From: Pezizomycotina sp. ARF18
Taxonomy: Eukaryota; Ascomycota
Assembly (NCBI GenBank): GCA_002224055.1
Contig: AZLU01000050.1
Coordinates: 167,089 to 231,088 of the forward strand
Reading direction: 5' to 3'
DNA: 64,000 nt
The notes beneath the pieces are model-generated. The model had not been told where the DNA came from, did not search any database, and was given only the letters and a program-made list of their open reading frames with translations. The position numbers and the translations under genes are program-made. How positions within the stretch are numbered: position 1 is the stretch's first letter; every line of letters begins with the position of its first letter. This document shows positions 1 through 64,000 of the stretch, in pieces.

Positions 1-310
1 AAAAAACATGAGTATAAACATAACGACCGGACTTGGTGAAAACGGTTAACAACCCCCTAGTTGAAGACCGTCGATGGTAAAATACATCGCTACAGACTGG
101 CTCACCAACGTAGAGCTCTTATGCTCGCGAATGTACAGTCGAAACTTAGAATCAGTTCGCAATTTAAGGGCTGATTGGTGTGCAGGGTTCTTATCTTTTT
201 TATATCCCTTTGTGGAGAGATTAGATGTTAAAGATAAGAAAGTGTTCAGAACATGAAGAAAACACCTGTAGGGTAACCTACTTTAAGATAACTAAGTTTG
301 GGCAAAAAAA
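1..310 (+). other. partial intron RNA at window edge
   Basis: Noncoding, relatively GC-rich sequence runs into a LAGLIDADG ORF. A stretch around 90-105 (gctacagactgg) resembles the group I R/P7 segment, and short complementary runs surround it. The 5' part would lie outside the window. A short open frame at 74-256 crosses this RNA but has no protein family signature and is probably not a gene. The group I assignment is tentative. Confidence 0.35.
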
Positions 311-1330
311 ATGAAAAATTGCCTATATCGCTTACTCCGCTTTAACTCATCAGGTATCAAACATAATGGTACTTTAGCATTTACCAATAAGGAAAAACAT
401 TTACTTGGTTCATATTTAGCTGGACTTTATGAGGGTGACGGTCACATTTATATAAGTAATCCCACTGCTAAAATACAAACTTTTTCATTATCTATAACTT
501 TTAATTTAAAGGATCTACCTTTGGCTGAATATTTAAAGAATTTACTTGGTTTTGGTTGAATTAGAATCAAAGAAAAAGAAAAAGCTTGTGTACTAGTATT
601 CCATACTATCGATGGAGTAATTCACATAGTGTCTTTAATGAATTCTTATTTAAGAACTCCTAAACTTGACAAATTTAATCAATTAATTGATTGTATTAAT
701 GCTAAAAGAAATTTAAATATAATTAAATTTCCTGTTAATACTAAAGATTTAGATAATGATAGTTGATTTGCGGGATTCTTAGATGCTGACGGAAATTTTG
801 ACATTATAAATACTCAGAAAAAATTAGATGATAATGGTAAAATTATAAGAAAAAGAAGAGTTTCTTGTAGATTAAGAATCCAACAAAGAATGTTTGACCC
901 TACTACCAATAAAAGCTATAAACCTATCTTCGAAAAAATCGCCGCATTTTTAGATGTAAATTTAAATGTAGTGAAACGAAGTAATGGTAAAGAGTATTTT
1001 AGTGTAGAAGCTAAAAGTAGAAAAAGTTTAACTATTGTAAAAAATTACTTTAATATTTATTCTTTATTTAGTTCTAAACATTTAGACTATAATAATTGAG
1101 CCAAAGTTGTGGATTTAATTCTATCACAGACTCACTATGAAGAAAACAATTTTGTATTAATTGAAGAATTAAAAACAAGTATGAACAATAGTAGAACAAC
1201 ATTTGATTGATCGCATTTGGTTAAACTAGGTATGCACACATATGGCAAACAAAAGGGACCCCTGTTAAAAAACGATAGAAATATTAGTGTTTCTAAAGAA
1301 AGTGTTATAAAAAAAAGGGTCTCCTGTTAA
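311..1330 (+). CDS. LAGLIDADG homing endonuclease, tandem copy 1
   Basis: Double-motif LAGLIDADG endonuclease of the kind encoded in group I introns; it would cleave intronless alleles and may assist splicing. Read with TGA as Trp the frame is open for 339 codons from an ATG. Motif 1 is LAGLYEGDGHI near residue 36; motif 2 is WFAGFLDADGNF near residue 150. Both keep their acidic residues. It is followed at once by a homologous second ORF, the link being a roughly 65-bp tandem duplication. No frameshift is visible, so it could be active. The host gene is probably cox1, inferred only from the downstream exon order. Confidence 0.85.
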
Positions 1331-1362
1331 AAAATGATAGAAATATTAGTGTTTCTAGTGTT
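1250..1362 (+). repeat. tandem duplication joining two LAGLIDADG ORFs
   Basis: About 48 bases (gttaaaaaacgatagaaa through tattagtgtttcta) occur twice, near 1256-1302 and 1325-1362, with few differences. The first copy codes the tail of ORF 1 and the second, in another frame, the head of ORF 2. Confidence 0.75.
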
Positions 1363-2268
1363 AAGATACAAAAGAAGGATAGTGGTAAATCATATAAATT
1401 TAATTTAAACTCTTATTTAGCTGGCTTATTTGAAGGTGATGGGCATATTTGAATTCAAAAAGATGTAAAAAATATGGGTAAAAAACACAATCCCAGATTT
1501 TGTATAACTTTTGGTTTGAAAAATGAACCTTTAGCTAAAAATTTGCTTTCTATAATAGAGTCAGGACATATTAGATATAAACTTCAAGATAATGCCTGTG
1601 TATTAATTATTTCATCTGTTGAAGGCTTAACAAAAATAGTTAAAATAATAAATGGAGAATTAAGAACACCAAAAATAGACCAACTTTATAATTTGATAGA
1701 ATGATTAAATAAGCATCACAATAAAAATATCATAAAATTACCTTTAAAAGAAGGTAATTTAGGTAGTGATAGCTGATTATCTGGATTTGTGGATGCTGTA
1801 GGGTCATTTTATATTAGAAATACCCAAAAAAAGATAAAAGAACAAGGTAATATTTTAAAAAAAAGAAATATTGCTTGTAGATTAAGAATTGAACAAAGAA
1901 TGTTTGACCTTATAACTAATAAAAGTTATGAGTCTATATTTAAAGAAATTGCCACATTTTTTGGTGTTAATTTATTTGTATCTAAAAAGAATAATAATCA
2001 GTATTTTATTATAACTGCTATAAACAGAAGAAGTATTAAAATTGTTAAAGATTATCTAAATACATATCCAATGTTTAGTTCAAAATACCTTGATTATAAG
2101 GATTGGGAAATAGTCGTAAATTTAATTCTTAGTCAAACACACTATAAAGAAGAGAATAGTAACTTGATTGATAAATTAAAAAACGGAATGAATAATAATA
2201 GAAAAAACTTTAATTGAGATCATTTAAAATATTTTGATAAAATAAATTATTTAGCTTCTATTTCGTAA
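1333..2268 (+). CDS. LAGLIDADG homing endonuclease, tandem copy 2
   Basis: Homologue of the preceding ORF with the same architecture: motif 1 LAGLFEGDGHIW, motif 2 WLSGFVDAVGSFYI, then a conserved C-terminal half (CRLRIEQRMFD). The frame is open from about 1333 with no early ATG, so it may start at a non-AUG codon, at ATG 1474, or be read through from upstream. Motif 2 has V where the last acidic/polar residue of DADG usually sits (DAVG), which may weaken catalysis. A third relative of the C-terminal half lies at 3778-4206. Confidence 0.75.
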
Positions 2269-2914
2269 AAGGACATTCGCAATCTTTCAATTAATTATAA
2301 AAATATATCTGCTGAAGTTTTTGGAAGTAAAGGGTTTTTATATTCAAAAAAAATTATTAGTAATAGCCTAATTTTTAAAAAGTTTAAGAAAAGTTAGATT
2401 TGTTTCAAGTATAAGAAATTTAATCTAAATTTAAATTATTTTATTTTTTATGATTATTTAAGATTTAGATTAATGGATTTTTTATATTTAGATATATATT
2501 TCAACGGGGGAACTAAACTCCCCTAAATTAGCTCCTAATTGTGTAAAGTTTATAACAAAATTCCCCTCAATTTTTCACTTAGCTCTTAGCTTATTGAAAA
2601 TTTTTTCCTCAAATTTTCAATAAGCCATAATTTACATAATTAATTATAAAACGCATAATGTAGAGGAAACTTATTTGTACAAAGGGTTGAACCTCTACGG
2701 GCAAGACCTCCATGAGTAGTAATGCTAAAACTGAAAAGTTGAACCTATAATCGAGGGGTGGAGGAAATCCGGAAAGAAATCGAGGAGAAGTCGAGGAGTG
2801 TATGCCTCTGCCGAATCAGATTTAAGCAGTAATGTGTTAAATCGCATGTTCAACAACCTATACTTTAGGAACATTATGTGTTATAATATAACAAATATAA
2901 TAAATACAACAAAA
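2269..2914 (+). other. intron spacer with endonuclease N-terminal scrap
   Basis: No intact gene. Bases 2272-2345 are a diverged copy of the N-terminal coding region of the next ORF (compare 2958-3045: ggacattcg..caattttt and gaagtttttggaa), so that gene or its leader was partly duplicated. Bases 2640-2800 are GC-richer with a clear stem (gtagagg pairing with cctctac), probably intron RNA, but I could not fit a group I or II core. Confidence 0.5.
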
Positions 2915-3724
2915 ATGAAAACAAACAAATCTTTAATTTATTCTTCGCTTTTTCTTAAGGACATTCGTAATTTTTCAAGTAATTCTAAAGACATATCTGA
3001 TATACGTTGACCAGAAGTTTTTGGAAAGAAAGGTCTTTTACTTGCATACTGTTTAGCTAAAGTTGGTTATATACAAAAAAGATTTAAAAGCACTAATATC
3101 AAAACATCAACTTGTACATCTTTAATTCCTTGAAGAGAAAATTTACCTATAAAATTTATTGCATTATCTAAATTTCAATATAATGTTATTGTAGGTCTAA
3201 TATTATCTGACGGGTGGGTAGGATTTTCATCTTCTCGTAGTAAAAACGCACGATTGGGATTCAAGCAATCAAAAGCTAAGTCTAGTTACGTTTTATTCGT
3301 GTTTAATATATTATCGAACTGTTGTTCTAGTTACCCTCGTTTAACTACAGGAAAAAATCCTGGTCTACAATTTTTTACTCGAGCATTACCTTGTTTTACT
3401 GAATTCCGTTCTTTATTTTACGTTGACAAGGTAAAAGTAATTCCAAATAATATTTATAATATCTTAACACCTGAAGCTTTAGCGCATATAATTATGGGAG
3501 ACGGAGCAGCACAAAAACACGGAATAACAATTTGTACTGACAGTTATCCTTTACCTGATGTAATTCGATTGATGAATGTGCTTATCATTCGATATAGATT
3601 AGATTGTATTTTACGAAAACATGGACAATATTATCGAATTTATATTCGCAATGGTTCTATGCCTTTATTACGATCAATTGTTACTCCTTATTTTCATAAT
3701 TCAATGTTATATAAATTACAGTAA
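2915..3724 (+). CDS. LAGLIDADG_2-type homing endonuclease
   Basis: 269-codon ORF from ATG. The first motif is in VGLILSDGW and the second in AHIIMGDGAA, followed by the family's usual RLMNVLIIRYRLDC and a MLYKL C-terminus. This is the LAGLIDADG_2 branch found in fungal group I introns. No frameshift is visible. Relatives at 24522, 30743 and 36516 share the same layout, so this element has spread repeatedly within this genome. It ends 10 bases before a 45-nt hairpin. Confidence 0.85.
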
Positions 3725-3733
3725 ATTATTTTT

Positions 3734-3778
3734 CGTCGGGTTATTAATAATTTTATTAAAAATTATTAATTACCCGCG
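3734..3778 (+). repeat. 45-nt hairpin element, copy A
   Basis: A 45-base GC-capped, AT-rich near-palindrome (starts cgtcggg, ends cccgcg) that folds into one long stem. Its exact reverse complement is at 6443-6487. It fuses directly to the second-motif codons of a LAGLIDADG fragment (gat ggt agt), so it has inserted in, or recombined at, coding DNA. Confidence 0.85.
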
Positions 3779-4206
3779 ATGGTAGTTTCTCTATTCAACA
3801 CACTAAAGTAGAAAGCGGAGCTAAAAAAAGAAAAATATCATGTAGATTGAGAATTGAACAAAGGATGATATATCTTAAAACTGGTGGTAATTACTTTAAT
3901 GTTTTAAACGAGATAGCTACATTTTTAGGTTGTAATCTTTTAACTAGAAAACAAAAATCTACAAATAATGAATATTATACTTTAGCAGCATCTAGTCGTA
4001 AATCTCTTTTAATTATTATAAACTATTTTGAAATGTTTCCTTTATATTCTTCTAAACATTTAGACTATTTAGATTGAAGTAAAGCAGCAAAATTAATTTT
4101 AAATGATCAACACTATACTGATCAAGGTATGATTGAAATAGACAGTTTGAAAAATAACATGAATTGTAATAGAAAAACCTTTAATTGAGATCACTTAAAT
4201 ATCTAG
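3778..4206 (+). pseudogene. LAGLIDADG endonuclease C-terminal fragment
   Basis: 142 codons open with TGA as Trp, beginning exactly at the second motif (DGSFSIQ) and ending in NWDHLNI. It corresponds to the C-terminal half of the ORFs at 311 and 1333 (CRLRIEQRM, SSKHLDYLDW). The N-terminal half and first motif are absent, replaced by the hairpin. The last 35 coding bases are repeated after the second hairpin near 6500. Confidence 0.8.
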
Positions 4207-4242
4207 GACTTAAATTTAGTATAAAGAGATGCAAACATAATA

Positions 4243-4790
4243 ATTCGCTACTAACTGCACATGAAAATCTTTTATTGAAGTCGTAATGAATACTGACTTC
4301 AATCATAGTTTTTAATTATAGGGTTATTCAAAGATAGGCTGATCACCTGGGAAATGTACAAGCAACTTTAGTGTTAATAACAAACTGGTGATTGAGCCTA
4401 AAACGATCTAACCTAAAAAAGGATTTATAATGGATAGAAATCTAAATAACTTTCCCGTTAATCTTTTTTTAATTATGTATTTTTGAAGGATCATATTAGT
4501 TTGTTTAAATTACACTCTAAAATGATTGGGATTGATGAAAAAAAAAATATTAATAACTTGATAACTGTTCCCGTTAACGGAAACTAGTAAAGGTTTTTAT
4601 AAAATAACATTTATATTTAGATACCTAAGTATTCATATAAAAATTATTATTAATAACATTCAAATTTGTAATTTTAATTGTATTAGTAATATATCTGCTG
4701 CTTAGCAGATAGCTTAACTAAAAATTTGAAGTTTATATTTAGGTCGTACATTTATAATTAAATTATAATATAATCGGCTTAGAAGGGTTA
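4243..4790 (+). repeat. duplicated atp8-upstream block, copy 1
   Basis: This block parallels 56970-57680: the same order of segments (gataggctgatcacctggg, gaaatctaaataactttccc, ggaaggatcatat, actctaaaatgatt) ending in the last codons and downstream sequence of atp8 (tttatatttaggtcgtac). Only the atp8 3' end is present here; the atp8 start is missing, so this is a partial duplicate feeding into the atp6 fragment that follows. A GC hairpin (gttcccgtt/aacggaaac) sits at 4567-4584. Confidence 0.75.
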
Positions 4791-4906
4791 TAAAGGCTAT
4801 TTATACCTGTTGTTAGGTATGGGTAAGTCCCATATTTATGTTCGTTTTTTAATAAATCAAACTATGCTAATTTTTTTTAGTCTTTACAACAGCTCTTTTT
4901 ATAGCA

Positions 4907-5340
4907 ATTCTTATAGCCCTCAAGATCAAATAAAATATATAATTTTTGAGGTCTTTCCGCAATTAGTTAATATTCAATTCTTTTTAACTAATTGAGGAAT
5001 TTATTTAATTATAAGTTTCTTAATTGCTTTTATTTTAAATATATTAAGAAATATAATTATTAATAATTGATCTTGAATTCAAGAATCAATTTATGCTGTA
5101 ATAAAAAGTTAATTATAAATAAATTAAGTACTATTAAAGGTCAAATTATTTTTTCCTTTATATATTCTTTATTTATTTTTATATTTATAAAAAATTTTCT
5201 CGGTATGGAACATTATAGTTTTGCTTCAGTTTCTTATTTTATTTTAATTTTCTCACTTAGTTTTATTAAAATTTTAAATGTGATTAAAAGTCTCTTAATT
5301 GCTTTCATTTTAAATATATTAAGAAATAAGAATAAAACTT
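4907..5340 (+). pseudogene. atp6: atp6 fragment (ATP synthase subunit a), ectopic copy
   Basis: Translation gives recognisable subunit a segments: FLTNWGIYLIISFLIAF, then NNWSWIQESIYA, then after a frameshift near 5105 STIKGQIIFSFIYSLF and SFASVSYF. The matching sequence in the main locus is at 58284-59854. Here the reading frame breaks, the conserved GMVPYSFAST is degraded to GMEHYSFASV, and a second copy of the LLIAFILNILRN segment is pasted in at 5283-5330. The C-terminal half is absent. It is a pseudogene unless the two frames are joined by RNA editing or the break is a sequencing error. Confidence 0.75.
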
Positions 5341-6341
5341 CAAATAAAGCTTTAATTCCTTATCGGCATAGCCAAAGAGGGTTTTGCTTTGGGAGATATT
5401 CTAATGGTCAGAAATTGAGATTCTATTCTACTTCAGCTACTCAACAATCTCAGATAAAATTAGATCCTAACTGGATAACAGGGTTTGTAGACGGTGAGGG
5501 GTCATTCATGGTTTTTATAAAAAAAAATTTAAAATCTAAAATCGGTTGAAGTGTAGAAGCTAGATTTTCTATTGGTCTTCATGTAAAAGATTTAAATCTT
5601 TTAGAACTCCTGAAATCTTATTTCGGAGTTGGAAATATTCATAAACATGGTAAAGATGGAATTCAGTATCAAGTTACCTCTTTACAGGATTTAATTAAAA
5701 TTATTGATCACTTTAATAAATATCCTTTACTTACTCAAAAAAGGGCTGATTTTATTTTATGACAAAAAGTAATTGAACTAATTATAAATAAAGAACATTT
5801 AACAATTGAAGGTTTACAAAAATTTGTCGCTATTAAAGCTTCAATGAATTTAGGTTTATCCGATAAGTTAAAAGTAATCTTTCCTAACGTTATTCCTGTG
5901 GAAAGACCTTTAGTTGTAGACCAAAGGATTAAAGATCCAAATTGATTAGCTGGTTTTACTTCTGGTGAAGGTTGTTTTCAGATAAACACCAAAGTATCAG
6001 GTACTAGTCGCACTGGTTATCAAGTTCAATTAGTATTTTCAATTGGTCAACATATTCGTGATGAACAATTCATGAGAAATTTAATTTCTTTCTTCGAATG
6101 TGGTTATTATTTATCTCATAAAAATAAATTTTTTGGAGAGTTCATAATTACAAAATTTGAGGACTTAAATGATAAAGTTATTCCATTTTTCCAAAACAAT
6201 CCAATTCTTGGAGTTAAAGCTTTGGATTTTGCTGACTTCTGTAAAGTAGTAGAACTAATGAAAAATAAGGCTCATTTAACTAAAGAAGGATTGGATCAAA
6301 TTCGTCAAATAAAATCAGGTATGAATAAGGGAAGAGAGTAA
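5067..6341 (+). CDS. LAGLIDADG endonuclease fused to atp6 fragment
   Basis: One frame of 424 codons runs from the atp6 remnant straight into a complete double-motif LAGLIDADG protein: WITGFVDGEGSF near residue 138 and WLAGFTSGEGCF near residue 295, ending in GMNKGRE. The endonuclease has all conserved blocks (KRADF, LTIEGL, KALDFADF). It resembles the endonuclease in the atp6 intron at 60150-61085, so intron and flanking exon seem to have moved together. Fusion to upstream exon sequence is a normal expression mode for such ORFs. Confidence 0.85.
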
Positions 6342-6442
6342 GTCAATTCGATTAAACTAAATCGTTATTTATTATAGAGTTCAATTAATATTTAAAATAA
6401 CCTAATAAACATGTTTTATTCAGTTAATAAAAAGTTTAATTT

Positions 6443-6487
6443 CGCGGGTAATTAATAATTTTTAATAAAATTATTAATAACCCGACG
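6443..6487 (+). repeat. 45-nt hairpin element, copy B
   Basis: Exact reverse complement of 3734-3778. It is followed at once by about 35 bases (agaaaaacctttaattgag and onward) that repeat the 3' end of the LAGLIDADG fragment at 4165-4203. The two hairpins therefore bracket the atp8/atp6/endonuclease block. Confidence 0.85.
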
Positions 6488-7255
6488 ATTGTGGAATCAA
6501 AGAAAAACCTTTAATTGAGATCACTTAAATATCTTGCCACTTAAATTTAGAGATTTATTTAAAGAAGCTTAGGACGGGAGCTTCTTTAATGGTAAACCTA
6601 ATTACAGACCATTCCTTGAGTTGTAATTTATCTTTTAAGAAGTAGGGGTTCTCTTTGTAAGGTAAAACCAATATAAAGGGGATAGAGGGTGGCCTCTATC
6701 TAAGCTAAATCAAACTGTCATTGCTTGCCCTATAACCAATTTGGTATTCTTAGGGAGAGTCTATTTCAATTAAGATCACTTAAATAAATTATCTCTTTAT
6801 TTTTAATCACAATATTATACTACGTTTTTTAACAAAATGGGAATGCCATTGATAAGTGTAAATTTATCAATTATTACTACGCTGTATGCATAGAATCTCT
6901 CGAAGATGGAGTTAACACTCCAGTTAACAGATATGTAGACACCTAATTAGGATTTTTTTTATAATTTTAGGCCCTACGGCTAGTATAAATAAATCTTTAA
7001 AGTTGTATACTATGACTGAATTAGTAGTAATACTTACATATACATGGGAATAATATGCTGGAAACCAAAGTAATTAACATAATTTGTAATTGCGAGTAGG
7101 ATCCTTAGAGACTACACGCGAAGCCCCATGTTTTTATATGGGTGAAAACATAGTCCAGCCGGGTAGGAAACTACTTCTCTAGTTATTAAACATAAAAATT
7201 AATTTATTAGTTTATGGCTATAGGTTTTGCTTTATATTAAGCTAAATGGATAATG
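6488..7255 (+). other. 3' part of group I intron before cox1 exon
   Basis: No ORF. Bases 7049-7155 hold a typical fungal group I (IB-like) core: tgctggaaacc, then gtaggatccttagagacta as the R segment and catagtccag as the S segment. The intron ends near 7255, just before the cox1 AFPRLNN exon. A GC-richer stretch at 6580-6760 is structured but unassigned. Confidence 0.65.
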
Positions 7256-7360
7256 ATTCCCAAGACTAAATAATATTAGTTTCTGATTATTAATACCTAG
7301 CCTATTATTATTTGTATTTGGAAGTTGTATCGAAGACGGAGTGGGTACAGGGTGAACTCT
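7256..7360 (+). CDS. cox1: cox1 exon a (FPRLNN..GTGWTL)
   Basis: Encodes FPRLNNISFWLLIPSLLLFV and then FGSCIEDGVGTGWTL. The 3' border is set by joining act ct to t tac at 13936, giving TLYPPLAG, with T at the exon end and G at the intron end. The 5' border (7256 or 7257) is uncertain because the upstream exon is outside the window. Confidence 0.9.
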
Positions 7361-7487
7361 TTATCTAAGTAAGGAGTTGTTCATGAGTAATCATGAAGCA
7401 ATTAAATTCTTTTCAATGCGGGAACATCTTCAAGTGTTTTGTTTAATCGAAACACATGTTATAGACTACTCATGTCTAGACTATATT

Positions 7488-8027
7488 ATGTCAGGAATTC
7501 CTTTTATTCCTATAACATACGTAAAAATGTCTATTGCACGAAGACAATCTGCTTGAGTAGGTAATAAATGTTATTCTACTCATCAAGGACTCAACAAAGA
7601 ATATCTTAAAAATAATAAAGATATATTTGAACAATGATTAGTTGGTATGACTGATGGTGATGGATGTTTTTCTATTTATCATCAAAACGGGAAATGGACT
7701 TTAATTTATAAAATAGCTTTGAGTAGATATAGATTAGAATGTACATTACGAAATCATACACCTACTCAACCTAGAATTTATATTAAAGAACGTTCTATGC
7801 CATTACTAAGAACTATAGTAAGACCACATATATGTTCTTCTATGTTATATAAATTAGGTAAGAAAGTTGAATCTCGACATCAATATACTACTTTATCTAA
7901 CGAAGGTTGTTTTTATGTAAAAATAGCTAATATTGCTAACCAAAAAACTCCTAAAACTCAATGAGAGTTAAAATTAGTGGGATTAACAGATAGTGATGAA
8001 TTTGATTCTTTTAATGTTAAAAAATAA
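7488..8027 (+). CDS. chimeric LAGLIDADG ORF
   Basis: 179 codons from ATG. Residues 1-75 are the start of a known cox1/cob intron endonuclease type (SAWVGNKCYSTHQGLN, then WLVGMTDGDGCFSIYHQNGK with motif 1). From about residue 78 the sequence switches to the C-terminus of a LAGLIDADG_2 protein (SRYRLECTLRNH, RSMPLLRTIVRPH, SSMLYKLG), then GCFYVKIANIANQKTPKTQW. The second motif of either family is missing. A 37-bp direct repeat marks the chimera point. Unlikely to be an active endonuclease. Confidence 0.75.
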
Positions 8028-8800
8028 AGGGTGAGTTTGTTCTTAACTATAGTATTTCTCAGCCTTTTTATAATATAAGGTTACTTTACTATATAAAAAA
8101 GACTTTAGGTAATGGTAAAGTTTTAAAATTTGAAACTCAGCAAGTCTCTAGGTTTATAATTAATGATAGAAAGGTATTAAAAGAAATAATATTTCCTATT
8201 TTTGATAAATATTCTTTGTTAACTAGAAAATATTTTTCTTATCTACAATTTAAGAAAGCTTGAAGTATTTTAGAAAATAATAATTTTACTACAGAACAAA
8301 AAAACGAAGCTATAGAAAATTTACTTAATAATTCATTATCTAACAATTATGTTTCACCTGCTATATCTCATTTAAATGATAAGAGTAGTTATGAAACAAT
8401 AAAATCTGCTATTTCAATATATTGATTAGCAGGTTTCATTGAAGGTAAAGGTAATTTTGGAGTTTTATATGAGCAGGGTGTATTTATTATAGAATTTTCG
8501 ATTCGAACTAAAAGAGAGAAGGCTTTATTATATTTTATAAAACGTTTATTACATATGCCTAACAAAGTAATCCTTGAACAAAATGGGTTCTTGCTAAGAA
8601 CAAAACATTCTAGAGCCATTTCAAATATAATTGATGCTTTTTCATCTAAAGATTGTAAATTTAAGGGTATTAAATCACTTTATTTTAAATTATGAAAAAA
8701 AGCCTTTTATTATAAAAATATAAATTTTAAAAAAGTAGCAATAATATATAAAATTATGCTAAATTTACATAAAAAACACACTATATCTAAGTTACGATAA
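8028..8800 (+). pseudogene. displaced C-terminal part of LAGLIDADG ORF
   Basis: Continues, after the inserted segment, the gene begun at 7488: ISQPFYNIRLLYYIKKTLGN, INDRKVLKEIIFPIFDKYSL, then motif 2 WLAGFIEGKGNFGV and a basic tail. The acidic residue of motif 2 is changed (EGKG rather than EAEG). A second, better preserved version of the same region is at 12893-13602. It has no start of its own. Confidence 0.7.
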
Positions 8801-8837
8801 TGGACTTTAATTTATAAAATAGCTTCGAGTAGATATA
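8801..8837 (+). repeat. 37-bp direct repeat flanking the chimera
   Basis: tggactttaatttataaaat and the next 17 bases repeat 7695-7731 with one mismatch. The first copy lies exactly at the junction in the chimeric ORF. Confidence 0.8.
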
Positions 8838-8879
8838 ATTTTTTCTAATAAAAATAAGGGTTAATTAAGGAAGATAGTA

Positions 8880-10055
8880 AATAAAAGAAATCGATTTTTA
8901 TTTCGTAATTAGGATACTGTGGGTCCTCGACCCGCGGTTTGAGTAGTAATGATTTTATAAAAAAATAATTATGAGGGAAAGCGGAGGGGAAACTAAAATA
9001 ATTTTATGTAATACATACTTAAATTTCGCTCTGCGAAAGAAGTAATATTTTGTTCATATTATAATTCTCCCTACTTAAGGTTATTCTATTAGATAAACCC
9101 TTGGCTATAAAGTAATTTGGACTGAGAGTAAGTGGGATACTACACCTAAGAGTCAAATTTAATCGAGGGTTTTTTGATGTAGGGGTTGAATAATTTTTCT
9201 AATGGAAATTCTTTAACAAGGGGGACATCATTACCTCTAGGTAACCCAACGTGTCATATCTCAGGTTGGAACTGAAAAATTAATTTTGTTTATTCTTTGA
9301 CTTTAAAGAGTTTTGTTAGCTAAGGACTTATTTAGTGGAAAGCTTTAGGTAGGTACTCCAACGGAGCCTAGATGATTTTCCTAGGGCCGCGTGAGAAGGA
9401 GTATTAGTTTGGTGGATAACTGTTTCCGTTAACGGAAACAGTAATCCACATCCCAGTTATTATTAGGTGATGATAATCTGGGTCTCGATCAGACTAATTA
9501 ATGTCGCAATAAGAGAATAACGTTACAAATTAGTAACGTTAAGCCTAGAGTAGTGAGCTAGCGAGGGTTAACCTGCCCGCGGGAATCTCGATACTATTCG
9601 ACCTTTGATAAGGACAACCGGCCATGGCTTTATAATGTAATGTGAAGAGTCCTAGGGAGGGAAAGGTTAGGCAAACGGTGGAGAGCATGTTTGAATATCA
9701 GAAAATTAATTAGTTGAATGATTTGATATTTCGGGCTGCCGCGCAGTTTAACACATGAAAGACAAGGTAGAAAGAACTCGGCAACACAACCAAGTCATTA
9801 GTAAATCAAATGAACTGTCACTCTCCAAAGGAGGTCCTGATACATCAATAATTCCGCGCCGAACACCGTGTGAAGTAGGCTTGGAACGAGAGGAGGTCAG
9901 TGTTTTAGGCAAGCAGATGATCCCTGCTTTTGATGGGCGTCTACGCTTTATTCTATAATTCTTATACTGATTATTCTGAGGCGGTGTGTCGCGCCTTGGG
10001 TACCCGACGGCATGCCTTATCAAAGTTAAATGAAGGATGAATAATAAATAGTAAA
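8880..10055 (+). other. structured block, candidate group I core of a nested intron
   Basis: GC-rich for this genome and free of conserved protein. Bases 9470-9510 (tctcgatcagactaatt) and 9640-9655 (gaagagtcctagg) could pair as P7, and cccag..ctggg at 9447-9485 forms a stem, so I read this as the RNA part of an intron hosting the next ORF. The small ORFs on both strands at 9748-10125 show no family. A rRNA origin was considered because of aactcggcaa at 9776 but not supported. Confidence 0.35.
9420..9441 (+). repeat. 22-nt perfect palindrome
   Basis: ctgtttccgtt followed by its reverse complement. A diverged relative is at 4567-4584. Confidence 0.85.
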
Positions 10056-10978
10056 ATGATGAAAAAAATAAATAAATTGAACCCACATTTCGTTGGTACC
10101 CGGAATTTTTCGACTTCTGCAACAATCATAAAAATAAATCCCTTTTGAGTTACAGGATTTTGCGATGGTGAAGCTTGTTTTTTTGTATCTATTCAAAAAC
10201 ATTCAAGTTGTTCAATTGGTTGAAATATTCGTGCAGGGCTAAAAAAAGTTGGTAATTTACAGAACGTAAAATATTCAACCACTGGCGGAGCCTCTAATTC
10301 TAAAGGCCTTTCTATAATTTCAGTTAAAGTCTATAAAAATACTGATACTCAAAAGCTAGAAATCCTTGCAGAAAATAAAGGTAGATCAGGTATATACAAA
10401 TGAACAAACTTAGAAAATAATAATTGCTATATTGGAAGTTCTGTTAATTTATCTCGAAGATTTTCACAATATTACAATATTAATGTATTAACTAAGTTCA
10501 GAAAAAACAGTCTTATTCATAAAGCTCTTTTAAAGTATGGTTATTCCAAATTTAAGTTAGAAATTTTAGAATATTGTGATCGTAATGATGCAGTCAAAAG
10601 AGAACAATATTATATTAATCTCTTGAAACCGGAATACAATATTCTTAAAATAGCTGGCTCATCTTTAGGTTATAAACACACGAAAGAGAGCTTAGCTAAG
10701 ATGATAGGTAAAAAACTATCTGAAGAAACTAGGGCTAAGATGTCTAGTATTCGAACAGGAAAAAAACATACTGAAGAAACTATAGCTAAAATGAGCGCTG
10801 CAAAAAAAGATAAATGTCAATGAATGAAGTTATTGATATAAAAAATAATATTACAACTATATATGATTCTATAACAGCTGCTGCATTAGCTTTAAATATT
10901 AGAAAATCAACTATTGCTATTTATTTCGCTCGTAATCAGAAGCTTTATAAAAATCAATATATATTTAAAAAGTTGTAA
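10056..10978 (+). CDS. LAGLIDADG N-terminus interrupted by GIY-YIG gene 1
   Basis: The frame opens at ATG 10056 with a LAGLIDADG motif 1 (FWVTGFCDGEACFFV, residues 30-44) and after WNIRA passes, still in frame, into a GIY-YIG endonuclease: SGIYKWTNLENNNCYIGSS, then the NUMOD3-like repeats (SLGYKHTKESLAKM, KKLSEETRAKM, KHTEETIAKM). Near 10820 the frame shifts; the homologous C-terminus (ALALNIRKSTIAIYF to FKKL) continues at 10828-10978. The host LAGLIDADG sequence resumes at 10981 with QIGLHKRDK, exactly where the family continues after the break. Confidence 0.85.
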
Positions 10979-10980
10979 TC

Positions 10981-11961
10981 CAGCAAATTGGTTTACATAA
11001 AAGAGATAAAATTTTATTAGAACAAATAAAATCGTTTTTTGGTGTAGGTAAAATTTTCAAACAAGGTCTAAATGCTTATCAATATAGAGTTAGCTCTATT
11101 AATGATATAGTTAATGTAATAATACCTCTAAAAAGACTCTTCACTTGTGCTAGCATTTGAATGGGTTGTACTATCCTAACAATTGGCAGCAATAATAGCA
11201 GCTCAATCTTTTACAAATTATTTATTAATAACCTATTACATATTTTTACTAAAAGCTTTTGTACTGGAAATAATAATATAAACCCAGTAGTGGTATATGC
11301 CAATGCTGATATTCAAAAGCTTGATATATTACGAGAGAATAAAAATAAAAGCGGAATTTATCGGTGAATTATTAAAGAGACAGGTAAATCTTATGTGGGT
11401 TCTGCTATTGATTTATCTAAAAGATTTCGTATCTATTATTCTCTGCTTAGTATTGAAAAAATTTTAAGTAAATCTAAAAGCCGCATTCTTAGTGCTATAT
11501 TAAAATATGGTTATTCTAAATTTACTCTTGAAATCCTTGAGTATTGTGATCCTAAGGATTTAATAAAACGTGAACAATATTACATAGATTTATTAAAACC
11601 TGAATATAATATTTTAAAAACAGCTGGTTCACGATTAGGAAGTCTACACACAATAGAAACTCTAGCTAAAATGTCTAGTTCTAAAGCAGGTAAAAATTTA
11701 TCTGAAGAAACTCGAGCTAAGATATCTAGTTCTCTAGTAGGGGAAAAAAATCCAAGGTTCGGGAAAACAAGACCTGAAAGGGCTGGAATACCTTCTCAAA
11801 AAATCGAAGTTATTGATATTAAAAATAATACAACAACTATATATAATTCTATATCGTTGGCTGCATTAGCTTTAGATATTAAACAATCTCGAATTTCTAT
11901 GTTTTTTAGCCGAAATCAAAAGAGCCCTTACCAAGGTAGATATATTTTCAAAAAAATATAG
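10981..11961 (+). CDS. LAGLIDADG middle part interrupted by GIY-YIG gene 2
   Basis: Residues 1-46 are the internal part of the same LAGLIDADG protein (QIGLHKRDKILLEQIKSFFG, YRVSSINDIVNVIIP). At IIPL the host stops and, in the same frame, a second GIY-YIG protein follows: SGIYRWIIKETGKSYVGSA, LKYGYSKFTLEILEYC, REQYYIDLLKPEYNILK, NUMOD3 repeats and a helix-turn-helix-like tail (ALDIKQSRISMFF). It ends at a TAG. GIY-YIG 1 and 2 are paralogues; copies are also at 23279 and 26043. Confidence 0.85.
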
Positions 11962-12095
11962 ATAAGCTTATTATTAACAGAGATCGCTTTTTGTTAGGGT
12001 TAGAAGAGGTTGTTATTCATTAATTTTATCAGGAATTATAATAGACTTTATAGATGTTTGTTTTTTATGTACCAAAGACATAACTATTTGTTTTT

Positions 12096-12740
12096 ATGTA
12101 TCAAAGACATCCCTCGTACCCGTTAATATCTCAAAAACGTGCAGATTTTGATTTATTTAAACAAGTTGCATATATAATTAGTCAAAAAAAGCATGTAACC
12201 ATCAAAGGCTTACAAGAAATTTTAAATCTAAAAGCCTCGATGAATATGGGAATATCAGATACATTAAATGCAGCCTTTCCAAAAATTAAACCTGTAGATA
12301 GACCAATAGTTCAATTTTCAGCAATACCTGACCCTAACTGATTAGCAGGATTTGTTGACGCTGAAGGCTGTTTTATGATTAAAATTTCTAAATCTTCTAC
12401 GCACAGTTTAGGAGTTAGTGTTAGATTAAACTTTACTATAAATCAACATTCTCGTGATGCTGAATTAATAAAAGGTTTAATAGAATATTTAGGTTGTGGA
12501 AATTATTATCCAAATTTAAGCTTACCTCAAGTAGAATTTCGTGTATCAACACTAACTGACATAGATAAAATTATTTTATTTTTTGATAAATATAATCTGA
12601 TTAGTGCTAAATTAATGGATTATAAAGATTTTAACCAAGCGGTAAAGTTAATAAAAAACAAAGCTCATTTAACAGAAGAAGGTCTTAAAGAGCTTCTTAT
12701 CATAAAAGCAGGAATGAATAAAGGTAGATTAAACGATTAA
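12096..12740 (+). CDS. LAGLIDADG C-terminal part, continuation
   Basis: Open frame of 214 codons that resumes the host protein at YPLISQKRADFDLFK, the residues that normally follow IIPxFDK. Motif 2 is WLAGFVDAEGCF, and the C-terminus is AHLTEEGLKE..GMNKGRL. With 10056-10147 and 10981-11128 it adds up to one complete LAGLIDADG protein. The 130 bases before it hold a 20-bp tandem duplication (tttatgtaccaaagacat). Confidence 0.85.
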
Positions 12741-12892
12741 TCTGTTATTCTTCATGAATCTTTTATTTAGAGTAGGTGAAATAGTATTGGCTAAACCAAA
12801 AATCTTTTGATCCCCAAAAGATATATGAGGATAAGAAGAATTTATAAAAAGGATAATAATTTATAAGATTTAAAGCCTCCTTATACCACCCC

Positions 12893-13602
12893 TAAGAGCG
12901 CTTTATTTTATTAAAGCCCAATTAGGTGTTGGAACTGTTACTAAAGATAATTCAAAAGGACAAATATTGATTAGGGATAGAAAAACACTTGAAAAGGTTA
13001 TATTTCCTATATTTGATAAATATCCTCTCTTGACTAGTAAATATTTTAATTATGAAAAACTTAAAAAAGCATTTTTTATATTAGAAGATAAGAATCTTAC
13101 AAGGGATCAAAAAAATCAAAAACTTTTTGAATTAAAAAATAAATCAATTCCTGAAAATTATATATCTCCTAGTTGAAACAATATAAATTTAAAAGATATA
13201 AAAGATGTTTCTGGAATAATGACTAAATCTTGATTAGTTGGGTTTATCGAAGCCGAAGGAAGTTTTTATTTAACCTTCAAAGATTCTACTAGAATAGTTC
13301 ATGGATTTGGATTAACCCAAAAATTAGATAAAATTTTTTTGGAAGGTATTAAATTAATACTTCATATACCAACTTCTATTAGATATAAATCAAAACATAA
13401 TCATTATATTCTAGACACTACTAATTCTAGGGCTATTGAAAATATTATAAAGTTTTTCCATAACACAATGAAAGGTATGAAATCCTTTGAATATAAAATA
13501 TGAGTTAAATCTTATAATAAATATAAAGGAGATTACGAAAAACTATCTAAGGCTAGAGATACTCTCAGAAAAATTAAAACTAGATTATTAGAAATAACTT
13601 AA
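12893..13602 (+). CDS. LAGLIDADG C-terminal half of the intron 1 founder ORF
   Basis: Begins RALYFIKAQLGVGTVTKD, keeps motif 2 (SWLVGFIEAEGSFYL) and the family tail (HGFGLTQKLD, NTMKGMKSFEYKIW). It is the natural continuation of the ORF that starts at 7488, now 5 kb away. No start codon of its own. Confidence 0.75.
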
Positions 13603-13935
13603 TATTTTGATTATTAGAAATAACTTAATATTTTGATTATTAAAAAATAAGAGTGGATATTTTAGGTCAACATTTATTTAATTTTTTCTAGAAAACCCGT
13701 ATAGTTAACTGTACGGATCCTTAGCAATAGGAATTAAGGAGAAGAATAATTAATATTTAAAGCCTTACTTTACTATCTTCCTTATTAACCTCCGTTTTTA
13801 TAAAAAATTTTTAATTGTTCAAAATTAATTAAAATATATCAATTTAAGATAATAGTATAGTCTATTCAATAAAGAGATTTATTGAGTGTAACGATATTTT
13901 TAATTATGAGATAAAATGAGGTTACCAATATAAAG

Positions 13936-14093
13936 TTACCCACCTTTAGCCGGAATTCAAAGTCACAGTGGAGCAAGTATAGATTTAGCTATTTTTGGTC
14001 TACATCTAGCAGGAATTAGTTCTCTTCTTGGTGCTATGAACTTCATTACAACTGTTTTAAATATGAGAAGCCCAGGTATTAGATTGCATAAAT
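13936..14093 (+). CDS. cox1: cox1 exon b ([14 protein letters not shown])
   Basis: Encodes [20 protein letters not shown], then [20 protein letters not shown] and [12 protein letters not shown]. The 5' border follows G13935. The 3' border is taken at the T of cat aaa t. Confidence 0.9.
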
Positions 14094-14259
14094 GCTGTAG
14101 TTTCACACTAATTTGTGCGTAAGAGCCAAATTCCGGGAACACCTTAAAGCTCTAGTAACCAAAGTATTAGGAGAAACTCTGAGACTGGCCCTACTAATAA
14201 CTAGGGGTAAGGTAATATCACTAGAGATAGAAAATAGGTTATCGCGGATCTAAATGTTA

Positions 14260-14288
14260 ACTTCCCACTTGCAAAGCAAGTGGGAAGT
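14260..14288 (+). repeat. 29-nt hairpin in intron loop
   Basis: acttcccacttgc, loop aaa, then the reverse complement. An identical hairpin with identical flanks is at 45824-45852. Confidence 0.85.
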
Positions 14289-14562
14289 GAACTAAAAGAG
14301 CAACGAGTAAATGGTTCTTCAATAGCGTTATACTATTGTAAGGTGTACTCTAGTCACCGGGAAACCGGCTGTGGAGTTAAACTTCATGCAGCTCTATTTT
14401 TTTTCCTAACGAAAAAAAGCGGATCTCTTGGTCCGTAATGGAGGGCTTAGTAATTTGGGTTTAAGTGCTAATTATACTACTTAGTATAAAACCTTTAATT
14501 TACCTGTATGAAAATATTAACTTCCAAATTTATATATAATACATTTAGGTAATGTAATATAA

Positions 14563-15498
14563 ATTAGTAAAACGAAATATACTACTTCTGCTAATAAAAT
14601 AAATCCTCATTTTGTTACAGGTTTCTGTGATGCTGAATCGTGTTTTACTTTAATTATTAGCAAAAACCCTAGACTTACTTTAGGTTGAAGTGTGAAATTA
14701 GTTTTTAATATTCATTTACATTCGAAAGATATAAATAGTTTATATCTAATTCAACGTTTCTTTGGTGTAGGTAATGTAACTCTTCACGGAGATAGTGCTC
14801 ATTATCAAGCTGTAAAACTAAGTGATTTAGCTTGTATTATTGAACATTTTAACAATTTTCCGCTGAAAACTGAAAAGTATGTAGATTTTTTATTATTTAA
14901 AAAAGCTTTTAATATAGTAAATAGTAAACAACATCTAATTGAGGCTGGTTTTACCAAACTTATTAGTATTAGAGCAACTCTTAATAAAGGTTTATCCGAA
15001 AGATTAATGACTGCATTTCCAAAAGTTGTTCCTGAGCCAAGACCTCAAGTATCAAAAACTACTTTAAATTCTAATACACCAGGAGTTAAATATTGATTAG
15101 CAGGTTTTACTTCTGGTGAAGGGTGTTTCTTTATTAAAGTAAGCAAATCTAAAACACACAAATTAGGTAAAAGTGTAACCCTTTATTTTTTAGTAAATCA
15201 AAATAATAGAGATGCTAAATTATTAGAAAGTTTTACACAAGTTTTTGGTTGTGGTAGTTATTCTATTAACGAGAAGACTAATGTTGGTACATTTGCTGTA
15301 CGAGGCTTTAATGATATAATAGGTAAGATTATACCTTTTTTTGAAGAGTATCCAATACTAGGTGTAAAAGCTAAAGATTTTGAGGACTTTAAACAAGCAT
15401 CCGAAATAATGAAAAATAAGGCTCATCTTACTGAAGAGGGGTTAGATAAAATTATCTTAATAAAATCAGGAATGAATTTTAAAAGAAAATTACAATAA
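14563..15498 (+). CDS. LAGLIDADG homing endonuclease (cox1 intron 2)
   Basis: About 311 codons open with no early ATG. Motif 1 FVTGFCDAESCF (ESC in place of EGC) and motif 2 WLAGFTSGEGCFFI; conserved middle FFGVGNV and tail KNKAHLTEEGLDK..GMNFKRK. It lies 3' of the core, near the end of the intron. No frameshift is seen. Confidence 0.85.
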
Positions 15499-15720
15499 AT
15501 AGTATAGAATAATTATACATCTAGACCTCATCTGAACTCTTTTGTATATAATACAAAGAATAAAAAGATAGATAAGTCTTTATGTGATTTATTGGAAAAA
15601 AGGTATAGCTTTACATTAAAGATATCACCTTCATATAGCTAATTATCATGAAACTTATTATTATCTTAGTAATACTAGGTCTTATTTGATAAATGTCTAT
15701 ATTTTGTGGAACGAAATTAG

Positions 15721-15788
15721 TTTTATTTGGTTGAGCTGTTATTGTTACAGCTGTTTTATTATTACTATCATTACCTGTACTCGCGGGT
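15721..15788 (+). CDS. cox1: cox1 exon c (LFGWAVIVTA..VLAG)
   Basis: Encodes LFGWAVIVTAVLLLLSLPVL and AG, a transmembrane helix of subunit 1. Ends at T of ggt. The frame continues into the intron ORF. Confidence 0.9.
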
Positions 15789-16757
15789 AGGCTTTATAGT
15801 TCTTCGGCTTTAAATTGTAATAAAATTTCTTTATCTTCTGCCTTGGCATTCAAGGAGTTACAAATCAAACTAAATCCTTACTGAATAACCGGGTTTGTAG
15901 ATGGTGAGGGTTCATTTATGGTGAATATCAGTAATAGTTCAAAATATAATACAGGTTGAAAGGTAGAAGCTATATTTTCAATAGGTCTTCATAAAAAAGA
16001 TCGAATGATATTGGAACTTATTCAAAAATTTTTTGGTGTGGGTAATATTTATTCGCACGAGAATGGAGTTCAATATATGGTATCTTCAATAAAGGATTTA
16101 ACCAATGTAATTATTCCTTTTTTTGATAAATATTCTCTTATTACTCAGAAGCGTGCTGATTTTGAGTTATTCAAAAGAGTCATTTTAATGATAAGTCGCA
16201 AAGAACATTTAACAATCGAAGGTTTACAACAAATAGTTAATATCAGAGCGACAATTAATCGAGGTCTTACAGATGTATTAAAAAAAGCTTTTCCTAAAAC
16301 TATTCCTTTTCAGAGACCTTTAGTTGAAGTTCCCAAAACCTTTGATCCTAATTGAGTAGCTGGTTTCATAAGCGCGGAAGGATGTTTTTTAATTGAAATT
16401 TCTCCATCAAAAACGAAATTAGGAAAAGCAGTAAAATTAGTATTTTCAATTAGTCAACATTCTCGGGATAGAGAGTTGATGAAAAATTTTATTTCTTATT
16501 TCGGATGTGGTTATTATGTTTCTCGTAATAATAAAGATTTCTCCGTGGATGAATTCAGAGTAAAAAAATTTTCTGATTTAATTAATATCATCATTCCATT
16601 TTTGGAAAAATATCCAATTATTGGTGAAAAGGTTAAAGATTTTGAGGATTTTAAACAAGTTTCTTTTTTAATGAAAAAAAAGGCTCATTTGACCCTTGAA
16701 GGATTAAAAAAAATTTATCAAATAAAAATGCGGATGATTACTAGAAGAAAAATCTAA
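15721..16757 (+). CDS. LAGLIDADG endonuclease read through from cox1 exon c
   Basis: The exon frame continues uninterrupted for 344 codons. After a linker come WITGFVDGEGSFMV, FFGVGNIYSHENG, KRADFELFK, motif 2 WVAGFISAEGCFLI and the C-terminus KKAHLTLEGLKK. Exon-fused endonuclease/maturase reading frames are the classic fungal cox1 arrangement. All motifs look intact. Confidence 0.88.
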
Positions 16758-16837
16758 TCTATCTTTGATTTGTTAATATAGATTGGATTATTGCTGTGAT
16801 TTGCTTTATGTTGTTTTCATTTGGTGAATTTGAAATG

Positions 16838-16892
16838 GGAATGGGTTAATATGACTAGTAGCAATTTAATATTGTGAGGAGGGCGGTGGGCC
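16838..16892 (+). repeat. dispersed repeat R1, copy
   Basis: gaatgggttaat, actagtagcaattt and tgtgaggaggg, shared with copies at 31658, 34413 (diverged), 48880, 55635 and perhaps 8932. Usually placed just after an endonuclease ORF or a gene. Confidence 0.7.
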
Positions 16893-16908
16893 ATATTAAA
16901 CCCACATA

Positions 16909-17015
16909 TTCGTAAAAGAAATAAAAATTCTTATTTATGCTTTAAACAAAGTATTAAAAATAAAGATTATGTATTACATTTATATAGTTTATTTCAAGAA
17001 TATTGTAAAATTATT
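16909..17015 (+). pseudogene. copy of LAGLIDADG_2 segment
   Basis: About 105 bases (tattcgtaaaagaaataa onward) nearly identical to 17405-17510, coding IRKRNKNSYLCFKQSIKN. The copy is out of context and not preceded by a start. Confidence 0.8.
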
Positions 17016-17094
17016 ACTTATTTAAAGCCTAGTTTAATACAAAATTATATACTATCAAGGTTATGTCTACAAATCTTTAAGGTCTAAAGATCAA

Positions 17095-17993
17095 AAATTA
17101 AATACTTGATGAATTTCAGGGGATTATTGACGATGAGTGTTGTTTCTTGAGAATCATAAAAGTAAGGTTATATTTAGAATTTACCCTAGATTTCAAATTG
17201 GGCAAAATTCAAAAGATAGACCTCTCTCTTAAAACTAATTAAATTAAGCTTAAGTGAAGGTACAATTTATAAACGATAAATCTTGTCAATTGGTTGTATC
17301 TTCAATCAAAGATTTAGAAAAACAACAACCCAAAACTATTACTTATGATGATATTCCTTCTGAATTGAAAGAAATTATTATAGGATTAGCTCTGGGTGAT
17401 TTATATATTCGTAAAAGAAATAAAAATTCTTGCTTATGCTTTAAACAAAGTATTAAAAATAAAGATTATGTATTACATTTATATAGTTTATTTCAAGAAT
17501 ATTGTAAAATGAGTCCAAGGGTTAAAGATGCAATTTTAAATGGAAAAACTCATCAGTGTATTTCGATACATTAACTTATGAGGCATTTAACTATTATTAT
17601 AATTTATTCTATAGTAATAATACAAAAATTGTTCCTTCTAATATTGCAGAATTATTAACTGCTAGAGGTTTAGCCTATTGAGCAATGGACGATGGGTCCG
17701 CGGATCGTTCGGGTTTTATTTTACATACTAATGCATTTACTTTAAAAGAAGTTGAATTATTAATAAAAGCATTAAAAACCAAGTTTGATCTAGATTGTTC
17801 TATACATACTCGTAATGATAAAATTAATCAACCTTATTTAATTTATATCAAAGCAAATTCTTGAAATAAATTCAAAAGCTTAATAAAACCATACGTAATA
17901 CCACACTTTGCATATAAATTAGTTTTAAGAGGAGGGTTTACAAAAAAAACTTCTAAGCCATCAATAAATAAAAATTCATCTGATAGCACTTAA
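17095..17993 (+). pseudogene. broken LAGLIDADG_2 endonuclease
   Basis: 17254-17574 encodes IIIGLALGDLYIRKRNKNSC (motif 1 ALGDL), then near 17565 the frame shifts and continues to 17993 with LTARGLAYWAMDDGSADRSG (motif 2 AMDDGS) and KPYVIPHFAYKLVLRGG. Upstream, 17095-17250 (NTWWISGIIDDECCF) is a scrap of a different LAGLIDADG ORF with a damaged motif. Mosaic and frameshifted. Confidence 0.7.
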
Positions 17994-18190
17994 TCTACTT
18001 GCAAATTGTCTTGTAACCTTATTGGTTTTATTATCGTCTAATTTAGAACTTTATGTTTATTTAGCGGGTAGACATAATACTCTTTGGTTAAATGTCGTAT
18101 TAATCAAATATTATAAGCTATTTAATTTAATTCTGCCCGCCTTAAATCTAGTTAAATGCTGAAAACTCTTAAGCCCTAAGTAGTTTCTTA
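17994..18190 (+). other. unassigned short open stretch
   Basis: One frame is open for about 60 codons (LVTLLVLLSSNLELYVYLAG and more) and looks like a membrane segment. It has no ATG and no family I recognise; it may be a remnant of a respiratory gene. Confidence 0.3.
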
Positions 18191-18461
18191 GGCTTTTATT
18201 TTTACATTTTGTATTTATAGATAATAGTAATAATCTTAATGGAAATTGCAATAAATATTTAATTGATATTGCAAAAGACAATCAGCAGGGTTCTAAAGTT
18301 ATATATTTATTATAAATAAGTCCCTCAGAGGCCATACACTAGAACTTATTTGTTGTATTATAATTAATGATTTATTATTTACAACTTAGATAAGTAAGAT
18401 ATGGCCCCATCATTAATGTGAATTAATGTGTATCTACTTTAAACAAGATTATTGTTTTTAA

Positions 18462-18487
18462 AACCAGACGAGCTAGCTCGTCTGGTT
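18462..18487 (+). repeat. 26-nt perfect palindrome
   Basis: aaccagacgagct followed by its exact reverse complement. It sits upstream of a group I core, with no gene. Confidence 0.9.
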
Positions 18488-18589
18488 ATGGGATTTAGTC
18501 CAGTAGATCAAGATATTGGGAATTACTATGGTAAAAATATGGGACCTAAAAATCTCTTATAGACCAATATGTAGAAGTGAACCTTCTGC

Positions 18590-18810
18590 TCAAAACCTTC
18601 AAATTGCGGAAACGCCCTAAATAATTTTAACCAAACAATAATTACATATCTTGTGGCACAGGTAATGACTCGTGGTACGGTAAAATAGAAATTAATTTTT
18701 GAAAGAGAAATGGGCAATCTGCAGCCAAGCACCTATTGGGTGTGTTGTTCATCGACTAAATGTAGGTTGGCGTGAATAACGCTTAATATATAGTCAAGCC
18801 CCGCTCGAAA
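18590..18810 (+). other. second group I core inside cox1 intron 3
   Basis: caaattgcggaaacgcccta (Q-like), aatgggcaatctgcagccaa, gttcatcgactaaatg (R-like, P7) and atatagtcaagcc (S-like) are in canonical order. This is a different group I class from the cores with tgctggaaacc. It suggests an intron inserted in an intron, or a relic brought with a donor sequence. No attached ORF is evident. Confidence 0.7.
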
Positions 18811-18884
18811 GAGTGCAAGAGCATATGCTCTGTTAAATGGATAGTTGCTTCACTTATGCCTAATTTAGTAAGTTTATCGACCCC

Positions 18885-18999
18885 CTCCCCTCCGGTGGGG
18901 AAGGGGGTTATTAAATTTTTTTTATTTGAAAATAATTATCCCCTCGCCTTATTTTTTTTTATTCTAAAAAAAATTTTTTAGGCAAAGGCGGAGCGATTA
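18885..18999 (+). repeat. GC cluster pair
   Basis: A hairpin ccccctcccctccggtgggg-type cluster is followed by cgcctta, a poly-T/poly-A stem, and ttaggcaaaggcggagcg. Related clusters are at 36313, 50350, 57172 and 61725. Confidence 0.65.
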
Positions 19000-19322
19000 C
19001 AGAATTTTATCCTTTAATAATTAATTTTTAAGAGCATTTATTAGTATGGTTAAAAATACACTTTTCAATAAATTTCTAAAAAATAATTTGATCCTGTTAG
19101 AAAAAAAACAAATTAATATTTATCAATACAAAAATTGGTAATCAATCTAGTTTAATAATTTTAGTTTTATATTCCTTATTTTAACTAGCAGTGATTCCTA
19201 CATCCAAATCTTCGTCTCTACCACGCAGCGTTACAACTTAAAGAATTTGACCATAACATTGTTTGGTGTAAATAAAACAATTCAATAAAGCCGTAAGTTT
19301 CTTTTTATTTAAATTTCATATT

Positions 19323-19847
19323 ATGTTAATCTCTATTTTATTATTAACCCCACTAGAGTACTTTCTTATTTCAGTCATAATATTACTTTGTATTATTACT
19401 GTTTTCGTAGTTCCTTTTTATTTTTTAATGGATGCTAAACCTTCACCCCAAATTAAGGTAGAAGTAGAACCTCAAATTAAGATTGAGGAAGGCTCGATTA
19501 AAAAAGAAAATCCCAACGAGGTTCACTTAGCTTATACGTACAATGAGGATATTAGTAAATGCTGTATTTTCGATATATCAGACCCTTCTTTTACACACGA
19601 ACGCACAATATTTCGCTCTTCTCTTGGTACTAAAATTAATGACATTTCAGTAGTTTCATATAATGGAATAAATCATCGTTGTTTTACTAGGCTTCCTACC
19701 CGTTTTAGTACTGTAGCTACATCCCAAACTTTTGGTTGCAAGGACTTTTTAGGTGTGACGGTTTATTCTGGAGGGGCTCCTGCGGCAAAGAGTTTTAGTT
19801 CTAATGGTAGACCTCTAATTACTGTATTTAATGTCAATTTTATTTAA
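19323..19847 (+). CDS. unknown ORF with one membrane helix
   Basis: 174 codons from ATG. Residues 1-35 form a hydrophobic helix (ISVIILLCIITVFVVPFYF) and the rest is soluble, with a charged repeat (KVEVEPQIKIEEG) and a Cys-containing C-terminal domain (KCCIFDISDPSFTHERT, QTFGCKDFLGVTVYSGG). I do not recognise it. Its base composition is less AT-rich than its neighbours, and it lies just upstream of nad4 fragments inside a cox1 intron, so it may have arrived with them, for example from a plasmid or another genome. Real coding status is unproven. Confidence 0.5.
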   Translation: MLISILLLTPLEYFLISVIILLCIITVFVVPFYFLMDAKPSPQIKVEVEPQIKIEEGSIKKENPNEVHLAYTYNEDISKCCIFDISDPSFTHERTIFRSSLGTKINDISVVSYNGINHRCFTRLPTRFSTVATSQTFGCKDFLGVTVYSGGAPAAKSFSSNGRPLITVFNVNFI

Positions 19848-19867
19848 TATCAATGGTGCGATTATTT

Positions 19868-19936
19868 GATGTTACTATTTTACTTGGAGTTTATCCAACT
19901 CCAATTTTAGATGGATTACATTACTATCTACTCTAA
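19868..19936 (+). pseudogene. nad4: nad4 C-terminal fragment
   Basis: DVTILLGVYPTPILDGLHYY followed by LL and a stop matches the conserved C-terminus of NADH dehydrogenase subunit 4 (LLGIYPxPILDGLHY). Only about 22 codons remain. The more N-terminal nad4 piece lies downstream, so the order is scrambled. Confidence 0.75.
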
Positions 19937-20029
19937 TTCATTCTTCTAACGTTGACAAGCTTTACTGACTTTCATTCCTTTATACACAATAACAAAAAAA
20001 AATATTAAAAGAGATTTAGATCAATGCTA

Positions 20030-20275
20030 GAACAGTTTTTATAGCTCTCTAGAAGGATTAGCTCAAATTAGAAAAATCAAAGCGGTGCTATTGTTTTAGG
20101 ATTAGCTCATAATTTGTTTCTTCAGGGTTATTTATATGTGCAATAGTATATTATAGAGGATTAGTACAAGTTATGCCTGTTTTCTCTATACTTTTTTTTT
20201 ATTCTATGTTTAGCTAACATGGGAGCTACGCCTTTTTTTTTTTTATTTTATAGGTGAATTTCTTTCACTCTAATA
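20030..20275 (+). pseudogene. nad4: nad4 internal fragment
   Basis: Short frames give GLFICAIVYYRGLVQVMPVF-like sequence, then CLANMGA and FIGEFLSL, the conserved nad4 helices. Frameshifts occur at poly-T runs, for example at 20190-20245. It is not a functional gene; the intact nad4 is expected elsewhere. Confidence 0.7.
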
Positions 20276-20383
20276 GATATAAAATTAATAAAATAATAAA
20301 ATAAAACTATATTATCCATAAGTGAATATAAAGCTATTTAGGGAGAAGGTACCTTAACTCTGCCTAAATATTGGCTAAAAAGG

Positions 20384-20493
20384 TATATCTGTCTTACTGA
20401 TCGTAATTTCAATACATCATTCTTTGAAACTGTAGGGGGTGGTGACCCAATCCTTTACCAGCATCTTTTCTGATTCTTTGGTCATCCGGAAGT
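20384..20493 (+). CDS. cox1: cox1 exon d ([16 protein letters not shown])
   Basis: Encodes [17 protein letters not shown], then [16 protein letters not shown], with the active-site histidine of GHPE. The first few residues (YIC) do not match the usual AITML, so the true 5' border or a missed micro-exon is unresolved. Confidence 0.88.
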
Positions 20494-20789
20494 AAGATTA
20501 ATATATAGGCTTCCTAATTCCTCTGTATGCAGGGAACTCCTAAAGTTTTTGGCACCAAGCCATAGTTGAAAAATTATGAGTGGATGAATTAATAGCTCAT
20601 GTAAGGTAAAAACCCAGAAGATAAAAAAAAACTGATATGGACAATCCGCAGGAAACCAAAGATATAAGGGCTATATTTTAGCATTAAACACTTTTATTAG
20701 TAGGATCCTCAGAGACTTTGCGAGGAAAACTTTATAAAATTAAAGTTAAGATAAAGTCCAATAAAACATTTAATAATGTTTGAAAAAAT

Positions 20790-20985
20790 CAATAAAGTTC
20801 AATTGAATTAAATAATACTACTCTTAAAAAAACGTGTTTTTTTTTATGATAAATTTAATCAAGATATTTGTAAATAATATCATTTCTTTATATTTTGCTT
20901 TATATTAATTTTTGCTTTATATTAATAATTCCTGGGTTTGGTATAATAGGCACTGTAATTTATAATTCAAATGAACTAATTGTTT
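20790..20985 (+). repeat. cox1: upstream copy of ORF tail plus cox1 exon e start
   Basis: Bases 20793-20985 match 21362-21540 in order: the ORF tail (gttcaattgaattaaataat), a spacer, then [11 protein letters not shown] coding sequence. In this copy the exon reads [20 protein letters not shown] and runs into unrelated sequence, and its first 16 bases are themselves doubled (gctttatattaattttt). It is a relic of tandem duplication about 570 bp apart. Confidence 0.8.
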
Positions 20986-21085
20986 TTAAATTTTTACTTT
21001 TTATTGTATATTATCAATCAATATTTTAATTTTAATTTTTATTTATCTAGATACTTTAGATTTAATTGATTTTGATTTTTTAAAA

Positions 21086-21373
21086 ATGTCTGATTTAGGA
21101 GGTAGTTCAAGTAATCCAAATAATTTCTCTTCAGGCGGTGGAAGTGGAAGCGGAGGGCCTTATAAATCAGAATTAACTCGAATTTGAGAACAACTTCAAC
21201 AAAATAAACAGGATTCTCGTGAAAGAATACATTGTAAATCATTACATGATAAATTACGAGAATTCTTAACAAGTAAAACTGATAATAAAAGTATATATTA
21301 TTCTAATTCTATATTAAACCTTGACCAGGAAGATAAAAAATTATTAAAAAAATATTTGAAAGAAATCAATTAA
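21086..21373 (+). CDS. unknown Ser/Gly-rich ORF in cox1 intron 4
   Basis: 95 codons from ATG: a low-complexity N-terminus (GGSSSNPNNFSSGGGSGSGG) then a charged, probably helical region (ELTRIWEQLQQNKQDSRERI, HDKLREFL, KKLLKKYLKE). A one-base shift would extend it through NQLSSVELNNSTLKKIQAYF to a stop at 21435, and a copy of that tail is at 20790. It has no endonuclease motif. The layout (linker, then helices) resembles the ORF at 39939. Function unknown. Confidence 0.5.
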
Positions 21374-21470
21374 GTTCAGTTGAATTAAATAATTCTACTC
21401 TTAAAAAAATACAGGCATATTTTAATGATAAGTAAGACATTTATAAATAATATAATTTATTTATGTTTTG

Positions 21471-21560
21471 CTATATATTAATAATACCTGGGTTTGGTAT
21501 AATTAGTACTGTAATTTCTGCTAATTCAAATAAAAATATATTTGGTTATCTTGGGATGGT
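21471..21560 (+). CDS. cox1: cox1 exon e ([18 protein letters not shown])
   Basis: Encodes [20 protein letters not shown] and [10 protein letters not shown]. Both borders obey the T/G rule (gt|, g|c tat ata). This is the better of two copies. Confidence 0.9.
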
Positions 21561-21879
21561 TAATAGTAAGCTTTCCTTAAAAAAAATTTTGTTATATGCT
21601 GGAAACTTTATTTGTTAATATAAAGGTATTTCCTTGAATATTACAATGAAAAATCAGCAGGAAACCTAAATAGGTCCTCAGAGACTATTCGCAAAAAACA
21701 TCGCAATGCGATGGTTAATATATAGTCCAATGTACATAAAAGTTTATTACGGCTTAAGAGCTTAATTATGTATATAACTGTTACTATTCTAACTTGGTTT
21801 TACCGCTGAAAAATTTAATTAAAAGATATCTAAATACATTAACATCTAATAATAAAGAATTATCTTATAAAAATAAACT

Positions 21880-21907
21880 TAAGTTCCTCTCTATAGAGAG
21901 GAACTTA
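21880..21907 (+). repeat. 28-nt perfect palindrome in LAGLIDADG coding sequence
   Basis: taagttcctctcta followed by its reverse complement. It abuts the first codons of a LAGLIDADG motif (caggatttacagatgctgag). Confidence 0.9.
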
Positions 21908-22245
21908 CAGGATTTACAGATGCTGAGGGTTGTTTTAGTATTATAATAGAAATCACAAGTCCTTTAAAATGAAAAGTTAAAGCTTCGTTTGAAATTAATC
22001 TTCATATTAAAGATTCAGATATTCTATATAAAATTAGATTTTTTTTTGGTGTAGGTTCTGTTTATATTAGAACAAGTAAAAAATTTCTGTTTATCGTGTT
22101 ACTATTATAAATGATTTAATGTATACTATTATCCCTCATTTTAATACGTATTCTTTACTTAGTAAAAAAAGAATAGATTTTGTAACAAATAAATGAGGAT
22201 TTTCAATAGGTTTGAATATTGAAAACTACTTATCACAAATAATGT
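21905..22245 (+). pseudogene. LAGLIDADG N-terminal half, broken
   Basis: TGFTDAEGCFSIIIEI, EINLHIKDSDILYKIRFFFG, a frameshift near 22085, then YRVTIINDLMYTIIPHFN and KKRIDF. The second motif is absent. The palindrome replaces the residues before the motif. Confidence 0.75.
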
Positions 22246-22325
22246 AGCTGGAGTTTGAGAAGTTTAATTAATAAAATTAACAATAATTTTAATTAATAAA
22301 ATTAACAATAATTTTTAATTAAGAT

Positions 22326-22338
22326 ATTTATAAGTAAT
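22326..22338 (+). promoter_or_regulatory. yeast-like mitochondrial promoter motif
   Basis: tttataagtaatg, one base from the ATATAAGTA nonanucleotide used by the yeast mitochondrial RNA polymerase. A second partial copy (gataagtaatg) follows at 22349. It lies about 90 bases before an rns leader copy. Promoter activity is inferred. Confidence 0.5.
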
Positions 22339-22419
22339 GTAATTGAAATGATAAGTAATGTAATTTAAATGTATGAAAGTTTTTTGATAACATTTTTAAT
22401 TTTATAAAAATACAATATA

Positions 22420-22560
22420 GAAAGGAAACACCTTTAAATTAATCACTCGCTTCAAAGGGAGCGTTTAATTTTAGAAAAAGGTAATATTATGTTTTATGAT
22501 TATTCTGAATGAACGCGTCGTTCTAATTAGAAGTTAATCCTTGGGATTAAATCTAAGGGG
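22420..22560 (+). pseudogene. rns: rns 5' end copy inside cox1 intron 5
   Basis: atagaaaggaaacaccttt, a hairpin (cactcgcttcaaagggagcg), gaaaaaggtaatat, then ttctgaatgaacgc. The same order precedes and begins rns at 41455-41545. The rRNA continues only for a few bases before unrelated sequence. Confidence 0.7.
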
Positions 22561-22659
22561 TATTTTGCATATTTGTGCAGAATACCATTGCCTTTAACTC
22601 CATATCTTAGATAGACGGGTTAAAGGAGGGAAAGGGTGGGTAAACAAAAAATTTTAGAT

Positions 22660-23200
22660 GACAATGTGATAGTATAATTCAGAAGGCGTGAGTCCATGAC
22701 TCAGATATCGGGCAGGCGAGGCTGACACCCTACTGTATGCGGTAACATTTCCGATATTCCGGAGAATTTGCTATATGTGATTTATTTTGTGGATATGAAA
22801 AATTTTTATATTATAAATAGATCGGTCCTTTAAATGATGAGAGTCTGGTTCACAAGATCGGGCTAGGGTTATATAAGAATTTAATTTTAAAAGTTAGTGA
22901 AAAGTAGCCTCCACAGTTGGTACGCGGCACTGTCCCAAGTAGGCCCAGCAGCACAAAATTTAGTAACTAATCAGAGTTAAGGAGGCCCGGAAGGCTTTCA
23001 GCAATGCTTGTGTTAAATAAATATATAGTCGACAGGTTGAGGTAGGAAGAAAATCCCTACTGAAGATACATTCTAGTTTATCGCGAAACAGTATGCTGGT
23101 AGCTACGATCTAGGTGCAACTCCTGGATAGTGTACTTAGACTTTAATAAATATAATAATAAAAATTTGGATTTACCCACTCTGGAAAGTCATCTAACAAA
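22660..23200 (+). other. group I-like core of nested intron with GIY-YIG ORF
   Basis: GC-rich structured RNA: cactgtcccaagtaggcccagcag region, ggaggcccggaaggctttc, atatagtcgacaggttgag and an ending near 23160. It precedes the GIY-YIG gene as intron RNAs usually do. The exact group I subclass is uncertain. Confidence 0.5.
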
Positions 23201-23278
23201 CTAATAATAATAATAATCGAAAGTCTTCAAAAATTCAATTTTCTCAAAATTAACTTTAAAAGACCATTCAACAATTGA

Positions 23279-24206
23279 ATGGATAGTCCCTTTGGCTTAC
23301 TAATTGGTAGCAGCTTAAACCGGTTAAAATTATTCAATCAAAATCTATTGCATTTTTCTACTTCTAGCTCTAAGAATGGAAATAATATAAAACCAGCAGT
23401 AATGTATATTAATGCAGATACTCAAAAACTGCAATTCTTAAAGGAAAATAAATGTAAATCAGGAATTTATCGTTGAGTTCACAAAGAGACAGGAAAATGC
23501 TATGTTGGTTCTGCTAATGATTTATCTAAAAGATTTCGTATCTATTATTCTCTGCTTATAGTTGAAAAAATTTTAAATACATCTAAAAGCCACATTCTAA
23601 GTGCTATACTTAAATATGGTTATTCCGGATTTACTATTGAAATCCTTGAGTATTGTGATCCTAAGGATTTAATAAAACGTGAACAATATTACATAGATTT
23701 ATTGAACCCGGAATATAATATTTTGAAAAAAGCAGGATCACGATTAGGTAGTACCCATTCCGATCAAACTCTTAAAATAATGTCAGAAAAAAAAACCGGG
23801 AAAAAACATTCTGAAGAAACTCGAGCTCAGATGTCTAGAACTAAAATAGGGCTACAAGCAGGTGAAGCCCATCCAATGTTTGGTAAAAAGCATTCTGATG
23901 AAACTCGTAAAAAATCTCAGAAAAAAAAATAGGTAAAAAGCATTCTGATGAAAGTCGTAAAAAAATGTCGGAAAAAAAATAGGGAAACCAAGACCTGAAG
24001 GAGGTGGAAAACCTTCACAAAAAATCGAAGTTTTTGATGTTAAAAATAATATAACAACTAAATATGATTCTATATCTGCAGTTGCATTAGCTTTAAAAAT
24101 TACAAGATCAACGATTTCTAAATATTTAACTTATAATGATCAGAAGGTTTTTAAAAATCAATATATCTTTAAAAATTGTAATCAAGGATGGATTCCTTTA
24201 AATTAG
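23279..24206 (+). pseudogene. GIY-YIG homing endonuclease, frameshifted C-terminus
   Basis: The frame from ATG 23279 is open to 23932: SGIYRWVHKETGKCYVGSA, FRIYYSLLIVEKIL, LKYGYSGFTIEILEYC, REQYYIDLLNPEYNILK, and NUMOD3 repeats (GKKHSEETRAQM, GKKHSDETRKK). The repeat unit is duplicated at 23931-23970 and the frame breaks; the conserved tail (GKPSQKIEVFDVKNN, ALALKITRSTISKYL) is in another frame to 24206. Close paralogue of the gene at 11134-11961; the catalytic domain is intact. Confidence 0.8.
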
Positions 24207-24265
24207 ATATCTTTTATTCCATGTATAAAAGCTTTATTAGAAATTACATACTTAAATTCAAACAA

Positions 24266-24486
24266 TTGGATGATCAAAAGTAATTGAAATGATGATAAAC
24301 AAAGAACATTTAAATAAATCAGGATTTTTAAAAATTCTTTCTTATTATGCTTCTATAAACCGTGGAGCTTCATCTAAAGTTTTAAGTTTTTTTCCTAATA
24401 TTATACCTAAACCTAAACCTTTTTTTGATTTACCTAAAAGTTTAGATCCTAACTGAGTTTCTGGGTTTGTTGCAGATTTCTTTTAA
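24266..24486 (+). pseudogene. LAGLIDADG host gene, part before insertion
   Basis: WSKVIEMMINKEHLNKSGFL, then ASINRGASSKVL, FFPNIIPKPKP and DPNWVSGFV. It stops inside motif 2, directly after SGFV. The sequence continues at 25295. The N-terminal half is not attached. Confidence 0.8.
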
Positions 24487-24521
24487 TTAAATTGTTTATT
24501 AAACCAAGTAAGAATAATTAA

Positions 24522-25294
24522 CATGTATATAAAAGTTACAAGCGATGTTTCATTAGCATTACCGGTATTTCATTAAGATGTTTTACAACATTATCAAATA
24601 ACCACATTAAGAAAACATCTAATAATAAATGTTTTGATCTTGTAGTGTGAGGTGAATCTTTACCTTCAACAATAGGAGTAAAATTTTCAAGGTATCAACT
24701 AGATATGGTACAATTTCCATTTTACATTAAAGGAATAGTGGTAGGATTAATTCTTTCTGATGCTTGACTTAGATTTAGTAATGAAAGATCTAAAAATGCT
24801 CGGTTAGGTTTTTGTCAATCTTTATCACATTATGAATATTTTTGGTTTGTATTTTCTTTTATGTCACATTATTGTGCGGCTTATCCTATTTTAAGACGAA
24901 AAAGTCGTTTTGGTATTATTAGCTTTAGTTTTGAATTTCATACTCGCAGTATGCCTTGTATAACTGAACTTTATCATAAATTTTATATTGATAAGATTAA
25001 AATAATACCTAATGATATTTTCCATTTATTAACACCTGTAGCTCTTGCTCATCTTATTATGGGAGATGGATCGGTTCAATCTCATGGTTTAATAATATGT
25101 ACTGATTCATACTCAATTCAAGATATTGTTAGATTAATGAATGTATTGATAATTCGCTATGACTTGGATTGTACAATACATAATTATACAGCTACTACGG
25201 CTCGTATTTATATTAGACAGCGTTCTATGCCTAAATTAAGATTAATAATAAAAATCACATGCACCCTTCAATGATGTATAAAATATATAAATAA
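24522..25294 (+). CDS. LAGLIDADG_2 endonuclease inserted in LAGLIDADG gene
   Basis: Open from about 24522 with no ATG. VVGLILSDAWLRFSNERSKN (motif 1, DAW), FHTRSMPCITELYHKFYIDK, AHLIMGDGSVQSHGLIICTD (motif 2), LMNVLIIRYDLDC. A one-base shift near 25245 separates this from the usual C-terminus (MHPSMMYKIYK, stop at 25294). Paralogue of 2915-3724 and 36516-37379. Confidence 0.82.
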
Positions 25295-25519
25295 GATGGG
25301 GGGTTTTTCTATTAATACAAAAAATCTATAGAATATATTTTAGGTGAAAAAGTTTATTATAAATTTCATATTACTCAGCATAGTAAGGATTTAGAGCTGA
25401 TGCGTTTATTTATTAATTTTTTTGGTTGTGGTTCAGTTATCTTACCCTTTGATAAATATAAAATTATTGGAATGAAAGATTTTAATAGGGTAAAAGAAAT
25501 TAATTCATTATATTATTAA
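25295..25519 (+). pseudogene. LAGLIDADG host gene, part after insertion
   Basis: Resumes motif 2 with GGFSINTKN, then VYYKFHITQHSKDLELMRLF, NFFGCGSVI, and a shortened tail (KDFNRVKEINS). Together with 24266-24486 it forms the C-terminal half of one LAGLIDADG protein, with the break inside the active-site motif. Confidence 0.75.
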
Positions 25520-26042
25520 AATTTTAAGTATAAATAAAATAGTAATATACTTAAAATCTGCAAAGGTTAGGAGGTAACCACCCCTCCGCAGGCTTTTGCG
25601 GAGGGTAAAAATTTAACATAATTCGAAATAATGGCTCGAAAGTAGGGCGCAAGATTACATTTTTGGATTTTTGGATTACTATTAGGATTGTCAAAATAGC
25701 GTCTCATAATATCAAAGGGACATAATTTTAATTTGCCCCGAAGCGTTTGGATTTACATTTTCTTAAAAAAAGGGGTGATCTTTTTGCGACTGGTGAAAAA
25801 CTTTCACAAAAGTCTTTAATTAATTTTCTGTTTATAAATATATCGAAATTACAAAATAAAAAAAAAATGGTTTATAATAATATTTTCTTCGATGATGGTT
25901 GTCAATTAATTAGTTTATCATGTCTTCTTGTTTGCATCTGGGCTATATTTGTTTTGTGAACTGGTATAAATTGGTGTAACCTTTCAAAAGGATTTTTATA
26001 ATATTAGGTTTAACAAATATTATGATAATTATTATTTTTGTT
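25520..26042 (+). other. spacer with GC hairpin and weak ORF
   Basis: A hairpin ccctccgcagg/cttttgcggaggg is at 25586-25611. A 70-codon frame at 25747-25959 has no recognisable motif and is probably chance. Nothing else is identified. Confidence 0.4.
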
Positions 26043-26715
26043 CTATATTTGAATCAAGGTGTTTCAGATTTATGTCTTTGTGCTTTTGTTCCAGTAAAAA
26101 CCTACTCTAATTTTGATCGCCAAAAAATAGAAATATTGAATGATTATAGAGATAAAGCAGGGATTTATTGCTTTACTAATATCTTAAATAATAAAAATAT
26201 ACTGGATCTTCAGTAAACTTACGAGATAGAATGTATGATTATTATAGTATAAAATATCTATCTTCTCATAGAAGTATGGCTATTTGCAAAGCAATGTTAA
26301 AATACGGATATTCAGTATTTATTTTAGAAATATTGGAATTTTGTGATAAAAAAGATCTAATTAAAAGAGAGCAATTTTATTTAGATAAATTAAAACCTCA
26401 ATACAATATATTAAAAATAGCTGGTTCATCTTTAGGGAAAACCCATTCTAAAGATACTAAAGAGAAATTCAGAAAATGTTTTCAGGTGAAAAAAACTCAA
26501 TGTTTGGTAAAACTCATAGCGATATTACTAAAGAAAAAATTAGAAAATTAAACGAAATAGGAGTTGTAGTTTTAAACGTAAAGACTGGTGAAAGTATAAA
26601 ATATGAATCTAAATTAAAAGCGTTCATTGCTCTTAATACACCGTATACAACGCTATTAAGATATTTAAAAAATAAAAAGCTTCTTAATGGTATATATAGA
26701 ATTTCCTTGGCTTAG
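26043..26715 (+). pseudogene. GIY-YIG endonuclease, frameshifted
   Basis: KAGIYCFTNILNNKN, a shift where YIGSSVN is expected (26205-26220), then LRDRMYDYYS-like sequence, LKYGYSVFILEILEFC, REQFYLDKLKPQYNILK, a second shift near 26475, and a tail KTGESIKYESKLKAFIALN ending at 26715. At least two breaks. Confidence 0.75.
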
Positions 26716-26716
26716 T

Positions 26717-27100
26717 TCTCTAACGCAGCTCTATGACTTTAACGCAGCTCTATGACTTTAAATTCCTCTATAAAAAATATTAAAATCATATTTTATAATG
26801 TTTACCTAAAATTTATTTGAGTTGAAGGTATGTAAGATCAAATTTATTAACACCACGTTGCGAATATTTTGTTCAAGATAAAGAATCAATTATTAATAAA
26901 ATAATTACCCATTTTTCTCTTTATCCTTTAGAAAATCTTAAAAAGATTTTTTAGATTTTAAAAAAGCTATGTCAATAGTTGAAATAATAAACATAATACT
27001 GAACAAGGGCTTAGTATTATTAAAGCTTTAATTTTAAATATGAACTCCAATAGAAGTTAAATTTAGATATCTATTAATATAAATTAGTAAAGAAGGAGAA
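26717..27100 (+). pseudogene. tandem repeat and LAGLIDADG scrap
   Basis: taacgcagctctatgactt occurs twice in tandem at 26720-26758. Bases 26834-27060 contain degraded LAGLIDADG coding (IINKIITHFSLYPLENL, then AMSIVEIIN and a GLSIIKALILNMNSNRS end) with stops. No function. Confidence 0.55.
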
Positions 27101-27120
27101 AATGATTATGTATATAATTG

Positions 27121-27166
27121 TTACGCGATGATGTCAATTGGTGTTCTAGGTTTTGTAGTATGAAGT
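27121..27166 (+). CDS. cox1: cox1 exon f (YAMMSIGVLGFVVWS)
   Basis: Encodes YAMMSIGVLGFVVWS. Joins gt|t tac upstream and agt|cat downstream. Confidence 0.9.
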
Positions 27167-28228
27167 TGAATTTTGGCTTCGCCTTATAGTAATATAAGGA
27201 TTTCTATTTTTTTCGCTGTATGCTGAAATAGTTTAGTGCTAATTGGTACCTTGAATGGTAAAAATTCGATTAGCTATACTGAATCAGCAGGCAATTTGTC
27301 CCTGGACTTTTTTAATAGTAAAAAACAAAGTGCCTCAGAGACCATACGCGAAACATCTTTCAATTTTTCGGCTTTTCATCTATACTATAACAAGTTATTT
27401 GGAAATACTGGGCAACACTTATCCAATAACTGATTAACTTGATTTATTGGTTTTGCTGAAGGAGATGGTGCTATTCAAACTTATGAAAATGGTACAAGGG
27501 TACGTTTTGTTCTTACTCAAAAAGATAGTGCTATTCTTTTTTACATTCATAATAAGTTAAGGATTGGTACGGTTAAGCATTTTCCACAAGGGAAAAGTGG
27601 GAACAAAAATGACTTCTACAGATTAATTGTAGATAATCCTTCACAAATTTTGTTATTAGCCTTTTTATTTAACGGTAATCTGGCTCTAACTCACAGAATT
27701 CAACAATTAGATTTATGAGTTAAAGCTTTAAATAATCGTTTTGGAGTAAATACAATTCTATTGATTAATACTACTGTGTCTGTTACATTACAAGATGCTT
27801 GATTATCTGGGTTTACCGATGCTGAAGGATGTTTTAATGTATCCATTACATACAATGCAAGAAATTCATTAGGTCAAGTTATAAAAATGCGTTATCTACT
27901 TGATCAGAAGGATAGTTCTATCCTTCAGATCATACGGGACCTTTTTGGATTTGGTAAAGTAACTCTTAGATCTAAAACTAACGGTGTTTATCGTTACACA
28001 GCTACCGGATTTAAATCTATGAATGATATTATATCTTACTTTAAAGTATTTACATTACTTACTAAAAAGGCCTTTTCTTTTAATAAGTGATTAACTATTC
28101 ATAATATGATTTCTAATAAATTACATCTTACTAAAGAAGGACTAGACCAAGTCAAAGCATTACAAAAACAGATTAATCTTAATAATAGTATGACAAATAA
28201 AACAGGATCTGCGTACCCTCATCTTTAA
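27121..28228 (+). CDS. LAGLIDADG endonuclease/maturase read through from cox1 exon f
   Basis: The exon frame stays open for 368 codons through intron 6. Motif 1 WFIGFAEGDGAIQ and motif 2 WLSGFTDAEGCFNV belong to the yeast aI3/aI4 lineage (exon-fused, I-SceII/I-SceIII type). The frame even crosses intron core sequence (cagcaggcaa, cctcagagacca). No breaks. It likely depends on processing from the fused precursor. Confidence 0.88.
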
Positions 28229-28333
28229 AGCTATAAATTAAAAGATGAAAATATGGTCCGATTCTCTTTGTGAAAGGAGCGTTTAGTTATATCACTAACG
28301 GGTAGATATGAGAAATATCTGCTAACTTTTTTG
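27167..28333 (+). other. cox1 intron 6, group I
   Basis: Core parts: tgtatgctgaaa and gcctcagagaccatacgcg near 27215-27350, and aaatatggtccgattc near 28250, with the ORF looped between them. Ends at G28333. Confidence 0.75.
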
Positions 28334-28366
28334 CATCATATGTATTCTGTTGGACTTGATGTGGAT
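28334..28366 (+). CDS. cox1: cox1 exon g (HHMYSVGLDVD)
   Basis: Eleven codons with the CuB ligand histidine pair HH. The downstream bases (actcttgtgttcacgg) mimic exon h but are intron. Confidence 0.9.
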
Positions 28367-29374
28367 ACTCTTGTGTTCACGGTAAAATCTTGCTATATGC
28401 TGGAAATTCTTGATTAAGTAGTCCACTCGTATTTATTACGCTCGGAATAATCTATTTATACCTGAAATATCTAACAAGACAATTAGCAGGAAACTTTTTA
28501 AGTTTTAGTACAATAGCCAAGGCTGCTACTAAAAATACTTATAATAAATATTCTGAATTACCAAAAATATCTGAACATGTGCCTGTTCATAATAGTAATC
28601 TTAATGATGAAGAGTTTGGTTATTTTTTAGCAGGGTTAATAGAAGGTGATGGTTGATTTGGTAAGAAAGAACTACATATAATCTTTTCTGAAAATGATGC
28701 ATCATTGGCTTACCTTATTAAAAAACGTATTGGACATGGTAATATTTATAATATTAAAATAAAAAAGCTGTAAGATATATTTGTAAAAATAAAGAAGGTT
28801 TATTGATTATTTTATATTTAATTAATGGTAAATTTGTAAGTAATTATAAATATGAACAATTGATTAAATATAATTACAGTAATGATTTTAATATTAATAT
28901 ATTACCACCTTTAAATTCTTTATCACTTGATAATTATTGATTAGCAGGTTTTACTCAAGCTGACGGTTGTTTTCATATAAGTATAGTAAAGAGTAAAACA
29001 CACAAAGTAGGATATAGTGTAAGATTAGAATTTTCTTTAAAACAAAATGATGAATTACCTTTAAGATTATTATATAATCTTTTAGAAATGGGTAATATTT
29101 CTCAATACCATACAGGAGTATGATGTTATAAAAGCTCAGGATATAAAACAGCGGCCAGCTTAATTAATTACTTTGATAAATATAATCTTTTTGCTGGAAA
29201 ATATGTTGATTATATTAAATTTAGAAAAGTTTATATTATGATAATAGAAGGGAAACATTTAGATGATAAAGGAATTAAAAAAATTAAAAGTATTGCAACT
29301 AAAGGATCCTCAGAGACAAGTACGCAAGAAGTTTAATATATTATGTTAAATTAAGATACTGTCCAAATAGTTCG
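28367..29374 (+). other. cox1 intron 7, group I, LAGLIDADG ORF
   Basis: ctatatgctggaaat at 28390, ttagcaggaaac at 28485, ggatcctcagagacaa at 29304 and actgtccaaatag at 29358 frame the ORF. Confidence 0.78.
28497..29336 (+). pseudogene. LAGLIDADG endonuclease with one frameshift
   Basis: Motif 1 FLAGLIEGDGWFGKK; near 28765 the frame shifts (KIKKL to AVRYICKNKEG); motif 2 WLAGFTQADGCFHI; C-terminus KTAASLINYFDKYNLF. Both motifs are intact, so a single indel separates it from an active form. It overlaps the intron core at its 3' end. Confidence 0.78.
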
Positions 29375-29415
29375 ACAAGAGCCTATTTCACGGCGGCTAC
29401 ATTAATCATTGCCGT
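29375..29415 (+). CDS. cox1: cox1 exon h (TRAYFTAATLIIAV)
   Basis: aca aga gcc..gcc gt. T/G borders fit on both sides. Confidence 0.9.
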
Positions 29416-30741
29416 AAAAAAAAAAGGTGCGGCATACTTTTAAATTGGTGTTACTCACTATGCTGGGTTAATTGCTAATTTAATGTAAACTCACTATATG
29501 CTGGAACATTACCAATTTTATGTAATAGCATAAAATTAATAATTAATCAGCAGGAAACTTATAAGTAAATATGTTTATAATTTTACTTTAGTAGTATCCT
29601 CAGAGACTATATGTGAGTAGATTAAAATTTGGTTGCTTTACTAATAAGCCTTAGTTTTATTTTGTTTAGCTTAAGCCAAACCAAGTAAATCTGTGATATA
29701 GTCCAAATTATAGTTGTTAAATAATTTAAAATTATGGCCTAGTATTTTTAGCAGATCTTATTTGGGTTTTTCAAGCTTTACTCTTCCCTTTGTTAGTTCA
29801 CGTAGTTATATTTCGAAAAAAAATCAACTGGACCCTCAATGAGTTACAGGATTTTGTGATCGTTCTGCTTGTTTTGCTATCTCTGTAGTACGTCGTACTA
29901 CAGGTCGTTGGGAAATTCGTGCAGAATTTGTTATTTTAACTAATATTCGACATAATAAGGTACTTGAAATAATACAAAACTATTTTGGTGTTGGAACTAT
30001 TTTCTATAGTGGTAAAAATGTAGGATATCGAGTAGGCTCTATAAAAGATCTTGTCTCTGTAATAATTCCACATTTTTTAAATCACCCTCTATTAAGTACT
30101 AAAGTTAGTACTTTTCAATTATGATCTAAAGCTGTTGGTCTTATGCACTCTGGAGCGCATAAAACAGATAACGGATTTATGGAAATTTTATCTATTTATG
30201 CAGGTATAAACAAAGGTCCTTCAAACACGGTTAAAACTTATTTTCCTGACTTGAAGCCTGCTGAATTACCTTCTTATTCGTTAAATCTTCTACCAAAAGA
30301 TTTATCCGAATGATGAATATCAGGATATTTTACAATTTATTGTAATTTTAGAGTTGATATGAACCCTCGTGGTTTAAAAAAAAATTATTATGATCGTGTT
30401 GTTCCTAGTTTTAATTTTTCACGAAGTATAAACGAACTACCTATTATAAATCTGCTAGCTTCATATTTTGAAGTAACGGTTAATCTTCGTTCTGACGGCT
30501 TACGTGCCGATGTTAATATATATGGGTTTAAGCGTGCTATTGAAATTGTTTATTTATTTGAATCATTCCCTTTATTATCTTGTAAACAAGATGAATTTAA
30601 GGTTTGAGCCGAGATAGTTTATGATATAGAGAAATTACAAAGTAAACATTCAAAAGTATCTCTTACCAGTTATATGAAACATTTTTATGATTTAGATGCT
30701 AAATTAGATTCTATTAGAAAACGTAACAACTCATAATATTG
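29416..30741 (+). other. cox1 intron 8, group I, degenerate LAGLIDADG ORF
   Basis: Core at 29490-29710: ctatatgctggaac, aatcagcaggaaac, gtatcctcagagacta, gatatagtccaa. The ORF follows the core. Confidence 0.78.
29735..30736 (+). CDS. LAGLIDADG-family ORF with lost catalytic residues
   Basis: Open for about 333 codons without ATG. The first motif reads WVTGFCDRSACFAI (normally DGEACF) and the second WWISGYFTIYCNFRV (no acidic residue). The fold blocks (FGVGTIFYSG, VSVIIPHFLN) are still present and no stop interrupts, which suggests selection for something other than cleavage, such as RNA maturase activity, or recent decay. Confidence 0.75.
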
Positions 30742-30771
30742 ACCTACTGGAATTAAAATATTTAGCTGGTT
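30742..30771 (+). CDS. cox1: cox1 exon i (PTGIKIFSWL)
   Basis: acctactggaatt..agctggtt. The frame continues into the intron 9 ORF. Confidence 0.9.
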
Positions 30772-31499
30772 GTCGAACCCCTTTAGTAAGGGTTATATGA
30801 CCAAAACCAATAGAACAACAAATTTAAATAATACTTCTAAAGCACTTGTGCCCTATGGCTTAAACCTTTCTTCTACTGTAGGAAGCCCTAAATTTTCTGC
30901 ATTAGAAAGAAAAGCAATTAAAATACCTAATAATCTTATTTCTGTTTTCATAGGAATTATTCTTTCAGATGCTAATATAAGTAAATCTAATAAAGCTGAT
31001 GCTAGACTACAATTTAAACAATCAATTAAACATATTAATTATTTTTATTTTGTTTTTAATAAATTAAGTCACTATTGTTCTAGAGGTCCTTATACAACTA
31101 GAACAATTTTACATAAAAAAGAATATCTTGGATTAGGTTTTACAACACGAACTTTACCTTGTATAACAGAATTATATGATATATTTATGTAAATAATAAA
31201 AAATTATACCGCATAATTTATTTGATTTGTTAACATGAGAAGCTTTAGCCGGATGAATAATGGGAGATGGGAGCTATAATTCTGGTGTAAGGATTCAAAC
31301 AGAGTGCTTTACGGTGAAAGAAATAGTTTTTATTATAAATGTATTAATAATAAAATTTGGTCTTGAATGTTCATTACACAAACAAAGAAATTATACTATT
31401 CTTTATATAAAAAGTAAATCTATAAAAAAAAATCTACACAATCTTTTACCGTATATGGAGGAATCAATGAAATATAAATTATTAGGTAGAAAAAAATAA
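30743..31499 (+). pseudogene. LAGLIDADG_2 endonuclease read through from cox1 exon i
   Basis: After PTGIKIFSWL the frame gives a linker, then IGIILSDANISKSNKADARL (motif 1, DAN), TRTLPCITELYDIF; a one-base shift near 31190; then LTWEALAGWIMGDGSYNSGV (motif 2) and a MKYKLLG end. One indel from intact. Confidence 0.8.
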
Positions 31500-32197
31500 A
31501 TTCACACCTAATGAAATTATAAAAACAAATAATTCAGTGTATTACTCAGTTACTAGCATTAAAAATATGAATGCAATTATCACACAATAATTGGAACGCG
31601 AAGCGCTGATTATATTTGATTTTATTTAATTTTGGATTTCAATTATTGGTTTAAAAAGGGAATAGGGTTAATATTATAAAACTAGTAGTAATTTATTTTA
31701 AATAACATTATGAGGAGGGTGGGGGTTATAGAAAAAAAAATAAAAGCGAATAAAAAACTTTTATGTAGAAGTTCGCTGTAATATATACTCTAGTCGCCAG
31801 GGTCCTGACCAAGGTAGATGTATATTCAAAAAAGTGTAATAAAGTGTATTTGTGTTCTATTGTGTTAATATGGCAAACTCGAGGGACATCCTGAAATAAG
31901 AATAGTAATTATTAAGGATTATCGTCGAACTAAGTGGTTATACGAAAGTATAATTCAATAAATTAAAAGTTTATTGAGTAAAATAATTTGTTTATTTATT
32001 TTATCTAAAAGCGTAGAGGCCAGACGCCATAATATTTCTAAGTAATATAAACAGTTATATGAAATATAAAGGAATGGTCCGGGTTACTAGAAATAGATAG
32101 TACTTAAGTACTTAAGTTAAAATACATATAATTTATATCACTGGTTTAATGAAACACAAAGCCAACTAAATCTGAAATGATTAAAGGCCTTACCACG
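30772..32197 (+). other. cox1 intron 9
   Basis: Holds the exon-fused ORF, an R1 repeat, a GIY-YIG tail scrap (31795-31845, ccaaggtagatgtatattca) and structured RNA at 31870-32110 (aaactcgagggacatcctga, ggattatcgtcgaactaag). I take this as the core of the intron, class uncertain. Confidence 0.6.
31658..31730 (+). repeat. dispersed repeat R1, copy
   Basis: gaatagggttaatattataa, actagtagtaatttatttta, cattatgaggagggtggggg. Similarity to 55600-55706 begins about 30 bases earlier (ggatttcaattattggttta). Confidence 0.8.
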
Positions 32198-32283
32198 AGC
32201 AACTTGTTATGGAGGATCTTTATTCTTCTTAACACCTATGCTATTTAGCTTAGGGTTTGTATTCTTGTTTACAGTTGGAGGGT
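32198..32283 (+). CDS. cox1: cox1 exon j (ATCYGGSLFFLTPML..VGG)
   Basis: Encodes ATCYGGSLFFLTPMLFSLGF and VFLFTVGG. Borders a|gca and ggg t| fit the neighbours. Confidence 0.9.
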
Positions 32284-32617
32284 TTAACTTCACTTAGCTC
32301 TCCCTTTAAAGGTTACTATATGCTGGAAACCTCTAATCAACTAAGATACTCCTCTTTTTATAGATATAGTAAAAATTCTTTAGTTTTGAGCAATCAGCAG
32401 GAAACCAAAGATATAAAGGCTATATTTTAGCATTAAACACTTTTATTTAGTAGGTTCCTCAGAGGCTATACGTGACCATTATGTTCCTTAATTTTTGTTT
32501 TGATAAAATATAAGTAATATAGTAAGATAAAGTCCAAAAATAATAATAATTTTATTATTATTTTTTGTATTGAGTTATTACACCCTTGATTCTTTAGGTT
32601 ATTTTACATTGGAATAC

Positions 32618-32639
32618 ACCCAGTTGAGCTCAACTGGGT
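32618..32639 (+). repeat. 22-nt perfect palindrome
   Basis: acccagttgag followed by its reverse complement, 70 bases after the intron core and just before the GIY-YIG gene. Confidence 0.9.
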
Positions 32640-32715
32640 TTTTAATTAAAGTGATAGAACAAATAAAACCTATCAAAGTTTATGATAATTTTAAAGAAAA
32701 TAGACTGCAGTTGCT

Positions 32716-33387
32716 AAAAGATCAAAAAGAATTGGTGTTTATTGTTTAGTAAATTTAATAAATGGTAATATTTATATAGGTAGTTCCATTAATCTAGCAA
32801 GTAGAATGAGAAATTATTTAAATAATTCTTTTTTAAAAAGTAAAAAAAATCTTAATATGCCTATTGTAGAAGCCTTATTAAAATATGGGCAAAATAATTT
32901 TGCGGTTTTAATAGTAGAACATGTAGATATAAAAAGTTTAAGTATAAGAGAAACTTATTATATTACACATTTATTACCACATTATAACGTTTTAAAACAA
33001 GGTTATTCTTCAGTAGGTTATAAACACACAGAAGCTACTAAACAAATGCTTTCTGAATTAGCTAAAAATAGAACACATTCTGATGAAACTAAAGCTTTAA
33101 TATCTAGAGCTTTAGTGGGTAAAAATAATCCATTTTACAATAAAAATCATTCAGTTGAATCTAAATTAAGAATTATAGAGGCTAAATCAGCGTATCCTGT
33201 TTATGTTTACAATTCTTTTAAAAAATTATTAGTAGTTTTTCCTTCAGTTAGAACTTTAGCTAAATTAATTAATTCTAATCATTCTACTATAGTAAATTAT
33301 ATTAAAAGTGTAACTTTGTTTAGAGGTGAATGATTAAAATATTGTTTAAATCAACAAAAAATAATAATAAAAGTATTATTATTTTAA
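32716..33387 (+). CDS. GIY-YIG homing endonuclease
   Basis: RIGVYCLVNLINGNIYIGSS is the GIY-YIG pair; then LKYGQNNFAVLIVEHV, RETYYITHLLPHYNVLK, NUMOD3-like KHTEATKQM and THSDETKALIS, and a C-terminal helix-turn-helix-like region (RTLAKLINSNHSTIVNYI). An upstream piece (QIKPIKVYDNF, RLQLLKDQK) is in another frame, suggesting an indel near 32727. Ends one base before mini-exon copy 1. Confidence 0.8.
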
Positions 33388-33388
33388 G

Positions 33389-33403
33389 TGAGTGGAGTTA
33401 CTT
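33389..33403 (+). other. cox1: decoy copy 1 of cox1 mini-exon (LSGVT)
   Basis: After G33388, tgagtggagttactt fits cox1 phase (ggg t + tg agt gga gtt) and would encode LSGVT in place of LSGVVL. The LAGLIDADG ORF that follows is in the same frame. Confidence 0.65.
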
Positions 33404-34389
33404 GTATATGTTTATTTTCTATTTTTGCGGTTAATTTATATTCACTAAATAAACCTATTACTATTAATAATAATACTATTACTATTAATAATAATAAGAA
33501 TCCTTCTGATTTAAACCCTTGATTTGTGACAGGCTTTATTGATGCTGAGGGTTGTTTTACTTTATCCATTTTTAAAGATAGTAGTAAAACAACAGGTTGA
33601 CGTGTGCAACCTATTTTCACTATAGGGCTTCATGAAAAAGATATTGCTTTGTTAAAAGATATTCAAAAATTTTTCAAGGGAGTAGGTAAAATCTATTACC
33701 CTCGTAATGGTGAAATACAATTTAGAGTAGCTACTATTAAAGAATTACAAGTTATTGTAGATCATTTTAATAAATACTCTTTAATTACAAAAAAACGTGC
33801 CGATTTTGAACTATTTAAACTGGCTATATATTTAATTGAAAACAAGGAACATTTAACTCTAGAAGGGTTAAATAAAATAGTGTCTATTAGAGCTTCTATT
33901 AATTTGGGTCTTACTGATAAATTAAAAATGGATTTTCCTAATATTATACCTTTTGGTAAGCTTAGTACTTGAGAAATTAAAATTCCAGATGCTAATTGAT
34001 TAGCAGGTTTCTCGAGTGGTGAGAGTTGTTTCTATGTTAGAATTTTTAAATCTGAAACAACTAGATTGGGTGAAGCAGTAGGATTAAATTTTAATATTAC
34101 TCAACATTCTCGTGACAAGGTATTAATAGAATCTTTAGTAGAATATTTTGGATGTGGTAAAATTTATATGTATCCTGACAAAATATCTTTTAATGTTTCT
34201 TCTTTTTCTGAATTTAATTCTAAAGTTCTACCTTTTTTTAAAAAATACCCAATCATAGGGGTTAAAGCTTTAGATTTTGCTGACTTCTGTAAAGTTGTTC
34301 AACTAATTGAAAAGAAGGCTCATTTAACTAAAGAAGGATTAAACCAAATTCGTTTAATTAAAAAAGGAATGAATAGAGGAAGAGAATAA
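33391..34389 (+). CDS. LAGLIDADG endonuclease fused to mini-exon copy 1
   Basis: 332 codons, starting SGVTCICLFSIF. Motif 1 WFVTGFIDAEGCFTL, KRADFELFK, motif 2 WLAGFSSGESCFYV (ESC), tail KALDFADFCK..GMNRGRE. No breaks. A possible RBS-independent start is by exon fusion. Confidence 0.86.
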
Positions 34390-34412
34390 ATAAAATTCCT
34401 CTGTTTATTGGC

Positions 34413-34550
34413 TTAATGGTTAGGGTAGTAATAATTATATAAAAATTTTTATTATGAGGGAAAGTGGCGGGTAAAAAATAAGCCTTTTAAAGTTAATGAA
34501 TGAATTAAAAAGGTTTAATAGAACCACACGGGATTAGTTATAATTATCTT
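34413..34550 (+). repeat. diverged R1 repeat and rns 3'-end-like segment
   Basis: 34413-34475 matches R1 loosely (ggtagtaat..attatgagggaaagtgg). 34515-34545 (accacacgggattagttata) resembles 46075-46105 after rns. Both are weak. Confidence 0.45.
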
Positions 34551-34564
34551 TTTTTTTTTCAAAA

Positions 34565-34894
34565 ATGGATATAAATAAAAGAAATTTACAAAGTGTATAT
34601 TTTAATAATATACCCTTTAATATCGTTGATACACCTTTAATATCTGATTGATCTTCACAACAGTGTAAAAGTCTAATTTTAGAAATTATTAATAATTCTC
34701 ATATTAAAAAAGCTATATTTGTATACGATATGAATAAAAACTTTATAGGGAAATTTGAAGGTGTAACACAAGCTCAAAAAGAGTTACATATTAATCACGA
34801 TATAATTAAGAAACATGCGTTATTAAATGCTCCCTATAATGGTTATATTTTAGTTATGAAAGACTTAATGATTAATATAAACTTTGTAAACTAA
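34565..34894 (+). CDS. orphan GIY-YIG C-terminal domain
   Basis: 109 codons from ATG: IKKAIFVYDMNKNFIGKFEG, then AQKELHINHDIIKKHALLNA, the NUMOD-type DNA-binding tail of GIY-YIG proteins. A full-length relative ends similarly at 35861. No nuclease domain. Confidence 0.6.
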
Positions 34895-35014
34895 CCATTT
34901 ATGTTTAAAATGGGAGCATTAAAAGCAGGTTTTAGTCTTACAAATTATTTTAATTGATTAATAAAAAATTCTTTACAAATAATAAATTTTATAATCTTTG
35001 GGTTACTTAAATAG

Positions 35015-35030
35015 TAAGTGGAGTAGGACT
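35015..35030 (+). other. cox1: decoy copy 2 of cox1 mini-exon (LSGVGL)
   Basis: After G35014, taagtggagtaggact has the right phase and would give LSGVGL. It is fused to a hydrophobic leader (FLGLFILLNIINKNIINALD) of the next GIY-YIG ORF. Confidence 0.65.
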
Positions 35031-35149
35031 ATTTTTGGGATTATTTATTTTATTAAATATTATTAATAAAAATATAATTAATGCTTTAGATAAATTAAAA
35101 CCAAATAAAGCATTAAAAATTTATGAAAATTTTATAATGATAGAAAAGA

Positions 35150-35861
35150 GTTATATAAAGAATTTAAGGGGAATAGAAAAGGATATATTTACATGATTGT
35201 AAACAAATTGAATGGTAAGTGTTATGTAGGGAGCACAAAATCTATTAAGGTTAGACTTTTAAATTATTTTAATTTAGCTCACCTTGTAGCACAAAAAGGA
35301 AGACCTATTTCAAGTGCTATTATAAAGTATGGACTTGTTAATTTTGCTTTTATTATTATAGAAGAAGTCAATTTAGAAGTACAAAATTTAGAGGAGCGTG
35401 AAACTTTTTGAATAAAAATAATAAAGCCTGAATATAATGTTATTAAAGAGGCAGCCAGAAATTTTGGTGTTCCTCATTCAGTAGAAACTAAATTAAAAAT
35501 CTCAAAAAATAAATCCACTGGTGTTCTTTATATCTTTGATGAATTTAAGAGATTATTAGTTATAGTTCCTTCTTTAACTTCGCTTGCTTTATCTCTAGGT
35601 AGTAAATCAATTACCGTATCTTTACAAAGAGCTATAAAAAATGGATCTTTATACCGTTCTTCTTGATATATATCTAAACATCCTTTTAATGAAGATGAAA
35701 AACCTTTAATGGAAATATCTTCACCTGAATACTCTTTTTTAATAGAAAAAATGAAATCTCAAAAACATATAAAAAAAGCAATCTTTGTCTTCAAAGATGG
35801 CGAATTTTTTAAAAAATATCATGGAATAATGGACTTGTTAATTTTGCTTTTATTATTATAG
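35150..35861 (+). CDS. GIY-YIG homing endonuclease
   Basis: GYIYMIVNKLNGKCYVGSTK, then IIKYGLVNFAFIIIEEV, ERETFWIKIIKPEYNVIK, a single NUMOD-like segment and an extended C-terminus (LALSLGSKSITVSLQRAI, IKKAIFVFKDGEFFKKYHG). A frameshift near 35160 separates it from the leader that begins at mini-exon copy 2. The last 35 bases repeat an internal segment. Confidence 0.78.
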
Positions 35862-36080
35862 ATAAATATAGAAGTATAATTAAAAAACTTTTTTATTAAG
35901 AAATAAAACCTTTTCTATTCTAAATATAAATAAATTTTAAAATAATAATAATTTCTCTTACTAGCGTAACCCCGTGGTTTTTTTTTTCAGTTTTAAATTT
36001 TAATAGGTATGATGCAGAAATAATTTCAAGTGCTATTATAAAGTATGGACTTGTTAATTTTGCTTTTATTATTAATTTGA
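35825..36080 (+). repeat. repeated GIY-YIG internal segment
   Basis: atggacttgttaattttgct with flanks is at 35328, 35830 and 36044 (three copies), the last with a longer left flank (tttcaagtgctattataaag). They are debris from recombination within the endonuclease gene. Confidence 0.75.
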
Positions 36081-36202
36081 TATCGCGAGGTATTTTTTAT
36101 TTATAATATGGATTTGCAGTGTCACTGGATAATATTAATAATAATGGTAATTAATAATGGTAATTGAGTTATAAATTTAATCTTTTTTATAATAATAAAA
36201 TT

Positions 36203-36211
36203 ATATAAGTA
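36203..36211 (+). promoter_or_regulatory. exact ATATAAGTA promoter motif
   Basis: Identical to the Saccharomyces mitochondrial nonanucleotide promoter, followed by atgggattt as at 41349. An rns leader copy starts 60 bases later. Confidence 0.55.
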
Positions 36212-36264
36212 ATGGGATTTAAAATATAATTTTTTTTATATTATTTTAATAATATCAATAACAT

Positions 36265-36365
36265 AGAAAGGAAACACCTTTAAACTTATATAAGTTTTAG
36301 AAAAAGGTAATAAAATCGCTCCGCCTTTGGCTCCTTAAAGGACTACAGGCCAGAAGGCGAGTAAG
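36265..36365 (+). pseudogene. rns: rns leader copy with GC cluster
   Basis: atagaaaggaaacaccttta, ttttagaaaaaggtaataaa, then a GC cluster (cgctccgcctttgg and ccagaaggcg) instead of rRNA. Confidence 0.65.
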
Positions 36366-36515
36366 AAAAACCAATTTATATGAAAATATAAAACAATTAG
36401 TTCAAAAGAAGTAGAGATTATAACAAAATACCCCTCAATTTTTCAATTACACTAAATTAACAATCTACTTATTTTTTTCGTTATTTCTAAGTTTATAATA
36501 AATAATAACAAATAA

Positions 36516-37379
36516 TTTAAATTCTATGCAACAAAAAAAAAATATGTATCTCAAGTTTATCCTTTTCATTTATTTTACACCACTATAACCTTGCTATCAT
36601 CTAGAGTCATAGTCGCATTTGCTTATCCTTTCCTCGGTAGAAAAGCAAGACATTTTTCGGTATCATTGGTTATAAATAAACAAGTAAAAGACAAAAAAGC
36701 TTTACAGAATAATACGTCTTTAGTTGTGTGAGGTCAAATTTTAGCATCTGGAGTTGGTTCTGGTCGGTTAACAAGACAGATTAGTAATATGATCAAATTA
36801 CCTCCTTTTCAAAAAAGTGTTATTATTGGTTTATTACTTTCTGATGGTTGAATTGCCTTTTCTAGCCCTAGTAGTAAGAATGCTCGGTTAGGGTTTAAAC
36901 AATCTTTAGCTCATTCTGCTTATGTTTGGTTTGTATTTAACTTATTGTCACATTACTCTAACAGTTATCCGAATTTAACAAGTGGTACTAGAAAAGGAAA
37001 ACAGTTTAATGGTTTACAATTTTCAACTAGAGCATTATTTTGTTTTACAGAACTTTATTCTCTTTTTTATCCTAATAGAGTAAAAATAATTCCAGAAGAT
37101 ATATATAATATCTTAACTCCTGTTGCATTAGCTCATGTAATTATGGGGGATGGATCTGTAAGACCTCATGGTTTAATTATTTGTACTGATTCTTATTCTA
37201 TAAAAGATGTAGTAAGATTAATGAATGTTTTAATTATTAAATATAGATTAGAATGTACATTACGTACATATCCCGCAAATCAATATCGTATTTATATTAG
37301 ACAATCTTCTATGCCTCTTTTACGTTCTATTGTGGCTCCTTACATGATTAATTCAATGCTATATAAAATTAATCTGTAA
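36516..37379 (+). CDS. LAGLIDADG_2 homing endonuclease
   Basis: 287 codons open from 36516, no ATG at the start. Linker, then IIGLLLSDGWIAFSSPSSKN (motif 1), STRALFCFTELYSLFYPNRV, AHVIMGDGSVRPHGLIICTD (motif 2), LMNVLIIKYRLECTLR and MLYKINL. No breaks. Same family as 2915 and 24522. Confidence 0.86.
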
Positions 37380-37434
37380 ATAGCTATCTTTATTTAAAGG
37401 ATGTTGTTATATTTAAATAGAAAAGAATTATCTA

Positions 37435-37541
37435 ATGGATAAAAAATGAAGCTTTAAATATTTCTCATGATACAATTAATTTTTATATTGAAAAAAATAC
37501 CACGTACAAAGGATATAGATTTAGTTTACATCGTATTTAAT
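37435..37541 (+). pseudogene. GIY-YIG C-terminal scrap
   Basis: EALNISHDTINFYIEKNTTY and KGYRFSLHRI with a stop; the end of an intron-encoded GIY-YIG gene whose body is elsewhere. It lies just before the true mini-exon. Confidence 0.6.
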
Positions 37542-37586
37542 AAAAAGATGAAACTAATTAAAAAAAAATTAATTGTTATTTATATG

Positions 37587-37602
37587 TAAGTGGAGTTGTC
37601 CT
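37587..37602 (+). CDS. cox1: cox1 mini-exon k (LSGVVL)
   Basis: 16 nt: taagtggagttgtcct. It supplies L-SGVV-L and joins a|gcg aac to give LSGVVLANASLD. It is the best match to cox1 of three candidate copies. Confidence 0.8.
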
Positions 37603-38010
37603 GCCAAGCAATGTAGGAAATTGCTCAAATGGGAATAACTATCAAATTCCGGAGACCTCCTAAAGCTTCTGATACCAAGCTTAATTTGAAAGATTTTAAT
37701 AAGTAAATGGAATAATTACCCATTAATGGTAAAAAATCAGAAGATTTCTGAAAAGAGAATGGACAATCGTGGATCTAAATTAAGTAATTTTTTATTGTAA
37801 CAATAAATTTTATTTTAAAAGAGCAACGAGTAGACGGTAGTTGGCTTGGAAGATATATTCTTTGCTCAATTGGTGTTCAAGAATATGGAATTCCTCGCTT
37901 AAGGTGTACTCTATTAGATTTCGAAAGATATCTTGTAGTCAAAATCCTTTCTAACCAAATAAATAAAATCATTTATATTATTATTTGTTAGATAAATTTG
38001 ACCTGCCATG
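37603..38010 (+). other. cox1 intron 11, small ORF-less group I intron
   Basis: 408 nt with the whole core: gccaagcaatgtaggaaatt, attccggagacctcctaaagc, atcgtggatctaaatt, aagagcaacgagtagacgg, aaggtgtactctatt. The only compact intron in this cox1. Confidence 0.85.
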
Positions 38011-38044
38011 AGCGAACGCTTCACTTGATATAGCATTCCATGAT
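38011..38044 (+). CDS. cox1: cox1 exon l (ANASLDIAFHD)
   Basis: agcgaacgc..catgat. The frame continues into the next intron ORF. Confidence 0.9.
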
Positions 38045-38861
38045 ACATTAATTATCCTTTTTTTTGCTATTATCCTTTTTTTTGCAATTAATAAATTAAT
38101 GGATAAAATAAAAAATGATAAACTTTTTTTAGATAATTCTAGTTCATCTTTGAATTTATTAAAATTAGATAATGATTACATTCAAAAATTTTGAGTAGGT
38201 CTTATGGATGGAGACGGTAGTATACAGGTTAATCATTGATTAGAAAAATCTTTACAATATAGATTAGTTATTAAATTAAAAAATGATATTCTTAATTACG
38301 AGATGTTAATTTTAATAGCTAAAACTATAGGTGGGTATGTCAGAATTGTAAAACAAGATGTAATTTGAGTAGTTAATAAAAAAGAAGATATAGAAGAAAT
38401 TATAAAAATATTTGAAACATATCCTTTATTAACTTCTAAAAAATATGTCAATTAAAATTCTTAAAAACTTGTTTAACTAAAAATAGTATAGATTTTTACT
38501 TAAAGAATAGAAATAATAAATATGATAATCAACCGGAAATACTTAAAGCTCCATTTGTAACTCCTAGTTATTTTAAAGAATGATTATCTGGATTTGTAGA
38601 AGCTGAAGGTTGTTTTTCATTAAGAAAATCTAATGCTCATTCATTTTCAATAGGACAAAATGATGATATATATCTAATTGAAGCTATTAAATTATATTTG
38701 AGGCTAGTAATGCAATAAGAAATTCTTATGGTAATTTTTATGCTTTAGAAATTTATAAAAAAGAAGTTTTAAAAAGAATAATAACACATTGTTCAAATTA
38801 TCCATTGTTAGGTGAAAAAAGGATGTCATTTAAAAAATTTAGTGAAAAGATAAATGATTAA
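38045..38861 (+). pseudogene. exon-fused LAGLIDADG ORF with two frameshifts
   Basis: From exon l the frame gives a hydrophobic leader, then FWVGLMDGDGSIQVNHW (motif 1). Near 38450 and 38700 the frame breaks; motif 2 is [15 protein letters not shown] and the tail KRMSFKKFSEKIND. Yeast aI5-like type. Confidence 0.78.
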
Positions 38862-39157
38862 GTAGTATGTGTCTTGTGGTCATGTCACTGTGAAAAGAGT
38901 TATATACTTTTCGGTAATATATAATTATTTATATATTGCTAACGATGAAGTCTTATATGTTATTTTAAATGCAAATAACGTAAAAAAAAAATATAAGATA
39001 ATATCGTGGAAACTGAAATGAGTAAAATTATTTTAGGCTCCGTAGAGACTAAACGTGACAGTCTAAAGTTTATTAAGTTAAATATTAGATAAGTTATAGT
39101 CCGAACCATCGTGTGAACGATGTTATATAAACAAAAAAAATTTGTTTGAGCTTATTG
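38045..39157 (+). other. cox1 intron 12, group I
   Basis: Core segments atatcgtggaaactg, ggctccgtagagacta and gttatagtccgaacc at 38990-39110, 3' of the ORF. Confidence 0.8.
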
Positions 39158-39664
<507 letters not shown>

Positions 39665-39672
39665 AGGAGAAA

Positions 39673-39999
39673 ATAATCGATTTTTTCACTCTAAAACGAA
39701 TATTTACATTGATACTTATAGGGTTTATTGCTCTAATTATTAGATATTTTATATATGCTGCTATTAATATTGATGTGTTATCTAACTTTTCACATTGAGT
39801 TACAATTATATATTATCCATCTATGACTATTATTAGTGGGTTTATTCACTATATATCTGATAGCTTATATGATTGTATATTTTTATTATTTGATAATTTA
39901 AAATTATTAATTGGTGAATTTTTAAAGGATTACCTAAAATGATACCCTTCAGAGTTATTGAAACTGACGTAGAGTCTCAATCTCATATGATGGAGGGTA
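39673..39999 (+). CDS. unknown membrane ORF after cox1
   Basis: About 108 codons, with no ATG (ATA 39673 possible), 8 bases after cox1 and preceded by aaaggaga. Two to three hydrophobic segments (IFTLILIGFIALIIRYFIYA, WVTIIYYPSMTIISGFIHYI). Overlaps the next ORF by about 60 bases in another frame. I do not recognise it. Confidence 0.45.
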
Positions 40000-40451
40000 A
40001 TAATGGCTCTAATAATAATGGCTCAAATAATAATGGCTCAAATAATAATGGCTCTAATAATGGCTCTAATAATAATGGCTCAAATAATAATGACTCTAAT
40101 AATGGTTCTAATAATGGTTCTAATAATTCTTCACAACCAGGTAGTCCGGATAGTTTTACTAAAAATTATGTAAAAGATACTAATACTTTAGTAGACTATT
40201 CGTCTATTCTGACCAAAGCCAAACCGGAATGGACTTCCCATGATAGGGAAATTCAATATAAGGTCCAACAAATGGAAATTGTAGATAATCGCCGCGACTT
40301 AGAGGATAAAAATTACATTATTGGCATTACCTTGGGTTATTTAAAAGAGCTAGAAGATATGGGATATGACGTCGATCAACAGAGGGCTTACATTGAAAGC
40401 CTGAAAGATCAGTCAGATTCCAATTCTAGTTCTGAAGATGATTTTCCTTAA
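39939..40451 (+). CDS. unknown Asn/Gly/Ser-repeat ORF
   Basis: 170 codons from ATG. Residues 22-66 are repeats of NNGSN coded by a 12/9-bp microsatellite, followed by an acidic helical domain (EWTSHDREIQYKVQQMEIVD, YLKELEDMGYDVDQQRAYIE) and an SSSEDDF tail. It has fewer A/T at wobble positions than its neighbours. No homing motif. The combination of membrane ORF plus linker-helix ORF recurs in miniature around 21040-21373. Confidence 0.55.
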   Translation: MIPFRVIETDVESQSHMMEGNNGSNNNGSNNNGSNNNGSNNGSNNNGSNNNDSNNGSNNGSNNSSQPGSPDSFTKNYVKDTNTLVDYSSILTKAKPEWTSHDREIQYKVQQMEIVDNRRDLEDKNYIIGITLGYLKELEDMGYDVDQQRAYIESLKDQSDSNSSSEDDFP

Positions 40452-40477
40452 CTACCTAGAGTAAAAATATATTTAAA

Positions 40478-40550
40478 TCACGTTTAGTTTAATTGGTAAA
40501 GCATTCCACTTCGTGTGAAAAAACTATCTGTTCAAGTCAGATTACGTGAT
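40478..40550 (+). tRNA. trnR: tRNA-Arg-like, anticodon UCG
   Basis: Acceptor tcacgtt/tacgtga, D arm gttt..aagc, T arm atctg/cagat. Anticodon loop cttcgtg gives UCG, but position 37 is U rather than a purine and the anticodon stem has a C-A mismatch. It is nearly identical outside the anticodon arm to the tRNA at 53493, so it may be a decaying duplicate. Confidence 0.65.
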
Positions 40551-40570
40551 AAATAGAACATGATAGTAAA

Positions 40571-40897
40571 AAAGCTCGAGATAAGATATCTAGTTCAAAC
40601 GCAAGAGAAAAACACCCAATGTTTGGTAAGCTACATAGTGAAAAACCTCGAGCTAAGATGTCTAGCACTAAAACAGGGAAAAACTATCTGAAAAACACTA
40701 GAGCTAAACAGGCAGCTGCACAAAAAGATAAATGTCAAAAAATAGAGGTGAAGGATCTGACTCTAAATCAAACAACTATCTATGATTCTATCCGGGCAGC
40801 TGGTCAAGCTTTAGATATCAACCTAGCTCGAATTTCTGTTTATTTTAAACGAAATCAAAAGTGTCCGGCAGAGATATTTTCAAAAAAGTGTAAATAG
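40571..40897 (+). pseudogene. GIY-YIG C-terminal fragment
   Basis: NUMOD3 repeats (MFGKLHSEKPRAKMSSTKTG) and the tail IYDSIRAAGQALDINLARIS; nuclease domain absent. It begins about 20 bases after the tRNA. Confidence 0.75.
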
Positions 40898-41145
40898 CTT
40901 ATTTTTAACAGAGAATAAATCGCTTTTTTCCCTTTTGGGGAGAAGAGGGTTATTATTTTACGCGGGGAGGGGTGTAAGATAAAATAGGTTAATCTACACT
41001 ATCATATTTTGTATACTTAAGGTATGATAAAATGCGAGTATGGTAACAGACTGGTTCTGAGCTTATATATTTTTATTTACTTAAAAAAGGATTAAAAACA
41101 GGATAAAGCTTTATATTTTCTACTTAGCTAGATTTCTTGGATTAA

Positions 41146-41255
41146 TGTAAAGTGACAAAACTAATAGAAAATAAAGCTCACTTGACTTCAGAAGGTTTAA
41201 AAGAAATTCGTCTAATCAAAATGAGAATGAACAAAGGAAAAAAAAATAGTTGAAA
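41146..41255 (+). pseudogene. LAGLIDADG C-terminal fragment
   Basis: KLIENKAHLTSEGLKEIRLI then KMRMNKGKK, the conserved end of the family, with no upstream domain. Confidence 0.65.
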
Positions 41256-41341
41256 TCGGTTTAAAAAGGCAGTAGATATAGAAAAAATTAAATTTTAATT
41301 AAAATAATTCGAAAAATAAAAAATAATTTTTATTTATAAAA

Positions 41342-41402
41342 TTTATAAGTAATGGGATTTAAAATAACAATTTTTTTAATTATAAATTTTATAAGTAATG
41401 TA
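41342..41402 (+). promoter_or_regulatory. paired promoter-like motifs upstream of rns
   Basis: tttataagtaatgggattt at 41342 and ttttataagtaatg at 41387. Each matches TATAAGTA of the yeast consensus. rns starts about 110 bases further. Likely rns promoters, by analogy. Confidence 0.5.
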
Positions 41403-42585
41403 TTCTAAAAATAGAATTTTTTTCTTATATAAAAATTTAATAATACTAATAATATAGAAAGGAAACACCTTTAAAATTTAATAAATTAAATTTTTAGAAA
41501 AAGGTAAAATATAATATGTTTGATGATGGCTCTGAATGAACGCTAATTAAATGCATAACACATACTAATACAACTAGAATATAATATTAATAATAGAGTA
41601 TTAATTATATATAAAAAGGTAGTGTACAGGTGAGTAAAAGATTATTCAGTTACCTTAAAGGAAAGTGGGGGACCGAATAGCTTTAGAATAGAAATGGCGT
41701 AGAGAGCTATTTCGTTTTAAGATACTGAATATATCTCGGGATTGGTTAAGGTAGAGGTAATTGCAGAACTACTAGCTTAGTATCCCGTAGTCGAGGCTGA
41801 AAGGTCGATCGACCACATTGGAACTGAAACAAAGACAATGCTATATCGGCACAGTAGTGAGGAATATTGGTCAATGGTCTCAAGACTGAACCAGCAATTT
41901 AATAGAATGAAAATTCACGTGATTATCTAGTTCAGAGTAGAATTTGATAATGACATTTTCTATGAAGGGTCTTGACAAACGAACGTGCCAGCAGTCGCGG
42001 CAAAACGGTAGAGACTGTGTTATTCATATGTAATAGGTTTAAAGGGTACCTAGACGGTAGGTTATTGGCTAAGTATACTTAGGACGGAACTACTAGAGTT
42101 TTATAGAAAGTCAGGGGAAGTACTGGTAGCGGTGGAGAGATAAAATTCGGTCATACCCTCAGGACAGGTAAAGGCGCAGGCAACCTACTAAAATAAAACT
42201 GACGTTGAGGGACGAAGGCGAGGATGCACGAACAGGATTAGGTACCCCAGTAGTCCTCGGAGAGAATGATGAGTGTCATAGGCTTGATCTAATAAAACAT
42301 AAATAGGGATGAAAAAAATTCCCATTTTTATGTACTATAATCCACCTCAAATTATTAATTTTTTTATCCTTATACTTGCGCACCATAATTTGAATGTGAG
42401 ATACATCTGATTCTTACCATAATTAATGTCAAAAAAAAATAATGGCTTCAATTTAAATTGATTTTATGTAAAGAGAGTCAGCTAGAGTCTATAAATGAAA
42501 GTGTAAGCATTTCACCTCAAGAGTAATGTGGCAACGCAGGAACTGAAATCATTAGACCGTTTCTGAAACCAGTAGTGAAGTATGT

Positions 42586-44455
42586 GTGCGACAAGAAGCG
42601 GATATTAGTAATGTGGTGTAATCCCACTTGGTTATTTCTCTACCTAACACTACCTACACATGCCAGTCAGTAATGTAAGGTGTGAAGCTGTAGGGACAAT
42701 GTAGCCTGTTTTAAATAACAATGTAAATATATTTCATATTTTCAGGAGCTAGTGTAAGTAAGACATGGAGAGCGAAAGTCAAGATAGCAAAGACGCTTCG
42801 TTACACTATTAATTAACAAGGAAGGTAATAGATTTGACATGCTAATCTATTAGAGAAACCAAATTTCCTTCGGAGTAAAGCTATCCTCCTAAATCTTACG
42901 TAAATTGTGCTAATATTTGAACTTGGTAAGCCCTTTATCTTCAGCAGTAAATTACAAACTAAATAGATAATATATTTATCATAAATTTAATAATTATCTT
43001 TAGCCATTTGTAATTATTGAAGAGGCAACATATAAGGTAACACTAAAAATGTTAAATAGTTACACGAAATTGTTGTAATAGATAAAGGGTAAAGGAATAG
43101 TTAAAAAGCAAATGCCTAATTCTAGATTTCGATTGAAGTAAATCTGGGTTATGGATAAAGATATTATATAAATCATTATTTCATATTTAAATCATTATTT
43201 CATATTTAAATCTTAAGCAAACAGTTGATTGAGTTAATACAGTTGTAGCTAAACCAGTTTTAATTACTTTTTGCGTTTGTTTAATTTTTTAAAATTTCAA
43301 TAATATAACATCATGATGAAAAACAACAACAACAACAACAACATTTTAAATTCTTGAGCTATTACCGGTTTAATGGATGCAGAAGGTTATTTTGGGGTAC
43401 AGACTACGAAGGATAATTCACGTAAATTAGGTTATGTTATAACTGCCTCCGTAGAAATGGCTTTAAATTTTAAAGATAAAGTATTATTAGACAAATTGAA
43501 AGCAACTTTAGGCGTAGGTAACATTTATTATAATTCTTCTGATAGAACATATAAATGAAAGGTTTCTGATATTAACCAAATATTTAATGTAATTATCCCG
43601 CACTTTACAACTTTTTACTTAATGACGCAAAAACGAGCCGATTTTGAATTATTTAAACAAATAATTGAAATCATCAAGAGTAAAAAGCATCTTACTGCTG
43701 AAGGTTTACAAGAAATTGTAAATTTAAAAGCCTCTTTAAATCTTGGTTTATCTGACAGTCTAAGAGCATCTTTTCCTAACACTGTTACAATGCCAAGACC
43801 AAAAGTGGACTTCAAAGAAATTCCTGATCCTAATTGATTATCTGGTTTTGCAGAAGGTGAAGCTTGTTTTTTTGTTAGCATTTATAATTCCTTAAAATCG
43901 AAATTAGGCTTAGCTGTACAATTAGTTTTTAAAATTACGCAACATTCTCGCGACGAAGAGCTGCTTAAAAGTATTGTAAAATATTTGGGTTGTGGTAGAA
44001 TAGAAAAACGTAAAAAAGAAGCTTGTGATTTTACAGTTAATTCTTTAAAGGATTTTGAAGAAAAAATTATACCTTTTTTTGAAAAATATCCTCTGCAAGG
44101 TTCAAAATTGTTAAACTTTTTAGATTTTAATAGAGTAGTTGAAATAATGAAAGTTAAAGGTCATTTGACAAAGGAAGGTTTGATGTTAATCAAAGAAATC
44201 AAATCAAATATGAATACTGGTAGACAAGAATAATGTATATAATATCTTCATCGTTGCGTGTTATTAAAAATAAGCGTAAAGATGGCAGACTTAACTAAGG
44301 TGGAAACTAATAAAGTATACATTAATAAGTTACTTTGTTTGCAGCGATGGCTGCTAGGTAAATAACCAAAGATTTCTGCTTGAGCCGTGTGCGGGGAAAC
44401 TCGCACGCACGGTTCTTAGAGGGGAAAGTTCGAGAGGACCTACCTATCTCAACTA
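42586..44455 (+). other. group II intron in rns
   Basis: Starts gtgcgac (GUGYG consensus) after gaagtat and ends near 44455 after domain V (gagccgtgtgcg, loop gaaa, cgcacgcacggttc, 44382-44415) and a domain VI stem. It splits the rRNA just before ttaattcgatg (E. coli region 950). It encodes a LAGLIDADG protein rather than a reverse transcriptase; this subclass is known from fungal rRNA genes. Confidence 0.88.
43313..44233 (+). CDS. LAGLIDADG endonuclease of the rns group II intron
   Basis: 306 codons from ATG with an Asn-rich start. Motif 1 ITGLMDAEGYFGVQ, FNVIIPHFTTF, KRADFELFK, motif 2 WLSGFAEGEACFFVS, tail KVKGHLTKEGLMLI..NMNTGRQE. No breaks. It lies in domain III/IV of the intron. The only family member here housed by a group II RNA. 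Confidence 0.9.
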
Positions 44456-45124
44456 TTTAATTCGATGATCCACGAAAAATCTTACCACAACATGACATAT
44501 CAAGTGACAAGAACACCTAATTAGTGTAATATTTATAGTATATTGCAATCGTACCCACCCCACCCGCAATTCAAGAGTATTATTGAATTTTTGCGACTTA
44601 ATTAGGTCTTCTAACAAATGCATTTTTTGTTTAGCTTGTTACAGGAGTTGCACGGCTGTCTTCAGTAAATGGCGTGAGCAGTGGTTAGATCCAGCAAAAT
44701 ACGAAATCCCTTACTTTAATTATTTAGATTTTATATATAGATTATTGTAGCTCACCATTACATCGAATGTGATAAAAGGGAACAGGACAAGTCATCATGG
44801 CCCTAATGTTGTGGGCTATCGACGTGCCACATATGCCTTAACAAAGGGATGCAAAAATGTGAATTATCGCTAATCCCATAAAATAGGATACACAACACCT
44901 ATGAATTGTAGTCTGAAATCGACTACATGAAAAAGTAATTACTAGTAATCGTGTATCACCATGGCACGGTGAATAAACCCTCAGATAGGTACTAACCACT
45001 CGTCAGGCGCTGAAAATTGCTTGTGCAGTAAGTTTGGTAAATCTTCTAAATAAAATAAATAATTAGATTTTTAATTGGATTAGTTTATCTTCTAATGCAC
45101 ATCATTGATTGGTGTTAAGTCGAA

Positions 45125-45615
45125 TAACTAAAGAAGAAAATGAGACATTCTTCATTATTCTAAAAATACCAAATTCCGGGGACACCTTAAAGCAATTTCT
45201 GCCAAGTTTACATAATGAACCAATAAAAAGTAAATGGCCTTTCGTAATGGTAAGGGTATGGCAATAACATAATACGAAATTGATTAACCGAAAGGTTGAA
45301 TAGGTTATCGCGGATCTAAATTGACTCTTGACTTATATATTTCATTCCGCCTTCATTAAAAAATGGAAGAGTGGAATATTTAATGAATAGATCTTAAAAG
45401 AGCAACGAGCAGACGGTATTTGTAGGTCTACTGGGTAACTTTTTTTAAAGTAAACCGAAAACAATAAATAATTATTGAAGTATAGAAATTGAATAATTTC
45501 AAGGTAGAATATTAAGGTGTGCTCTATATAAAGTAGAAATACTAGTAAATAAATAAACTTCGTCTCAGACCTAAAGATATTATGAATATATAATAGATAA
45601 GGTCAAAGAAGGAAA
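45125..45615 (+). other. group I intron near rns 3' end
   Basis: attccggggacaccttaaagc, atcgcggatctaaattg, aagagcaacgagcagacgg, aaggtgtgctctat, in order at 45170-45530. No ORF. Same core class as cox1 introns 2 and 11. Borders approximate. Confidence 0.78.
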
Positions 45616-45659
45616 AATTGATACGGTTCGTGTAGTGGATAAAAGAGTATTAAGCAAAC

Positions 45660-46005
45660 TCTACTCATCCTAATTAGAATTAAACTCCGGGCAACCCCTA
45701 AAGCTTAAGGTACTAAATTGATAATCGAAAGATAATTGATGGAAAAAATAATGAATTTTTGTATAGTAAAAACCCTTAAGATTATACGAAAGTAAAAATG
45801 GGCCTTCGCGGATCTAAATGTTAACTTCCCACTTGCAAAGCAAGTGGGAAGTGAACTAAAAGAGCAGAGAGTAGATAATTCTGGAATATGGTTTAAGCTT
45901 TACCCTTTTGGGTAGTGTAATCGCAAGATAGGACAGAGTGATTTTCTTTGACTACTATATTCTAAGGTGTACTCCAATAGCTAATGAAAAGTAGCGTTGT
46001 GCGTG
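45660..46005 (+). other. second group I intron near rns 3' end
   Basis: aactccgggcaacccctaaagc, tcgcggatctaaatg, hairpin, aagagcagagagtagat, aaggtgtactccaat at 45688-45975. No ORF. The segment gatctaaatgttaacttcc through agaac is identical to cox1 intron 2. Confidence 0.75.
45824..45852 (+). repeat. 29-nt hairpin in rns intron loop
   Basis: Same hairpin and flanks as 14260-14288. Confidence 0.85.
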
Positions 46006-46223
46006 TAGCTTATTCCTAAAGGATTAAAGTAATATAATAATTATAGTATATCCTATGGAAGAAACACGTTAACATGAATTGCACGGGATTGGTTAAATAT
46101 AACAATACTCCTCCAAAAAAATATAACAATTTTTAAAGATATAGTTTAAATAGTAAAACAAAGTAGATAATATTTAATAAAATATTAACACTTAATTCAA
46201 GTTTCGATATTTGATATCTTAAT

Positions 46224-46595
46224 ATGCTTTTAATGAGTTCAATTTTAATATTATTAAGTAGTGCCGTTACTTTTAGACGGGATAAAACTATATCCTTTAA
46301 TAGAATAACTATGATAGTATTACTTTATTCATCTATTTTAGGCTATGAAACGTTATTCTTATTGCCTTTACAATCAGGAATTGGTATATATGGTGGTTTA
46401 TATCAAGTATCATCTTTAACGCAAACATTTGTAGTTTTTATTTCTATACTGAGCATTATAATACTTCAATTAAGCTCTTTCTATTATAGACATTTAGAAC
46501 ATAAAGGAAATATATTTGATAACAAATCAGACTCAGACGAACGTTTCGATTTTATTTTAAAAGAAGAAATCAGCATAGTCGAGATGAAAAATTAA
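46224..46595 (+). pseudogene. nad2: nad2 5' fragment
   Basis: NADH dehydrogenase subunit 2 N-terminus: SAVTFRRDKTISFNRITMIV, LYSSILGYETLF, GIGIYGGLYQVSSLTQTFVV, ILQLSSFYYR. Similarity ends near residue 95; the last residues (ISIVEMKN, stop) are the LAGLIDADG scrap read in another frame (HSRDEKLMNSIIKYFG). The rest of nad2 is absent from the window. It could be a 5' exon of a split gene, but the abrupt fusion argues for truncation. Confidence 0.7.
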
Positions 46596-46865
46596 TGAAT
46601 AGTATAATTAAGTACTTCGGAGCTGGAAATATTTACTAACGTGGTAAAGCTATCGATTTCTAAATTTCTAAAATTGATGACTTAAAAAGTAATTCCTTTT
46701 TTTTGATAAATATAAAATTGTTGGAGTTAAAGCTTTAGATTTCGCTAAATGATGTGAAACTGCAGAGCTAATGAAAAAAAGGAAAGGGCACATTTAACCA
46801 CTTCCTCTCTTAAAAGAGGAAGTGGATCAAATAAAAAAAAATCAAATAGGAGATGAATAAAGAAA
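46570..46865 (+). pseudogene. LAGLIDADG C-terminal fragment with palindrome
   Basis: HSRDEKLMNSIIKYFGAGNI, a broken middle, GVKALDFAKW, then catttaa followed by the 28-nt palindrome at 46798-46825 (ccacttcctctctt/aaaagaggaagtgg), then ggatcaaataa. The palindrome stands where LTKEGL codons should be. Confidence 0.75.
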
Positions 46866-48799
<1,934 letters not shown>

Positions 48800-48843
48800 T
48801 ATTTGCATTAATGATGGCTTTCCTTTTACTTTATGTTGCTTAA
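48800..48843 (+). CDS. atp9: atp9 exon 2
   Basis: Codes FALMMAFLLLYVA and stop. Completes a 74-residue protein. Confidence 0.93.
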
Positions 48844-48879
48844 TTTTAATTTTTATTTAATAAAAAAATTTTATTTAGA

Positions 48880-48950
48880 AGGGAATGGGTTAATATTATA
48901 AAACTAGTAATATTATTCAAAATAACATTATGAGGAGGGTGGAGGGTTAT
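48880..48950 (+). repeat. dispersed repeat R1, copy
   Basis: gaatgggttaatattataaa, actagtaatattattc, cattatgaggagggtggagg. Here it follows atp9, outside an intron. Confidence 0.8.
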
Positions 48951-50257
48951 ATAATAAAAACGATATATATAATATTAAAAATATTATTTTTAAATTTATT
49001 TTAAATAAGTTGTTTCTTTTTTATTCAATAATAAATAATATAAAAAAAATCAGAGTTAAACTCTAAAAGATTTAGATAGACAATTAATCTTTTAGAGAAA
49101 CAGTAAAACAAAATTGTCAGATTTAGATAGATAATCAAGGAGCGGATATTTTTTTTTTCAAGTTCAAGTCTTGAATCGGACTGATTAATCTAGGTAATTA
49201 ATTATTTTCCTCTCGCGGGTCTTAAATAATTTGAGAATTAAAGTACATATTTTGATCAGCATTGCTTAAAATTTATATTTTATTATTATTAACAAACCAT
49301 AATAGTAAATAATTTAAAGATATTAAAAATTTTTAATTTCTAAGTTATTATTAAGTCTAAGTTTTATTTAAATTATTCTTTATAGTATAATTATATATTA
49401 TAAAGATTACCTTAAATATATAAATTAGTCTCTCTTTAAAAATTAATTATCTACTTTATTTGTTATCCAATCTAAATTATATTCAACCTTAAATAAAACT
49501 AAAGGATTTATTTGAAATCAAGAAGATCATTATAGAAAACATTACCAAGTAATTAAGTTTATACAAGAAGGTAAGGAACTTTTTTAAAAAAGTTTAGAGC
49601 TCAATTCTGTTGTTAATCATCGGCTCAATCTGGTTCTATTGCTAATTTTTTGCAAAATCAGTATTTAGCTCATTGGTTCAATCGAATAAATTTTACCAGA
49701 ATAAAAAAAAAATTAGGTTACTAGAGCAGGATGTTATCCATAACTAGGCGCGAGGTTGGAGCGTTTAGTGCGAGGTTGGTAATGATATAACTTGTAAAAT
49801 TATACATTATGCAAGTAACTCTTTAAATGCTTTTTGTGAAGATTTAGGTACATCATTATTTTTATAAAAAATTATCTCAACTGGTAATCCTTATTTAAAT
49901 TCTTTTATAATTTCAAAAACTTTAATCACAAAAGCTGCAAACTAAATTAATTGAATTTTAGGTACGTGAATTAATTAATAAATGCAGAAAAGAAAGTTTA
50001 AATGAACTACAAGAAACTTATGATACTGTATCTAAAGAAGATAACAAAATATAGGTTTTCGTCAGATTTATTATTTAATTTTTATAAAGATTTATATATC
50101 CTTAAGAGCTCTAATACCTGGACCTGAAAAAGGCCAGGATATCCAACCTGAGGCACTGCAAGACGTGACAGCTTATTCCTGCAACTGCCAACCAGGCATA
50201 ACATAAAGTGAAAGTCTATATCAGCAATGACTAATATATAATTAACTAGTTCAGTTT
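48951..50257 (+). other. gene-poor AT-rich stretch
   Basis: No intact ORF. 49480-50055 may be a decayed ORF (scattered frames such as RKESLNELQETYDTVSKEDN) with no family recognised. A hairpin cctggacctg/aaaaaggccagg is at 50116-50139. Confidence 0.4.
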
Positions 50258-50340
50258 ACCCAAGTGCTGAAATTGGTAGACAGAATAAACTCAAACCTTA
50301 TTGATATAAAATCATGAACGTTCAAGTCGTTCCTTGGGTA
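50258..50340 (+). tRNA. trnL: tRNA-Leu, probable anticodon CAA
   Basis: Acceptor acccaag/cttgggt perfect, T arm gaacg-ttcaagt-cgttc perfect, D arm with aattggtaga, and a long variable arm typical of tRNA-Leu. Loop ctcaaac gives CAA, though the anticodon stem has one mismatch. Confidence 0.75.
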
Positions 50341-50349
50341 CTAAATATA

Positions 50350-50410
50350 TTAGCCTTTGCCTAATTTTTTTTAGAATAAAAAAAAATTAGGCGCAGGCCG
50401 GAGGGTGGGA
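50350..50410 (+). repeat. GC cluster hairpin
   Basis: gcctttgcctaatttttttt, an A-rich arm, aaaaattaggc, gcaggccggaggg. Same design at 57172 and 18946. Confidence 0.7.
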
Positions 50411-50654
50411 AAACGTATCACCTAAAGGCATTTATTGTGAGCTGTAAAAACATTTATTATGAGCTGATTACTGCTTCATTTGCTTGATAAAGTGATAAGA
50501 TATCTTGTTCGAATCAAATATATATTAATCTACACTTTTGTTGAACGAATGCAAAAAAGGAAAAAATGATTATATTATAAGGGCGGCAGCTTCGCGCTTC
50601 GCGGAGAAATCTAAAAAAGGATCGAATTAGTTTATATTCAAACTTAATAAACTG

Positions 50655-50768
50655 CTTTGTTAAAGTGTACGAACTTTAAATTTACATTTAGGTTAAAGTT
50701 TTCGAACTAACTTTATTGTTAAAGTACTCGATCTTTAAACTAGCATTATTATTAAAGTGGAATAGAAG
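50655..50768 (+). repeat. imperfect tandem repeats
   Basis: gttaaagt..cgaactttaaa-like units of about 45 bases appear three times with drift. They lie directly before the ORF at 50769. Confidence 0.6.
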
Positions 50769-51074
50769 GTGCAATTCCTTACGATTCTGATTAAAAGAAA
50801 TCATAAAATATACGTTTTTATTCCTTTTCACGCGATAAATAAAAGAATGTTGGAATCACAGTGGGTAACCACAGCGTGCGTGAACAACAAAAAGTGCACA
50901 ATTTTCATTGGTTCATTGACCGCGATATTAACACATCCTCTAGGAGTGGTCAGTCTCATGGTTTCACTAAATTCCGCTCAAGCAATCAGTTTATTTGTCT
51001 CATTAAGCAGTTCTCTATCCTCTTTATATAAAAATAAAATGAATAATAAAGGTAATATTATATTAGATATATAG
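50769..51074 (+). CDS. unknown short ORF
   Basis: 101 codons, GTG start, with a C-terminal hydrophobic stretch (PLGVVSLMVSLNSAQAISLF). No family recognised; it may be spurious, but its length and lower AT content are notable. Confidence 0.3.
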   Translation: MQFLTILIKRNHKIYVFIPFHAINKRMLESQWVTTACVNNKKCTIFIGSLTAILTHPLGVVSLMVSLNSAQAISLFVSLSSSLSSLYKNKMNNKGNIILDI

Positions 51075-51442
51075 TTACCAATACTAATGAGATTATTAAT
51101 ATTATTTTTTTTAATAATCACTATTATTTTTTTTATTTATTAAAACTATAGGCTCCAACCCTAAAGAAACAAAAAAAAATGAAATATTGTTAATTAATCA
51201 ATTAAGTTTAAATGTATAGTTCGAATTTTAAATTTATTAATATAAAATTTATATTTTTATAATGGATATTTATAATATTTATATTTTATCTGTGATGGAT
51301 ATTTAGTATATTATTTAAAAAGGATTTTTATTAAGAATATATATAAGATAAGATATTTTATTTCTTTTTTGGTTAAAATAATATCAGATTGACTATAGTA
51401 ATTGTAATTAAGATTAATTTCTTTTTTTTTTTTCTTTTTATT

Positions 51443-51560
51443 ATGAATAAAACAACTATAAACATTGAAAGATTATTTATATCTCTTAATACTAAGGATA
51501 TCCCTCGCAGAGCGGTATTATATCTAATACTAGCATTATTTTCCGGATTATGTTTAGTAA
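51443..51560 (+). pseudogene. cox1: cox1 N-terminal exon copy
   Basis: MNKTTINIERLFISLNTKDI, then PRRA, then VLYLILALFSGL: the N-terminus of cox1 (ERWFLSTNAKDIGxLYLIFALFSGL) with a 12-nt GC insertion (ccctcgcagagc) that adds four residues in place of one Gly region. It then runs into endonuclease debris. The rest of cox1 does not follow. It could be a relic or a detached first exon. Confidence 0.75.
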
Positions 51561-51815
51561 AAAGCATTCTGATGAAACTCGTAAAAATATCAGGAAAAAA
51601 ATTAGGGAAACCAACTTCCTCTCTTAAGAGAGGAAGTGGAAGACCTTATTAAAAAATCGAAGTAATTGATATTAAAAATAATATAATAACTAGATATGAT
51701 TCTGTAACGTGAGCCAAATTAGCTTTAAATATTGGAAAATCAATTATTCCTAAGTATTTAGCTCGTAATGATCAAAAGTTTTATAAAAATCAATATGCCT
51801 TTAAAAAGTTGTAAT
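51545..51815 (+). pseudogene. GIY-YIG C-terminal fragment
   Basis: Matches 23935-24190 (aaaaagcattctgatgaaac, aaatcgaagtaattgat, caatatgcctttaaaaagtt). The 24-nt palindrome at 51614-51637 replaces the bases for RPEGG. Confidence 0.8.
51614..51637 (+). repeat. 24-nt perfect palindrome
   Basis: acttcctctctt followed by its reverse complement. Relatives at 46798, 52587 and 61994. Confidence 0.92.
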
Positions 51816-51889
51816 CTAAGGGGCGGATTCCTTCTAATTATTTTAAATTTAAAATATTTTTAAATTTAATAAAAATAAGATAAAAACTG

Positions 51890-52665
51890 GTTGAGGGGTT
51901 CAATTATCATTTTCAATTGGTCTTCATAAAAAATCGAGCTATCTTGGTACTAATTGAATCTTATTTTGGGCTAAGTAATATATATAAACGAACTGAAGAC
52001 TGCAGTTTTGAGTTACTTCTTTACAGGATTTTATTAAAATGATTAATTTTAATAAATATCCTTCAGAAAAAGCTGATTTTTAACTTTTTCAAATGGCTAT
52101 TCTCATAATTAATTGTAAAGAACATTTAACCATGGAAGGATTACAAAAAATTGTTGCGATTAAAGCTTCAATAAATTTAAGTTTCTCGCCTGCGGAAATA
52201 CCTTAATATTATACTGTTCCAAGATCTTTAAAGAGCCCAATACCTTTGATCCTAATTGAGTAGCTGGATTTACTACCGGTGAAGGTTGTTTTTTCATTGA
52301 TATATTTAAATCGAAAACCGCAAAGCACGGAGAAAAAGTAAAATTAAAATTTCAAATAACTCAACATACTCGTGATGAGCAATTAATGAAAAGTTTAGTT
52401 TCTTATTTCGGATGTGGTCGTTATGCTAATTTTAATAATAAAAATAACGGAGATTTCATAGTTACAAATTTTGAGAACATTACTGAGATCATTATTTCAT
52501 TCTTTGAAAAATCGTAGGAGTTAAAGCTTTAGATTTCGCTAATTGATGTGAAGCAGTAAAGCTAATGGAGAAAAAGGTACATTTAACCACTTCCTCTTTT
52601 AAGAGAGGAAGTGGATCAAATAAAAAAAAATCAAAGTTAGAATGAATCGAGGGAGAAAATAAGCA
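51890..52665 (+). pseudogene. LAGLIDADG endonuclease, broken
   Basis: TGWGVQLSFSIGLHKK, several breaks before 52250, then DPNWVAGFTTGEGCFFIDIF, ITQHTRDEQLMKSLVSYFGC, and a final break at 52515. The palindrome at 52587-52614 sits after catttaa, at the same place as in 46570-46865. Confidence 0.75.
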
Positions 52666-52854
52666 AAATCGAAAGACCTTACGCAGATCTATCAAGAACA
52701 AGAGGAATTCAATTCAAGCCTATAAGTAAAATAAGTTTCTTTATCTTTACAATTCTAATTTTTCCACCGTTTTTATGGTGGAAGTTAACTGTTTCTAAAC
52801 AAAGTACCGCAGTCCAACCATAAAAAAGATATTAAAATAAAATTTATAATAATT

Positions 52855-52940
52855 AGGAAGGCTCCGTTTGTTGGTCTACGGGTTGAGCTGTAAACTCAAT
52901 AGTTATATACTGTCGGAGGTTCGATTCCTCTTCTTCCTAA
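52855..52940 (+). tRNA. trnY: tRNA-Tyr (GUA)
   Basis: Acceptor aggaagg/tcttcct, anticodon arm ttgag-ctgtaaa-ctcaa with GUA, long variable arm, T arm ggagg-ttcgatt-cctct. All arms pair. Confidence 0.92.
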
Positions 52941-53492
52941 ATTTGAATCTCAAAAAAGATTAAATACTGCCTTGACAGTTATTTTTTTTCAGGTTTTGTA
53001 CAAATTTGTAAGGAGTAATAAAAAAAAATGATTTTCTAATAATTAAAATATATTATTTATCCTTTCCCTCGTTTTCCAATTTTTTTTTATAAAAAAAATC
53101 GCGTGGGAGGGTTTTAGTTACTTTTGTTTAATATAATTATTAAATATACACAATTTGTCTTTGAACAGCTCAATTTTCCTAAGCTGTAAAATTTAATATA
53201 ATTATCAAATATATACCAATTACATCGTTGCTAAAGAAGCCTTATCATTTCATAATAAATCGTAATAGATTTTCGATTAAAATGTATTACTTCTATATTA
53301 GGCTTTATATACTGCATGATAAACATTATAAATTTAATTCATGAAAATTATATTAGTTTGACTTTTCTTCGGAAATTGTAGAAAGTATAACTAAAAAAGT
53401 TCCTATTCTTTAATGATATTTATTAAATAATTTTATCTTTTAACTGCTAAGGATTAATATATAGATTACCTATTTTTTATTAAATATTTAAA
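52941..53492 (+). other. AT-rich spacer
   Basis: A poly-T/poly-A hairpin (cctcgttttcca..cgtgggagg) is near 53075. No gene seen. Confidence 0.6.
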
Positions 53493-53565
53493 TTACGTTT
53501 AGCTTAATTGGTAAAGCATTCCACTACGGATGGAAAGACTATCTGTTCAAGTCAGATTACGTGAT
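53493..53565 (+). tRNA. trnR: tRNA-Arg (ACG)
   Basis: Acceptor ttacgtt/tacgtga, anticodon arm ttcca-ctacgga-tggaa (perfect) with ACG, T arm atctg-ttcaagt-cagat. Near-duplicate of 40478-40550. Confidence 0.88.
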
Positions 53566-54016
53566 AAGTATAGCATGTATGTATTACTGTATATAGGTTA
53601 GTAAGTAGTACATATGTATGTAGTACTATTATTATTTAGTTTCTCTAAATTGAATATAACGAGTAAATAGGATTTCAAAAACAGATGAATTTTACAAATT
53701 AATATCAGTTAACAGAAATTTGGCTCTGACGTCTAATTAAAGATAATAGTATTGTAAAAGATAAATATACGCTTCATTAGTGATTTATCTTTTACTTTTA
53801 ATTTTTAAAATCTTAAGTTAAAACGATTAACTCTCTTTGGGAGGTTTTAACTAAATTAAAAGTAATGAGATTTACTTAAATAATTAATAAGAGCGCTCCT
53901 CTTTGATTTAATAATAAAAAAAAATAATAAAAAAAGTCTAAAAAAAAAATAGTTTTAAATAAAACAATAAATCTAACTAATAAAACAAACACAAAAAAAA
54001 AAACAACAACAAAAAA
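53566..54016 (+). other. spacer upstream of cob
   Basis: AT-rich with short direct repeats (atgtatgtattact/atgtatgtagtact) and an A-rich leader to the cob ATG. No ORF. Confidence 0.6.
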
Positions 54017-54171
54017 ATGAGAATATTTAAAAGCCATTCTATGTTAAAATTAGCAAATTCATATCTAATCGATTCAGCTCAACCTTCTAATTTAAATTAT
54101 GCTTGAAATTTTGGGTCTTTATTAGCAGTTTGTCTTGGAATTCAAATTGTAACTGGAGTAACTTTAGCGAT
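54017..54171 (+). CDS. cob: cob exon 1
   Basis: Cytochrome b of complex III. MRIFKSHSMLKLANSYLIDS, AQPSNLNYAWNFGSLLAVCL, GIQIVTGVTLA: the N-terminal helix and first transmembrane helix with the haem-contact GSLL. Exon ends gcgat|, joined to g cat at 56544 to give [14 protein letters not shown]. Confidence 0.92.
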
Positions 54172-54529
54172 CAAATGGGTCGCTGTAAAATCTTACTATA
54201 TGCAGAAAAAGCTTAGTATTTATAGGTACTCAAAATATAAGTAAAAATTCTATAAGTTATGCTCAATCCGCAGGAAACCAAAATAATTTAAATATTTAAA
54301 TTATAAGTAGGATCCTCAGAGACTATACGTAAGATGCATATGAAATAAATATGTAAAGATATAGTCCACCCCATCATATGAAGATGGTAATAAGTCCACC
54401 AATCTTCTAAAGATGGTAAGCCTTTATTTTATTATTATTATTTATTTGGTATTAACTTATTTATATTGAAATAATTTTAAATTTTAAATAAATATTTTGT
54501 ACTTATAAAAAATAAATATATTTCAACAC

Positions 54530-54810
54530 AAATTAGATATAATAGCGTGAATAAACAAACTATTGAAAATATTTCTAATTTAAACCCTTGATGAGTTACT
54601 GGTTTTGTAGATGCAGAGTGCTCGTTTAGTATGTCAATTTTTAAATCTAAAACTGCTGCCATTAATTGAACTATAGAACCTTGTTTATTATTACTTTACA
54701 CAAAAGAAATTTAGAGTTATTAAACTCTATTAAAAATTTCTTTTCTGTAGGTTCAGTTTCAATAGTAGGTAATAGTGCACGATTTAGAGTAGATCTAGAT
54801 TAGAGCTTAA
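54530..54810 (+). pseudogene. LAGLIDADG N-terminal fragment
   Basis: NPWWVTGFVDAECSFSMSIF (ECS in the motif), then a shift and ELLNSIKNFFSVGSVSIVGN and RFRVDLD. Interrupted at about 54815. Confidence 0.72.
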
Positions 54811-55086
54811 TGTTATTATTGCTCATTTTAATAAATATCCCAGCTTATTTCACTCTCCTTATAGATTAAAGCCTAGCTTATGTTTAATTTCTTCTCTTCT
54901 CGCAAGATTAAGATTTAATTCTTCCTTAGCTACTCCAGAGCTTGCCCTAAATTTTATCCCCTTTTCATTTAAAGCTGTTATATCATAAAAATTATAAAAT
55001 CAAAATATTAAAATAAGCAATTAAAACCAATTGTTTAATTTCTCGACCCTTTTTATATAAAAATCTATAAGATAAGATTTTGTCCT

Positions 55087-55599
55087 ATCAAAGCTACATT
55101 GAATTTAGGTCTATCACCTGAACTAAAAATAGCTTTTCCAAATATAGTACCTACTCCAAGACCTTTGGTAGGTGACCAAATAATCGAGAATCCTAATTGA
55201 ATAGCTGGTTTTGCAAGCGCGGAAGGTTGTTTTATGATTAAAATTATTAAATCTTCTACTCATTATATTGGTTTTCAAGTACTATTAGTATTTCAAGTAA
55301 CTCAGCATTCTAGAGATAAACAATTAATGAATAATTTAATTTCTTATTTCAAAACTGGAAAATGTTATAATAAAGATCAAGTTGATCAAGTTATGGATTT
55401 CAGAATTACAAAATTTTCAGATATTAATGAAAAAATAATTCCATTTTTTACAAAATATCCTATCCTAGGAGTTAAAGCTTTAGATTTTAATGATTGATGT
55501 AAAGCAGCAGAAATAATTAAAAATAAAGGTCATTCTACTTCTGAAGGTTTACAAAGAATTAAAGAAATAAAAATGGGAATGAACCGTGGAAGAGAATAA
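55087..55599 (+). CDS. LAGLIDADG C-terminal part
   Basis: ATLNLGLSPELKIAFPNIVP, motif 2 NWIAGFASAEGCFMI, KALDFNDW, HSTSEGLQRI..GMNRGRE. Open frame of 170 codons without the first motif; likely the second half of the fragment at 54530. Confidence 0.75.
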
Positions 55600-55634
55600 G
55601 TTTAATTTTGGGTTTCAACTATTGGTTTAGAAAG

Positions 55635-55706
55635 TGAATTGGGTTAATATTATAGCTAGTAGCAATTTATTTTAATAATTATTGTGAGGAGGGTGGGGGG
55701 GCTATA
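55635..55706 (+). repeat. dispersed repeat R1, copy
   Basis: gaattgggttaatattatag, ctagtagcaatttatttta, tgtgaggagggtggggggg. Confidence 0.8.
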
Positions 55707-55854
55707 TAAATAAAAAAAAAATTTTTGAAAAGCATAACTCTAACGATATAGAAATTTATATAAAGCCCTCAATTAAAATAAAGCTATAATCTCAATGGTA
55801 ATTTGAACCAAATTAAATAAACAACTAAAGCGATAAATTTTATAAAATTTTGTG

Positions 55855-56420
55855 AAATCCTTAGTCTTATTAATAGAAAAGTCCATACTAATATCCCGGA
55901 TTTTAAAATTAGTTTCTTTAATAAATAAACTGAATAACCCGTTATCTGAATATTTAGAAGCTAAGTTATCAGAATTAGGTCCTTTACCTAGTGTAGAATT
56001 TGAAACTATAAGTGATTTAAATATTGAAAATTTGGTTAAAAATTTAAACCCTTATTGAATATCAGGTGTGAAGGTTCTTTTACATATTTTACAAGAACTC
56101 GAAAAAATTCAAAAGGTAAGCTAGTTAAGGATTATTTTCTTGTATTTGAGATTAGTCAAAGAACTCAAGATTTATATAAATTTAATCGCTTCATTTTTTC
56201 AAGTGGGTAAAGTTTATATTGAAACTAGAGGAATAAGCAAATATAGATTAGGTATTAAAAGTCAAATAATTAATACATTAGTACCTTTTTTTAATGATTA
56301 TCCTCTAGAAGGTAATAAAGCATTGCAGTACTCATTATGGTTAAAAATAGTAAGCTTTCTAACCGATCAAGCCAGACCAAAAAGACTCCGAGTTAGAAAG
56401 ACTAATAAAGGAGTTATCTA
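55855..56420 (+). pseudogene. LAGLIDADG-like ORF, broken
   Basis: NIENLVKNLNPYWISG, a one-base loss in the motif, CEGSFTYFTRTRKNSKGK, FLVFEISQRTQDL, FFQVGKVYIETRG, VPFFNDYPLEGNKALQYS. A single motif remains. Confidence 0.65.
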
Positions 56421-56515
56421 AACTAAAATAGAATAGTTTTTTTAACGATCAAGTTAGAAGTGACCAAAGAGACTTAGAGTTAGAAATATTAATAAATGAG
56501 TTATCTAAATTAAAA
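56356..56515 (+). repeat. diverged direct repeat
   Basis: ccaaaaagactccgagttag..gagttatctaaa at 56376-56425 recurs at 56463-56513 with changes. It marks a duplicated ORF end. Confidence 0.6.
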
Positions 56516-56543
56516 TAATAATAACAAAAATAAAGGTAAAATG

Positions 56544-56772
56544 GCATTTTAATCCTAGTGTAGCTGAAGCATTTAATTCAGTTGAGCATATTATGAGAGA
56601 TGTTAACAATGGGTGATTACTTCGTTACTTCCATTCAAATACTGCTTCAGCTTTCTTCTTTTGGTTTATCTTCATATTGGAAGAGGAATGTATTATGGAA
56701 GTTATCAAAAACCAAGAGGTTTAACTTGAGTAATTGGGACTTTCATTCTTATTCTAATGATGGGTACAGCTT
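56544..56772 (+). pseudogene. cob: cob exon 2 with frameshift
   Basis: [20 protein letters not shown] and [18 protein letters not shown]; at 56658 one T is missing from the FFFL run and the frame shifts; the rest ([36 protein letters not shown]) is in the next frame. It ends at a plausible intron site in TA-FLG. Haem-ligand region HIGRG is recognisable. No later cob exon lies in the window, so this locus is a 5' fragment or the gene is split elsewhere. Confidence 0.75.
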
Positions 56773-56960
56773 CCTAGGTTAAAGACAATTAGCCTAAAAT
56801 GATTTAGTGCGCTGCGGAACCCCTGATATCAGTTAGACCGGGAATGGGTCCCTGCGCTCGATTTAGCTACGGAAACGTTTTTCTTAGTTCATTTTAAACT
56901 AACACAATTTTTTTTTTTTTTTTTTTTTACATAAATATGAAAATATTAGAAATATACGTT
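56773..56960 (+). other. start of second cob intron or its relic
   Basis: gtgcgctgcggaacccctga, agttagaccgggaatgggtcc, tcgatttagctacgg: structured RNA, group I-like, then a 22-T run. No 3' exon follows. Confidence 0.45.
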
Positions 56961-56969
56961 AACATAACA

Positions 56970-57680
56970 ATTCGCTACTGACCTGAATCGTAGTTTTTCA
57001 ATATTGGATAATTCAATGATAGGCTGATCACCTGGGAAATGTACAAGCAACTTTAGTGATAATAACAAACCTGATGATTGAGCCTGAAACAAAACCTAAA
57101 AAAAAAAAAGGATTTAGAATGGATAGAAATCTAAATAACTTTCCCGTTATAAATCTATTTTTTGCCTTTGCCTAAATTTTTTTTTTATTCTAAAAAAAAA
57201 ATTAGGCTGCAGGCCAGAGGGACGATAATTATTAAACAAAAAATAAATGGTGGAAGGATCATATCGGTTTGTTCAAATTAACACTCTAAAATGATTAGGG
57301 ATATTGATGAAATAAAAAATATAAAAAAAAAATTAATAGTTACCAATTGGTAAATACTATAACGGATTTTCTTCCCGCAATAGTTAAATAAAAATATTAA
57401 ACATGGACTTGCTTCAAAGGAAGCTAACTCATGTAAAAAAAAATTTTTTTAATTACATAAAATAATAATTATTTCATTATTAATTATATATAATGAATGT
57501 CTCTCTAAATAAAAGATTTTATGCCTCAATTAGTGCCATTCTATTTTATAAATGAAATAACATTCGGATTTGCAATATTAACAGTAATAATATATTTTTT
57601 CAAAATATTTTTTACCAAAATTCGTTCGTTTATATTTAGGTCGTACATTTATAATTAAATATATAATCGGCTTATAAGGA
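56970..57680 (+). repeat. duplicated atp8-upstream block, copy 2
   Basis: Counterpart of 4243-4790, here leading into the full atp8. A GC cluster (57172-57226) has inserted in this copy but not in the other. Confidence 0.75.
57521..57658 (+). CDS. atp8: atp8, ATP synthase subunit 8
   Basis: MPQLVPFYFINEITFGFAIL, TVIIYFFKIFFTKIRSFIFR, SYIYN: 45 residues with the conserved MPQLVPFYF start. Slightly shorter at the C-terminus than the usual 48. Followed 75 bases later by atp6. Confidence 0.92.
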   Translation: MPQLVPFYFINEITFGFAILTVIIYFFKIFFTKIRSFIFRSYIYN

Positions 57681-57733
57681 TTATTTAAAATATTTTTAAA
57701 AATATTATTATGTTTATTAAGCTTAAAAACTAA

Positions 57734-57811
57734 ATGAAAAAAATATTTTACATAAATAGTCCGTTAGATCAATTTGAAATAAGAAATTATATAAGTATAG
57801 ATGCTCCTATT
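57734..57811 (+). CDS. atp6: atp6 exon 1
   Basis: MKKIFYINSPLDQFEIRNYI and SIDAPI: the N-terminus of ATP synthase subunit a. It ends in an intron within aag t|gatgtagg. Confidence 0.85.
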
Positions 57812-58283
57812 AAGTGATGTAGGAAATAACTTAAATGGGATAAACATATCAAATTCCAGAAATACCTTAAAGCTTCTGATACCAAACTTTATTCGAAAGA
57901 TTATAAGTGGATGAACTAATAATTTATGTAAGGTAAAAGTTAGAAGATTTCTGAAAAGAGAATAGGCAATCGTGGATCTAAGTCAATAGTATTTAAAATT
58001 ATTGTAAAAGAGCAACGAGTAAACGGTAGTTTATGTATGAGTTCAAAAATTCTTATTTAATATTTGTTTACTTATAAATAGATAAATAAGAATAATAAAT
58101 TTAATGCATATAAGATATACTCTAACGAATTTCAAAGAAATTATTATATCAAAATCCTTTCTAAACAAATAAATAAATATTATTCTTTACTAAAAAATTA
58201 TAAACTAAGTTAATGAAAACCCATGAAAATTTTTATTTGTTTGCATGATAAATTTGATTATAATGATATTAGCTAATATGCAA
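57812..58283 (+). other. atp6 intron 1, group I
   Basis: attccagaaataccttaaagc, tcgtggatctaagt, aagagcaacgagtaaacgg, aagatatactctaac at 57850-58135. Its 3' part (58055-58270) is repeated at 58380-58520. Confidence 0.75.
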
Positions 58284-58390
58284 TTTTTTTAACTAATATA
58301 GGAATTTATTTAATTATTAATCTTTTAATTGTTTTTATTTTAAATATATTAGGAGATGATAATTATATAGTTTTAAATTGTTTGCTTATA
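58284..58390 (+). CDS. atp6: atp6 exon 2 start, copy 1
   Basis: IFLTNIGIYLIINLLIVFIL and NILG; about 100 bases that recur at 59405-59510 after an endonuclease gene. It then runs into repeated intron sequence. Confidence 0.6.
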
Positions 58391-58499
58391 AATAAAGTGA
58401 GAGTTGTGTATCCAATGTATACTTTAACGAATTTCAAAAGTTATATTAAAATTCTTTCTAAACAAATTAATAAAATAAAGATTATTCTTCATTAAATAA

Positions 58500-59385
58500 G
58501 TTACAAACTAAGCTAATGATAAATCCATGGTTTTTAACTGGATTTTCTGATGCTGAATCAAGTTATATAATTAGAGTTAATAAAAAAAAAATAATGGGTG
58601 AGTAATAAGAGCTAGTTTTCAAATTACTTTACACCAAAAGGATCATGCTTTATTAAAATTAATTTTAAATTTCTTGGAGTAGGAAATATTTATGGTAAAG
58701 AAAAAGTTCAGTATAGAGTTGACTCTATTAAGGATTTAATTAATATAATTATCCCTCATTTTAATAAATATCCTCTTATTACTCAAAATGAGCTGATTTT
58801 GAATTATTTAAACAAGCTGTTGATCTAATTAATCGTAAAGAACATTTGACTTTAGAAGGCCTTAAAAAATTATAGCTATTAAAGCTTCAATGAATAAAGG
58901 TTTATCAAAAGAATTAAAAGTAGCTTTTCCAGATATTATTCCAGTTAAGAGACCTTCCGTTAAAAATCAAAAATAACGGATCCTAATTGATTAGCAGGTT
59001 TCACTAACGGTGAAGGTTGTTTTATGGTTAATATTCAACCATCAAGCCGTAATCTTTTAGGTTTTCAAGTGTGATTAAGATTTTCATTAGGTCAACATTC
59101 ACGTGACGAAAAGTTATTAAATGACTTGCTTAAATTCTTTGGAGTAGGAAGATATGTTCCTAGTTCAACTAAGAAATTTGGAGAATTCATAGTTACAGAT
59201 AATAAAGGCTTGATTGATAAAATCATTCCATTTTTTATAAAATATCCAATCATTGGAGTTAAAGCTCTGGATTTTTATGACTTTTGTGAAGCAGCCGAAC
59301 TAGTAAAAATAAGGTTCATTTAACAAAAGAGGGATTAGATCGAATTCGTCTAATTAAAATGGGTATGAACAAGAGAAGACAATAG
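58500..59385 (+). pseudogene. LAGLIDADG endonuclease between atp6 exon copies
   Basis: PWFLTGFSDAESSYIIRV, breaks near 58600, 58675, 58790, 58870 and 58970; then DPNWLAGFTNGEGCFMVNIQ, FFGVGRYVPSSTKKFG, KALDFYDF and HLTKEGLDRI. All blocks of a complete protein are present but at least five indels separate them. Confidence 0.78.
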
Positions 59386-59404
59386 ATCACTTATTGTTGA
59401 AAAT

Positions 59405-59854
59405 TTTTATTTATTTGTATGATAAATTTGATTATGTGATATTAGCTAATATGCAATTTTCTTTAACTAATATAGGATTTATTTAATTATAAGTCTCTTA
59501 ATTGCTTTCATTTTAATATATTTAGGAAATAATAATAATAATATAATTTCAAATAATTGATCTATAAATCAAGAATCAATTTATGCAACAATGAATAATT
59601 TAGTTATAAATCAAATAAGCGCTATTAAAGGTCAAATTTATTTTCCCTTTATATATTCTTTATTTATTTTTATACTTATAAATAATTTACTCGGAATGGT
59701 ACCTTATAGTTTTGCTTCAACTTCCCATGTTATTTTAACTTTCTCACTTAGTTTTACTATAGTTTTAGGTGCAACAATATTAGGTTTCCAAACTCATGGT
59801 CTTAAATTCTTTTCTCTTTTTGTGCCCGCTGGATGTCCTCTTGCTTTACTTCCT
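59405..59854 (+). CDS. atp6: atp6 main exon
   Basis: FSLTNIG, LIAFILIYLGN, NNWSINQESIYATMNNLVIN, IKGQIYFPFIYSLFIFILIN, NLLGMVPYSFASTSHVILTF, VLGATILGFQTHGLKFFSLF, VPAGCPLALLP. A one-base deletion near 59473 breaks the link with the upstream residues. Ends ctt cct|, joined to tta tta gta at 61110 for LLPLLVCIEF. Confidence 0.85.
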
Positions 59855-61109
59855 TTAAAGTTATTTGGTAAATTACTAATGAGGGATCAACTATCAAACT
59901 CTAGAAACACCCTAAAGCTTTCGATACCAAGCTTTATCCGAAAGGTTATAAGTGGATGAATTAATAACTCATGTAAGGTAAAAAGTCAAAAGATAAAGGA
60001 AACTGAAATGGGCTATCGCGGATCTAAATCATTAAATGTAAAAGAACAACGAGTAAACGGTAGTTTATACAAAGTATTCTTAAGATGTACTCTAACGGGT
60101 TTCGAAAGAAATTATCCAATCAAAATCCTTTCTAAACAAATAAATAAATTAAGATTTAATTCTTCCTTAGCTTTCGTTAATCCAAAAATTAAACTAAATC
60201 CTTATTTTGTTACTGGCTTTATAGATGGTGAAGGTTCATTCATGATTATTATTAGGAAAAACCCGAAATTTAAGATTGGATGAGAGGTTATAGTAATTTT
60301 TCAAATTGGTCTTCATCAAAAGATAGAGCAATCTTGGAACTCATTAAATTATATTTTGGAGTAGGTAATATTTATAAACAAGGTAAAGACAATGTTCAGT
60401 ATAGAGTAACCTCACTACGAGATTTAACTAATGTAATTATTCCTCATTTTGATAAATACCTATTAATAACTCAGAAACGTGCTGATTTTGAATTATTAAA
60501 ACTAGCTGTAAATCTAATGAATAGTAAAAAACATTTAACAATAGAAGGATTACATAAAATAATTGCGATTAAAGCTGCAATTAATTTAGGTTTATCGGAT
60601 GAATTAAAGTTAGCTTTCCAGGTATTATAGCAATTAAGAAACCTTAGTTAAAAATCAAAAAATCCTTGATCCTTATTGATTGGCTGGGTTTGCCAGTGCT
60701 GAAGGTAATTTCATGGTTAATATAAAAAGCTCACTAGAAGTAATACAGGATTTCAAGTATTATAGATTTAAACTTACCCAACATTTTAGAGATGATATTT
60801 TAATGAAAAGTATAGTAGAATATTGGGGATGTGGTCATGTTTACAATGACCGTGAGACTGTAGAGTTCATAGTTACAAAATATAATGACTTGATAGATAA
60901 AATCATTCCGTTCTTCGATAAATATCCTATTATAGGGGTTAAAGTATTAGATTTTTCAGATTTCAAAAGAGTTGCTGAGATAATGAAAAATGGTGATCAT
61001 TTAACTTCTGAAGGATTAGATTTAATACGTCAAATCAAAACGGGTATGAATAGAGGTAGAAATTCAAGTCTTAAATTTATTTATTTGCATGATAAATTTG
61101 ATTGCAGTG
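59855..61109 (+). other. atp6 group I intron with LAGLIDADG ORF
   Basis: actctagaaacaccctaaagc, atcgcggatctaaatc, aaagaacaacgagtaaacgg, aagatgtactctaac at 59892-60105. Ends at G61109. Confidence 0.8.
60150..61090 (+). pseudogene. LAGLIDADG endonuclease in atp6 intron, frameshifted
   Basis: NPYFVTGFIDGEGSFMIIIR, a shift near 60310, FGVGNIYKQGKDNVQYRV, KRADFELLK, a shift near 60620, DPYWLAGFASAEGNFMVNI, FDKYPIIGVKVLDFSDF, HLTSEGLDLIRQIKTGMNRG. The first frame is open back through the intron core to 60008. Related to the gene at 5067-6341. Confidence 0.8.
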
Positions 61110-61391
61110 TTATTAGTATGTATAGAATTCATATCTTATCTTTCTAGATGTATATCTTTAGGTTTAAGATTAGGTGCCAACGTAATGGCAGGTCACATGC
61201 TATTAAGTATCTTAAGTGGTTTAACTTATACTATTATGACATCAGGTTTTATTTTTTTTATTTTAGCATTACTTCCTTTAGCATTTATTATTTTATTTTC
61301 AGTTCTTGAATTTTGCTATTGCGTTTATACAAGCTTATGTTTTTGTAGTTTAACTTGTTCTTATTTAAAAGATGTAATTTATTTACATTAG
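61110..61391 (+). CDS. atp6: atp6 last exon
   Basis: LLVCIEFISYLSRCISLGLR, LGANVMAGHMLLSILSGLTY and on to LTCSYLKDVIYLH, stop. The essential Arg (GLRLGAN) is present. Between 61312 and 61348 one extra and one missing T shift the frame over 12 residues (CYCVYTSLCFCSL where AIAFIQAYVFVVL is expected) and then restore it. Confidence 0.9.
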   Translation, partial: LLVCIEFISYLSRCISLGLRLGANVMAGHMLLSILSGLTYTIMTSGFIFFILALLPLAFIILFSVLEFCYCVYTSLCFCSLTCSYLKDVIYLH

Positions 61392-61862
61392 ATAAAATCG
61401 CTTCTCCCTAGCTTCGCAAGGGCGCGAGAGATTTATGTGTTAAAAAAATCCAACTCACTTAATAAAATTTGTTTTGACTTGATAATCCATACGAATTTTT
61501 TTTTATAATCTTTGATGGTGTTCATTATTCAGTTTTAAATTTAATTTATAACGTTGATTATTATCTTTACTTTTTTGCCTATTCTTTCCAACCAAATAAA
61601 TATATATTTAAAACCAAGCACTAACCATAAAATTCTAATTATAAGACAGGTTAAAGAGTAAAAAGCAAATTTTCAATTGGTCTCCAAAGATAAAGCGATT
61701 TTGGAAAGTCTTAAAAAAAAATTATTTTTGCCTTTGCCCTCTGGCTGCAGGCAGAGGGAGATTTTAATTATAAAATTTAAAAATTAATTTTTAATTATAA
61801 ACTTTATAAGTAATGTTTAATAGTTTATTAATTATAATTTTAGGATTATAATTTTAGGGATT
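61392..61862 (+). other. spacer with GC cluster and promoter-like motif
   Basis: Holds ctttataagtaatg at 61802-61815, a GC cluster (gcctttgccctctggctgc) at 61728-61764, and a decayed LAGLIDADG scrap near 61670 (caattggtctccaaagataa). trnW follows. Confidence 0.55.
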
Positions 61863-61932
61863 ATGATATTAGCTTAACGGTAAGTACTTCATTTCAGATG
61901 ATGAGATATCTGTTCAATTCAGATATATCAAT
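61863..61932 (+). tRNA. trnW: tRNA-Trp (UCA)
   Basis: Acceptor atgatat/atatcaa (six pairs), D arm gctt..aagt, loop tttcaga with UCA, T arm atctg-ttcaatt-cagat. A UCA anticodon reads UGA and UGG, consistent with the in-frame TGA codons throughout. Confidence 0.8.
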
Positions 61933-61993
61933 TAATTTTTTTTTACGGCGATTTCTTTAAAATGTTAATAATTAAATAATGCTGCCTTATTCA

Positions 61994-62012
61994 ACTTCCT
62001 AAGAGAGGAAGT
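61994..62012 (+). repeat. short member of the acttcc palindrome family
   Basis: acttcctaagagaggaagt, an internally deleted form of the 24-nt palindrome. Confidence 0.7.
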
Positions 62013-62152
62013 GAATGAAGGGTTAAATTTTATTTAGTAATTAAATAATTGTTTAATTTATCTATTTAAAAATTTAACTCAGTCTTAGTATATTTCTATT
62101 AAATTAGCTTTTAAATTAGAGATAGACTTAAGCTTTATAATATAAAAATAAT

Positions 62153-62347
62153 ATGAATCATAAAAATGTATATACACCAAATATATTTCAAAATATGAAA
62201 AAAAAAATTAAATACATCGCGATTAAGTCAAATCCTCGGGGGGGGGAGGCTATAGATGAATGGGTGCATTCTCATACAGAGGATAATTTAAACTTTATCT
62301 TTTTTTTTCAAAGCAAAGATTTTATATCAAAAAAATTTGAAATTTAA
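62153..62347 (+). CDS. hypothetical short ORF
   Basis: 64 codons from ATG with no recognised motif; it includes a G9 run. Low likelihood of being real. Confidence 0.2.
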   Translation: MNHKNVYTPNIFQNMKKKIKYIAIKSNPRGGEAIDEWVHSHTEDNLNFIFFFQSKDFISKKFEI

Positions 62348-62559
62348 TAGGTACTCCTTCATTCAAGACCTGTATAGTATTAACGAACGGGGAGCTAATT
62401 ATTTATAAATAGAAACAACAAAATCTAGGAGTAACTGTTAAACTAATATTTAAAATAAATAAACATAGATGAGCAACTCATGAAAAGTTCTAAATTATAT
62501 TTACAATTTTAGTTTATATTATAAAATGATGGGATTTCTCTAATGATTTTATACACAAT

Positions 62560-62700
62560 TTGAAAAGCTCAAACACGAAATGAGAAATCTCTCGAGCTAA
62601 AATGTCTAGTTCAAAAGAAGGAGAAAAATCCTATGTTTGGAAAGCGAGACCTGAGAAAGCTAATAAACCAACCAAAGTATATTATTAGATATAGAAAAAA
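62560..62700 (+). pseudogene. GIY-YIG NUMOD3 scrap
   Basis: gagctaaaatgtctagttca, gaaaatcctatgtttgg-like and gaaagc..acctgag match the NUMOD3 repeats of the GIY-YIG genes, with indels. Confidence 0.6.
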
Positions 62701-62798
62701 AATATTATGAATAAATATTTATCTATTAAAGAAGCGGCTAAAGCTATCACATAAATCCTGCTAATATATTAACTTATTTTGCGTAATAACCAACAAAA

Positions 62799-62822
62799 AC
62801 TCCAGTTGCATGCAACTGGAGT
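62799..62822 (+). repeat. 24-nt perfect palindrome
   Basis: actccagttgca followed by its reverse complement. Confidence 0.92.
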
Positions 62823-63008
62823 AAATACATATTTAGACGAGATAATAATACATAAGCTCTTTTCTTAAAGGATTTATTGATTTAAAAGGTAAATACGTTT
62901 TTTGATAAAAACACCTATTCAAGTTCAAGTCTTGGAGAAATCAATAAAGTTTATTAAGTATTCATATTTTTTTTTTTATAAATTAGGAAAATGTAATTTA
63001 TTTTATAA

Positions 63009-63170
63009 TTTTATAAGTAATGGGAATAAAAAAATAGAGAAGACCCGAGAGTTTTTATTAATACAAATTTTATAGAAGGAAACACCTTTAATTAATCACT
63101 CGCTTCAAAGGGAGCGTTTAATTTAGAAAAGTAATATTATGTTTTATTATTTTCTGAATGAACGCTAGTT
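63009..63170 (+). pseudogene. rns: promoter-like motif and rns leader copy
   Basis: ttttataagtaatgggaa at 63009, then atagaaggaaacaccttt, the cactcgcttcaaagggagcg hairpin and ttctgaatgaacgctagtta. Diverges from rns after about 15 rRNA bases. Confidence 0.65.
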
Positions 63171-63479
63171 AGTTTCAATCAAGCCCGTTAACTTGCTCAC
63201 CTGAGGCAAGTGGAAAATGTGGGCAATAAATATTCACAGAAACTGTCTTTAGACTATTGATTATATTGAGAATAAAATCGAATATATTATATTTAATACT
63301 TTAGTTATATTGATATATATTTGAGATATTTGATTATAGATTTCTAATCTAATAGGTTAATTAAAAGATAGATTTCCCAGTTATTTAATCGCAATTCAAA
63401 CCATGTGAAATCAGAAAGTACAAAAAATATTAAAAATATATTAAATTCTTTTTAGTATGGTTTTCTCTTTACTCTAGGG

Positions 63480-63565
63480 TTCGGAGTTAAACCATTTTTA
63501 TAATGTCTATCTTAATTTTGTGGCAGGATTTATAGACAGTGAGAGCTTTCTTGTAGAAGGATTTC
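63480..63565 (+). pseudogene. LAGLIDADG motif scrap
   Basis: NFVAGFIDSESFLVEGFL with no supporting domain. Confidence 0.4.
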
Positions 63566-63716
63566 TTATTTTTTGCTCACGCTTTTCATTATCTCTATGA
63601 AGCAGTTCCTTATGTGAAATCTTTTTTGCTATTCTTCTTATTGATCTTCTTGTTATCATTTGGATGCTTTGCCCCGAAGGGTTTTTATCATTGATTATTA
63701 TGTTATTGCTTATATA

Positions 63717-63788
63717 GGAATTTTAGTTCATGGTAGAACAGATTGACTTTTAATCATTCAAATAAAGGTTCAAGTCCTTTAAATCTCA
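63717..63788 (+). tRNA. trnK: tRNA-Lys (UUU)
   Basis: Acceptor ggaattt/aaatctc (one mismatch), D arm gttc-atggta-gaac, loop cttttaa with UUU, T arm aaagg-ttcaagt-ccttt. Confidence 0.78.
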
Positions 63789-63974
63789 GCGTCCTAGGCA
63801 TTTTAACTTTAAGTAATGTGTTATAAATAAAAAAAAATTATTATACATTATCAAAATTATAGAAAGGAATCAGTCGAAAAAGGTAAATATAAAAAAAAAA
63901 CTTTAACTACAAAAATGATCTAGGATATGACCTATTTTTTGTAAGAGTTTGACAATTAGATTTAGATTAATTAT

Positions 63975-64000
63975 TTTTGTTCTTTTAGTTTAAACGGTAA
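63975..64000 (+). tRNA. start of a tRNA cut by the window edge
   Basis: gttcttttagtttaaacggtaa looks like an acceptor strand plus D arm (agtttaaacggtaa). Identity cannot be known. Confidence 0.45.

Follow-up and report, generated by a model that had tools for sequence, protein, structure and literature searches.

Two GIY-YIG genes probably entered one LAGLIDADG gene separately in a cox1 intron of fungal mitochondrial DNA

A homing endonuclease cuts a site that its gene does not yet occupy, and the repair of the break copies the gene in; homing genes are thought to cycle through invasion, decay and loss. The invasion of one homing gene by another is a process already reported in other fungi. 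In cox1 of Sclerotinia borealis, intron 1 contains a segment of ~750 bp with a GIY-YIG domain, in frame inside the resident homing-endonuclease ORF, and intron 8 contains a homing-endonuclease ORF disrupted by three insertions, with LAGLIDADG_1 domains marked in the legend (PMC4162613). The host ORF of that intron 1 is GIY-YIG, whereas the host at the locus described here is LAGLIDADG. In nad5-i3 of Annulohypoxylon stygium, a GIY-YIG element lies within a LAGLIDADG coding region, is missing in other isolates, and goes with a loss of 13 bp (PMC6140425). As described there, this is a 1,500-bp intron with a LAGLIDADG_2 region and one insert, compared to two inserts here. A homing-endonuclease gene inserted into another and fused with it in frame has been reported at cox1-212 of Leptographium sp. 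WIN(M)1376 (PMC10448965); it is the mirror image of our locus, since a LAGLIDADG gene entered a GIY-YIG gene and part of a group IB intron was carried along.

Two further kinds of system are related by their architecture. In Glomus sp. mitochondrial DNA (atp6, atp9, cox2, nad3) and in Allomyces, endonuclease ORFs lie in genes rather than in introns, and the insert in Glomus sp. atp6 keeps the phase of its host gene (PMC3630166). As reported, these ORFs enter respiratory genes and bring a replacement C-terminus, whereas neither insert at our locus is associated with a duplicated LAGLIDADG end. In mS1247 and others, intron LAGLIDADG ORFs are interrupted by group II introns (PMC8393795). The inner element described in that case is a ribozyme, which restores the gene by splicing out, whereas the inner elements here are genes in which no ribozyme was recognised. 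Among the papers covered, we found no description of a LAGLIDADG gene that holds two bare GIY-YIG genes in succession, subscription papers being mostly outside that coverage.

The window, that is, the whole 64,000-nt stretch of DNA analysed, is fungal mitochondrial DNA by content. Its G+C content is 27%, its frames are open with TGA read as Trp, and it carries tRNAs, small-subunit rRNA and cox1 exon matches across 7257-39487 (tblastn, with a typed cox1 consensus as query). Atp6-like frames are also present, as read from the ORFs of the window. The genes of interest occupy one inter-exon stretch of cox1, flanked in the same tblastn search by exon matches at 7257-7364 and 13937-14104, the second of which was read as ending near 14097. 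The features are as follows.

7365-13936, + strand: cox1 inter-exon stretch, between ...GTGWTLY and YPPLAG..., housing both inserts and the split gene
8838-10040, + strand: folded, GC-richer non-coding stretch directly 5' of piece A
10056-10235, + strand: LAGLIDADG piece A, with the start codon and the first LAGLIDADG motif, up to ...GWNIRA
10236-10977, + strand: insert 1, 742 nt, with GIY1 and its NUMOD3, then a frameshifted NUMOD1 (Pfam)
10978-11130, + strand: LAGLIDADG piece B, (I)QQIGLHKRDK...VNVIIP
11131-12113, + strand: insert 2, ~983 nt, with an intact GIY2 and a 3' tail of ~150 nt (Pfam)
~12114-12740, + strand: LAGLIDADG piece C, YPLISQKRADF..., with the second motif, to ...GMNKGRLND

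The region 8800-10055 has a minimum free energy of -343 kcal/mol, a value obtained without shuffle control. Because the stretch at 8838-10040 had no Rfam intron match at E<=10 and the searches gave nothing to back an intron type, we dropped any such assignment; a group II D5 suspected at 12735-12900 found no support either.

Pieces A, B and C together make up one double-motif LAGLIDADG_1 gene, I-OnuI-like, in three collinear parts that are all on the + strand. A LAGLIDADG model (294 positions, derived from 11 other sequences) places piece A at positions 2-39 (i-E 7.7e-10), piece B at 37-86 (i-E 6.4e-13) and piece C at 89-293 (i-E 7.7e-83). The intact paralogue at 15693-16754, which itself matches the I-OnuI variant 6uwj over 59-348 (E 1e-84), served as an uninterrupted reference and aligned end to end with the pieces, A corresponding to its residues 58-93, B to 94-142 and C to 147-348. 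The pieces were likewise collinear in an alignment with five uninterrupted paralogues from the window. Pfam LAGLIDADG_1 gives the same order: the frame bearing piece A matches 2-28 (E 4e-4; 21.6 bits, slightly below the curated cut-off of 23.1), piece B 31-80 (2.3e-8) and piece C 1-102 (3.7e-30). Read in order, the three pieces yield two LAGLIDADG_1 domains over the full length of the model (2-293). This agrees with an earlier reading from the sequence only, which had proposed a LAGLIDADG protein in three collinear pieces around two GIY-YIG genes. Relative to the paralogue and the model, the gap between A and B is 0 residues and that between B and C is ~4 residues. No LAGLIDADG segment is duplicated, B resuming at the end of A and C at the end of B, so neither insert shows the replacement 3' end and duplicated host end of the Glomus and Allomyces type. 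We consider it probable (roughly 0.8) that this LAGLIDADG_1 gene in a cox1 intron was invaded twice, separately, by near-bare GIY-YIG genes that carried no self-splicing intron.

Insert 1 is almost entirely coding. GIY1 consists of a GIY-YIG catalytic domain followed by NUMOD motifs (Pfam: GIY-YIG 1.5e-12, NUMOD3 3.7e-12, NUMOD1 1.7e-6), with a one-base frameshift at about 10821-10826, between the NUMOD3 and NUMOD1 parts, that places the latter in a different frame and that the earlier reading had not remarked on. The matches of GIY1 to the models span 10320-10975, and its stop codon, at 10976-10978, ends on the first base of piece B. What lies outside these matches is a 5' leader of ~84 nt, in frame with GIY1, and nothing on the 3' side; because the stop overlaps piece B, there is no room for a 3' intron core. 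The junction, 10235|10978, is exact at the codon level, such that precise removal of the insert keeps the family's residue count. The frame of GIY1 runs on from piece A. Because it has no in-frame ATG of its own 5' of the catalytic domain, GIY1 would need either piece A's start codon or an alternative one.

Insert 2 makes a weaker case for a bare gene because of its tail, its ~4 lost host residues and the 13 frame-restoring U...G combinations found for it in the range scanned. Here the frame of GIY2 runs on from piece B, so each GIY-YIG frame is continuous with the LAGLIDADG piece before it, as had been noted. A fusion is nevertheless less well supported for GIY2, because it has an in-frame ATG at 11161, near the start of its similarity to GIY3, a third GIY-YIG gene of the window. 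The ORF extends to 11958 (stop at 11959-11961) with a GIY-YIG catalytic domain and then NUMOD motifs, all intact (Pfam: GIY-YIG 1.9e-9, NUMOD3 1.5e-10, NUMOD1 7.3e-5), and GIY2 looks as though it could still encode an enzyme. After the stop, the tail of ~150 nt partly aligns with the tail of a GIY copy near 40.9 kb; the mobile unit may thus slightly exceed the gene, and for the same reason insert 2 may retain an intron remnant. At this junction ~4 residues of the family, between B and C, have been lost or exchanged for others. The breaks had been described as clean, which holds at the codon level for the first junction but not for the second, and of the junction positions given earlier, 10235 stands, 10981 moves to 10978, and piece C resumes near 12114 instead of 12098.

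Over their shared parts, the DNA identity of GIY1, GIY2 and GIY3 is about 64-78%, that of GIY1 with GIY2 being about 66% over 738 columns. The tree comprised 49 GIY-YIG rows, taken from the window and from 17 loci, with shorter GIY fragments excluded by length; in it, GIY2 and GIY3 are sisters (support 100/99, in a bootstrap that had not settled), and GIY1 groups with two other rows at 87/89, one of which is a very long branch. Thus, the two genes are related, as the description of them as paralogues implied, but they are not each other's closest relatives. Because the sister of GIY2 is GIY3 and not GIY1, the two probably entered separately, and we reject a tandem duplication of one gene. We also considered whether there is a GIY lineage specialised on LAGLIDADG genes and saw no support for this idea: with 7 rows labelled as nested, the state needs 6 changes on the tree, a number as low as that in 142 of 500 shuffles. 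A narrower labelling of 5 rows needed 4 changes, with 74 of 500 shuffles as low. The 5-row labelling omitted the second GIY of locus L065 and the GIY common to loci L021 and L023 (these loci are described below); the 7-row labelling included both and left one near-identical allele copy unlabelled.

Relatives were not found in the genome-contig collection, nor in an initial scan of viral contigs with an intact LAGLIDADG protein of the window as query. Scans of IMG/VR contigs gave records rich in LAGLIDADG and GIY-YIG genes. A close allele of the A-B-C gene was not among them: in the 14 best listed matches of piece C (L017-L023), the longest-covering reach at most 49%, and one 105-aa segment reaches 50%. 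A parallel is provided by L021 and L023, metagenomic alleles of a shared stretch that includes cob sequence. Two GIY-carrying inserts divide a LAGLIDADG gene of L021 into three collinear pieces, which match residues 1-44, 49-163 and 171-282 of a relative in L066, so that L021 is a second case of this arrangement. L023 has the second insert and lacks the first; its gene is in two parts, residues 1-163 and 171-282 of the L066 relative, with a GIY-YIG gene between. The empty site is therefore known for one of the two inserts of L021, and the identity of the flanks around it is 98.8% over 758 nt and 99.1% over 2143 nt. These breaks were recognised through the allele pair and the relative rather than through the 294-position model.

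The first insert of L021 is 1902 nt long, and a single 620-aa open frame, 1863 nt including the stop, occupies 98% of it. This frame encodes a complete LAGLIDADG plus GIY-YIG protein; it has no ATG before its first LAGLIDADG motif (the first is at 4053), and the part that extends from the LAGLIDADG domain as far as the stop accounts for only 88% of the insert. The stop ends 8 nt before the right junction, no Rfam intron was found in the insert at E<=1, and 11 bases of L023 are absent from the filled allele, a loss comparable to the 13 bp in Annulohypoxylon stygium (PMC6140425). In the second insert, as seen in L023, similarity to the host ends at 1223 and resumes at 2184, with the GIY stop at 2165-2167, 16 nt before the resumption. 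The pair is a parallel to the A-B-C gene and not an allele of it, and its first insert carries a LAGLIDADG-GIY frame, not a GIY gene alone.

Other breaks are less bare. GIY3 (23.4-24.2 kb) is flanked on both sides by parts of a different LAGLIDADG gene of the window, a degenerate one at 21904-22196/24271-24471, which is broken by GIY3 together with an RNA-like stretch near 22.4-23.2 kb. The break in a LAGLIDADG gene of L065 consists of a group-I-like RNA stretch (region 2917-4785), which Rfam did not recognise at E<=1, followed by two GIY genes. Because of the RNA-like stretch before these genes, intron-borne insertion into LAGLIDADG genes may occur too. The L065 gene is the counterpart of the degenerate gene of the window (85% identity over 26 residues, 69% over 67), and each is whole where the other is broken. 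The L065 break falls at almost the same protein position as insert 1, after W-x-V/I-x-A/T. We keep a shared target site as a lead only, since such a coincidence is not rare among six breaks and the DNA of the two sites does not look alike.

Altogether, six breaks by GIY-carrying inserts have LAGLIDADG sequence on both sides (insert 1, insert 2, GIY3, L065 and the two of L021, one of them common to L023). They fall in four genes, two of which are broken twice, and the count covers the window plus 24 of 113 loci, chosen for carrying these genes and some of them from the same contig. Five are in the first LAGLIDADG domain and the one common to L021 and L023 is in the second; detection was uneven, and we draw no conclusion from this distribution. 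Further GIY-LAGLIDADG neighbourhoods (e.g., L052, L063 and L067) were not counted, because the model positions are not cleanly continued across them.

The explanation that survives best besides two near-bare insertions is that the GIY-YIG genes ride on small group I introns that are spliced out, restoring the LAGLIDADG frame in a twintron-like manner. It would account for the state of the host gene: the three pieces contain zero stop codons and zero frameshifts, and the acidic residue is present in both motifs (GFCDGEACF in A and GFVDAEGCF in C), the E of each being what we take to be the catalytic acid. The exactness of the first junction at the codon level fits as well, as do the RNA-like stretches before the GIY genes in L065 and near 22.4-23.2 kb. 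Direct searches for an intron core gave little. Rfam found no intron match in the split-gene region; within the first 40 kb it recovered a single group I intron at E<=1, and as there are 11 gaps between cox1 exon matches, we do not take its silence as proof. A GACTA..TAGTC P7 pair is absent from both inserts, a weak negative because the scan scored only 4 of those 11 gaps and missed 7365-13936 itself.

The lack of space in insert 1 carries more weight than these searches. The conserved NUMOD1 tail and the stop codon of GIY1 extend right up to the 3' junction; a core could have its 3' half only within conserved coding sequence. Splice registers point in the same direction. A scan of length-preserving registers with exon ends at 10215-10261 gave no group I U...G register at the protein junction of insert 1; a single U...G register turned up, whose exon would end 14 nt into the insert, along with one GU...AY register placed 17 nt ahead of the junction. 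One U...G register that alters the length, with the exon ending at 10232 and the intron at 10983, would stay in frame at the cost of three family residues, and because it exists we regard splicing of insert 1 as unlikely, not more. For insert 2, the in-frame U...G combinations would permit splicing. In the parallel locus, the 11 host bases that L021 lacks could not be repaired by splicing. Taken together, we consider the intron explanation unlikely. The sequence-only reading had leaned toward intronless mobile genes invading a mobile gene, and this leaning is now better supported by insert 1, which has no 3' space for a core and no length-preserving U...G register at its protein junction, and by the L021/L023 pair.

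It is very improbable that A, B and C come from different LAGLIDADG genes joined by recombination, with no single gene having been split. The window is full of LAGLIDADG and GIY-YIG fragments that could feed such a process, and the short pieces A and B have no firm placement among the paralogues. However, the pieces tile one protein on one strand, whereas a patchwork would be expected to overlap or to skip. On the question of mixed lineages, then, the pieces neither overlap nor conflict, and the lineage of A and B is not firmly fixed. An assembly artefact, for which the many GIY-YIG and LAGLIDADG copies of a repeat-rich mitochondrial genome offer material, is scarcely credible, given that GIY1, GIY2 and GIY3 differ enough in DNA to be hard to confuse and that independent contigs carry the same kind of nest.

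For two near-bare insertions, the following course of events seems plausible. Each GIY-YIG gene probably entered at a double-strand break, the repair of which would have copied the incoming gene and cost the host no bases or only a few. GIY1 and GIY2 would have come from different sources to two sites in the one LAGLIDADG gene. Insert 1 would have taken over the reading frame of that gene and probably its start codon too, so that GIY1 may have been translated as a fusion with piece A. If neither insert is spliced, as we infer, a single protein can no longer be made from the LAGLIDADG gene, whose function has presumably ended. GIY1, with its frameshift, appears to be starting to decay in turn.

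As judged from its sequence, the locus is a well-formed nested example with an unusually clean first insertion. A broader reading, which is possible and which we offer only tentatively, is that LAGLIDADG genes in intron-rich fungal mitochondrial DNA are a regular landing place for GIY-YIG hyperparasites. These would arrive near-bare, could use the start and the frame of the host gene, and would be shielded from purging because the LAGLIDADG gene they broke was itself dispensable.

Invasion by a second homing gene is one way for a homing gene to die, and a dispensable homing gene may offer the second one a safe home. A single gene has here received two arrivals, and one of these inserted almost exactly as a gene alone. 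Together with L021/L023, it provides defined empty and filled sites for asking whether GIY-YIG enzymes move without an intron and what they cut.

A further LAGLIDADG gene, at window 21904-24471, comes in two parts, between which lie GIY3, the third GIY-YIG gene of the window, and a folded RNA-like stretch. This two-part gene is the counterpart of the LAGLIDADG gene that is broken in L065, a metagenome locus. In two further remnants, LAGLIDADG sequence from the later part of its gene follows a GIY-YIG gene tail:

Window 40553-41247, GIY-YIG gene tail, then LAGLIDADG gene (later part)
Window 51637-52603, GIY-YIG gene tail, then LAGLIDADG gene (later part)

On the metagenome contigs of L019/L064 and L020/L067, GIY-YIG and LAGLIDADG genes stand in head-to-tail runs, in which several genes are partial. 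Comparison of L021 with L023, alleles of one stretch with cob sequence, revealed a second presence/absence difference of ~1.24 kb in the cob region (L021 7853-9096 against L023 3005).

By our reading of the frames, a LAGLIDADG gene and, at 5067, a degenerate atp6-like stretch form one fusion (5067-6338), and a fuller atp6-like frame at 59471-61060 likewise occurs with LAGLIDADG. The stretch at 5067 looks like host-gene sequence that was taken along. At 51443-51595, ~12 kb beyond the last cox1 exon match, there may be a resemblance to the cox1 start (weak tblastn match, 41%, E 0.21). Within the small-subunit rRNA matches lies a LAGLIDADG gene (43304-44230) that has a match to group II D1-D4 on one side (42628) and another group II match on the other (44380).

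Upstream of the three-piece LAGLIDADG gene, a further LAGLIDADG reading frame is fused to a cox1 exon (7254-7731). A 38-bp direct repeat (97%), with copies at 7694-7731 and 8800-8837, brackets ~1.07 kb that includes a second copy of the latter part of this LAGLIDADG (8021-8797; 39% identity over 225 aa) as well as a fragment that, by our reading, resembles another LAGLIDADG family. The cox1-fused frame seems to end at ~7731 and its family to resume at ~12874 (segment 12874-13602). Thus, the three-piece gene and its GIY-YIG inserts would themselves seem to be nested within yet another broken homing gene.
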